NCBI GenBank assembly: GCA_014871385.1
Contig: CM026432.1
Span: forward strand, 3,737,535 to 3,801,534
Length of the DNA stretch: 64,000 nucleotides
Reading direction: 5' to 3'
Origin: Ceratodon purpureus
Lineage: Eukaryota > Streptophyta > Bryopsida > Pseudoditrichales > Ditrichaceae
This document shows, piece by piece, positions 1 to 64,000 of the stretch. Made by a program: the position numbers and the translations under genes. Below the pieces are notes generated by a model. It had not been told where the DNA came from, made no database searches, and saw only the letters and a program-made list of their open reading frames with translations. The first letter of the stretch is position 1, and each line of letters opens with the position of its first letter.

Positions 1-1209
1 GAATCATCAACTAACTCACCTCACTCGAGAGCAATGAGGACGTGAAGATTTTCCACCTGGACCATATTGTTTAATTTTGTTTAGAGGCATACTTCTTTCC
101 TTTTTTTCGTACATGGTAGAAGGGTCACTGTCGGCCTGTTGGCAACTGAGAAGTAGGGATAAACATGAAACTAAAAAAGTAGAAGGTGGTAGGCAAGGAT
201 TAACAAAGGTGTGCCGAGAGTCTATTTACCCCAAGCGGAGGATTCCTTTAGTTGCGGCGGATGTACAGTACAGTACAGTATAGGCAAGCAAGATTAATAG
301 TATTGATCAGCACAGTTTTGTTCATATTTAATACACTTGTACAGTACAGCACCATTTTCTCTATGAGAAAAAGTTGATAATGTCTTTGCGGCAATCATTT
401 TGAAGCACTTGGTGCAGAATCCTTTACAGCTTGTGTGAAAGCATCATCTGTATCCGTTGATTTAGATCTGTTGTGCGGAGACCATCAGAGGTGAAGAGGG
501 CTTCGGTCCCGAATGGCATCCTCAGTCGGCAATGATGCTTCTACTCTGAATCTAGATGATATCCCGATTTATTGTTTACATTCTGGAGGGGTTTCTCGAT
601 GTGAAAATTCATATTTCGTCTTCACAACCATGGCCTGAATGTTTGCATCCTTCAGTTTCAAATTGTAACTCGTCAACGTGCACACTGAAAGGAAGATGGA
701 CGCTGTCGAGCAGTTAGTATTTGCAGACTAAAACCAGGGATGGTAACTGCAAGGTGTTTTTCAATTATTACCAAAAGAGCCTTACAAGCATGATAGGATA
801 CAGCAATAGGAAATGATGAAAAGAAAAATCCCGCATAAAGACCCTGCAACGAGTCTAAGGGCCGTGCAGACTGATGCTATGGTATTTTCTATAATGTTGG
901 GGAACATATTCTCTCGTGGAAGCCGTTGAATCTGTTAATGTTCGTGAGAAAAGTAAATATTCTAAGTTGAGGAAGTTGCGAACAATGTACAAAGTTTCTG
1001 TAGCTGTCTTGGGGAAGCTGTTGCAAGCAAAGCCGTGGAGTCCATGATTGTAGCATGCGAATACGTCACTAATACTCGACATACTTGTTGCGGCATCTAA
1101 TCCTTCCGCAATAAGCCTGTGTTCTACCTAAACCTCTCCACCACTTCTACGGAGGAGATGAATGTGCACAAAATATTCTTGTAACTGTGCTCCTGGTAGT
1201 CGATCCCGA
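1..1209. other. 3' flank of ETG1, no gene seen
   Basis: No open frame here has convincing protein character or splice context. The part next to the ETG1 stop codon is presumably 3' UTR. The only simple repeat noticed is a short run of the pentamer TACAG around 264-279. Confidence 0.5.
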
Positions 1210-4200
1210 TTACAAGCGGCGCAATCTTTCTGCACATCGGTGTTCTAACTCACGGACCATTCGCCAGCGTTCTGGCTTGAGTGTCGGTTCCAAGTAGCTT
1301 ACAGCCATCAGCCTTGCCATTGTCAGCCACCTGCAATCAACAATGTCATGGCAGATGTTTAGATGCGGAACATAAATACCTGGGTAAAGACTAATTGGTT
1401 ATAGATATACTCCTATTGCATTATGCTCCGCATTTAATGTCGTGCACGAGAACATTCTCGACCAAGCTATGCGGCTTCTCTCAAACGCATTGATTATTCT
1501 TGCATGGAAGTAGATAGAAGCCAGAGAATTAATGTCGTGGATCATGCTCTCGAGTCTCCACAAATGATATGACCACAAACGGTAATGACTTGCCTGTGAA
1601 AAATTTCAGGACCAAGTGTTCGGTCTTCTTGCCTGGCCGATACAAGATCATTCTCCACAGTCTGCGTATATGCAAAAAACTTCGTGAGGGAAAGTTGACG
1701 GCAACATCAAAATTCATGAGGTGTGGCTAATGTCGATCTTGTTAGTAGGATATCTCAAGTAACTTACCTTCTGCATAGATTCGTCAAGCGAGTGGTCCAT
1801 TGCCCGTGCCTTCACAATATAGTGACGCCAACTGATAAGATCCGAATCAGTTATATTGACTGGGCCACGGCTGGCAGATGGATTGAGGGGAAGAACAACA
1901 TCAGTGGGCAGAATCCTGGATTTCCCCTGAAGCACATGAACCAAGACTTATGAAATAAAGACGATATCGTTCCCTTGGTTTCAGTGAGATTTCCCTTGTC
2001 TATTGTATTCCTCAGAAGCGAAAGTCAAGCGTTTCTTGTGTTTCAAAAATAAAATAAAATAAAATAAGGACACATCCTACACACGATCAACGTGAGAAAC
2101 TTCTGGGCAGAAGTAGAATATACTTCTATGTCTAACAAACATGAGACATATGTCTGTTACCTGAGAGAGAACCAAAACAGGCACATCTGCTGGCATCTCC
2201 ATTTTATAATACTGGAAGTCATATTCAACCTGTTCGCGCATCAGCAGTTGAACTCAGTCTAACTTTTCCAGCCGTAAGAACCCAGTAGTAGGGTTGGTGA
2301 TACCAACACACAGCAGCATCGGCAGAAGCGAACACCAACACATCAAACATCTAAATTGCTCCAAAAAGATTGGGTTAAGGTAACCATCTTAAAACAGAAA
2401 GCTGAAATGAAGATTCTCACCTTTTGCCACTGGAGTAGATGCTTCAATACCTCCAGATTCTGAACACCAATAGTGCCAAGTGTACCTGCCTGCAAGGCAG
2501 TCTCGTCTAAAGTCAAGTGCGTCCCATCTGCGAGTTGTATTGCGCCCGTCACAAGCCTGCATTGTTGAAGAGAAGTGTTTGATATCAAGCGTACTATTTG
2601 ATCTTTTCCAAAACCGACGATAACAGGCATTCCATCCTCGGAGAAAATGACGAGCATCTCAAATGCCTATCAACTGAATCTAGACAGCAGCAAAGAGGGA
2701 CACATCGGAGGCCCACATCGAAGTTCTAATTAAATTAGTCATCACCTGTTGGTCTCATAATCTTTACGAGGTGCTATGGGTGCCTTGTTCAGAGTTTCGA
2801 GAGAGAGGGGCATCAAGTGCGAGCGTGGTATCAATTTAGAGATGACATTTGCAGCAGCGACTGCCATTGGAGATGGAGCACCTTCAGACCCAGGGTTGCA
2901 GCCAGTGAGGTTAAGAGACAGCTTTCCCAACGCCATGGAATCGACCCGCGCATGCACCTAGAAATTTGTGGAAAAGAAAATACCCCATACAAGTTCAGGA
3001 CATTGTACTCAAATAGTCGCAAACCAAAATAACCATTTTCTCGCACAATGAGCAATGCATGAGCAGACATATGAGGATCCAAGGACTAGCGAAATCTACG
3101 TCTAACCACCAAGCTAGAAAATGGAGTCTGTCAAAATCAAGTTAAAATTTGGAGATCTTGATAAAGACAACTAAATTTTGCAAGTCACAGGATCTGTATC
3201 ACAATTACCTGGGACAAGAGATGGAGTAGCAAGTACTCAGCAGCAAGAGCATCTCCACCAAGTGAGAAGGTAAGGTAATTCAGAAGAGACTGCCTGGTCT
3301 GCGCAAAATCTAATGGAAGAACCTGACAATCGCAGACATGTTCACCAAATTAGATGAAGGACAATCTTGAGAATATTGCACGAGACTACATATTATCACC
3401 AGAGTTTCACATCTCACATCGATGATTACAGACTCGTCCTATTGGACTGGCCATTCTAAACAACCACTCTACTTGAAGGAACAAATTATTCGTGCTCAAC
3501 ACTTGGTAATTTTAAACAACAATACCGTATCATTAAGCGTAAGAGAGAGTGAAGAGACTTACTGTAGGGGCAACTTCAGGTATTTGAGAAGTGAAATCGG
3601 ATGAGGAGATCTTTCTCAATGTAATACATTGCAGACGTGGAACCTGCAAAAGGACTTCATAAGCAGATGTTCGATATCTTCATCGCCTGCTTAACCTATT
3701 CCAGCTATTGTCAAAAGGACAACAAAAGGCAAAATGCTCCTGTATCAAAGTTGGTACCTCACCTTACTAGCTGGTAGACGCAAGGAAACATTGTCATCTA
3801 AAAACGCAGATCCAACAACACCCATGTCGTCGTTCACCACTCCATTCTGATGAAAACTTGTAGCGGACAGCTCGGGATCAAAGGTGAGAACCCCAAAAAC
3901 TTCCACAACATCATTCAGTTTCAGATCTGCGTCTTGACCATCATACACCTGCCAAATCACATTACAGAGGTTCAGCACACTACGCCGTTGGGCACGATCA
4001 AATAAACTCTGCATACATAATTTGCATAATGGATAATGGATACGACAGCTGGGTATAAAATAGAACCGACGACCTGAGTGCATTTCGTCAACTTACCTTA
4101 ACCAAGCAGGGCACAAGTTTCTTCCCTTCAGATGAAGTTAGGGGAATGTTAAGATCAAGGTCAGGTGCTGCTGAAGAGACACCTTGCGACGTAGATACTG

Positions 4201-6333
4201 CGTCATCTCCTCTCTGATAACTCCAGAACAAAGTACATGAATAATTTACATGACAAAACACCTTTCAAAGGAAGACTTAGTGGCGTACAGCTCTTGTGAC
4301 AGTAAAATCACCATGATAAGAATTAAATGACAACTAGATATATTCATGGCAACGAGTTCATTCGATATAAATTTCAAAAAATAAACACGGACTGATAGAA
4401 GGAATGTATATTTAATCAGTGAAAGGATGGATGCCATACCAGGCGTTTGTTGTCCCCACCGTCATCCGAAGGCGGCGCATCTGCTTCCATGGCCTGCAAG
4501 GAGACAAAAGTAGCTTGTATCTGAAATGTTCTGGTTAAAAAAAATACTGATGCTTGGTGAGAGGCACGCTACCGGGTAATGAATCTACATACCTCAGATT
4601 CTTCCTCATTTGAGGATTCACGACCCCGTTTTTCACCCTGTGACATTGTTGATGTGCTAGGCGTTGTTGATGTTCGCGTAGAATGTGGTTCCTTCACCCA
4701 TGAATTTTCTCCAGGGATCTGTCAACAGTCCCACATATGATTACGACTGCTTGACAACTCCAAGTTTTACTGTGGAAAAAATTATTGAGGAAGTATTCTA
4801 GGATACGTCTGAGAGAGCAGCTGATTATCAGTTGAAAGTAAGGTAAACTTCGGCGAGGTCATTAATTTCAAGAAACGAGAAAGTACATACCGGAACACAG
4901 TAAAAGAGACGCCTATCCCACATCTGAGGCTCTGCTTCTGGTCCAGAAGGCACATCAGCAGTATCCATATACTTGCTTGTGTGCCATACTCCTTGATCCT
5001 GTACAATGATGATCATGACTGAGTTTCCAAAATTTCGAGAGCCAATACTAAACGTAATATTATCAAGTATAGCTATCAAGGACTGAACGGAAGATACACA
5101 AATAAATGGTGCTTGCCTTGTATGCTCCAATGTAGTACTCGACGTCAAACATATCTTGCACCTGGTGCAACACGACATCATGTGCATTCAATTATCACCA
5201 ATTCAGCAAAAATAAATGCTTGTTCGTCGCTACAAGAGCAAACATGTGCGAATAAGGTAAAGGGTGCCTCATTTGAAATTTGATGTTATCAGTAGAGGAC
5301 AAGCAAATCCTCAAGGATATGATCTCTAAGTTGCATGATGTGAAAACATAATTGACACGATTGAATAGAAGTTGAGTCAATACGAATATTACCATGCCAC
5401 GAAACCGGACGAGAGAGTTAACAGGAATAGCATCCACTGGACCAGAATTGATCTCAGGGACCTGCACAAATTCATGCCCACATCCCACACTTCAGAATCA
5501 TAGAAGCCATCTCAAAAGGCTAAGAACCAAAGTTTCAGGGCAGGAACAATACACGCAGCTTCAAATCTCCACAAGCGAAGCAAAACTTCACATTCTTAAG
5601 CACTCATATTATCAATACAGACTTCAAAGTACCGTCCCAAAGAGTCCAAACTCAACACGCAGGAATGTCACAGAGTGGCATAAACAGGAGAAAAGCTTAA
5701 AGAGGAGCTTTGATTATTACAATCAAACGATCCAACACTGGATCAAAACTTTCTAAAAAAATGTGCCGAAGACAATTACAAAATTCACCCCCTCTTCCAA
5801 CAGCATTTTCTGCGATTACATTTGCTAAACCCAAGTTTTAATTAACCCAATGCTCGTTTTAAAAATCCTTAAAAAAAAATTAAAAAATTGAGAGCCTCAC
5901 CTAAAGATGGTATCACAATCAAACACCAACTCACAACCAACCAATCACCCATTCATCAGAAAATGAGCCTCTCTTCAAACAACGACGCCAACACACTGGA
6001 TTAACCCCAAAAAATCCAAAAAATAAAATCGGCACACAAATGTGAAAATGGGCTCACAATCGAACACAAACAACTAAACACTCATCAAACGCATCGCCCT
6101 CCTCTTCACATCCCACCACACTGGACTAACCCAAAAAAATTCAAACAAAATTTCCAGAGCTTTACCTGGAGGTGGCCATTCTCACGGAAGAGGCAGGTCT
6201 GGAAAAGCTCCTGGACGCCCCAGTCGGAGCGGGTGAGGTCGCGAGGCGAGGCGGCATTCCTGCAGGACTTGTCGAAGAGCACCCTGACGGCGCCCAGAGG
6301 GTTGCCATACAGGTCCATCAAGGGGCCCCCCAT
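1210..6333 (-). CDS. ETG1: Mini-chromosome maintenance complex-binding protein (MCMBP / ETG1)
   Basis: MCMBP/ETG1 binds the MCM2-7 helicase in the nucleus and in Arabidopsis is needed for replication and sister-chromatid cohesion; that role is family knowledge. I read 16 exons in gene order: 6333-6166, 5461-5393, 5161-5117, 4998-4891, 4718-4593, 4493-4440, 4213-4097, 3948-3763, 3643-3563, 3322-3209, 2957-2746, 2556-2421, 2229-2161, 1926-1768, 1661-1594, 1330-1210. They total 1833 nt (610 aa), close to the roughly 590 aa of the plant family. The start MGGPLMDLYGNPLGAVR matches the plant ETG1 N-terminus. Other recognisable blocks are NSLVRFRGM, YYIGAYK, WDRRLFYCVP, VYDGQDADLKLNDVVEVFG and the C-terminal WLTMARLMAVSY. 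Every exon junction keeps frame. Introns 3 and 15 use GC instead of GT as donor. No frame break was seen, so the gene looks functional. Confidence 0.95.
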
Positions 6334-6541
6334 GGCGCTCAGGCGATGAAATTGTGCTCAGTGAAGGCAACCCAGTGTGGGAGATCGGGTGAGTGGGGAG
6401 AATCGGTGGTGATCTGCGACACCCACAAGGGGGATTGCTCGGGTGGTGGCTCCGGTGGGTGGAAACTGGAGCGTTTTTGGAGAGTTTTTGGTGCGTTTTT
6501 GGAGAGTCCGGAACCCTGAACCCTGGTCTGGCTGTTGGCGA

Positions 6542-6566
6542 TTTGGCGGGAGTGGCGTTTCCCGCC
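6542..6566 (-). promoter_or_regulatory. Pair of E2F-like sites upstream of ETG1
   Basis: TTTGGCGGG at 6542-6550 and TTTCCCGCC at 6558-6566 both fit the plant E2F consensus WTTSSCSS. They lie 209-233 bp upstream of the ETG1 start codon. ETG1 was named as an E2F target in Arabidopsis, so E2F control is expected; binding here is an inference from sequence. Confidence 0.7.
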
Positions 6567-7263
6567 ATCTGACGTGGCGTTTGGTTGGGGCCTGTTACCG
6601 AGTGGCTCCCTTACCGTGAAGTAGGGGAGGGGGGCCCTTTTACCGTGGCTCCATTACCGTCGTTAGGTAGCAGGTTCGTTTCAAAAATAGTTCTATGATA
6701 AGGGATAAAAAAATCGGGATTTTTAAGGATGGAAAAAGGAAAATACGAGAAATTATTTTTTGTGATGTTTGTTTATTTTAGACTTCATGAAGCTATTTTT
6801 CGTATTTTTTTCTAAAAGAAGAAATTAAAATTTTGACAAATGAACCTTAATTTTTCAAATGTTTTTTGTTTTTATATGAAAAAAAAAAAGGAAGAATGGA
6901 AAAGGAGTTGGGGTTTATGGAAGATGTTGGTGCAAATAAAGTATTTGTTTGTTTTACTAATAAGGGACGATTTTTGCTATAGACCAAGATTATTTTTTCT
7001 ATGGAGTTTTTAAATCTATAATTGATTCCATCAATTCATCAATCAAACATAGGGCCATTCACAGCTTTCTTTTACTATTGGGACTCAGAGCCACTCCGTA
7101 AAAAAAGCAAATATGAGCAAATGTTATATCACTTATAGGCATGTCTTTTCTAGCTAAAGGCAAAACTATCCACCAAAGGTAAGATGCTCTAAAATCGCGC
7201 TTAAACTAAAATCACTTTAATGTACTACATTTACTCATTTCAAGGTTGAAATGTAGATATTCG

Positions 7264-7465
7264 TACTCCCTCCGTCTCACTAAAAGAGCATGGCTTGCTA
7301 GCAATAGCAGATTAAAGGGCACTTTTAAATTTAGAAACAAATTGACCAAATTTAGAATTAAGTTGCCAAATTTAGAAATGATTTGGCCAAATTTAGAAAC
7401 CACTCTCTTATTTTGAGATAGATATTTTTATCAAACCATGCTTTTTTAGTGAAACGGAGGGAATA
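7264..7465. mobile_element. Stowaway-like (Tc1/mariner) MITE with TA target duplication
   Basis: The element of about 198 bp starts with CTCCCTCCGT and ends with the near-complement ACGGAGGGAA. The terminal inverted repeats run about 30 bp with four mismatches and are flanked by TA on both sides (7264-7265, 7464-7465). CTCCCTCCGT is the classic Stowaway terminus of plants. Inside, at about 7326-7402, a 20-bp motif containing CAAATTTAGAA is repeated about 3.5 times. No coding capacity. Confidence 0.85.
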
Positions 7466-8025
7466 CAATATATTGCTTATTTATAAAGGTCAGAATGAAT
7501 AAGGGGATGCACTAGTCACCTACATTTCCGCCCTGAAATGAACTAATATAATACATTTGAACCATTTTAGACAAGAACAAGTTTGGATACTCCTCCTTTA
7601 CGTGCCTAAATTTCATATTACAAGCCATTGGATTGAGTAGCTTCTCGTATGCGTACCTACATTTCATGGATAATTTCAGAAACCTTTTAACATGATCACA
7701 TGTGAATTCTGCTGCAGATTGCAGCTTTGCTGCATTTCTTTTGTACACAAGTGTAACATCCCAAACAACAATGCTATCATAAACACTCGGCAAACACTCT
7801 ACATGTGCAAAAATCACTCAGGTGCCTAAAACCAACACAACACCACCAACGATTGTGCGTGCATATACTTTCTAACAAAACCTCCAAACTATCATTCCGC
7901 ATCTATTTAAAAGCACTTCTCTCCTGCAAGTTTATGCTAACTAGCACCTAGATTTGAAAGTTGCAAATTAAATTTTTGGTAAGTGTACTGTACATGACAG
8001 CAGACTATGGACACAGTTTTGATCC

Positions 8026-11000
8026 CTAGGCTGTTAAGTCGTCTGGAATACTTTGCTGATTGGAGCCCATGATCTTCCCTCCCACATCAGGAAAGGTCTG
8101 AAATCCTGGCAAGTTTGTCACAGTGCCATCATCTTCTACCTTGAGAGGGTAGCGGATCAGATGACCTCGCATATCAGTTATTTCTGGAGCAGCATACTGC
8201 TCCCAGTTCCTGTCTGCCATGTAGTTGATCCTTTGCACGCACTCCAAGCTCTGAGGTTGCTCAAACACCGGTTCCAAACATGCCAGATGCTCTGCCCATA
8301 GTGACATCCGGTACCCAAATACCTGCAAATTTCAACAAAACCACAAACATGTTTCAGTAAAAATCTTTAAGATAATAAATCCAACACGTTCTTGTTGCTC
8401 TGGAAAGACATGTTCTGATGATTAAGATCGACCTTCGGTGAAAATTCAAGTGCCTGTGTGCCAGAAGTTACGCTGTCGGTTGTGGTTTTTTACGAAGTCC
8501 TCGGAATGATTTAATTGGTGAGACGATGGAACATTTCACTGCAACAAAATTCATTTGTTTCATTGTGATGCTTGGAGTGGAACTGGATTAGGAGAAGTTA
8601 TTGAGTGATAAGAGTGGACACTCACCTGACCCCGGGGATGCCTTCTTTTGCAAGCCCATGTGTATTGCGGTTGGTATCCGCCCATGGCAATCTCTGTGTC
8701 TCTGGAGCCATCCATCGATCGCTGATTTATGTTGGCAGAGCCCATTATCACCAACTCATCGTCCACAATCATTCCCTTGGCATGCACGTATATCATCATT
8801 CGTCTGCTAGCTTGTGAACGTCCCTGCATTTTAAATGTTGGTAAGGTTAGAACTCGATTACAGCTAAATGAAGCCATTTAGTACTTAGTCTTACTTTCAG
8901 ATACAGGCAGGAGTGTAGTAAATTGCTGAGGCACATTAAAAAAATACAGCCCATGTTCATTCACGTAATAGATCTTTGAATCAAGAATTTGAAAAGGTCT
9001 AGATTAGCCACATGCTCACTTACATGCGGGGTGCTTTTCTCCGGTGGATTGAGAGGTGCAGGTTCATCGGGTTTTAGGGTCTCTCTGTTTCCAAGACAAT
9101 AGAAGTTCAAATAGTCTGTGGGTTTCGCCTGTGAAATTAGACCAGTCTCTCTCAATGTGTCTGCAATTTTTGCATACATCATCTTCATTGTTTGTGACTG
9201 AAGCAACACCACATGCACAAAGAATGATTAGCAAATACGTCACAAATTAATTGGAAAAAAATGAACTATGTGCACATGATGTATATGATCAAAAGATTAG
9301 GCGGGAAGGGGAATAGTAATTGTCCGTGAGACTGCAGATTGCGTGTTACCTGAAAATATAGGATTTCCTGAACAGGGGCACTATCAGCGATGCCCTCCGG
9401 CCACATCGGTATTACCACATACACTGCAAACCTCTTGCCCTCTCGAATCTTACTGCAAATCTTCAAAGTCAGCTCCATTGGAATGAGGTGGTTGGCACCT
9501 GTGTAACACGTCAATAATGTGACAATTTGTTGAGCATTAAACTTATGTTTGAATTTAACATGTTCGAAGCAAAGAAGTCATGGCAGGAGAGTCTACAGTT
9601 ATACATGCTTGCCAGAAGGCATATGTGCAATAAATTGATTACTTGCGACAGAATGGTGGTGTGAGGTTAAAAAAATGAGAGGAACTATTACCTGCTGTAG
9701 TATATTTTGGCCAATTGTATGAAGATCCCAAAAAATATTGGTTCTCAATATATACAAAATGCTGAGCAGAACGTATTGCCTTTATGTACGCCATCTGAAT
9801 GCTGATGTCTATAGCTACACTTTTACCCCACACGAGGTTCTGCATCACAGAATGAGCACACCGGCTGAATAAAAGTCCACGATATCAACCTCCTTGTGAG
9901 ACAGATAGAGTATGATCTGAAGTTATATTCTTCGAAGATTGATCGATGATCATATGCAGATATTCTACGTGCCATCGAAGGAACAATTCAAACCTCTTGT
10001 CCATCAGTATCTGCGCCTATCATTCAGAACGTGGAACATTCTAAACAAGGAACAGCCGGAAAGACTAACAGGAAAAAAACTTTAGGTTAGAAATAAAACA
10101 ATCGGGTAAGGAACAGTTTCTGACCTCTTTCTGAACCTCATCAACGGTGGTTGGAAAACCCTTCACAGATCCTGAGTCAATGGATCTAAATACCTGCGTT
10201 AAAAAAACGGGCCCTCAAAACATTAGTATCATAGGTGGCCTGATATCAAGGTGCTGCCATTCGGAAAGAATCACTCAGCTCAAAAGTTGACATTCTCTTT
10301 GTGTCAAAAAGGTTGCCGAAACTCATTCAAATTACATATTAGTCGAAACCGCAATATTAGAAGAACATCTGTATGCTTAACAAGCATAAAGATGAAGATA
10401 ATCTACGGGCAAGAACGCTTCCTTCAGTCAATGACCGACTGTAACCTACAATAAGAATCATAAATTGAAATGCTAAGTTTCAGTACCTGCACATGCCATG
10501 TTTCCGGATCATTGTCATCACTCACGAAAAGAGAACGATCCCCACTAGGAGGAGCTCGGTTGGAGGGACCCAACAGGTCATCGCGTCTGTCGATATCAAT
10601 CAACTCGTCGTCATGCCTTTTGGCGGCCTTCATCCAACGCTGCTCAAAATTTTTGAGAACATCATATGCCGCATGACCCTCAATTCTGCAATGCCAGTCG
10701 TGCCACGGTTCCCTCGGTCCACCGCTCTCGGGTTTATACTGTTTCAAAAATAGAGAAATCATCTTAGGTTTCAATACATTCTACTAAATAAATTGTACTG
10801 CAAAATCCTTCTCGGATTTGGTTTATCTGTTTTAAGGTTCTAGACCGCGAGACGTGGGTAACGTCGACAAATCAAAGTTTGATCATCAATGGTATTAAAA
10901 ACGAATTTAAGACTGAGATACAAAGTTGGTTTATATACTCCTTGCTCACCTCCCATGATTTGTTGCGGAAGTCGTTCTTATGTTCTTTCTGTAACGATGC

Positions 11001-13228
11001 GAAGAGAGTATGGGACGGGGTATCCCATCGACCTCCAGTAAGGTCCAGGCCACCAATAAAGGAGGTCAATCTCCTCGGGCCGGATGGCCCAACAGTGTCA
11101 ACGATTGTAATTTTCTGATGATGCGAGTATAGCGTTCCAACTACCTGCAATTCCAGTCAAATTTCAACAAGCCTCAGTTTTCAATAAAGCTCTACATTAT
11201 ACTCTAATCAGCTTTGTAGATTAAATCGCAAATGTCGTGAGCATACGATCGACAAGCAGTTTACAGTTAGGTTTGAAATGAAGAAATAGATCAAAGCTGA
11301 AGAAGCGACTGAAATTATCATGCCACTACTATTCGTTTAATACCAGTGGGGCGTACCTTTTGCCTGAACCAAGTCGTTTTGTTTGCACCATATCGTGGAG
11401 CAAGGACGCACCTGACTCCTGAATTCTTGAAAAACTTCTTCGTTTCTTCGTCGTGTGTGTTCATAACACCGGCCTAAACAGAGAGGAATATAAGTCAGCA
11501 CTGTCGCACTAAACCTTAAAGAAAAATGGCGTTATTTACCTGACAATTAAGCCCTCCAACACTTCATGCTGAAGTACTCAGCTGAATGAAAACCAACACT
11601 GAAATTCAAGCTTACAAACCACATTTTCAAGTTTATTTTCTGCAATACCGTTTTCACAAACAAGATGTCGTGAGATGTTTTGTCGTCCCAAACCAGCAAC
11701 AGCACGCGAACCCCCTGGCTTGCTTTCTTCTTCAACAACTCCCCCAATGTTAAATTTCCTCCTTCCACCACCGGACGATTTAAATCCCGAACTAACGTAA
11801 TTTTATCAAACACTGACCAGCCTGCTATGTACACCAAGACCTTCGCATCATTGATCGCAGTGCACATCTCTTCCCAGCACCGCGCTTGTACGAAGGACTT
11901 TCCACCATCAAGAGGAATGCTGGGAAGCGTGTCGTCATAAATATGGGCATCCTGATAGAGCGTCAGCCGACATCCCATCCTCAAGGGGAAATAAGTATTC
12001 GGCACTCCATGGGCGTCAATTCCTACACCTTGAGTGTAGATAGGATTCTGCTCAACAGGCATATACCTTGCAGAAAATTGTAGCTGAGCTCCTGCCTTGC
12101 AAGGATTGCCTTGCGAGTTCAACAAAGGAAACCAGCCGTCGACAACGCCTCCATTGAGAACTGATCCCGCTGAGATACTAACCTTGCCAATGAACTGGGA
12201 CCCCATGACATCCTGATCCTTGACTTCCAAAACAATATCACGCACGTGATGTGCAACAGGGATTTGGAAGTGCTCCTTCCACACAGGGTTGACGTTATTA
12301 CTAATCACTCGTGTGCGAGCCACTCTTGCATCACCGAGAACCACCGTTGTGTAAGGGTCACTGGTGATCGTAGTTGGAGCACCCATTCCGGTTGCCTCCT
12401 TCAGTTTAGATGTATATTGGCGAACTTTTTCAGAAAACATGTCCATGTTTGGCAAGTTCACGGCCTGAAAAATTCCAACCTCTAGTGTCCCGTGCAGCAA
12501 GTAGCCGGAATGGGACGCTGGGGGTGCGCTATAAATCTGGATTGCATTCCCGGATGGTACAGGATCCGGTTCAGGCTCATCCGTTATACGACCTGAAAAT
12601 CCATCAAAATTTTATTTGTATAAGCGGAACAAAATCTGTTTCGTGATAAAACAGGATCCTGATTCTATGAAACAAATCACCCGTCCCCAAAGAGACCTAG
12701 ATTGCATTTCGACATTTCCTACTTCGGCTTCTGATGTTACTAATTCAAATGCAGATTTGTAGATAACTCACCTGACCACTGATCTTGAGGTGGATATGGA
12801 GGCTGCCCGGTGGTGTAGGGACCTGTTGGATCAGCAACTTGATGAAATGAATGCCCAGGGCCATAGGGTGAAGGATTTGAAGGGCCTGGTTGGGCACTCG
12901 GGATATATGAAACAGGTTGTGGAGGTGCATATGGCTGATCTGGGTAACGCCCTGATCTAACAGAGCCTCCTGGTGAGTGGCTGAGGTAAGGATTATTCGG
13001 ACCAGGAGAAGAAAGGTTTGGAGCAGCTCCGGCTTTAAAAGAGCCTTCTGGTGAATGACTGACATAGGGATTGTAACCAGCATGGGAAGAAGGGTTTGGA
13101 GAATGCAAAGAAGAATTTACACCAGGAGGTGGAGAAGGGTTTGTAGAGTCTAAGGCGACAGGTTTTGTGGAAGTGAACCATTTGCCCACTCCAAAGAGAC
13201 CTCCATTGCGTTTGGCGTCTCCTGCCAT
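8026..13228 (-). CDS. PLD: Phospholipase D, C2-type, PLDbeta-like
   Basis: Hydrolyses membrane phospholipids to phosphatidic acid; C2-PLDs bind membranes in a calcium-dependent way. Eleven exons in gene order: 13228-12772, 12592-11649, 11473-11357, 11144-10950, 10738-10487, 10193-10125, 9839-9692, 9498-9350, 9197-9024, 8823-8626, 8322-8026; total 3000 nt, 999 aa. Residues 1-150 are rich in Pro, Gly, Ser and Tyr, with an internal repeat ([10 protein letters not shown] and [10 protein letters not shown]). The C2 domain covers about 185-345. Both HKD motifs are intact: H515/K517/D522 in [10 protein letters not shown] and H849/K851/D856 in [17 protein letters not shown] lies between them. The Pro-rich N-terminus points to the beta/gamma type rather than alpha. 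I chose the ATG at 13228; the frame extends slightly upstream but only from a non-ATG codon. All introns are GT-AG. Confidence 0.95.
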
Positions 13229-16105
13229 GCGATTCAACTGATAGCTATCTATACATAAGCTTTGTTTGGAACTCTATTTAACTGCTAATCTACGTTGCAG
13301 TCTCCGCTGAGTTTTGAACAATCTTGTTCGTTTGAAATCTGCAGCAGATGCATCAGTCAGAGGAAATGAGTATCTACCAACCACCCCATGCCCTTGGTAT
13401 CTGGGAATTGTATCCTAGAGAGTAGTTACAACTCGGGAGAACATAGACGACGTTCTATTCTGGCCGAAATGCGGCCTGTCAAGCAAGGAAGGAATCACTT
13501 CTAGCTAGTTATTGCGCTCACAATCAAGATCAAACTTTATCTCAATTCCTGTGAATTCTCGCCAAACAAGAAAGCTATCAACCCCGACTTCAGTTCAAGG
13601 AAGAAACAGAAACAGAGCAATTTTCAACGGTACACAACAAAGAAGTAAACTGAAACGTTCCATTTAAGCTCCTGTACTTCAATTGCAAGTTCAAATTATG
13701 TAACATCAAAGCATACGACCCAAACGTAAACAAAGCAAAAATCAAAAAATCAAAGAACAAAAACCAAAACCATGAAATCCGAGCAATTCAATGAGCGAGC
13801 AAAACCTGCCCCTGTTTTCAAGCCAACTAACACGGTGCAGAAAATGGAGCGATCTACCACCCAGACGAAGTAAACCTCCTCGCTAATCACACTGAAGGTA
13901 CAATAAAACAGTAATCTGCAAAACCACGTTCCGAAGCAAAAATCCGAAACTGGTCTAAGCCTTGCCTCCACACAAACCTCAGTCAACAACCATTCAACAA
14001 CTGGGTCCTAGAGAACCCACCAACGCAGAGCCCAACAACAAAACCTGTCTGAAAACTACGACCGCACCAGAAGATCCAAACCAGACGTCCCCCATAAGAA
14101 ACAACCTCATCACGCCACCCAATGATTCTAAAACCCCCAACCTCCAACTTTCTAGTCAACCAGATTCAAACCTCAAAATTCAAAAAACTCAACCAAAAAA
14201 CTCCCACACAAAACCGCAAAAATCCTCCATCCATCAAAGCGAGCAACCGATGCACTCACCTCATCCACTGCCTCAAACCTGCACCGAAAAAGCCTAGACT
14301 CCAGTTCTAACTTGTGATGATCCCACCACAGCACCCCACCATGTATACAGTTCCGGAACTATGTCTAGACGCGTTCAAGAACCTAGACAATCTCCAAGAA
14401 GCTAGACAATCTCCAAGAAGCCACTCGGCTTCAACGTAGTATGCAGACACTCTCACAGAGTCCTTGCAAACTTCGTACCATGGAAGCACGTCCACGCTTC
14501 TAGATGATCGAAGCGGTAGCTAGCTACCAGCACGTCGTCGACGTAGGGTCTGTGCAGCTGAAAGGAGTGTCCGAGCTGGGGACTTGTTCAGTGGAGATCG
14601 AGGGAATTCCTGCGCGGAAGGTGTTGGACTGGGTCGTATTTGGCCATCAATCATGTTACTGGTGGGTCAACATGTTTCGGTGCCAGTGGTAGTGAATTCC
14701 GGGCACGCGGGTTACCGCCACAACCTGGAAACAACAACTTGGAGTCGCGCTGTACGGATCATGATGATGCAACTCGGAGAGCTCCGACGCGGTGTCGGTA
14801 GGTGGAAATCAGTTACATTTTGAGTTGCTTTAAATCTAACTTAGTTGCTGATCAAGGTTTCATGTTTTGTAGATTCGGAGAAGGCGGTTTTGTGTTCTGG
14901 AGTGGTTGTGAGATATCGGTAATTTGGAGACTACTTCTATGTGTAGGTGACCGTTTTTTGATCCATAAATGGTAACCAGAATTTACTATCAATCGGATGG
15001 TTTTAGTTTCTAAATTCTGTTATGTGGTACTAATGTTGGCACTAAACGACATGGGGGTTTAGTGGATGGAGGAGTACCATTTAACTGAATAGTGTTTCAG
15101 TGGTTTACCTTTTGTAACTGGATCCTTGCTGGAAATTCTGTTTATGGTCCTACTTTTCTTGATGATGTAAGGTGATGCGCGTGGGTCATGCAATCCTGTG
15201 TCCATTATGGAATTTTCTAGCAATCCCACTTGTCCCAAATATGTATATACAAAGGTAGGTTGTTAATGCATTGGTTTTTAGAAATTTGTTGTTTGAGCTC
15301 ACCGAGTCTTGGATACCTTCTAAATGGCATTGGGTTTCGAGCTCTCCTGTGGTGGAGGAAGGAGAGTTGACATTCTCAATTTTACGGAATGCCAAGAGCT
15401 TGTTTCAAAAAAGGGTAATCTAAGACGTTTTCAACAGTTACCAGTATCTAACACAAACGCAGTCAAATGGAACCCCTGGTTACCTATGTCTGGAACATGA
15501 TTGATTCAATGGGGTATCAGGATCAAAGATGGTTTATGAACAGAACCATTCGCTTAACAATGTGCGTGATGATTCCGGTTACAGGTTCTCGTCCACGTTT
15601 GTTATTGTAATGTGACAGGTATATCAGGCTCATTGCTAAACTATCATAACTGAAGAGAAATTGGGAAAGGGCAGAAAATGAATGAGAATGACGAACTAAA
15701 CGCCGTTCGAAAGATCCACACAGGGGGCACGCTTAAAAATCTTTTACACAAATAGATCTGAGCAGGAATCAGGATTTCAACCAAATGCGTGATTTGAACC
15801 ATTTCCTATCACTGCCATACCTTTGTAAGAATGCCACACATCAACAAATATAGTAGGAAATAGGATGGAGTGTCACAAAATCACGCTATGGGTCGCTAAC
15901 CTCTGCTTGTCAGTGAATTAGTCCTTGCCCTTGTCTTAAGCTTAGGGGCGGTTTCTTGGGACTTGTGTTGTCTTCGATGGAGCAGGGGAGCCGGATATAA
16001 GACTCAAACGGTGGAATGGCTCTAGAGAACCTGTCCAGAACCAGGGTTGTCCAATAGGACACCCTTCCATAATGCACATGCAGACCCACCTTTCGAACCA
16101 AGGTC
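13229..16105. other. Intergenic region, PLD leader side and VAP 3' side
   Basis: No convincing gene. The part just upstream of PLD (13229-14300) is probably its promoter and 5' UTR, possibly with a leader intron. An exact 19-bp unit, CTAGACAATCTCCAAGAAG, is repeated in tandem at 14383-14401 and 14402-14420. The short open frames lack protein character. Confidence 0.5.
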
Positions 16106-18704
16106 TCATAATGACTCTCCACCTTCCCCCTGTTGCCGAGCTAGGTAATCCCCGCGGCGCTGTTTCTGCAAACCAACAATTCCAAGAGATACTGTTCATA
16201 AAATTGCTGAAGGAGATGAAGTCCCGAAACAGCTTGATCACCAACTCATCATCTCATCAAGCACTCTGGAGCAGTTGACCTCACAATTATGCTCGTTGCA
16301 GCTATCAACCTTGCTTCGAAGTGAGTAAGCTAAGTAATGAAAACCGATATTATCATAGGCCGAGATACTTTAGATACTTCACCAGGTAAAGCTCACTCAC
16401 CCATTCATCAATCACAAGGCCATCCACAACCATGGTGCCCTTAGGGATCGTTTCTGCTGGAGGCTTTTTACGAGCTGCTTCAATTGCATCAGCTTCTGCA
16501 AGACGCTTCTGCAACCTTTCCAATTCCGCCTGCTCCCCAATTTGTCAGCAGAGAGGTCATTAGTTGCACGTTACACGTAATATTACTAATGCTGCCAAAG
16601 AACAGAATTCAAGCGCCCTCAAATACTGATTCTCTTAGTGCAGCTTTCTAAGATCATTGAAATGTTAACACTTTACGCATCATTCTGCTGGTTTCAGCTT
16701 CCAGAATACCGGTGGTTTCACTTTCACGCTACTCTGCTCCATGAGTTGCCCAGAAGAAGAGACCTCGAGCTATGATATGTAAAGAGCTACAAGGTGCAAG
16801 ATCACAATCATAGGAACATTCTTCCAGACCTAAAACGAATAAGCCTGCAATAAAAGCATGTGAGCTGTAGAATAACATTCTGTGTCTTTTAACTGCATAC
16901 ACCAACTTGTACGAAACTGCGGCTGAGGAACACTCACTGGAGACGCTTTCTGTGGATCAATGAACACCACTTCAAGGATGCGCTCGACAGTAACCAACTC
17001 CTTTTGATCCTCAAACTGCAACAAGTAAATAGCAGATAACCAATCAGCAATATCTCAGAAAAACAACCAAGAGCAAGGAAAAAGAGTCAACCTCTGTGCA
17101 GGTAAAAAATCTAGCCCAAAAATTCTTCTTGATAAGTCGGTCAGACTTAAGGGAGGAAAAGGAGACAAACAGAAACTTTATGTCTCTTAATTTTCCAAGT
17201 GAAAATAGGATCCTACCAGTTCTGGAGTATATTCGACTCCTGCCTGCACAGACAAGCTGACAATCTTGAACTTGTCCTTGGGTCTTTTGTCTGTTGGACG
17301 CTCAGGCGGCTCCAAAAATTTCACAACTGCGGTGTCAGTGTTCACCGCGTTAATATCGTAATACCCATGTCCAACATGTATCCATGAATAAGAATTACTC
17401 GTTTCAAGTTACTGTCCTCAGGAATCTAGTCATGACCAAGAATAGTGCACTGCACCTGTTGCAATAGTATTTTCATTTGGTGCGAGCACACCACTAGGTG
17501 GACGCATGAAGCAGCTCTTTGGAGCTGTAGTTTGAAACTGCAACACAATTAACCAAAAACGGATGACTTCTCTTCTCGGTCAGCATGCACCATATAAAAT
17601 AGCATTTTTAGGAACACTATTGTCGCATAATCAGCATGGGCTTCTTACTACACTGATTGCATTAAACACTATGAAACACACGGCCCGAGGCCTCATTTAC
17701 CACGTGGCCAGTCATTGCAGAACATTTAAAAGCCTTGCAACCAGGGTGATCTTTGATGTACAACAACTTTGCATCAGCAGTGTCTACTAAATTCAGTGTA
17801 CCACTGCTGGTTTCGAGAACACTAAGAGCACTTATCTCAAACAGTACCTATTAAACTACCCCATACATCAATACATTTAAGCATACCCTCCCCCAACTGT
17901 AGGTCAACTTAAGTGAAGAAAGGAAAAATCTCCTCACCTTAAAAGCAACATGTGACCGACTAACATTCTTGATTTTAATTGCACTTGAAACTTGCTTTCC
18001 TGGCTCATCTGTAGCACAAGCAAAACCAAAAAAATCAGCAAAAATTTCCACAGAAAACCATAGAAATCCCACACAAAAAACTAGAAACATACCTCCTAAC
18101 CAAAACCAGAATGCCATGCCCCTACCCCATTCGACTACAGCACCCCCATTAAAGCTAGTTCTCTTACCACCAAGTCGAAAACCAGACAAAGATTACGCAA
18201 GCTAAACCTCGAGAATTAATACCATCGTTCCAATTTTCTAGCAAATCGAGCTAGTTCATCGCCAAAGAACCAACACAGCAAAACACTACCCTTAGTCCTC
18301 TAGCAAACATCATCATCCCCAAGCTCAACCAAAAAAAAAAATCTCCCGCAAAGCCGTCGCCCTCAACGGTCCCATCGAAAAACACAGGGAAATTTTTCTT
18401 GACCAACTCAAAGAGCTCAAATCCAAACCCAAACACAGCGTGTCGGCAAAAAACTCGACCAGACACTCCACTTACAAAGGAAGTGCAATTTCTTGTCAGG
18501 GTCGAGACGAAGGCGTCTCCGGCTGATCATGAACGCTCTGGCCAAGGTGGACATGGAGGAGGTGCTGGCCCTGGCATTCTCCTGGCTCTGCAGAAATGCA
18601 CTCCTTTGTATCTCAGCCTGCTTCTGCTGCTCCCATGGCAACCTCAGCTTCCACGCTTGCGGCGACCGCTTCTTCTCCGCTGCCTCCATCTCCTCCGGCG
18701 CCAT
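16106..18704 (-). CDS. Vesicle-associated membrane protein-associated protein (MSP domain, plant VAP4 type)
   Basis: VAP proteins use their MSP domain to hold partners, often through FFAT motifs, at the ER and its contact sites. Seven exons in gene order: 18704-18476, 18008-17938, 17537-17456, 17326-17217, 17015-16938, 16529-16401, 16165-16106; 759 nt, 252 aa, all GT-AG and in frame. The N-terminus (about 1-65) is basic and low in complexity. The MSP domain then runs from LRLDPDKKLHF to IDPQKASP. It contains the VAP signature TTAPKSCFMRPPSG. After it comes a charged, probably helical stretch (AELERLQKRLAEADA). The protein ends at GEGGESL with no C-terminal membrane segment, like the Arabidopsis VAP4-1/4-2/4-3 group and unlike VAP27-1. 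The last coding exon holds only 19 residues. Confidence 0.93.
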
Positions 18705-20279
18705 CCCCTAGTCCTCTCTCTCCCTCCCTCCCTCCCTCCCCCCAAACCCCTCTCACACACAACCACCTCCACAAACCCACACCTTGATCCTCCCCTCCTC
18801 CATCTCCTCTCCTCTACCACCAACCCTCCTCACTCCTCAATCTCCCATTTCCAAATTGTGACATTCCGTACCCATCCTCCCAGCTCTCACCTGTCCACAC
18901 CCACCTGCAAAACAACAACCCAAACCAACACCAAAACCAACAAAACTTAACCAAAAACCAAAACTAAAAACCTCTACTACTCCACCTAGAGAATCATCCC
19001 ATACTTTCTTACACTATCTAGATCCCTGGTGGCCTATTTCCTAGCACTACCTCCACTAGCCTCATGATTCACAGTTAGACTTTCTGTCCCAAAACACACA
19101 CATACACACACATGCACACACTAATATTACACCAACAAATGACATCCCAAACCCAAGCTCCTGCCTTTTAACCATAACTTGAATATGTTACCCTTTTAAG
19201 TTTCAAGCCATCATCACATAAGAACTTAGAAGCACTTCTGAGGACCATTTAAGCAAAGTGGAGTCCATCACTGGCAACAGAAGTCGCCATTTGGAGAAAA
19301 CTGGAAGCAGGTGGAGGAGAAAAATGAGACATGGGAGGACGAAACTTGGAGAATGGTGGCTGTGGGAGTGATGATGATGCTAATAATAAGGTGGAGTATG
19401 TTATCCCCTGGCTATGGCCATGCATTGTTTTTCGAGTTTTTTTGAGTTTTTCGAGCAAAGTTGCATTAACTTGCTCTCAAGGTTGGATGTTGTTGTGTGG
19501 TTTTCGTGATGGTTTTTTTCTATTTATTTTTATGATGTTGAGGTGTTACCTACAGTTAGGTAAATGGTGGAAGGTAAAGTGTTTGATTGACTTGCGGGTG
19601 GGTTAGCCATGGCTGCAAAGGGTTGGGGCTCGAGTTTTTCTGGTCTGCAGGCTCTTTTGTGATGATTTCATCAGCAGGGTGAGACTGTCTGGGGCCATCA
19701 TTGAGGTGGAACTGGGTTTGTGGGGACGCAGAGTCTGTCATTTTGGCTTCCTGGTTGACCTGTAAAAGGCTTCATCTTTGGACTTTTTAAGTTACCAAAC
19801 TTGGATTTTTTTTGGAAAGGGAGGAGTGACTTCGGTGGGTGCGGCTTGATTTTTATGTTACTTTGTATTTTATTTTAGATGAGAGATGGTAGGGGACAAG
19901 TGTTTTGGACTGTCCTTGAGAACGTGTTGTGTCTTGTTTGGATTGAAATGGTGGGCGGTGTAGAAGTTGGAACTGTAACAATTGGGTTTTATAGGCTGTT
20001 GTATGCGTGAGCTAATTTTAATGGCTTTTGTAATGTGTTTTTAGGGTGGAGGATTTGAGCTTATGGAAAAGCATAGAGTTAAATTAAAGTAGAATGCTTG
20101 ATTTATGGAGATTTATGTGATTTAAGTGATAATTGATCATGATTGTAGTATACAAATCATTAGTATTTCCAAGTATGATACTTGGATATGAATTTATTAT
20201 ATTTTTGACATTTTAAAAATAACTAAAAGTAATATGGCATGGAAAAAAACTATATAAGTGAGTTGAAAGGATTCAAATG

Positions 20280-20925
20280 TTCTATCAATGACATTCTAGA
20301 GTGAAAGTTAGAAGCAATGTCAAGTTTAAAAAAAATAGTATTCACTTGGAAAACTATCTTTTTATTGAACTTATCCACTATATTATTCTAGAGTCATTGA
20401 TTCTATCACTGACATTCCATAGTCAAAGTCTAAAGAATATTACGTTGTCATGTCTAAAGAATATTACTTACTTGAGAACCTTTCATTTTATTGGTTCTGC
20501 CATTTACATTCCATAGTCAAAGTTAAAAGCATTGTCATGTCTAAAGAATATTACTTACCTGAGAACCTGTCATTTTAGCAGTTTTATCACTGACATTCCA
20601 TAATCAAAGTTAAAAGCATTGTCAGGTCTAAAGAATATTACTTACCTGAGAACCTGTCATTTTACTGAACTTATCCATTGTGGTGTACATTCTTGAGTCA
20701 CAGTCTTTGTCAATGGCATTCCATGATAAAAGTTGATTAGCAGTGTCATGTTAAAAATTAGTACTCCCTTGGGCATTTGTCATTTCATTGAACTTATCCA
20801 TAGAACTTTCTATGGTCACAGTTTTTGTCAGACTTGACATTCGCAGGTAATAGTTGAAAGGATTGGCCTAGAAACCTGTCATTTTAATGAACTTATCCAT
20901 TGTACATTCCTCACTCATAGTAAAT
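20280..20925. repeat. Degenerate tandem array, about 90-120 bp period
   Basis: About six diverged units can be aligned by eye. Each has a block like TGACATTCCATAGTCAAAG, then GTCATGTCTAAAGAATATTA, then a GAGAACCTGTCATTTTA-like block, and often TGAACTTATCCATT. Unit length varies by deletion. It looks like an old local satellite or a tandemly duplicated non-coding segment. Confidence 0.75.
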
Positions 20926-21026
20926 ATAACTGTTTTTATTTCAAAATGATATAAATTGTAGATGTCATGTCATTGCATGTCATCATGAAGTATATCTTCA
21001 AAAGAATCTTATCATTGAACATGGTC

Positions 21027-21363
21027 TAGTATGGCCCAAGTTTGCAGTGAAATCCCAGATCATAGTGGCACACAGTGAGATTTCTGCCACATGGACTCCC
21101 TTGAGGGGGTGCCACATGGCAAACTGGGATATTTTTGAATTATCTTTCCCACCCACCCTCAACCCTCTTGTACTTTGAGGGGGGTGGAGGAAATACAGAC
21201 ATTATGGGATAAACCTGACCCCAAGACCCCCCTCCCTTGAGACCCCCCAACCGTTCTAGCTATGCCACATACCCCACGTCCCCCTCCCCACCCCCTGCAT
21301 TAATTAATTAATGCAAACCCTGTGCACAATGAGATTTGGTGAGATAGTATGGCCCAAGTTTGC
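21027..21363. repeat. About 300-bp segment between 19-bp direct repeats
   Basis: TAGTATGGCCCAAGTTTGC occurs exactly at 21027-21045 and 21345-21363. The DNA between them is markedly more GC-rich (C/G runs) than its surroundings and contains a perfect 20-bp palindrome (21296-21315, centred on TTAATTAA). The repeats could be a target-site duplication around an inserted sequence. Confidence 0.6.
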
Positions 21364-21556
21364 TAAATTGGGTGCACTCAAAATAGACAATCAATTGGGC
21401 CAATGTTATATTCCAAATTTTAAATTAAAAAAAATCTTTTCTTATAAAATATGATTTATTCAATGGATCAAGTTTGTCAGAATATGTGAAAAAATCCGAA
21501 TGCCTATTTTAGTTGATCATGACTTCATCCTCTCATCTCTTGCTACTACTAAATTT

Positions 21557-21620
21557 ATTGAATCATTGAATCATTGAATCATTGAATCATTGAATCATTG
21601 AATCATTGAATCATTGAATC
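21557..21620. repeat. 8-bp minisatellite (ATTGAATC)8
   Basis: Eight perfect head-to-tail copies of ATTGAATC. No function is implied; the array is likely length-variable. Confidence 0.9.
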
Positions 21621-22961
21621 AGCTTGGCTTCTTGGCTTCAACGCCGTTACATATTATAGAATCAGCTCCTATTATAATCATTGTACTAGATAGTTGAGAC
21701 TGGCCTCTTGTTCAAAATGGGCTTGAAGCATAATTTGTCTAGCCTTTAGATGTAAAACGGCTCTTAAATTTCATTATTTTTTATCAAACATAATCTTATT
21801 TATCCACTCTAAATAGTTTAAGGGCAAAAAAGAGTTCGGTGGTTTTTTTTTAAAAGGTGTGGACAAGCTTGGTGGTATGTAAACTCAAGAAAAAATTAGT
21901 TTTCAAAAGAATGACAATAAGATTAATTTTATTTCACTTTAGAAACCACCTAATTCTTGTACACTAAAAAGAGTGAGACTACCAAGCTCTTCCATGCCTA
22001 CTAACAATTGTAATTAAACATAATAATCTAATAAAACAAGTCATGGTATCTTTTAAAGACTCAAGGCGACTCTAAGCATTATTATACTATGTTGTTTTGT
22101 AGTAGAACTTCAGGCTGGTATATGTTTACCAAAACAAATACAAATAAATTGAACAAAAATAAATAATTTACTATGTGATATTGTAATTAAAATTGCAAGC
22201 ATTATACAATGATAATTAAAAAAAAAATAGATCTATTATTAAAAATTGCCAAAATTTGACCGTTGATTTTTCTTCATCTGTGAGTTCATAATGATCAAAG
22301 TGGACCAAATTTGTTTTTCAGCAACTATGGAACTTTTTGTTGTCAAACTTTGATGCCTACCCTCGTAAAACTCATATATACTCCAACTTGGATAACTTGG
22401 TAATTTGAATAGGAATTTGGTTAAGAACACATTACAACAAAAAGATTCAAAATATATCCTAAAAATGAAAAGTTGATTCCTGCCCAAATTTGAAGAGAGA
22501 ACAGGTTAGTTAATCAAAAATTCCCAAAAATTTATAAATTCACCAAAAAATTCACACAATTAATTTACAGTAAAATCTTCCTCCTCAAAAATCTTAACAC
22601 AAGAATATTACTGTTCCCCGTTCATCTAACCCAAAAACCCGAATTGGGTGTAAAAGAACTTAAGAGGTTAATAGTCGAAATACTAAAAGAAACTAATTCC
22701 CCAAAAAACATCAACAATTCTATCAGCACTAAGTTCTCTTCATGTAACTTAATTCATATTGCTTCAACCCCTGAAACAGGTTTTGGAGCTTGCCATTTCT
22801 CAATTCCCAATGTTTCTTTGCAATCATCGGAAAGTCATCACTTGGGACAAAAACCTGAAGAAACAACCGTACAATATTGAAAATCACTACAAAAAAGAAC
22901 AGCATATCCCCAAAGGCATTGAAACTGTTTCAGAAAGAAAAATAATGTTCTATTAAATTAA

Positions 22962-25900
22962 TCAAATAGACAGTTTATCAGAACCTCCGGTCTTCGGAAG
23001 TCCCTTGAGGACATCTCGAAGAGCATAATATATACTGATGCATTTGTGATCAGACAACATTGTGCTAGACAGAACAATACGGCCAAATTGTGTCCCATCT
23101 TGTCCTTTCAGCAAGATATGGCCCTCCCTCCCTGCTGACTTGGTACCATCTTCATTTGTTGGAGCCCGACCTCCACAAATGAGCAGAAGTAGGCCTGGAA
23201 CCCAAAGTTCCGGATGCTCGTCTTCCGCTTTACTCTCTTCCTTCAGGTTGCGAGGCTTTGGTCCTTCTTTGGAGAGGGGTGGTTCAGGTGGTCTGTCTTT
23301 CTTCTCAAGCAACTTTTTTGCAACTTCTTCAACGTTCTTCTCCAGTTTCTCGACTTCTTCTGAATCTGGAGATGAATTGTTTACAACCAATTTTTGTCAC
23401 TGAATGCTAAGAGCCGCTTATATGTAGATGAATATATCACTGGATAGCAAGTAGACACGGCTAGCCCTGGAGAATGGAGAGAGGTGACTTACCTGGTTCA
23501 CTTGACGAGCTAAGACTGACGAAGGATGCATATCGGCGTGCTACGTCCTGTACAGAAGACAACTTCTTGATCGTGGTCTCAACCAACTCTGCGAGGCCCT
23601 TGTGGTCTTCACTTTCCTTTAACAAAGTCCTGCAGAAGAAACCTCTGTCATAACAATTCTCCTACGGTATTGTAAGCTTCCACAAGCTTATCTGAATTAA
23701 GGACACATACAACATGTGAAATTCTATCTATGTAAGAGAATATAAAACAACAGGAACAAAGGAAACCTACGTGGAGCATAGTTTAGATTGTCATGATGAG
23801 GGCTGATTTACAAATACGAAAGAGGAAGACTGTCAAATTTCACATGCGCCAAGAATGACCAAGGAGACATACCAATTTGTGACCAGTATTTCATTACGCA
23901 GACGAGTCAATGCTGCTGTGTTCATTCGAGGAATAACGTCATCCTGTATACACAACATTCTGTGAAAATGGATATACAAAACCCAAGCAAGAATAATATC
24001 CTGTTCAACACAATGCATACAAAATGATTGAACATCAGAGAGTACATATTCGTTTGAAATACACACTCGAAGTTCAGCACTGTTTTCCATGTACACTGTA
24101 AAAATACCAAACGATTAAGAGTCAAATTATTACCTGTAAAACCAATGTAGTGATATAATCTGCACATTCTGATGCTAGCTTTTTAGAAACACAAGGAGGA
24201 GATGCAATAGTAATAGCTCTAATGGAAGAGGCTGGTATTCCAAGCTCATCTGTTCCACTTTTCCTCAGCATCAGGGCCAATAGCGCTGCAGTTGAGCCGC
24301 CCAGCGAGTGGCCCACGAATCGGAGTTCGTAGCCCTGCAGAGAGTCAAGCAACCATATCAACAGTCTAGTCACATCACACTCACTCTGACGATGTCATGA
24401 ACTTAAAACAGCTATGTCATCGAATGTGACCCCAAGTCTACATATGCAATACACGAATGTACACTGAAAATGATAAAATAAAATAAAATGAGGGCGAGAA
24501 TATAAAAAAAACAATTTCCCTTTTAAAAAAGGATGAATGATGTAGTAAAGGAAATTATACCTTATGCTCCTCTAGGCAATTTTTCAAAGTGCTCATTTCA
24601 TTTTCCATGAACCAACGTGCAGCCTCCACACTACCATAATGTACGCTTTCACCATCCAGAGTAGACGAGCCTTCACTGTTTGAAGCAAGATCGGTGACGA
24701 TGTCGTGCACAGTATGGGTTCCCCGTATGCACAATATTACAAGCTTGTGGCGATGGTCGACAGCAACGTAATATCCAGGGCGCATGACATTGGACGTGTC
24801 TTCAAACTTGACAACTTTGGACTCTTGGATCATGCTCACACGAGCCAGCCCAGCCGCGTCTTTCTGGTAGGAGCCTCGTGCCAGCTCAACATAATAGATC
24901 AAATCTCCAACCTGAAATCAACAGAAATAAAAAAAAAAAATCTCATTACGCGTTTAATTATAACTTGAGACTGCAAAGGATATCCAATGATGACCTCAAT
25001 AGTCCTGCTGAGTTAAAAAAACCTTCTCTGCGCTTGGAGTTACAAGATGCAAGGACACTACATCCTACAGAAACACCATTGAAATCACTAGTGCACAACG
25101 TTTCGAATGATAATATCTAAAAGAAACTGTATGCTACACAACATTAAATGAGCTGGCTCCAGATAAATCAGAAACTCACGAATATATCTGATTGAACTAA
25201 GTCGCCGCTAAAGGTGTCGCCCGCCATTTGAGAAGCATGGCGGACAGAGAGGAAATAGAGACCAAGCGTGAGATCCGCAATGCTCCACTTCTGAATCTGC
25301 ATCCCAGAAGTGCTCCTCAAAATACTAGCCGCAATATCCACCAACGAGGCTGTGTTTGTCGGCTCAGCATTGTTATCTGATGAAATTGTATCAGATTTAA
25401 ATATCCTTAATCGCTTCGAAGACAGACACTAAGAGCTCAAAACTAGAATCACCTTCGAAGGAGGTATGACACTCAGAAGCAGGAGAGAATTCGTGCGAAA
25501 ACAACACCTACAACCTTACAAGCACATGTTCTTGATGTTTCATTTTTGGGGGAAAATAAATAAATTAATCATCAATTCGGCATGATACTTGCAATGCTGC
25601 CTTTTAGGCAAACCAAACAATTATGCTTCTCATCACGAAAACACTCAAACTAAAGATACATTTGCTGCTAAATTAAAAGCAGGGACTCTTATCAAGGTGC
25701 ACTCAATCAAACAAAGAGGAACCCAAACCAACTAATCCACGTATTCTGATTACTTAAAAAGCTGTACAAACATCGACTAGTGGAGAGCAAAAACCAAGCC
25801 AAGCATAGCAGCATGCAGAGCAAGACACTCACTAAGGCGGCATCAATGATGAGGAGAGTCGAACATGCATGCCTGCGGGCAATGCTCGTCTGTAGAGCTT

Positions 25901-26608
25901 CATTGCTGGCTCCAGCAAACTATTCAACCAAGTCATATGCCCTCCATTCTTCTGCTCCTCCAAATCTGGCTCTGCCCTCTCTTTCTCCCCCACTGTCATC
26001 AACATCAAATTCAATACCAAAGTGTTAATCCCTCCGATGTAATAACTTTGCCAAAAAAATACAGATAAACGGACAGTTCACAATCAGGCACAACTCCATT
26101 ATTCCAGCGTCAATGTACAGAATCAGTCCCCTCTCCATCGAGCAATTGCCGGCGACTCTAGGGCATTTCTCTACCCTGAAATTGTCACTCCCGGCAATCG
26201 GTTGGGTGAAGAAACTGAATGTAATTTATCATCAATCTCATGAAAAATGCCCAGCCTAGAGCCTAAAACCCTAGAATGCACCTCCGACCAATTCAATAGC
26301 CCTCGAATGCCCATCACTGTCACAAAATGCAGTGAAAATTCTATGGTCGACTCTACCATTCTGGGGCTGAGCAAACATCTCAGTTGCATTCGTCCACGTG
26401 ACGCCTTTCAATTCACCTCTACACGTAAGGACCCAACAGTGCCAACTTCAACGAGCAGGCTCAAAGAGAAGTTGAGCAAACTCAGCAACACCGGGCTGCT
26501 CTCCAGCAAAATCTCAATTCCTATACAAAAACAAAGCTCCCCATTCCCACAACAGAGGCAGTAAAATACCCCTTTGCTGGACGTGAGAGTCGCCATGCGC
26601 CCTGGCAT
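22962..26608 (-). CDS. Class 3 lipase (alpha/beta hydrolase, similar to Arabidopsis At2g42450)
   Basis: Predicted triacylglycerol or diacylglycerol lipase. Exons in gene order: 26608-26417, 25919-25833, 25507-25453, 25376-25180, 24911-24561, 24334-24134, 23943-23873, 23629-23493, 23365-22962; 1695 nt, 564 aa. The nucleophile elbow is GHSLGG (S304). RGTHTVHDIVTDL precedes it, DDVIPR (about 362-367) probably holds the acid, and H537 in SDHKC is the likely catalytic His. A Glu/Lys/Pro-rich linker (about 432-480) precedes the final LWVPG block. Exons 4-9 are secure. Exons 1-3 are inferred from phase and splice sites: the first exon gives a hydrophobic N-terminus, and the acceptor of exon 2 (ending AATAG) has a poor pyrimidine tract. 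An ATG at 26596 is an alternative start. Confidence 0.85.
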
Positions 26609-27420
26609 CTTGCACCTGCGTATTAGAAAACAAACACCTGAACCCCGCGCCAGGCCACCTCCGCAACCTCGTCAAAACCTCTCGCTCTACAAAACCCAAC
26701 CAACAACCCAATCACAACCGCATTCACTCCCCATCACACACACACATTCAAACCCAAACCACTAAGCTCAAACACTCATCCCAAACCAACCAAAAAGAGG
26801 AAAAAATCCCTCACTAGGCAATGGTGCGAGACGATTCGCATGCAACCACATCGTTGCAGGGACGTCCTCAACCTCGCAGCACGCAGAACCACTCCAACAG
26901 AAGCTGAGCCATCACCAACGCCCCTCACAAAACCCAAAACCTCCCATCCAGTAAAAACCGCAACGGCGTTACTGCAGATGTGATTCCTGACTCCACTTGG
27001 CTACTCATCAACGAAGCTCCGGACCTCGCCTCAACGAACGACAGCGCAACCCAACAGAAGTGTGAGTCACTGCAGATAATCAGTTCCTCCCATGCATGGG
27101 CATGACAACATGCGCATGTCATATGAGGAAAAACAAAATACGATTATCTTAAAACACATTGCCTTAAAATCAGGCTCATCTTCGAGGATTCCGCCACAAA
27201 AAGCTTTCCCAAGAACGATGATCGATGATCGGACAGAGAGAGATAGAGCAGTGGGCGAGCATCCAACGGCAGGTCGTGTATCCCTAAATCCCTTCGAGGG
27301 TTTGTCGAGGTGTGTCTTCGGAAGGGCTTGCGCATTGGACGTGCGAGTTCTCTTTTGTTTCGGGGCCTGGGTTTCGGGTTTGTCATCTTGTGGGGGGAGT
27401 TAGGACGTGAGGAGATCGGC
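26609..27420. promoter_or_regulatory. Divergent intergenic region between the lipase and the plastid protein
   Basis: About 0.8 kb separates two start codons on opposite strands, so the promoters and leaders of both genes must lie here. The half next to the plus-strand gene is GC-rich. No specific element was identified. Confidence 0.6.
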
Positions 27421-28309
27421 ATGGCGGGGTTGCTGCATCGGTGTGTGCCGACTCGGTGCTCGTCGCCAGCCGTTGTTGGGTTTCCTGCGAATGGATCGTT
27501 TGGTCGTCGCGTTGTGATGAGTGTTCGGGTTGCTCCAAAGTGGGCTCGTCTTTCGATCTGCCGGGCTTCGTCTGAAGGTGGATCGGCTGGTGTTCGGCCT
27601 GAGGAGGAGGCCAGCCAGGAACGCATGGTGAGTGTTGGTCATGTTCCTTTGTTGGTTTGGATGTTTCTTAGGGCGGGAGGGAGTGTGGTGTTTAGCTTCT
27701 TCGGATGTGTGTTATGTTGTGGCATTCGATGATGCCCTCGTTTTTGGTTCTTTCATCTGGGGTGGTTGCTTTGAGGGTGGTTTTGTGATGTGTGAGTTTG
27801 CCTGTTGTGCAGGTTTTTAAGGATGAGCAGAACGAGATTATCTGCTATTATGATGCCAATGGTGACCTTGTCTGTGAGGGTTGGGACGAAGGCCCTCACT
27901 TCCAGCCTGACCCTCAGCAGCCTGCGCTCCGGAGGTCTGTATCTTTTTCCTTCTATGTTTTTGTCTGTCTCTTGGACTTGGCATCTGCTGGGAAACGTTT
28001 GACGCATTTCTAGTCGAGGTTTTTCTGCTGCTGAATCATGTGGGAAATAGCTCTTAACGGATCACCTCTCTCTATGTTCAGTGTGCGGGTGTTTCTCAGT
28101 TTTGAGTGTTGAGTTTTAGGTTCTCGCTTTGACATATTTGAAATGTCATTTTAATTTGGTCCTTTCTCTTCCCTAGGCGCCGAAAGTTCACTCGTATTGT
28201 GCAAGCGAGAGGCGCGGGGGAGGTGGTCGACTTCAAGAATATAAAAGAGAGAATGAGGGAACAACTTCGTGAAGTGACGAAGGAGAGTTTCGACTCCTCC
28301 GAGCTGTAG
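27421..28309 (+). CDS. Small conserved plant protein, probably plastid-targeted, unknown function
   Basis: Three exons: 27421-27627, 27813-27934, 28177-28309; 462 nt, 153 aa, GT-AG introns, all in frame. The first 50 residues are rich in Ser, Arg, Val and Ala and poor in acidic residues (MAGLLHRCVPTRCSSPAVVG...), as in a chloroplast transit peptide. The conserved-looking core begins at exon 2: VFKDEQNEIICYYDANGDLVCEGWDEGP. A basic stretch (RRRRKFTRIVQ) and a charged helical tail ending SFDSSEL follow. I recognise it as a plant plastid-type protein but cannot name a function. The frame stays open upstream of 27421 but without a better ATG. Confidence 0.8.
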
Positions 28310-31300
28310 AATCCATACATGTACCTGGCGATGATCTCCTTCTTGTCCATGGTAAATACTGTCTATATTGATACTCGATATAGTGATAGCCTCTGATATT
28401 GAGCTATGTTTTTTATAGTCTGTCTCCTACTGCTTTTGTAGCTTTAGCAAGAACAAGGTACTTGTACGAATTGGGCACAGCTTTCGTGTCCACAAACGTT
28501 TGAATGAAGTGTACAAGAGTCACATTTCGTCTCCTCCTGAGTGTAGAGTTTTGTATACTTATCATGCTTGGTACTTACTGTTGTGGATATCAGATTGTTG
28601 ATTTATGGTAGGGTACAGCAGTTGATAAAGTTTATGCTTGAGCTGGAGCTATTTGCGTTCACCTTAAACTCAGCTCGTGTTGCTTTCAGGGACTTTTTAT
28701 CCGACTGGTTCAACTTGTCACAAAGTAGTCTTTGTTGTCTCTAATATATTGTGAAGACCTGTGCTGAAAGGCACATGTTTTCCTAGTTACATTACCAAAT
28801 TTGTTCATACTGCTTTTGGTTGATTCAAGTGTGTGCTACTAGTCGAGGATTTCTTGCAGTTGGCATGACTAACCTGTTTAGACAGCTTGAGGCAATGCAC
28901 TTGAACTTTGTCAATTATTGTGGGAGGCAAACTGGTGCAGGTACTATTACTAGGATTGAATTTGTCAGATTTTTGGTGGAGCCAGTTGTTTAAGGAGTCC
29001 TTGCCCTTAAATATTAGATGTTGCAGGTGCAAGTTGGCTCTGAATGACTAGCGTGCATTCTTCATTACTCTGAAAACTGTCTGGCAACTTATTGAAGCGA
29101 TCTGACGTTATAAGTATGATGTGATGATGCTCTATGTACACTGCAACTTTCACTGTAATTCTTAACATCTTCAAGTTTGTAACGTCTCAGGGCTTCAATG
29201 AATTCCAGCTTTTTTTGCAGTTACGCTGTCAAATTAATAACTGATGGTGAGGACATTTTTTGACGTTTCTTTGTCATTTCAAATCAGCTATTGGGGAGAT
29301 TTTGGACTCAACTCAGCTAATATCTCTTTTCTGAACTCATTTGCTCTGAACTCATTCGGTAGAGGTCATCAGGTAACTGCCCCCCAACTGCAGTAATATT
29401 ATTGCAGTACTGCAGCAGTGACTGTACAGTTTTGTATTTCTGCAGTATTGCAAATCGTACTGTGTTGTGATTTGAGTTATACTGTTTTTAAGTTTATTTT
29501 GCTGTACTGCATTTGTATAGAATCAATACTTTATAACTAAAAAAATTCTTCATAGTTGTGGACATAAATTTTATACTAAACTTATAAAAACAGTATCATT
29601 GTATATAACATACTTTGTCTTAACTTAGTATACTAAATAAGCTATTGCATAAACGTTGCATTAATATTAAAACATTCGTATGTGGTATGTATATAATATT
29701 TTGATATGAGTGTTACTTTTATTCACTTTCTTCAATGATGGCCCCTTACTTATAAATGACAGAGATGGTAAGTGCAAAACCTCTACAGTGATGTCGGTGC
29801 TATAATAGACACATGACTTTTCTTGTTTAATCCCTAAAAATCCAAGCGTTTTTGGGAGCTTGAAACCTCAAAACTACGATTTTCTACCTCTATGCACTCC
29901 CAGGGATATGAACTAATTTTTAAAATTCATTTAAGATTTCCAACCGTAAGATCTAGTACATGAGCCTATTTGAAGTTAATGTTTCAAAAATTGACTGTTG
30001 GATGGTTATCATTTGCGAGATCGTAACATCCAAAATTTGTTCAAAATTTTTTTTTGGCTTTGCTTGAGAGGCTTTGTCTCCATGGTGCAAAGGGGGAGTT
30101 GAAGATTTTTACTCCAAAAAATTTGGTCACATTTTTTTCCATGTACATAAACAAGTTGAGTACCTCTATGCAAAAATTGAGAGACTCGTTATTTTTTTTT
30201 ACCTTCATGAAAATTGTTTTCTAGAAGTAGGTCTGAAAACTTTGATATAGTAAAACATGCATGATGTTACCTATACTTGATTTTAGAAAAATCTAAACTG
30301 TAATTAGATGCCTTTATAAGTTCTTAGTTTTCGAGTGAAATTAATGTTGAAAATTTTCAAAATCTCAAATTTCAACAAATTTTGAAAGAAATAACCCAAA
30401 AATTACCAAAATTTTTGTACCTTGTCTTTGTACTTTGTGGAGGTTGCCCTTGTACAATTGGTATATTTTTTGACTTGGGTCTCATTGGAATTTGAGTAGT
30501 GATTTGGATACGGAAAATATATCAAGAATTTGCTTTTTAATAAAAACCTAATTTTATATTGGAAAACAAAAATATAGAGATTAAGGTCTTAAAATTGAAA
30601 TCTGGCTTCGCTAATTTTACCACATACACCTTGCACTACAATGAGTATCCAATAAAAATATTAGGGAAGAATAATAACTTTAATCCCTCCATCTAGGCTA
30701 CCCGAATCGCAAAAAGTTGTTTTGGCTTTATTGGAGCTTTAGGGGTTAATTTTAGTTATTATCACCCCATAGTATTGAAGCCCTTGAATGCCCAAGGAGG
30801 CCTACAGCTTAGAAAAACAAAGTTTTCAAAGTGTCATCCATGGAAATCCATCCTCAAGTGGGATTGCATACAGGAGTACATCCTCTGTATGAATGTGCTT
30901 TGATGTATGAATGTGCCTTGAATGTGGTATGAATACTCAAAAAATAATTATTTTTTTACTGTATGTGCAAAAATGCACATGTAAGGCATCATTGTATTTC
31001 AAAATTATTTGCAGGATTAATAAACAAGTTGTATGGTTGCCAATTGATCGTACAATACTCAAAAAATGCATATAATAGACTATAGCATTTAGAGAAAAAT
31101 GTTTTTATTTTTGGATGACATATCATTGGAATCACACAAGCTAGGGCTACAACTTTTGTAATTCATGTTTTTAGGAAAACTGAATTCTATACACAGCAAA
31201 TGTGTTCCGAATGATATGTATAGATTTTGGGTGCATCATCCCATTAAAGGATTAAGGAGAGTTGTTTAGATCCGAACCGTACAATCTTATATTAAACTTG

Positions 31301-31842
31301 TTCAAGGTCATGTGGATCACATTTGGAGTCAGAAGGCCTCATAGATTGTGAGATCATTACATATTAATACTCCAAAAAAATCATATTATTTCATCATATT
31401 CACTTTGAAGTGAAAATGCTACCAATAAACCTCTGTCAATGAAAAAACCACTTGCTAAAAATATTTTAAACTTCATATTAATAAAGCCATCAAACAAAAA
31501 TAAACCATGAAAAACATTTATCTGCGTAAATTATGGCCTTCCAATGGTGAAAAACCACCCTAAAATTTATAAAAGGTATTTTGGGATTTTAAGGGTTAGT
31601 GGTTTATTTATTATCCAAGAATTCTTACAAACACATATTTATGATTGACAACTAAGTTCCTCACAAAAGAATTCATTCAATAAAAGCATCTTTACTCACA
31701 TCAATCTACCGCTCAAATATATCTATGCATTTTGGCAATTTGACCTTACTAAATTAAATCAACAAAATGGTAGATTCCAAATGCAAAATGATTGTAGAAG
31801 AATGATATACTTCATTATTGATTTTCAATGTAGACACAATAT
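28310..31842. other. AT-rich intergenic DNA, no gene seen
   Basis: The first few hundred bases are probably the 3' UTR of the preceding gene. Near 29387-29408 there is a 22-bp near-palindrome (ACTGCAGTAATATTATTGCA and two further bases) in a PstI-like CTGCAG-rich patch. The rest is AT-rich with no coding signal I can support. Confidence 0.5.
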
Positions 31843-33323
31843 TCACAATGGTTGGTAAAAAAAAACATGTGTGCAAATTATATAGAATGAAGTCAATATA
31901 ACAAATACTTGGTTTTTATTTATCAAAGATAATTGTAGCTTAAAATTTAAAGTTGTTCCAAAAAAAAAATGATCACTTTTCTGAAAATGTGGAATAATAT
32001 GAACAGCCTTCAAAATCGATTCAATTTCTACCACCTTGTATGCTTCTAGACCCTCGTCAACCCATTTCAATTCAAGACATCTCAAAGTAGCATGAATCTC
32101 CCGTTGTTCGTACATTCGTACCAGACACAATTCTTTTGTTATATGAGTATTTTGATGTCTTAATTTCATATTTGATTCGAAAAGCAGACGAAGTTGTCGG
32201 TATGATGTCTTCTCTTCCTCACCTTCACCTTCCACTTTAATAGAAACACTTCCAAACCATTCTTTCCCATGAAAAGAAAATGTAGTACATGTAAACATTG
32301 GAGTCTCTCCATATCTGGAACTCTTACTTAGGCATAATGCCAAAGACCTGTAACATTGCAGCACCTACAAACATAATAAAAGGAGTTTAATAAATTTCAT
32401 TGAATATTTTTAAATTGAATTTATAGCTTTAGCAAATTACTTTGATAAAAAGAAATTGATTAACACGTTTGGTACTAACATGCCCTGCCGTCAAATCATT
32501 TTGGTTCATGTATTTATCCAAAGATGGTTTCAAATTAGTCAAAACATCTTGTTGCAAAAGCCTGGCCATTGTGCACTGCTTCTTTGAGGGCGGAGTTTCC
32601 AAATCAAAATGTATTGTATTAGCAATATCAAGATCTAAGAGCTCTGTTTTCAAATTAAGTTGGAAGCTGGCCAAATATGTTGTTCAGTCTCTAAAGTCTG
32701 CCATAATCACAAAACATCAAAAAAAAAAATCACAAAAATATAGTGAATAAACAAAAAGAAATCCAACATAATATGGTTATACGTTTTTTTTTAACTGCAG
32801 ACAATAAGTAAAATTATGAATGGTGATTCTCAAAAAACATTTAATGACTCACCATCTTCAATATTGTATTCTTCCCAACAGGAGGTGAGTATCCATCATT
32901 TTCCAATGCATTTGTTTGTAACGCTTTTAGTCTTTTATTGTATTTTACAATAAACTCCAAAAATTGTTTTTTGTTGCTAGCCTTGTATGCTGTTTTCACC
33001 AATGCTATGTGCAAATTTTCATACATATTTGAATTGTATACAATTTGAGCTCCTGAACGTTGAATTGAAAAGGAATAATGTTTCATGAATTTTGACCAAA
33101 TTGAAATTTAATTTTTGCCACGTTCCTAAGTGAGTACAAAATATCGATACCGCCCTGAAGTCAAAAATAAATAATTAAAAATAAATATAAATACAAACTC
33201 ATACTTAAATTTGTCACATTGTAATTTGAGTTCACATTGTACAACTGTAAGGATTAAAATATTACATTTATGTTTTCAAATCCATCACACCCTCTTTAAT
33301 AGTTTTCAAGTATTTTAATACAT

Positions 33324-33381
<58 letters not shown>

Positions 33382-35679
33382 TATATTTCTTCAATTTATC
33401 TTGAATTAAGAGTAATAAAATTCACCTATTACAAAATATACTTACTTGTTCATATATGCATCCATTCTTGTAAGAAATTCCTCGGAGAATTCTTTAGAAT
33501 AACAAGCTAATTGATACCATTGTAAGAAATTTACAACAACCTCAATAAAGAAGTTGGGATATAGTTCCAACATGCAAAAAACAACCACCTATTAATACAA
33601 AAAATCAATATTTAGTCAAAAAGGATAGTCATTACAGTTAACAAATATCCTTATACATTACACCTAAACGTATTTTAGATTAAAACTATAGATTTACTTC
33701 TAAATGAAATAACTGAAGGATTACTTAATGTAGGTTGTAATATTGAAGATAAAATTGAACTTATCAGCATTACGAAACGATGTTCAAATGCTGCAAAATT
33801 AACATTCGAAGTGAAGTATCCTCGTTTGTCAATTCCAGGCATTCGAAATTGAAAAAAACGTGCTAATTCTTTGATTACTAAAAGTCTTTTATCCATTTCA
33901 TGAAGAGGTGGAGGCGTCAGTTCTTTAGAAATGCTTCGCAATATATCCATTAAAGTTTTGAAGATACCCAATCGGCTTGGTGTAACATGTCAACATTAAT
34001 GGCAAGATAAGGGTTTCCAAATTTTGTATCCCCTCCAGCAAAATCCCGTAGCACACACTATTCAACAATAAACATTAATCAATAATTTTTTCAATAAAAA
34101 CACGACTATTGCTAATATTTAAAAGAATACTTAAAGTAATGACTTTTTAACAAAAAAAATATATTATGACATGAATAAACTAACCTCTACTGGATGAAGT
34201 GAATATGATTTTGTTGTAGAGACTTGCGTCGTGCGTGGTTGTGTAGATATTTGTTGATAAATTCTTTTTATGGAAGCTTCTATGCGATAATTAGTGTTTC
34301 CTTTTCCACATCCGATAATGAAAGTTTTGAACACATGCATATACTACAACTTACAAGGGTAACGATATTTGTTTGTATCATATGTACAAGTTACCTAGCA
34401 GACATACATATTTACAAATATTAGCATTTAAAAGAAAGCATATGTATATATAAAAAAATAAAATAAAAAAGTGGTTTATTTAGTAATGTTTGATAAAAAA
34501 TTGTATAACCTTACATCTTTGAATCTGGATGGTCGCAGACATAAGCGTATAATCAAGGATGAACTATTTGTTTGTTGCCAAATGGATCAAATAATGATAT
34601 GCCACTATCAAATACAAAAGTAAAACACTTAGCACAATCAGTATTTGTTCAAGATTGATAACTAAAATGAATTTTTAATTTACTTTGATAACAAGGCGAT
34701 TATTTTGTAAATATTTTTTAATAAAATATGATGATACTAGGGAATATTGACTTACCTGAAACTCGCGTCTTTAAGAGGTTTTAAAATTCGTGATAGACAC
34801 CTTTGAAATAACTTTAATCGTTTTTGAGGATCATATTCCATCACATTAAAATATGGTAGAATTGCTAGCAAGCAGTGACCTTCAGGGATGTATCTATCTT
34901 CGCAAAAAATATTTGCAATGCTGAAATAAATTGGATGGCTGCTAACTTTATCAGTGTTTGATAATGAACTTTTATTTCTATACAAAATTAAGGGTGCAAC
35001 AATCCTCCCTTTGCCATGTTCGGATTTATGTGTTCATGTTCAAATAGCCATATGGAATTAATCATGATGATTTTAGGCCCGACATGATTGTATGTTCTAA
35101 ATTTGATACAATTAAAAACATACACATAGAAAGTGTGAATTGTTTTGAAAATTTTCTATAATTTTATAAGTTTTGGAATTTACTTGCATTGAGCACCACT
35201 AATTCCCTGTTGCAGGGGTTGAATATATTCTTTCTGCATCTCACACTCTTGTCGTCAAGGGCTTTAGAGTAAAGTTTTCAGCAACTACAGTCTACGGGGG
35301 ATGAGAACAACAATTCTAATGCTATAATTGGATCCCGGTAATTTAAAAAACTTCCCTCAATCTCTTATTTTTTCCATCCATCTGATTCGTTGAATAAAGT
35401 CTTTTCATAATTGTTAACATCATAAGGTGATCTTACTGAAACCTCTTCTAATTTGAATGACGGGTGAAACAACACTTGTTTGAACAACTTGTCTATATCA
35501 TTATTAGATAATCCTCCTCCTTTTTTGCATGTTCTAATCCAATTGATGAGACTAAAAGTTGAATTGTATACATATATAGAAGATGCACTTTGATCAAGAA
35601 AATCGTATTCCTCTATATCTAAGTCATTGTCAATTGGTTCGTTTAAATTAAATTCTAGCAGTTGACTTCTCTCATGCAT
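31843..35679 (-). mobile_element. Broken Plavaka/KDZ-type DNA transposon coding region
   Basis: A series of minus-strand coding pieces appears in the order expected for one long transposon protein. 35679-35365 begins at a real ATG and contains LSNNDIDKLFKQVLFHPSF and DVNNYEKTLFN. 34985-34752 contains PEGHCLLAILPYFNVME and LKLFQRCLSRILKPL. About 34060-33675 contains NVDMLHQADW, then a one-base frameshift, then ELTPPPLHEMDKRLLVIKEL and GYFTSNVNFAAFEHR. 33086-32841 contains MYENLHIALVKTAYKASNKK. 32674-32429 and 32364-31843 form the C-terminal part, with VVEIESILKAVHIIP. The last piece starts right after a good splice acceptor (TTTGTAG). The LHQ...FK and ENLH...TNKK-like blocks resemble Plavaka-type transposases (recalled from family knowledge, not searched). 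Frameshifts and stops mean it is dead. Terminal repeats were not found. Confidence 0.65.
33326..33378. repeat. (AT)n microsatellite
   Basis: About 26 uninterrupted AT units lying inside the transposon relic. Confidence 0.95.
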
Positions 35680-38550
35680 TTAGGGGTTAAAAATTCAAAA
35701 AGTAAAATGAAGTACTTGCCATATAAGTCCTGCAATATATTGGATCAATCATTATATTAACCATAGTATATCACAACCATTGACCGTCTACTTTTACTTT
35801 AGGGTTTAATGTCGTAGTTGTAAAATTCTACAATGGAGTTATTTTGTGAATAATGTAATGCAGGTCCATTTTCCTATAAACGATCTCTATCTATGCATCT
35901 ACTCATATGCTTAGGGAAGTTGAGGCCAAGTACACAACAGCTTCAAGATCCTATATCTCCATCGTTGACAACATAATTCTTTGAACCAACAAACGAATTC
36001 CTACATTCTAGTCAATTTCCACAACCTAATCTAGTTCCAGGATCGAGTGTAGCACACTGGCGACCAAAATGTGGTCGCAGCCTATTTTGGGCAGGCTGCT
36101 ACGGCGTCAAAAATAATTGTTAAGTTTTGAAATTTTGTATGTAGATTTTTTCAGTCATTATGTACATGTCAAGCTTTGTTTCATGTGATTCTGATATGTA
36201 ATGCAAAAGTTATCAAGGATTAAAGGTTCAAAATCTCAACGCGGGCAGCATAAAAAAAAACTCAAATCTTTTTTTTAAAAATAAATTTAAATATCATCAT
36301 TTTCTATTGATTTGTATGCACATAGGAAGCTTTGAGCCATGCCAATCCAATAAGTGAGGTAAGAGATATGAGAAGTCATATTATGCGGGCAGTTCGGTCA
36401 ACTCTTCATCAAAAATAACTTCAACTATTGATTTTGAACTCGATTTTAGCAATTTTCCAAAATTAAAAATTAGAAAAGTTTTAGGTTACTTGCTACATCA
36501 TTTTCACCGTTGGAATTGACAATATCTACTTTTATATAGACAAAATTAGTAGTTTAGTTTTTCCTTCTATTCTACATCTTAATCTAATTATTTATGTTTT
36601 GAAGATGAAAATCAAGGTTCAATGTTTTGAAATTTTTTGTGAAGAATCTCAAGTCATTTTTTAAATAGAATATTCAATTGCCCATTCTAAAATTCTAAAG
36701 CATATTTTCTGAAAATTCTTTGAAGCCAAGATTTTAGTTTTTTGAAGGATTGGAAATAACTTGTCTTGGAACTTTAAACATCATGATCTTGTGATTGGTC
36801 TGGTTTCTGACTCTAAAATTTTTGAGAAATAGCTTTTTTATGAGTTATTTATAAGATCCTACGGTTGAAATTGCAAAAGAATGTTATGAAATTAAAAAAA
36901 TCAGCTTGCTTTACAAAGAGGTATCAAAAGACAGTTTGAGCCTAAAATTTTCAAGAGCATTTAGGGGTTAACTTAAAAGTATAACTTCAGTGCTAATGAC
37001 TTGGGCTTAACTGAAAAGATCCCAGTGTGGGATTCAAGTAAAAGAATAAAAGTTTCTTGAAAGAGCCATAACTAAAAGAATAAGAATTTAAGAATTTAAG
37101 AATTTCAAATCTCAACCGTATAATTTTGTCATCGACTTATTACAGATGGTGTAGAGAAAATTTGGTGTCATATTGCCTAATAGATTGTGAGGTCATAGTG
37201 AATTTGTACTCATAATTTTTTAATTTTAAATCCAACATTTTCACTTTAATGTGGAAATGCCATTAACAAACCATATGTAACCAAAAATTTACCAACAATA
37301 AAGTTGTTCACTTTCATCTTATTGACACTCTTGAACCAAAAATAATAACTAAAAAAAAATTCTTGGTTCAAAAGGTAGCCTTGCAAAGAGGAAAAATGCC
37401 TCAAATTTTAAAAGTGAAAAAAAAATCCAGATCTAGACCTCCTGCATATAATACTGAAATCCAAGTAAACCATACACACAAGCGCAGAAAGAAAACCACC
37501 CCAAGAGAGATGGAGAGCGAGAGGGAGAATGCCTTTCACTTGTGTTTTGTTGTGTTGCTCTTGTGGCATTCCACTCATCGCCCAACTCGCCCTCTGCCCA
37601 CCAATCCGCACTTTTACCTCCATGCAAACAGCAGCTTCGTTATCATTCGTTCAACTCATTCGGTAGAGGTATCATTCGCTCTCGCTCAACTCATTCGGTA
37701 GAGGTAGATGATACTTGGATGATAATTTGACAATATTTGGGTGATACTTATGTGATATTCATGTGATACATGGATGATTTCTAGTTTTTTCAACCATGTA
37801 TCCTAAGACATTCAAGTTCTACCAGCTGAACATCAATCTTGGTTGGTCAGCTGATATGTAACTAGCTGCCGGTTCTCCCCGTGCATTGTTTCAAATAAGC
37901 ATGGTAGAGTTCAAATCCCAATTTCTATGCATTTGTATGTCTTTTTTGTTCATGATCAAGCCTATTCAAGGATGATATTTGGAAAGTATTGTTTGATGTC
38001 ATTCTTGATTATACCTCAAAGGAGAATGGGATGTACACAGAAGGGTCAGGTGAGAGAAGGTCAGATCATGCTGACCTGCCTTGTAAATAAAATTTTCTAC
38101 TTATTGTGATCTAGATCGTTCACAAGCAATATGGGAATGAAAAGCTGAGGTTTATTAAAATGACTCCTCTGTAATGAAACTCAGCTCTATGCTGATGTGA
38201 CACTGATTTTGTCCTTAAAGTTCCTTGACTAAATTTCCTCAAAAAGTGCTCCAAAACTGCTATTTTTAATGTAAAAAGCACCATAAGGTCTTCAATTAGA
38301 TTCTTGTAGTAAATACCTTAAAACATTTCATCGTAATCGGTTGAGGAGATTAGAAGATTATAGGGATTGAAGTTTGAAAACAAAATTTTGACTCAATTTT
38401 TTTCTAGATTAACAAACTCTAACTTTTTTTTTTCTTAGGTTTAATGCATTATGGATTTAGGGAGTTTTGGTGCATGACAAAAAAGACTAAGATAATTGTA
38501 TAAAATGATAACTATGATTAAAAAAAGATAAGTCTATTATCATTTGAAAT
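35680..38550. other. AT-rich intergenic DNA, no gene seen
   Basis: No supported gene. A short, more GC-balanced island at 37430-37720 carries the tandem 18-mer repeats. The remainder is AT-rich. Confidence 0.5.
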
Positions 38551-38559
38551 AGAGACAAA

Positions 38560-41230
38560 ATACTCAACCTATGTTCATTTTATTCACATTTTCCTATAAA
38601 TAGGACCAAAGTTCTTCTAATCTCTCTTTTAATATACAGATTTACATTCTAAAAATAAAAAAACTAATTTGACAAAAAAAATAATTGAGTTATTTGAGTA
38701 TTATGAATCCATGTCCTTTTTGCAATTTTCTTTACAATGCACTACTTCTTTGGAATCTCTAAAATTTCATGTACAAGTAACTAACATCACGTACAACATA
38801 CTAGTACAAAACCGTCAACTTATAAAGTGCAAAATTTGACACAAAGAGGAACCAAAGTATGTTGTTTGAGTACTAGGATTTTAAAAACATTATTTTTTAC
38901 TTCAAACTCTACAATCTTTCAATCTTCATTGCCAAATTTAGTGAGACTTTTTATGCTTGATTGTTTAGTAATCTTAAGCAAGATCTTAGGGTTGGACTTG
39001 CAAAGGAAACCTTTTTTAATTTTTTTTTTCCTTGCTTTAGAATTGAGAAGTTTTAGATTATTTTTGTAGAAAATGGTCAAGGAATTTTTAGAAGTCAGGG
39101 TTTAAGATGACAAGCTTATAGAGCATGACTTGCTCTCAAGAGTCCAAGAACCTTCACTTTTTATACATGTATTTTAGCAAAACAATGGACACATTCTCGT
39201 GGAAAGTTTCGTTGGGCAAAAAATGGTGAATTATGTTTTGGTTGAATGGCTGTCATTTTGGCACCAATACTCTCTAAAAGTGCTACCATGTAAGTACAAT
39301 GGATGCAAGACTTTCGCTTGCAATGTGAATGTCAAAAGGCTGGACTTTGTTAGTTTTCATACTCTAATTGAATGAATTCAATGGCCAATCAATGTTCATT
39401 GTGTGAAGTGGCTCTAAATTCGTTGGTTAGGATGCTAAGAATGAGCTCCAATGCTTATCTTGTCTTTTATTTATTTTTGATGCATACATTGTGAAATCTT
39501 GTAATACAACTTTTAATTTTCTTTTTCTTTCTTAAGTATATGATTCCATCATACATCAAACTTAAAAGTTATGGATTGAGACACTTAAATAAATTACAAT
39601 AGTTTCAAATTTTTTCTTACTTGATATGTTGTAAAGAATGTCTTGAAACTACTTCATGATATATTAAAATGCATGTGCACATAAAGAAAGGCAAAAAATG
39701 ATTCAATCAATCTCATGCTAATATCCATAACATGTCTAGGTGTTCCACCAACGCTTTTAGATTACCTTGAATTGTAAATCTTGTTACTAGAGACAATAAC
39801 TTCAACTATCTTTCCACGAAGATAATGGATATCTATATCAATAATATTATATCAATATTAAAATTAATTTTTTTTATTCAATATTGTCTTATATAATGTC
39901 TTAAAAACACATCAAAATGCATGTCTAAATTTGAGCTTATACAATTTTCACAAAATTTTAGACATTTGAGTGGCTTGAATGGTCTTAATCTTTTAAAGAA
40001 CTAAGTGCTTGCTTGATGGACAACTCAACTTTCAAGGAAATTCTTACAATGTCAAATTTGAATGTGGTTTTATGTAAAATAATTGTAGATAAAGAGAGTT
40101 ATAAGAGGTTTGTACAAATACATATATTTCCACTTGCCTTTTTGAAAAAAGCCTTATTATAATTTAAAGCATTTTTTCTTGATGAAGGACAATTCAAAAA
40201 CTTTTGCCAAATCTATCTATTACCTCTGAAATGTATGAGTCATGTAACTAACATGATTGTTTTTGAAATTGTCAAAGAAACTTCGTCTACCATAGAAGAC
40301 CCCATTCCAGGAAGAGACATAGTTTTCTTTTTGGTGAGGATGTAAATAAAGCTTTTTTTTATTATACATAAGTAGAGATTTGTTTTTTATATTTTAATTT
40401 TCTCCTTGAAGAATAGATATAAACCTTTGTTTTGATAATATTGATTTGTTTCTATAAAAAGCAGTATTAATAATAAATAAAATGTGTTTCTGGCAACAAT
40501 ATGAACTTATGTTCCAATCATATTAATTTTCATAATGCTACATTTTTTGTAATTACTAAAATTTTCTACAACATATATATAATGTGGACCTTATGTGGTG
40601 CAAAATCTTGACACCAAAAGAAGTCAAAGTTTGCTATTCCTATATGAATAAGAAAAAGAAAAACAATTTTGACCTTTGAAATTTATAATCTTCCAATCCG
40701 TGCCTTTAAATTGAATACAAAATTTTCAAGCATGACCTTCTAATGAACTTAGCCAAGATGTTATGTTTAATTAGTGAAGCTCCTTCCAACTTGTTTTGAG
40801 TCATAGTACTATTTTGGATGATTTTTTAGGAATGTAAAATTATTTTTCGAGATGAGAAAAAATTACCAACATTTTGTAAGGTTCAAAACCTACAACTTTA
40901 AGGAGTTAGTGATGGTCTTAACATTGTGTTGCACACTTTTTTTTAAAAATAATTCCAACTTCTTATTTAAATTAATTACAAAAAAGTTAAAAAAAAAATT
41001 AAAAAAAAAAAATTTTTAAAATTGGAATTTTGAAGAAATTTCAAAGAAATATCACTTTAAAGAAATTGAAAAAGATAGAGAATGATTTTTGAACTTTCAG
41101 GCTTATAGATACTTTCTACTAGTCTAGATTTACTAATTATATTTTGAAATGAATATCATTAAAGTTGTGACATATTATAATACATCTAAGTTTGATCATA
41201 TGTCCTTGGTCTTTTAAGTTAAAAATGCAA
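38560..41230. repeat. Dispersed repeat block A (paralogous to block B at 56.3-62.5 kb)
   Basis: A non-coding AT-rich block that aligns by eye with block B over long stretches. Shared landmarks include GTGCAAAATTTGACACAAAG-like motifs (38829 and about 40602 here; about 56815 and 61185 in B), TTTAAGATGACAAG (39100; 59608 in B), GGGCAAAAAATGGTGAAT (39212; about 59710 in B) and CATCTAAGTTTGAT (about 41186; about 62455 in B). The two landmark motifs are 1.77 kb apart here but 4.37 kb apart in block B. Confidence 0.75.
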
Positions 41231-42232
41231 AAAAAAAAACTTTTGTATTGCTTCTTTTACTGGATTTTTTAAGAATTGGCTATAATATAATGTTTTAGGT
41301 GATAGATGGTCATGAAATTTTAGGGGTTAAGAAATATGTCCAAATGTTTGTCTTGATTTGAATTGTTATACATTTGACACAATTTAAGACATTTAAGTAA
41401 CTCAAAAAGTGTCTTAAAAATAATTTGCATGAGACTCTAAATAACACTAAATAACCATAACTTTACTCTGTTTACAACATGAAGAAATGCAGATATTCCC
41501 ATAGAGCAATTCCATGGCTCAGGAGGGAGAGCACAATAAAGTGGACCTCAAAGTACAAAATGTGATGATTAGAAAGTGAATATGAAGTGTGCTGTTTTTT
41601 AAAGCTCAAAGCTGATTTTGAGCATTTGGATGTAGTTTTTGAGCATTTTAGTGACTTCCAAAGGTGTCATAAGGTACTTTACACGCATCTTCGTAAAAAG
41701 AATATCCTCAATTGAAACTAAATTTGACCACTAGTTCTAAATCATGAAAATGAACTTTTCCAAAGACTTGATTTCTTCATTTGGTGCCTTCTATTGTCTT
41801 TAGAGGATGTTTTTTTCAATTTTAAAAACAGTGTTCGGTAAAAAAAAACGCACAAAAAGTACCGCGGAAGTGACCTTCTTAAAAAGCATCCTTGCGGTAC
41901 TTTTAGAACCCTAAACCAACCAATGAGTATATGAATTGACTATTTTAGAATACCTCTTAAACATACAAAGGGCTCCACTTCATTGAAAGTGACTTTTTGA
42001 TAGTTTTAGATTCTTTTATAGTCACTTTTTCAAATGACTGCATTCACTTTGCTTGGATTTAAAGCCCTCATACAATAACTTTAAAGTGTCTGCTTTGCAC
42101 AAACAAGTTGAGAATCCATATTAGCAAAAGAAATTGACTTCAATTACATCTTTCCATCACTTTTGTGTAGTTTTTGCAAAAGGACTGAAATTGGCAAATA
42201 GCTAAGCACTTTTTTGGTCCACTTTATTGTGA

Positions 42233-42290
42233 ATTCGCTAAGCACGATCAAGTGAATGCTTCTCCATTCACTTGATCGTGCTTAGCGAAT
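42233..42290. repeat. Perfect 26-bp inverted repeat with 6-nt loop
   Basis: Arms at 42233-42258 and 42265-42290 are exact reverse complements (starting ATTCGCTAAGCACGATCAAG), separated by CTTCTC. A transcript would fold into a perfect 26-bp hairpin; as DNA it could be the remnant of a foldback element. Confidence 0.9.
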
Positions 42291-42622
42291 CTGGGAATGT
42301 CGATATATTTGAGCATGACACTGAAGCAACAATGAGATGGTCTCATAAAATTGGATCAATCTAAAATCAATCTAAAATTGGATCTCATAAAATCTCGGAT
42401 CCCGTGTTTTGTAACAGATTGCCCAGGGCTTTGAGCTACTCGAGAGCTGCAGCTGCAATTGCAAGCCTGGTGGTAGAAGTTATAAGTTGGTGAACGTATG
42501 CATAGCTTTGCAGAGTGGCAATCCGGTGCTGCCATGGCAGGCAGACTAGTGCAGACTCCAGAGTGCTCCAATAACTTCCCAACTCTGAGCCGGTATTCCC
42601 AAGCTTTCAGTGTGGTCTTGTC

Positions 42623-42701
42623 AAAATGCACTTCATCTTCTCTCATGCAATGAAATCGTTCATTTGCTTCAAAAAAAAAATAAAAAAAAATGCACTTCAT
42701 C
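42623..42701 (+). mobile_element. Micro-retroposon: 33-nt body plus poly(A), 15-bp target duplication
   Basis: AAAATGCACTTCATC is present at 42623-42637 and again at 42687-42701. Between them is a short body ending CATTTGCTTC followed by an A-rich tail. This is the structure of a heavily 5'-truncated, target-primed retroposed RNA. Confidence 0.75.
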
Positions 42702-44227
42702 CCGATTAGCACATGCGGGGCCGGAAGAGTAGTACCGGTGGCAGATACGAAGCAGATGATCTCCACTTGCAGGGCTTTGAACTACTTGAGAGCTGCTGCA
42801 ATTATCTGACCGTCCCTACCTTGCCTGCAGACGTAGATATCTAAAGTGGAAGCACCAGATCTGTCACTTCTCAAGCCTCATGGCCGGGGTCCGGGGATAT
42901 GGGCAAGAAACTCTAGTAAAGAAATCTAAAAAATCCGGCAGATGTGCAGGGAAAAAAGACGTTGTTCGCACTTGTATTTGGTTTTACATGTTTCTATAAC
43001 AAATTATTATTCATAGGGACTAGTAAGCAAAACTAGGAGGCTACCAAAAACGAAGGAGTCGTGTTGATTTCAGTAATTCCGTGCTTCCACTTCATGACTC
43101 CAAATCACCACCAGTACTGCACCTTGACTCACAAGTTGGTCCTTCCCAGTTGACGATGGTGCTCCTACCATATAATTTACACAGGATAATGAAGACGGCA
43201 AATAATGTCTTCCAGTGTCATCAAGAAGGACGTGGGGATGGACATGATGGGTCTCTGACTCCTGCACTACTGTATCATCTCAACACTATTTGGAGTCCAG
43301 AAAGTCCAGGACTGCAGTTAGAATGGTATTTGATGCCTTACTATGTCCACACGAAGTACATGACGTCCGCATGCTGGGTCTCCAACCCATGCATTGTTAT
43401 CTCAACACTGTTTGTGGGCGAGCGAGTCCAAGAGTCCCACTTTCGGAATAGGAAATGGTATCGTAGTACCTTTCACAGCGATGCCGTCAGACCGGTCAGG
43501 AGCCAGTTTACTGCAGGTGTGCATTTTAGATGGCTTAAATACCTGCTTAGATCAGTTTCTTCCAGTGCAATCCATCTCTCTTTCCATTCAGCTACGCCTG
43601 CCCATTTCTGCGGGAGCCAAATCCTCAATCCCCACTTCAAGCTGTTATGACGCTTGCCTAGGTTATTGCCTCGACAGGAGATCGATTACTGGTTTGTTCC
43701 AGCACTCTGATGTGCAGTCAGCACCTTGGGAGTCAGATCTAGCCCAGCTTTGTCGGATTTTCAAGTGTTGAGTGTCCTCAGGTGGTATGCTTTAATTCCA
43801 GCTTCAGCTATGTGATCCATGCCTATTCGACCCTTTCTTGGACTGAGATTGCCTCCGATTACTGTGCGATGGGCAAGCCTGGGTTTTCTGTTTAAGCTTT
43901 ACAGCAGGTGCTTGTCATTTCTAGTCTCTGTCGGTTGTTGACGAACTAGTGGAAGGTGCTTGACAGTATCGGGCCGGTGTATGTTCTCGTGGTTGGTCGA
44001 ATGTAGTCGTCTCGGGTCATTGCAAACGTCATCTTATCGCAGAAGTCCAGGGGTCGGAGAGCAGATATTGTTTTAGCTAGATCATCATGAGGCGGAGGGT
44101 TCGATACTTTTTCCGGAGGAAGGTTTCCTCTTAAAAAATGTTTCTATAATGTTTTAGATTGATGGTCCTCACGGGGCATGAATAGTATGCATCCGTATAA
44201 CAGTCTGGATTTTGATAAGGACTTGCC

Positions 44228-44413
44228 ATGGGCAACATTCCTACCACTGTTGAATACTACCGAAGTCTAAGAACATCTTTTGAAAGGGCAGTGCTGCTTG
44301 ACGCTGTTGTAACTTTGGGCTACGGGTCACTGAAATTGCTGATCTCGACAACTTTACAGTTTTTTCGAGCGGGATACAAATTTGGTTCAAATATAGGTCT
44401 CCTGTTTACGTGA
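44228..44413 (+). other. Upstream ORF in the TORNADO1-like leader (61 aa)
   Basis: An ATG-started frame (MGNIPTTVEYYRSLRTSFER...) ends 120 bp before the main start. A donor-like GCAGGTGCGT lies at about 44428, but an in-frame stop precedes it, so it cannot simply be a 5' coding exon. It could be a regulatory uORF if transcribed, or nothing. Confidence 0.3.
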
Positions 44414-44532
44414 TACTTAATCTATGCGAGGCAGGTGCGTTCTGGCAAAAGAATACATACACTGAGCTTAGGCAACAGTTATAGTTTGGTGCCTTCGGCT
44501 TCGGGCATTAGTTTTCCAGCCTGAGACGCAGA

Positions 44533-47500
44533 ATGGTGCGGTGGCGTGATTTCTTGTTCTGGATCGGTTTTTCGGCATGGAAGGCTCTCTTTGACCGTAT
44601 ATTTACCAAACCTCCCGACTCTCGTGACGAGGGCCATTCAGTCCCTGGGGTTGCGTTGCCCAGCGAGGAGCTTGCAGATGTGGATCAGGAGACTCAAACA
44701 TCTATTGATCCTGAGAGAGGTAGCCTGGCAAATCTTCTGGATAAGATTATGTGGAAAAAGAGTATGAGACTAAAATTTGAAAAGGATGATCGAGTTTCGT
44801 ACCACTTCTATGATGATTCCTCGGAGAAGAGTACTTTTGGCGATCGTGACTCATGCAACGAGATAATGGGTGCCATCGCTGCTTCCACCACCCTTAAAGA
44901 CTTTGAGATCTATTTCAAGAGTTCCAAAGTAGAAACATGTTACACGAAGGGATTAACAGAGGCCTTGAGCTCTAACCGAAGTGTGAAAAAAATCTCATTC
45001 AGGAATGGAGCACCTAACAGGGAAGAAATTGGAACATTTTTGGTGTCTACGATATTGTTGAACAATGAATGCCTGGAAGATGTTGAACTGCTGCATTTCG
45101 TAATGGACAACGAAGGCGCGTCACTACTGAGAACCGCCTTGCATCATAATCGAACCCTCAAACGCATTTACCTTTTTCCTTCTCCTAACAGTACATTGGA
45201 TGACGAAGGATTGAAGATGTTGCTTGAGCCACTTTCGGGAGGCGATGGTTGCAACGATGTCTTGGAGGACTTCACCTTTTATCTCAGAGGATCAAAGTGG
45301 CATAATGGCAGTGTGCACATTGGTAACATGGTCAGAAACAACACCTCCCTCCGCAAAATTTCGATAGGATTGGAGGGTGACTATCATGAGGCTAGACCTA
45401 CAACTGTTTTCTCTAGCATTGGTGAGGCCCTTTGCTTCAACACTCGGCTTTCGCAGCTGCACCTCGATCTTAATGAATTCAGAGATCATGAGATGGATAT
45501 TTTGGATAATTTATTTACATCCTTGGTTCCAGATGCTCAAGGACAGCAATCCAACACCGCCCTCAAATATCTTGGACTTTGGTCGAAAAAGAGGCGGCCT
45601 CTGAAATATGAATCCTTGTTCAGCATGCTACGAAGCAATTCATCCTTGATTGAATTGAATTGTGGTTACAGCATTACTGAAGCAGAAGATGCTGTCCAGC
45701 TCTTGAACTCTTTGAAAGGCAACAAGTGCTTAGAAATACTGAATCTGGGTGCTTGTGATGGAGTACGTGGTCAGCGAGTGTTGGGGACAATTATGGACCT
45801 CCTTCTTGAGAATCACCATTTGAAAGAAATAAAGTTGAATGGAACACCATTGGAAAAGGATGGGAGTGCACAGATCGTGAAGGCAGAGTTGGAGAAGAGG
45901 GCAAAGAATGTTTTGTGGAAAGTGGTGGAAGGCATGGCAACAACAACTCCTACTTCTGGAAGAGTCTTTCTGTGTGGAGAACCGTATGCAGGCAAGTACA
46001 TTTGTTATTCTAGGTTGTTATTTTTAGTTGATTTTGGTCTAAATATAATAACAGTTATAATGGTTTTATTTCCTGAAGTTGATTAGTTTAGAATGCACAA
46101 GAAGTATTTACAAGAAATAGTTTTGAATTTCTTTGTACAAACTTTTTGGATATTGGTCTCTAAGAGATTTATTCATTTTTTAAAAATACACTTTCACATT
46201 TCATATGGACCGATCAAGATTTTTCCATGTGCAAAAAGATTGGAATAGTTCTTCATAGACATACTTTATGTCAGATTTAGCATGTTTATGTAAGAACTTA
46301 ATTTTAATGTAAATTTTTATATCAGGATTATAGAAGACAACAGAATGGACTGTAATGTTGCACTCTTGCTCATTGGATGTGTGAAAGCTCTTAAATATTG
46401 ATTTCTAGTACTTTGTGATTCTTATTTTTAAAAAGGTCAATGATGTAATTTATTTTGGTACTCAAATAATGACATGTTATTGTTTTGATATCTATTTCTA
46501 TTTTGTTGCAGGAAAGACAACATTACGAAAAACAATCATGGAAATTCATTCAGCTTCATTGCAGAAGAAAGGGAAAAAGAGAATGAATAGTTTCAACATT
46601 GTGAAGGGAATCTTCAAAGGGAGTGAGAAAACATATGGTGTTAAAGAGAAGGATGATGAACGCACTCGAGGAATTGAAGTGCATCATATTTCATGTGATG
46701 ATATAGCTATGACAATTTGGGACATGGCTGGACAAGAAGAATATCATGCTTTCCATGATTTGGTAGTTCCTAATCTTTCAGGGGGTGGAAGTTGTTCCTC
46801 ATTCATATTGGTATGTGATCCTCAAACTGATCATAAGCTCAAACAACCAAAAGATGAAGCGGATGTTGAAAAAGAGCTACTATATTGGTTGAGATTCATT
46901 GCTTCAAACACTAGAATCTCAGATTTGTACAAGCCCCATGTGACCATTGTGTTCACACATTTTGATAAGTGGTGCACGGATGATCTATTTTGCCAAAGAA
47001 TCTCAGAGAAAGTTGAAGGTTTGAAGCATCAATTTGAAGGCCTTCTTGAATTTGAAGAGAAAGTATTTCTGATCAACGCCACGTCCAAAGATTCGATCCA
47101 TGATGACAAGTCCAAAGATTCAGTGGAAGACGTGTTTAAAGCTATGGTGAATCATCTAAAAGGTCTGCTTTCAAGGGTGCCCAAAACAATTGAGGCTTGT
47201 GCAAAGTTACAGCAAGTTGTGGCCAAGTGGATTCAAGTGAATCCAAACCAATTGCTATTGAGCTGGGATGCATTTTCCAAAGTATGTTCTCAAATCAAAG
47301 ACCTTGATGATCAGGATGATTCGAATCCCAGAATTGTAGATATGAGGAAACGATTTGCAGCTTTATCTTTGCATGATACAGGACATTTGATGTATTATGA
47401 GGACTACAACATTGTTGTTATGAATCCGCACTTATTGTGTCATGATATTATAGGCGAACTCATTGCTACATGCGCATTGGAGAAGTCCAATTCCGAGTTG

Positions 47501-47976
47501 ATTATCAATGGTTGCATCAAAAAAGTTGATCTCCAAACAATGTTGTCTAAGTTTCCTACAAGTGAGAGACACCAAGTCTCATTAAAAGATGTAGTGCAAA
47601 TTATGTTGAGGCTCAAGCTTTGTTTTTTACAAAGCAAGAATGTTCTCATTATTCCGGCAACACTTCGAGATTACGGAAAGTTGGGTTGGCCATTTGAAAC
47701 AAAAGTTGGAGTTGATTACAAGTACATTGGAAGAAGGTTGACATGCGAGGATACAGCAAGAACACTTTTGAGTCCTGGATTCTTTCCTAGACTACAGGTT
47801 AGTTGTTATACTTTTTAATTTCTATATGTATATTTTTACAACAATAAGTTTGTCATTTCAGAACTTTCAAGAAAAACACAATATTTGATTTTTGAAATTA
47901 GGCGAGGCTTCAAATCTTTCTTGCAAAAAAATGTCTTCTACATCTTATGATACATACTGCACCTTTCTATTGTGCA

Positions 47977-48007
<31 letters not shown>

Positions 48008-49373
48008 GACGCAAATGGTACCCTGTGCACAGGTTTTCCTTCACAAAAAATTTGCGGATGCCTACAAGATCAAGAAGAATCAGATTGAGTTTATTCACAA
48101 TGGAATGGAAGTTATCATAGAATATAGTGATTCCAATGGATTTTTCATTGATATTATGATCCGTTCAAGTAAAATGGAAGACAATATCTTGGACTTTCTT
48201 CATGTACACATTAAAGATGACATCCTCAAGCTCTGTGCAAATCCAACGTTGGGATGTCCTGGAGTCAAGCTTGTTGAGTTCATCATTCGACCATCATGTG
48301 TACAGAATCTGATATCATGCAAGGCCCGGAGAAATCAAGTTGTTTCTGTTGAAAAGCTGAAACAGATGGTATTGGCCAGTGTTAATTTTGAACTACAACA
48401 TACATGGCCTGATGAAAAGTCATTGAAGAGCGGATGTGATGAAGCAACCACTTTACTGGGAGAGAAAGTTTCAGATCATTTGCTTAATCAACTTCGACTT
48501 GAATTGCAAAAGTTGGAAGACCGTTTTAAAAAGAGTGATCCTGAGAAGGACATGAATGATTGTGGAAGCTTTTTGATTGATGTGGAAGATTCCAAGCCCT
48601 TGATTGTGACCAATGAAGTTTTATACCACAACATGAAACGCATGGAAGTTGGCATTCATGAGAGATTTGATAAACTCGATATGAAGATCGATGAGATTAA
48701 ATCTACTCAAGGGAGGTTGTTGCCCAAGATATGTACCAACTTGGATGCTCTGGTGACATTTACAGTGGAGTTCCAGCAACACAAGTATCCACGCCTTCCC
48801 TTCCTAACAAGTCGTGAGAAACAGAGTCTCAAGCGCTCTATAGTCACTCATATGGTACCAGGAATGACAAGCTTTGTTGTTCAGCTCTTTTGTGAGCATA
48901 GAGATGGTTTCCACATTGTCCAAGATCAAAAAGGGTGCGAAGTATCATTTGGCACAGAATCAACAAGAAAGTTTCTGAGTGCGGTAAAGTGGGGGCTCTT
49001 CACTTTCACGGTTCTGGCAAAAGTAGGTGCACAAGTTGGAGCTGGCATGGGTTCAACGATTCCAAACCTTGCTAAAGGCTGGTTGGTTCTAGCAAATATA
49101 CCAGGAACCGTTGGGGCGGATTCTCTCATAATCCCATCTTTACAGGACAAGCCAAATACATCCATTTCAGACTGGGAAGCGAAGGTGGCCCAAGAATGGT
49201 TGATAGAGACTTTGAAAGCAAAGTGCCAAGGCACTGGCGATATCCAGAAAGCATTCCAGCTACGAAAGGTGAAGTATAAGGATAGTGGATCCGTAGCTTG
49301 GATTTGCAATAAGCATGTAAGAGAGTGCAGTGATCACAACACCATAGATTTATTACCGTCGGAGATACTTTAG
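44533..49373 (+). CDS. TORNADO1-like LRR-Roc-COR (ROCO) GTPase
   Basis: ROCO proteins join leucine-rich repeats to a Ras-like Roc GTPase and a COR dimerisation domain. The Arabidopsis member TORNADO1 acts in leaf and vascular patterning. Three exons: 44533-45991, 46512-47797, 48033-49373; 4086 nt, 1361 aa, close to TORNADO1's roughly 1380 aa. LRRs fill about residues 60-440. The P-loop GEPYAGKTT starts at G482 and is split by intron 1, which has a GC donor (AG|GCAAGT). The Roc G3 motif is DMAGQ (D557-Q561); a G4-like THFDK contains D638. COR and the C-terminal region follow, with a glycine-rich hydrophobic stretch near VGAQVGAGMGS. Intron 2's acceptor region carries a poly(T) insertion that duplicates the acceptor; I use the downstream copy (exon start 48033), which keeps frame and avoids a poly-Phe run. 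Function in this organism is inferred. Confidence 0.88.
47971..48037 (-). mobile_element. Micro-retroposon (reverse orientation) inserted at a splice acceptor
   Basis: TGTGCACAGGTTTT occurs at 47971-47984 and at 48024-48037. Between and overlapping them lie a 27-nt T run (47981-48007) and GACGCAAATGGTACCC. Read on the minus strand, this is a short body ending CATTTGCGTC plus poly(A), with a 14-bp target duplication that includes the intron's CAG acceptor. Confidence 0.8.
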
Positions 49374-49607
49374 GTGGTGAGATACACATTGACAACTCAA
49401 AGGTTTGAGTCTCGAAGTGAATAGCTGAACGGTCATAGATAACCATTTCTCTTTTCCTGCTGCACTCCAATTTATGTTTAAGGTAGCAGCAAATACTTCA
49501 AGAAGTTTCGAGAGGAGAATCTGATATGCTTATCCTACTCCCCTCCTGAAAGCTGCCGGACATTGAAGATATCACGGCTTGTGTTGAGGGGCTAAGGTAT
49601 GTGCTAT

Positions 49608-49750
49608 GAGGTCTCTGGAGTGGCAGAGTCTGGTTCTCTTGGACCTGTGTGATTGCGATGACATCGAAGGGCATGGGCTTGAACTTGGAAGTATTTACAG
49701 TCTTCGTGTTTTAATTATTCCTCAATGTGAGAATTTGACGAGATTCGTAT
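49608..49750 (+). pseudogene. LRR-like coding fragment, copy 1
   Basis: Reads SLVLLDLCDCDDIEG...LGSIYSLRVLIIPQCENL, the leucine spacing of an LRR of the NB-LRR kind, then hits a stop codon soon after. No start codon, no splice context and no NB-ARC domain were seen, so it looks like a gene fragment. A related segment lies at 51253-51380. Confidence 0.5.
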
Positions 49751-51252
49751 GCCAGTAGCTGCAACCTGATGGAGTTTGTTGTTACAAGAGGAATCCTGCT
49801 GATCGGGGATGCATGTCGGAGCTACTGGCTGTAGAATTGTATAGATTAGAATCAGTACTAGGGAGTTTGCGTGTTTTCATGAAGCACGGTTTGTGTGATG
49901 TGTGCTGTCTGCTCGAGGGTCCTCGTTAGGATTTCAGCTTGAATCGTTTGGAGGAATCACGGTTCGTTGGTCCGGGTGATCATGAGGATTGTTTAAGAAG
50001 CTGGTAGTTCAAGTTTGTACAATTTGATTTGGAGTTAAGTTTGTCATGGCCCATACAGAATTTCCTGAAGAAAATTCCGAGAGGCGACGATTGAATGAAT
50101 TTCGGCTCTTTTTCAGCTTTATCCTGAACTGGCACACGATAATAACATCTATATAGTGAGTGAGAAGATTTTGAGGTTCGTTTTGTTGTGACGTAGTTGT
50201 GTAACTCCTCATGCTCGCTTAATGATATGAGTGGATGTCTGAGCAAAGATTTCGATTCGGTTGGTTGCTTCAGAACGATGTCAAAGTTGCCATTTGCATC
50301 ATCAACGACGTATTGAGACTTGCACAATAGCTCTCCACAGGCAAAGCTCCTTGTGCAAATTTTGTAGGGAACAGAATGCACATTTTTCGCTATATTGTGG
50401 CCCCTGTCAAGGTGTGCATCGCATACATGGAGGAAGAGCTCGCGTTTGATCACTACATCATACCTTGTGAACCGAACAGAACATTAAGTAGTATAAAAGT
50501 AAAGTGGAGCAACAACACACACCACATAAGAAACGCTCACAAAAACAAGAATATGATGAGATCGGTACACGCCAGCCCACAAGCATCAAACATATCACGA
50601 ACAATGAAGAAGGAGACCAGGATCGAATGAGTGTTTCAAAAGCGAGGCATTCTTCTCTACCTGTGTACCTTAATCAGACATCGAGATTCGGGAGTACTGG
50701 AGTAACGCACACTTTTATAATTTGTAGGTGCGAGTTCATCAGCCGCGAAAGAGTCACAGCTGCATCTCAAACTATTAATATGGCTCGCATATCTTGCTTT
50801 TAATGTCTCCCCCCGCCCACGACGTCTTTGTTATTATGACCAGGATGATGTCCAAGCCAGGTGCCTATTTTGCTGCTCGTCATTTCTGTGCAGCTGTGAG
50901 CTTGTACATGCGTGAAGTCGGTGTTGGTATTTTGTCTAGAATGGTCTTTCATTTGGCAGCATGCAGTAAAATAATCTCAATCTTAGGTTTCAAAAGAGGT
51001 TGAGGTGATGGAAGCGACAAATCTCTAGACCTGGATGTCGTCGAATTGGCTCTCACATTTGTCAGTAAGGTTAAGCCTTTGCAGTGAGATGATTGATGAT
51101 TTTCTAGATAAATCTCTTAAAACTTGAGTTTGAGAGATAGATGTGCCCAGCTGATCGATGTGGTTGTGGTGGATGAGCCAACCGAGCACTGCAGCACATC
51201 TGAAGAGATCTGTGTTGTAGGAAGACAAGTCCCTCGTCGGCCTCACTCGTAG

Positions 51253-51380
51253 GAGGTATCTAGAATGGCGGAGTCTGGTATTGGTGGACCTGTGTTACTG
51301 CAATGACATTGTACTTGGAAGATTTCACAGCCTCCGTGTTATGGTCGTTTCTCGGATGTGAGAATCTGAAGGGAGTCGTA
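51253..51380 (+). pseudogene. LRR-like coding fragment, copy 2
   Basis: Aligns with the fragment at 49608-49750 over its whole length, apart from an internal deletion of about 18 bp; it reads SLVLVDLCYCNDI...FHSLRVMVV and then loses frame. Same orientation as copy 1, about 1.6 kb downstream. Confidence 0.5.
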
Positions 51381-52382
51381 AAGTACACGGGTGCAACAAA
51401 GGATATGATGATCGAGTGTTTTGATCCGAGCGAAATACAGCCAGCGGGTGCATGTGGAAGCTCAAATTCATAACCCTGCATAGCCTAACCATCAATCACA
51501 ATACAAGTCTGCAATGCCTTCAAATATCCGAAATTATCACCTCATCACTCAAAGTCTTCATTTGTTGCGGAATACCTGGATTCAACGAAATAGTCTTCCA
51601 ATTCAAAACCGCAGAAGGTTCCAACAATTTCACAAAACAGCATAATCCTCCAGTAATTCGTCGTGAACCAATTCTACAGCCAAAAGCAGTATTCGTCAGG
51701 TGGTGTCATATTCGTTACAACTGAGCTACCTCACAACATTAGAGTACCATTGATGGTCCTTGCTTCTCTGAAAGGATGAACGAGTTGGTAATTCCAAGAG
51801 ATTGTCCCTGTTGACTCTGCGCCTTCCATAGCAATTCGAGGTTGAAGAGCTGCGATCGTTAACTGTGCTCCCTATCACCAGTTCAGACTTTTTAAGAGGG
51901 GTTCATTTCTGAGGTCCTTTGATATCCTGAATCAACTCGCTTTCTTCAAAACCCGAAGGAATCAATTATATCGGACCACAACTCTTTCTGAAAAGCAGCC
52001 ACTAAAACTTCTAAACCTTGGCACATTTCAGCCTACCGAATTCCAGAACAATTGCTAATTCCTGGACAACACCTAGCTCTCATAATTCCTAAGTTGGATT
52101 CGACATAACTCGGAACAAGTAGGTCTCAACTCCTGCCCAACAGCTACACATTCGGATGGCATTCCTCATATTTCACAGCATTGTGCTTCCATAAGTCCTT
52201 CAGCATGAAAATGAAACGAAGAAGCGAAAGCAGAACTGAATGCCGAAAGTGACACTGTTGGAAACCTAAGGCCGGCACACTCAAGTTGCGAAAAACACAT
52301 GCATTCAGCGAGGAGTGCGATTATCATATTAACTTGCGGCAGAAATCTGCGAATCCTATAAGGTTACAGAAATGAAACCCAT

Positions 52383-53240
52383 CTAGTCAAAGAGGGAGAA
52401 TCCCATGTCGTCATCGCTCTCCTCCTTCTCTTCCACCTTCTCCTCCTTCTTCTCCTCCGCAGCAGGCGCAGCACCGCCGCCGCTGGAAGCAGCAGGGGCA
52501 GATCCGGCCGAGAAGCCACCACCTCCTCCTCCAACAATAACCTGCACATCCCCAAAAACCACAACCATCAACACCATACCTGAATGATCCACGAAAACCA
52601 ACACTACATTTCTAATGCGTTCCCCACATGGAAACGCCACAAATAAATCACATCTAAATGCAGACAAACAAAAATCCCTTACTGCAAACAAGAAGTATCG
52701 ATACATCCAACATCTCCTCTCAGGCTCCCCCATACAATTGCCATCACATTCCAACACTTGAAAAACAAAACCATCAAACCAACGGTAATCAAAAATACCT
52801 CATCACACTCACCTGCAGGCTCAAGACCTAAACCTTAACCCTCAAATACCGTGGCAATCACGAAGGATCAACAAGCAGAATGAAGGTAGAAGTAAGGTTT
52901 ACACCGAGAAGACCTAGTCTAAGATTCAAGCATCCGGAACCTCGCACCCGGGAAGACAAGATGAGCACGCAGAAACCTAAACCTAAGAAGATGGTGAACC
53001 GTTTCAAGAACAGATGCCAGGTGAAGAGCAAGTTACCTGCGCAACAGCGGAGGTGGGAGTGATCAGAGAGAAAGAGGACGACACGGCGCCTGAGCCAGCA
53101 GCGGTCAAGGCCAGGTTGGTGAGCTTCCTCTGGAGCTCCCAGGTGGACGCAGAGCTGGCCTCAAGGTCGGCCTCGCCGCCGTGCTGCTTGGCGGTCCATG
53201 AGCCACCGGATTGCTTGACGATGAAAGTGAAGACGGCCAT
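52383..53240 (-). CDS. RPP3: 60S acidic ribosomal protein P3
   Basis: Plant-specific member of the P-protein stalk of the large cytosolic ribosomal subunit, which recruits GTPase translation factors. Two exons in gene order: 53240-53037 and 52541-52383; 363 nt, 120 aa, the usual RPP3 length. The N-terminus is MAVFTFIVKQSGGSWTAKQH. A Gly/Ala-rich hinge (VIVGGGGGGFSAGSAPAA) and a Glu/Lys-rich linker follow. It ends with the universal P-protein tail SDDDMGFSLFD. The single intron (53036-52542) is GT-AG and phase 0. Telo-box-like elements lie just upstream. No abnormality seen. Confidence 0.97.
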
Positions 53241-53308
53241 TGCTGCACCTCCGGCTCCGAACCTCTGAGCTTGTTCGCTGCAAAAACAAAACTCGGAAAG
53301 GAAGAAGC

Positions 53309-53355
53309 AAGGGTTTAGGGTTGGACCTTAAAGACGGAGGCGTCTTCTAGGGTTT
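53309..53355 (-). promoter_or_regulatory. Telo-box-like elements upstream of RPP3
   Basis: On the gene strand, AACCCTAAACCCTT (53322-53309) and AAACCCTAG (53355-53347) lie 70-115 bp upstream of the RPP3 start. Telo boxes (AAACCCTAA) are a known feature of plant ribosomal-protein promoters. Confidence 0.65.
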
Positions 53356-56340
53356 CGAGCTTCAGAGCTCCCGGAGTGGGCCAACCGGGTATGTTGCCCC
53401 AACTTTGAGTTGTTTTTGTTACTTATCATAAAATATGCTTATGGACATTTTATAAGAAATTTAACCAATGTTTTGTGTATCATGTTAATAATGTTATTTG
53501 TAAAGTCCGTCAAAACCTGAGTTTTTGACTCGTAATTTGGAAAGGACCGGATCGGCATGATCTCACTGTAGACCAAAATAGAATACTGGATTGATTAAAA
53601 AAATTATTCATAAAAATTTGGAGGGAGGGAGAAGAATTGGGTAGACGTGTGGGACCGTGAGGAGGAGGAGGAATGGTACTAGCTTTGGTCTATGAAAAAG
53701 GGAGGACAAAAGACTGGAGGCCTTTACAAATAACTCAAATATTGACATTTTATAAGAAATTTAATTGATGTTTTATGTTTTATGTTTTATATTAAAAGTA
53801 GAATGTATTTCTAATCTTAAGCTTTTCAAGATTGTGATAATATATAATGTATTGTATGGGTGTGACCAAAGGCTTTAGAAGGACTTTTTTAGGAGATGTA
53901 ATTTCCGGAAGGTATATAAGAGTGTGTAAGGGGGTTTCTATGTCATCGTTTTCTAGTAGGGGGAAGGAATGATTGGAGACGAAATTGAGAAGATGAGGAG
54001 AAGTAAACCTTATTTTAGAATTGGATAAATTTCAATATGTTTGATTTAAGGACTCTAGATCAAGATCATAAATGATTGAGGACTTCATATCATCATCAAA
54101 CTTTGTGCCTTATAAGTTCTTTTAGATTGCTACCTTCTTGCTCATCTTTATATCAATGTAAATTTGAAAATATCTAAACGATAGGCACTCTACAATAATG
54201 GACATGTTGCATCATCAAATAGTTGCAAATCATGGTTGAGGTTTGTTTGTAAGAATGACGATGTTGAAAGTGGTAACTTAATATCAATCAAATACAAAGT
54301 GTTGAGACATGGTGTTCACTGACTATTGTTTGCATCATTCAAATAAGAGGTTGGAGAGTTGTAGTAAGAGTTTTAATCCTGTTGGTGGCCATATTACAAT
54401 CTTGTTGTGGCTGGGGAGAATGTCATGGATTAAGTTATATTGGATCTACACCAAAGAAAGAGAGTGTGTAGTATAGATAATGCTTGCATATGGTTTTATA
54501 GAACATAATAAAGTATTGATTTTCTTTGCACGAGCATGGAATCAAGTTTTCATCAAGGTCTTTGCGGACAATGAACCATAATTACTTTCCACTAGCTTTC
54601 AAAATCCTTGTAACTATCTAAGAGGTGGAATCACTATGTATATTACATGTCAAGAATTTTCTTCATTCAAAATAGTACTGTCATATGTCCAATTACACCA
54701 AATAGTGCATGGAGAACACTAATGCTAGAAGTATAAATTATCCTTTAAAATTCCTTAATTGTTTCTCACCAAAAACATTATAAAATTGTTATTTTTGAAG
54801 CAATGAACAAAAAAACTAAACAACACCTTTCTTTGCATCTTCAACCATAGGATCTTGCATTAAATTACTAAAAACATACATATACAAAATTTCATCGCAC
54901 TCGATGGCACAGATTAGACGGATTGCCTGGACGTCGCCTAGGTATCGGTTTGAAGTTTAAAACATTGTTTTTTACTATCCACTCCAAACATAATGAGCAC
55001 ACTTTGACCTCTCTTTGTGTCACATTTAAACGCTACATAAGACGGGTAATTTCCACTAATATAGTATACATGATATTAGTTTATTGTACACCAAATTTGA
55101 GAGGTTGCAACTAAACGTAGTATTAAAAAAACAATTGTAAAACGAACATAGATTTATGTTAAAGTTGATACTTTTTTTTTGTCAATTTATTATTGAATAC
55201 AATTACGTGTAGTCAAAATAAGGTTTATGTCTACTCTTGAAGTAGAAGAAAAGAAATTAAAAAAAGAACAAAATCTCTACATCTTCTAAGATAAAAGAAA
55301 AACATTTCTTGTGTCTTAACCAAAAATGGTGAGAAAACTTTTATTCTTTATAGAATGAAATTTATCTGTTGTAAAATTTATTTATTTATAATTTTTGGAT
55401 TTTTTTGTGGAAATAATTAAAAAATCCTATTAGTTACTTTTACAAAAAAATCCCAAAGGTAGTTGAGGCATAGAGCAAAAATCTTCAGTTTTTTAAAGAG
55501 TAGATAAAACTACTTTGGGCACCATAACTAATTTTCCAATGTCTAGTGGAGAAAAATTTATATCTTGACAAAGCTCTTGCAATTTCCTACATCTACAACA
55601 AGTTTCAAAAAATCACATTTAAAGTTGACATCAAACATTTTTGCCCAAGATTTCAAAAAGCGGAATTATGGATAAATGCCTTTAAGGGATTAAACTAATT
55701 TTTAGTGTCATCTTCAATATAGTTGGTTAAAGTTGGTACTCGTAAAGATATATGAATTAAGGGACGTTTTTTACTAAGATCAAATTGAAAGCTTAACTGT
55801 CATTAACCCAATTCAAATGAAAACAAGGGTTTAGAAATTTGGACTCAAAAAACACATTAATATATGCATATTTAAGCATTTGACCGGTCATAGTGTGGAA
55901 ATTCTAACGGCAAAGATCCATGAGCCAAATATTTCAGATTTATGGAAATATTTTGATAAAAAGCCTTAAAAATATGTAAAAATGTTTTAGCAAAAGATTT
56001 GTTGTTATGTCAAAGTTGTGAATATTTGAAACTAAGTTTATAATGGACCAACATAGGTCTAGAATCCATGATTTAAAAAGATTAATTAACCTTTAATTGA
56101 TAATGCTTTTCTTTAAATAGTGTTTTGCGATCTTAGGCACGTTCCTTTGGTGTTGATTTTAAATAAAATATTCTAATTTTTTTATGAAATGCAACTTAGA
56201 AAATTCCAATAGCTTTGCATCATATTGCAAGAAAAGATATTTATGGTGCTCGAATTTTTTACAGTTTATACACTAATAGAATAAATTAAAATATTATTGA
56301 TGATGATGTTCAAAGCAATTCTTTTTGACTTGTAAGGTAG
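53356..56340. other. AT-rich intergenic DNA, no gene seen
   Basis: Increasingly AT-rich from 53.4 kb. No open frame has protein character and no complete repeat structure was recognised. Confidence 0.5.
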
Positions 56341-56459
56341 CTTCAAATTTTTTGCTGCACCCCTCGATTGCCTTTGGATTTTTTATACAAATAACTAACA
56401 TGATTGCCCTTCATAGTACAATAAATAGAAAACAAACAAAAAATTAAAAAATTTAAAAA

Positions 56460-56463
<4 letters not shown>

Positions 56464-56501
<38 letters not shown>

Positions 56502-56509
56502 CGAAAAAT
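56464..56509. repeat. (AT)n microsatellite
   Basis: About 22 uninterrupted AT units within block B. Confidence 0.95.
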
Positions 56510-57560
56510 AATAATTCTAAGAGGAGTCAAAATTTTCATACCCTTTTTGGTCAGGATGCCAAAAAAGAATTCTTTATTATTTAAAAGATAAAGATCTTGT
56601 TATTTTTCTTAATTCTTTTTTTTTACTTCAAACATGGATATAGACCTTTGTAGCGCATGTACGGATTTACATACTATAAAAATCTAGTTAACAAAAAAAT
56701 AAAATGAGCATAAGCAATAATTTAAATCTATATTTCTTTCACAATTGTTTTGACAATGCGTTGCTCCTTTGCAACCTCTACAATCTCATGTACAAAACCT
56801 TTAACTTATGAAGTGCAAAAATTTGACACAAAGAAGAGTCAAAAGTCTATTGTTCAAGTAGGATTGAAAGAATAAAGTTTTTTACTTCAAACTCTTTAAT
56901 CTTCCAATTTGCATGGTCAAATTAGGCCACATGTTTTATGTTTTATGATAATCTAGTAATCCTATGCAAAAATGTAGAGTTGGAAACGCAAAGATAAGAT
57001 ACGTAGAGATCTTAATAGCAATCACAGAAAATTGCTAAGTGAATTAAATAGAAAATGGATTTGTTACCGGCGGTAGTAGAGTGTACTTTTGAAACATGTT
57101 TTGTATTGTGCATGTGTAAAGGTGATTTGGTGCACCCACTTTCTAAAAGAAGGCGGCGGTGGTTTTATATTTTCTTTCTTGGTTTCTATTGATTTTTTTG
57201 GTTCCTTGTTGCAAAGTTTTGGTGGTGGTCTGAAGCCAGGAGGGTCTTGATGAAGATAAAAAATCAAACTTAATAACGTTAGATAATTAAAATTATTGTA
57301 TTCTAAAGATGGTTATGTAATTATATGGTCTTTTTAGAAGGTCTCCACAGAAAGGCATGCCAATGGACGTATTGGTACGTTGGGATGTGTTGAGAAATCC
57401 GCTGCAAGCTAACTCTTAGCTTGCGGAATTGAGGCGTGTTTTAAAATACAGCTTTTTTCTTAATAGCTTTGAGAGTGTAGCCTCATTACAGTGTTTTTTA
57501 TTTATATTCAAATGTTTTTATAAATTTATTATTAATTCTTTTTGTTATTTTTTTTTACAG

Positions 57561-58989
57561 ATCATGGCAAAAAATCGTAGGGGTATACGAAAGAAATCCA
57601 TTGGATCATCTCTCAAAATGTCTGCCTTGCGATGTAACCATCTCTTTGGACCCCCGTGTTGTTGATGAGCAATTTGATGGGAAAATACATTGACGGTTAG
57701 AAGAAGTCTTTCTGTACTTGGCTTATTTTATAAAACATGAGATTATGTTTATAGAGAACCGCAAGGCTATGCACTGTGCTCTGTGCAACGAATCTAACAT
57801 TCTCATGTCACTGAACCGATTGGAAGCTCATTCACAGAAGAAACATTATGGCGCAATATGGAAGACAACTGATAATCTGAAGTTTGATTCCTTATACAAG
57901 AGTGAGGATGATTTAAAAGTCGCTTTTGCTACTCATTTAAATCGATTTAAGGTATATTGGAATTGTAAATATGATTTTGAACACGTGGCATCAGAATTTA
58001 AGCAGTTACAGAGGCATGTTTGTATTAAAGAAAAAGGGGTTAATAGAAAAAGAGATTAATAGAAATATTTTATTAATCATTGTGAACGATCATTTTTCTT
58101 GAGAGGATATTACATTTATGAAAAAGGAAGCATCTTTTCTTGAACGATATGGAAAAGTTATGAAAATGAGAGATCTGAAAGATTGTACGAGAATGGTGAT
58201 TTATAGATGTCGTTACGCTCGTCGACATCTTGGGTGGTAAGTATTAAATTTCTTTTAAATTTTTTAAAGTGGAAGTGTTTGTTATATAAATATTTATTAA
58301 TTTTATTTATATTTTTTTCAGGTATATACATCCAAATCTACATTGTCACGAGCGTTCCAAGAACTTGGATACATTTATTTATAAGCGGTTAAAGAAACTT
58401 TTTCCACTTGTTTTAACTCACTTGACAAAAATTCAAGAAATGGAAAACATGCCTCTACATGTTGGATGTTTAGGTGAAACTTCATTTACAAGAATGTTTA
58501 TCACAAAGAATTATAAGAGTAATCCTCATCGAGACTTAGATGATTACAGTTACTAACTTCTTTGTTTGGCTTGGTCAAAATGGTAAAAATATTTATTTTG
58601 ATTTGTTCTAACTTTAATTTTATGTGAATGTACTTTGTACATTTCAATATTATTTTTATATACTAACATGGTAATATTCTTTTCTTGTAGGTTCTTCTGA
58701 TAACCTTGGACAATACACCAGAATCTGTTTTCTAGCATTTCACTTCGGTAACCAGATAAGTTACTTTTTGAAGCCCTACGTTGATGACATCCTTTGTTTC
58801 AAATCTTCACAAATTGAGCATTGTACGAGGTCTATAAGTGAAAAAGATCAATTTGGTATTGTCCTTTATCAGAAGATTTTATTTTATCGATGGTATAATA
58901 GGGTTCAGGAGCAATTTGAAGACAAAGGCTATGACAAACTAGCAGCCGATTGGATAGCTAGTAGTAGCCGTTCCTTCGCACGACATTAG
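57561..58989 (+). pseudogene. Broken TET/JBP-like 2-oxoglutarate/Fe(II) oxygenase with C2H2-like finger
   Basis: Coding pieces of one protein. 57564 starts MAKNRRGIRKKS just after an acceptor-like TTTTTTACAG. 57718-58059 contains a C2H2-like finger (CALCNE...EAHSQKKH). Further pieces run to a stop at 58987-58989. The C-terminal part carries FTRMFITKNYKSNPHRDLDD, whose HRD fits the HxD iron motif, then FFVWLGQNGSSDN and LCFKSSQIEHCTRS, whose His and Arg fit the distal iron ligand and the 2-oxoglutarate contact. TET/JBP enzymes oxidise 5-methylpyrimidines in DNA; that function is family knowledge and the assignment is mine. Two introns are still readable (58237-58321, 58583-58690; GT-AG, frame-compatible), so it is not a processed copy. 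Stops and frameshifts (for example after YSY near 58555, and near 57660-57720) make it non-functional. Confidence 0.65.
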
Positions 58990-59167
58990 TGACTTTTATT
59001 TTCATTTTGATACTTATGTTATATATTTTAATATAATTATTTTATATTGGATTTTGTAATGCTCCAAAATTTCCATTTACTTGGTGCAAACTATTAATTT
59101 GAAACCGTTAACTTTAAATACAATGTATCATTCATGAAACCACATAATCATAAGAGGCGAAAAGGAT

Positions 59168-59250
59168 TATAAAGGTGTCTAAAAAGCATATAAAAGGTGT
59201 ATAAAAAGCGTACAAAAAGTGTATAAAAGATATATCAAAGGTGTATAAAG
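59168..59250. repeat. Short imperfect tandem repeat (GTGTATAAAA-like)
   Basis: About seven units of 11-14 bp resembling GTGTATAAAAAG, located downstream of the oxygenase relic inside the sequence missing from block A. Confidence 0.75.
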
Positions 59251-61850
59251 AAAGTAAAAAGACATCTTCTTGTAGATAATTTTCTTTATCTTTATGAACG
59301 TTTCTTAATCATTATGTTTTTTTTTTTTTTTTTTTTTCCATTGTCTTTTTTTTTTCTTTAATTAGCTTAATATTTGTAATTTTTCAAGTTTTTATTTAAT
59401 CCTTATATGATCTAGTCACCATTACATTTTGCCACCGCGGCATATTTCTATTTCACAGGAAGTCGCACTATAACCAGCGGCCATTTTAAAGTGAAATGGC
59501 CATTATAACGTTTATTGTGATTTAACTCTTTTGTGGTTTTTTGCTTTTTTGCTTTGGAGAGTTTTTGGTAGGAAATTGTATAGGAATTTTAAGGATTAGG
59601 ATTTAAGATGACAAGGCATGGTAAGCATGATATGCCCTTTATAATTCTTGAACCATGTTAGTTGTGCATAATATGTTTTTTTGAAAATAGTCCTATTCTT
59701 GCTGAAAGTTTGAATGGGCAAAAAACGGTGAATCATTTTTTGCCCACTCAAACTTTGGCCACTAGTGAGAATGTCAAGAGGTTAGATTTTGCAAGTTTTG
59801 TTATCTGATAGGTGGAATTCAATGGTCATTCAATCTGAGGTCATTGTGCAAAGCAGCCCTAAGCTTATTGGTTTATTAGGATGCAAAGAAAGAACCTCAA
59901 TGCTTGTCTTGTCTTTTATTCTTCTTTAATGTAATGCATCGTGAAATCGTGTAGTATAAGCCTTTAATTTGATAATTCTTTATTAAGTGTGTGATTTCAT
60001 CATACATTCAAAGTCATGGATTAAGACACTTTAGTAGATTAAAATAATTTTCAAATTGTGTCTTGCTCTGTGTGTTGCAATGAATGTCTTAAAACTACTT
60101 CATAATATGTTAAAACAAATGTCTACATGAAGAGAGGCAAAACAAGATTATACTAATTAAAAAATAATAATCATTGTACTCCTAGATGTACCACAAAGCT
60201 CTTGAATTACTTCAAATTGAGAATCTTGTGATTATAATCAATGACCTTAATCATCCATCTTTCTGCTCTAATGCAAGGCGTAGATAATAAAATTATCTAC
60301 ACAATTAATTTGAAATGAATGGTGAATACAATACTTGGATCATAAAACTTGTTAATAAAAAATTTATATATTATGATATTACAAAATTATAAGTTTTCAA
60401 TAATAAAAAATATATATATAAAACTGTGTCTAAAATCAATGTCTTAAAATATATCTTATTCACCATCTTAGAACTTGTCAAAATGCTTATATGAATTTGA
60501 TTTGTTATAGTTCAAACAAAAATTCAAGACAATCCAGTGCCTTGAATGATGTCTTAATCATCAAACAATCAAGTATCTTCCTAAAGTAAAAATAGAATTT
60601 CAAACAAGTTTCTACAATGTCACTTTTGAATGTGGTGTTTGAAAAATATTTGTGGACATATGAAATTATAAGAGGTTGGTGCAAAATTTACATATTTTTT
60701 CACTTGGATTCTTGAAAAACAATTATGTTCTTTTAAAAAGTTATATTTTTTTAACTTTTAAATTCTAAAACTTTTGCCAAACCCATCTACTACCTTTCCA
60801 ATGCATTATTGAAGTGCCATATCATGATTGCTTTTGAAGTTGTCAAAGAAAGCTGATTTACAAGGAAAGAACTCCATTCTATAATCTATAGAGAGACATA
60901 GTTTTTTTTTGGTTAGATGTAAAAAATGTTTTTAGATATTGGATAAAAATTGATCTCTTTCTCTTTCAAATTTATACTTAGAAAATAGTTATAAAATTTA
61001 TTTGGTATTTATAAGAAGCAAATTTTAAAAATGAATTAAAATGTATTTTGGCAATATTATGCTCTCATGTGCTATTCAAATTTACTTTTACATTGCTAAA
61101 ATCCTTTGTAACTTCTAAAATTTGGTATAAAAATGCTAATATCATAGACATCAATATTTATCTAAGATTTAGATCATATCTAGTGCAAAAATTTGACACT
61201 AAAGGAAGTCAAAGTTTAATGATTCTATATGAGTAGGGAAAAAAAATAAAAAATAAAAAATAAAAAATAAAAAAATAATAATATTTACTTCAGACTCTAT
61301 GATTTTCCAAATTGTGCCTTTAAATTTAATTTAGATTTTAGCCATGATCTTCTAGTCATTTTAATGACCATATTTGTTACTCTGAGACAATTTTCAAATT
61401 TTGAGGCTTTATATAATTTCAGCAATTATTTTGAGAAAATTCTCATGTTTTTTCAAAATTTCTATTTGTAAATAATCGATATAATTTATTTATAAATATA
61501 GGATTGATCAATGAAAAATCAAAAATCAAGCATTAAATTAAAACTACAAAAAGTCTCAATTTAACAAATATGGCGTCTTTACAAAAATCCTATGCTTAAC
61601 CCTGGAGTTCCTTCCTACTTATTTTAAATAGTAGCATCGTTCTTGAAGACTTTTTAGGTGTCAGAAAATACTTTTTTTCTAAATTTTTCTTTAGAAATAA
61701 TAATTATTAGAGCATATACTTTTGGAATGAACTATTTTCAAAAAATGATCAAAACATTCAAACTCTGATTATATTGAAATCAAATAAATCAGCTGACATT
61801 TTTGCACTCGTAAAAAACTTAGTACTTCAAGAAACTAGTGATGTTCTAAA

Positions 61851-62198
61851 AGGCACCATGACCGTGGTGTAGTGGTTTGAATCATGGTACACCGTTGAGG
61901 TGGTCGTGGGTTCGAATCCCTATGCCGTCGTGGTGATTACTACAATAGTCCGCCCACCTATGGTGGGAGGTCTTGAGACCTCGTCGCATGGGTACCCCAA
62001 AAGACCTTGGGGGGATGACATGTCGGTTGTCTTCAAGGCACTTAGTGTAGAGGCACTTAGTGTAGAAAAGTCTTTATCTTCGAAAGGGGGGAGTAGCTCT
62101 AGATTCATTATCCTTAGTCCAGAGGCTAGCGGATTAGTGGATAGAACGAACAAACACTACATTCACGTTGGCCCCTTTGGAGCCGGAGTTCTTCTTCT
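61851..62198 (+). mobile_element. tRNA-derived SINE with 12-bp target-site duplication
   Basis: The 348-bp element begins with a tRNA-like head: A-box-like TGGTGTAGTGG (about 61865) and an exact B-box GGTTCGAATCC (about 61909), the internal Pol III promoter. The body contains a perfect 14-bp tandem (GCACTTAGTGTAGA twice, near 62039-62068), and the element ends in a short CTT-rich tail. TGATGTTCTAAA flanks it at 61839-61850 and 62199-62210. The structure is complete, so the insertion is fairly young. The open frame crossing it has no protein meaning. Confidence 0.9.
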
Positions 62199-62500
62199 TG
62201 ATGTTCTAAATATCATGTTGCACAATTTTTGTAGTTGTAACTTAAAAATTCAATCAATCAAAAATAGAATCCTAAATATGATAATTGGAATCATAATGAA
62301 TTTTCCAAAAGAAATTAGACTTGTAAAATTTTAATAAGGAATAAATATGATTTCTGAACCTTCAACATCATAGATAATTTCTACTCTTTCCAATTCACTC
62401 ATTCATATTGAAATTAAATTTCATTGGAATTGGAAAATTTATATATTATAACATATCTAAGTTTGATAATACGTCCTTGGTCCTTCAGGAATGCTATCTT

Positions 62501-62534
62501 GTGAGCGGTGAGCAGTGAGCGGTGAGCGGTGAGC
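62501..62534. repeat. 7-bp tandem repeat (GTGAGCG)
   Basis: About five head-to-tail copies of GTGAGCG with one variant copy. Confidence 0.85.
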
Positions 62535-62776
62535 ACTAAATTTTTAAATTTTTGACTATTATTTGAATATTTTGAGATGATTTTGCAAGACATGGCATAT
62601 ATGGGACCTATGGCCGTGGAAGGTGGTTAAAGGTTTTTTTCAAAAGATAATGGCTTCTAAATTGATCAATGTAGAAATTTACACCCGATTCATATCCAAT
62701 GAAGGTGAGGAGCTCCAAAATGCTTTAGCCTTTCTCTAATAATCTGTAAAATTACATTACTGCTAGAGACATCCAC

Positions 62777-63406
62777 TCACTTCTTAAACCGCTGTGGAAT
62801 ATTGTTCTTGTCAAATGCACCCTTGACAACCAACTCCCTCCAGAAATACCTCAAGATAGCTTGCTTCATAGCATTCTTAACACCAGCCTGGTTGAAAAAT
62901 GGCTCTTTCTTGGTAAAAGTGCTAGCCTTAGGAAAAAATTCCTAAAGGCTTTCCCCCACAAAGTGATGGAATGACCCTCAATCCAAGAGCCAATGCACTC
63001 TACAGGATTTGGTAAATCATGTGTCTTCAACACTATGATGTCCTCCTCTACAATCTTGGCATAACAATTGAGAGCCTCCTCCTCTAACTGCGGTAACAAA
63101 CAATGACAATTTCTATAAGTACATATTTTACTTTAAACAAATATATTGTTTCTCTAACCGGTAGAAGACATGGAATGAATTCAACAATTTCAGCCAAAAA
63201 ATTTGAATACATACCCCAGCCCAAAAGGCAACTTGATCAATCCAAACCCGGAGAACTGAATCAGAAGTTGGTGATGGAGGACGGTTATACTCCAGGCGAC
63301 TCTCTTTGCTCATGTTCCACCACTTTAGCCATCTCTCTTTGTACTTGGTAAAAACCTTGGCAGTTGCGAAAAGCTGCAATTTTTCAGAGGTCATTTCACG
63401 CTTCGG
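62777..63406 (-). pseudogene. Unclassified spliced coding relic
   Basis: Two exon-like pieces. Exon A (63406-63215, 64 codons, phase 0 at both ends) starts after TTTTTCAG and contains KYKERWLKWWNMSKE and VLRVWIDQVAFWAG. Exon B (63087-62777) starts after ACCGCAG, contains LEEEALNCYAKIVEEDIIVL and GSWIEGHSITLWGKAF, and after a one-base frameshift continues as PKASTFTKKEPFFNQAGVKN...IPQRFKK, then stop. More coding-like sequence lies upstream (about 63780-63600, with TVGPVRSLNNQLRALH). I do not recognise the family. The setting suggests a transposon-derived gene, but a damaged or wrongly read host gene running off the window cannot be excluded. Confidence 0.5.
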
Positions 63407-64000
63407 CTGAAAAATGTCAAAGTGACGGATGATATGCAAACAAGTCAAGCATCATCTTAGAATAACTTTATATCATATCATATAATCTTGTAAAAGTAGA
63501 AATACAATAAAAAAAAAACCATGCCTCAATAATATAAGTGAGACTCGACAAAAAACAATTTAAAACTAAAAATGCATATACACAGTAGAAAATATACTCT
63601 AACACATGCAAAGCTCTTAGCTGATTATTCAAAGATCGTACAGGCCCAACGGTAAAGACTGTCTTATAATCACTCAAGATATAAGAACTCCGAAAAGGCC
63701 CTCCAACACAAACAACCTCAAATCCAACTACCTTACAAACGTCATCTTTGACATTATAAGAATCATAAGAAGATTCTCATCTTCGATCCGAAGGAACTAG
63801 TTCGATACTCCACAAAAGGGGTTTAAACAAAAAAACAGAAAGCGCTACCTGTTCGTTGCAAGTAGCAAAGTCGAACAAGCAAACGCACAGCTCAACTCGA
63901 GCACTTGAGTTTTAACAATAGAACATGAGTTTGGTTAATTTTCCATAAAAACTATCAAATAATACTCAAAATTAAACCACTTGATGGAACTCTTGAATCT

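Follow-up and report, generated by a model that had tools for sequence, protein, structure and literature searches.

A decayed zinc-finger gene with a possible Tet-like dioxygenase domain inserted into an older repeat of Ceratodon purpureus

Results and Discussion

A decayed, intron-bearing gene (positions 57561-58989, forward strand) was identified in a stretch of 64,000 nucleotides of the Ceratodon purpureus genome (C12:3737535-3801534; hereafter the window), and a C2H2-like finger and a probable Tet-like 2OG-Fe(II) oxygenase can be read in it. The chances that this inserted gene encoded a zinc finger together with a distant Tet-like 2OG-Fe(II) dioxygenase acting on methylated DNA appear to us about evenly balanced on the sequence evidence, and this is the leading reading among those considered below. 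More broadly, we tentatively propose that Tet-like dioxygenases have been part of DNA transposons in plants, as they are in fungi. Two cases would represent them here, a Harbinger-like relic on contig C11 and the separate inserted zinc-finger/Tet-like gene of the window, and their enzymes would perhaps have recognised and oxidised methylated transposon DNA.

Structure of the decayed gene

The gene was read from the letters of the window, and all of its parts are on the forward strand. The start codon ATG (57564-57566) is located directly 3' of a TTTACAG acceptor. The N-terminal piece (57589-57690), an open frame without a Pfam match, is followed by a TGA codon (57691-57693) and then by an open piece of 121 codons (57694-58056), which as a whole had no Pfam match either. 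The latter piece holds the C2H2-like finger, which can be recognized in the translation as C-x2-C-x14-H-x4-H (CALCNESNILMSLNRLEAHSQKKH, 57775-57846). The zf-C2H2_12 profile (PF18658) matched the region of the finger (57754-57885) with an E-value of 0.045 and a score of 13.9 bits, the cut-off being 27.3. A 16-bp tandem duplication is present within the coding part (58024-58065).

The downstream half of the gene consists of a coding piece 5' of the first intron (58103-58236), intron 1 of 85 nt (58237-58321, GTAAGT..TTTCAG), an exon with the motif HRDLDD (58322-58582), intron 2 of 108 nt (58583-58690, GTAAAA..TTGTAG) and the last exon (58691-58989), which contains the motif EHC, ends with the stop codon TAG (58987-58989) and, when analyzed alone, gave no Pfam match. 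The HRDLDD motif (58527-58544) offers His 58527 and Asp 58533 as candidate iron ligands, and the distal His is that of EHC (58819-58821). The HxD motif, the distal EHC segment, the C2H2-like finger and the two introns of the original prediction were therefore all found in place. In addition to the TGA codon, the lesions of the gene include stops at 58057 and 58100, and the reading frame is inferred to shift twice, near 57567-57600 and near 58545-58549. Because the introns are present, an origin of the gene as a processed copy is argued against.

Insertion of the gene into an older repeat

The gene is carried by an inserted segment of ~2.5 kb (57000-59530), whose flanks are colinear with repeat copies that do not contain the insert. 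In one such copy (38703-41214, forward strand), positions 39005 and 39061 correspond to positions 56993 and 59563 of the gene-bearing copy; the sequence 56790-56993 can be aligned with 38804-39005, and parts of 59563-61246 are colinear with parts of 39061-40661, with identities of 67-74%. Because the flanks are colinear with the 38703-41214 copy, ~2.5 kb of the gene-bearing copy can be regarded as extra. A second copy without the insert, partial and inverted (54747-55157, reverse strand), crosses the insertion point; it is 66% like the 38703-41214 copy and ends at most ~80 bp past the insertion point. The insertion into the repeat is thus clear, with edges that are uncertain: the left one lies within 56994 to ~57065, as weak similarity could extend the left flank as far as ~57065, and the right one lies between ~59515 and 59563. 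Further members of this old AT-rich repeat family are found at 55084-55390 / 56483-56795 (inverted) and at 59563-62485, the copies being ~66-74% alike.

The repeat family is depleted in CpG, with observed/expected ratios of 0.23-0.59, whereas the insert contains 51 CpG dinucleotides against 59.6 expected (ratio 0.86). Of the sequences used for comparison, the left flank has a ratio of 0.59, the right flank one of 0.40 and the insert-free copy at 38.7-41.2 kb one of 0.23, and the insert differs from these three pooled sequences with a binomial p of 8e-5. On the left side this contrast is slight, with ratios of 0.63-0.66 in adjoining 600-bp windows outside the insert; on the right side, one window (61600-62199) rises to 0.71. 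Judging from its CpG content, the insert could be of more recent origin than the host repeat, or it was less methylated.

The original prediction had placed the gene in transposon DNA. The gene does lie inside repeats, but its carriage by a transposon is unproven: no transposase was found by Pfam in 67 open reading frames (ORFs) of the window (10 families returned), in the pieces of the relic or in two further ORFs of the insert (57420-57662 and 58556-58798), which had no Pfam match at all. Likewise, the best scores for terminal repeats between the insert ends fell inside the range of shuffled scores, and no target duplication above chance was detected at the insert. One pair of ends, picked out by eye, was dropped, as its scores were no better than those of shuffles. 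A CpG-bearing patch (59436-59510) with the short palindrome GGCCATTTTAAAGTGAAATGGCC lies close to the right-hand insert edge; it is a possible element end, and no partner was found for it.

Profile searches and the oxygenase family

A TET/JBP-like family had been proposed in the original prediction, together with a profile search as a means of checking it. In our Pfam scans of the relic, the Tet-like family PF20515 was the sole oxygenase family returned. It was obtained with four of nine hand-typed HxD-bearing queries, of which eight were joined across a break and one was contiguous, with E-values of 0.062, 0.14, 0.091 and 0.27, and it was absent from the other five. The matched stretch includes the HxD motif, and all of the matches are below the cut-off (best score 13.7 bits, cut-off 27). 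None of five raw pieces of the relic, including 58323-58553, gave an oxygenase match in Pfam, and the reversed joined protein, used as a control, returned zero Pfam families. According to an ungapped count from the right end of the four matches, the His of the relic falls on position 136 or 137 of the PF20515 profile, and the His of the HMD motif in the C11 relic described below counts to position 136; these positions are counts and not printed alignments, and another placement of gaps could give values as low as 130.

A better, non-oxygenase match was obtained upstream. The Imm33-like family PF24719 was returned by all four queries spanning intron 1 (E-values of 1.2e-4 to 8.5e-4), none of which returned PF20515. 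The match (58103-58470) covers the exons upstream of the HxD motif and partly overlaps the PF20515 stretch; with a best score of 22.3 bits against a cut-off of 27 it is also below its threshold, although its best E-value (1.2e-4) outperforms that of PF20515 (0.062). The proposed family was thus the only oxygenase family to appear, but with sub-threshold scores, a better Imm33-like match and, as described in the next section, a Gln in the Arg slot.

Other searches provided the following results. No TET protein was found in the PDB by sequence; one search gave only RNA-binding protein 45 (best E 0.12), and for another a subunit of complex I (E 0.3) was the sole match. For the last exon alone, modelled without an alignment, AlphaFold2 predicted a helical structure of low confidence (pLDDT 45.7). 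In NCBIfam, the sole matches were FliZ (E 0.08) and IncM (E 0.0048), neither of which came close to the cut-off; phage records and PHROGs contained no match to the relic, and Rfam (at gathering thresholds) and a tRNA scan gave nothing. When IMG/VR was searched for relatives of both halves of the gene, 9 and 2 pattern matches and 0 relatives were obtained. The pattern NPHRDxDD was present in four stretches in the IMG/VR scan, two of them one and the same protein, and in tblastn the relic matched these four stretches with nothing better than E 0.21, the match being confined to the motif itself. By itself, this pattern is therefore uninformative.

Comparison of the active-site residues with TET/JBP enzymes

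In the joined protein, the distance from the HxD motif to the distal His, both identified by motif only, is 62 residues, a count that includes one frameshift placeholder. The position of the 2OG-binding Arg, at distal His +10, is occupied in this relic copy by Gln (58849-58851). At the positions of base contact, the relic has Asp at H+5, Tyr at Arg slot +6 (58867-58869) and Lys at Arg slot +8 (58873-58875), the Lys replacing His or Arg. In the available part of PMC7854593, HsTET2, NgTET1 and CMD1 have Tyr or Phe at Arg +6 and His or Arg at +8, and for CMD1, the only one of these enzymes for which this part gives the number of the ligand His, His345 is followed by Asp350 at H+5 and by the distal His 52 residues on. 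The relic therefore resembles CMD1, NgTET1 and HsTET2 in the HxD motif, the aromatic residue at +6 and the basic residue at +8, and CMD1 also in the Asp at H+5. It differs from CMD1 in the spacing of the distal His (62 residues versus 52), and the solved structures gave no sequence match. Asp at H+5 is not universal, because CcTET has Gly at this position (PMC12730594, available part). No counterpart of the second TET Arg (R224 of NgTET1, R1261 of HsTET2) was identified in the relic. Judged by these residues and by the profile scores, the relic resembles TET-like enzymes, but it falls below the profile cut-off and lacks the Arg.

The pattern H.D..[DN] with a distal H, an aromatic and a basic residue, the Arg slot being left free, arose in 0.52% of cases when the joined relic protein was shuffled 20,000 times, and the iron ligands alone in 3.2%; these figures are guides rather than tests, because the patterns were drawn up only after the sequence of the relic had been read. 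The iron-site pattern in which the Arg is required is missing from the joined protein.

A Tet-like relic beside a transposase relic in the same genome

The whole genome (362 Mb, 151 contigs) was searched with the PF20515 profile (10 candidates scored), and the cut-off was exceeded at one place, C11:13521436-13521742. The locus of the window gene was not among the matches, and there was no PF20515 match in 14 control genomes. The C11 locus (L007:3531-4713 in C11:13517000-13526500, reverse strand) contains a PF20515 relic followed by a DDE_Tnp_4 relic. One piece of the former, with GGEF...WHGKPDYH, matched PF20515 with an E-value of 2e-10, and another piece further upstream, with SHMDKDYD, matched it with 9.2e-8; both are over the cut-off. 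The DDE_Tnp_4 relic, which we take to represent a PIF/Harbinger-type transposase, follows ~0.6 kb downstream in the same orientation and also exceeds the cut-off (E 5.7e-6); two more pieces nearby had no transposase match. From these profile matches, a Tet-like dioxygenase beside a transposase in this genome looks real, and the pair is stronger support for the general idea than the window gene.

Like the window gene, the C11 relic is decayed and AT-rich, and has an HxD motif (HMD in C11) and a distal His (YH in C11). It differs from the window gene in its canonical PF20515 match over the cut-off and in its vicinity to DDE_Tnp_4. The alignment of the two was not significant, its score being reached by shuffles in 127 of 1,000 cases (local) and in 569 of 1,000 cases (end-free), and the two therefore need not share a family.

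Alternative explanations

It is rather unlikely that the zinc finger was joined to a 2OG-Fe(II) oxygenase from outside the TET/JBP group, such as a hydroxylase of proteins or small molecules. The PF20515 matches are weak, and the HxD..H arrangement of the iron site is common to the whole 2OG-Fe(II) superfamily (PMC7854593, available part), both of which agree with such an enzyme; however, no other 2OG family was returned by the Pfam scans of the relic, and the Asp at H+5 and the two residues downstream of the Arg slot (Tyr and Lys) follow the base-contact positions of TET/CMD1. If the decayed gene is real but encoded an unrelated plant or transposon protein, which might have had an Imm33-like fold, instead of an oxygenase, the HRD and EHC motifs would be coincidental. 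The PF24719 match over the junction of intron 1, obtained with every spanning query, argues for this reading, as do the Gln in the Arg slot, the raw pieces without a match and the presence of NPHRDxDD in unrelated stretches. This explanation also seems improbable to us, given that the Imm33-like match is below the cut-off and upstream of the HxD motif, and that the two-part iron-site pattern is rare in shuffles.

Chance open frames, or an ordinary duplicate of a host gene in repeats, unconnected to mobile DNA, would agree with an insert in which neither a transposase nor terminal repeats nor a target duplication were detected. The three longest open frames of the insert have 121, 104 and 88 codons (313 codons in sum), whereas, of 3,000 Markov-simulated sequences with the composition of the insert, 1.9% reached a frame of 121 codons and 0.27% a sum of 313 codons; as the insertion into the repeat is also clear, we consider this explanation very improbable.

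Proposed mechanism and relation to known systems

According to the leading reading, that of a zinc finger with a Tet-like dioxygenase, a segment of ~2.5 kb with one multi-exon gene would have entered an older AT-rich repeat of the plant genome and then decayed. The N-terminal C2H2-like finger would have bound DNA, and the intact oxygenase domain, with iron and 2-oxoglutarate, would have oxidised a methylated base in it. By analogy with fungi (PMC12730594, available part), such oxidation could plausibly have relaxed the silencing imposed on the mobile DNA in which the gene resided.

DNA transposons with TET/JBP genes, of the types PU, AG and PE, have already been described in fungi, as have Harbinger elements carrying TET, and the counter-silencing role of TET/JBP in fungal transposons is a proposal (PMC12730594, available part). 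The window gene shares with these genes the HxD motif and the distal His, a mobile or repetitive setting and a weak PF20515 similarity. It differs from them in its plant host, the insert without a transposase, the profile score below the cut-off and the Gln in the Arg slot; the finger encoded ahead of the putative oxygenase part may be a further difference. Among the matches listed in the open-licence literature, no Tet-like gene in a transposon of a land plant was found.

In plants, 5-methylcytosine is removed by glycosylases of the ROS1 type (PMC11065753, available part). If the proposal is correct, mobile DNA in a plant would have possessed its own Tet-like oxygenase and with it a means of counteracting silencing such as has been proposed for transposons of fungi (PMC12730594, available part), oxidised methylcytosine would be predicted at such elements, and Tet-like oxidation would have occurred in a lineage thought to demethylate by glycosylases only. 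The C11 relic keeps this idea testable, whatever the window gene proves to be.

Other open reading frames of the window

The main Pfam scan covered 67 of 80 ORFs, with a size of at least 95 aa, or at least 78 aa from position 50000 on. The other 13 comprise an ORF with the C2 domain of phospholipase D (PLD), which was scanned separately, seven overlapping frames that were left out (12748-13116, 18403-18708, 18420-18707, 43364-43768, 45733-46017, 48929-49333 and 49129-49497) and five ORFs in the insert. Apart from the two insert ORFs without a match mentioned above, 57694-58056 was scanned separately as a whole, and 58290-58553 and 58675-58986 were scanned in parts. The Pfam families found elsewhere in the window include Roc/COR, MCM-binding and PLD; PLD of the alpha 1 type is a marker of plants. 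Flanked by two long ORFs without a Pfam match at E 0.01 (44512-46083 and 47889-49370), the ORF 46409-47815 (forward strand) matched Roc (E 2.4e-5) and COR-A (E 2.5e-5), both below the cut-offs. The C2-domain ORF matched phospholipase D alpha 1 (6kz8) with an E-value of 2e-69.
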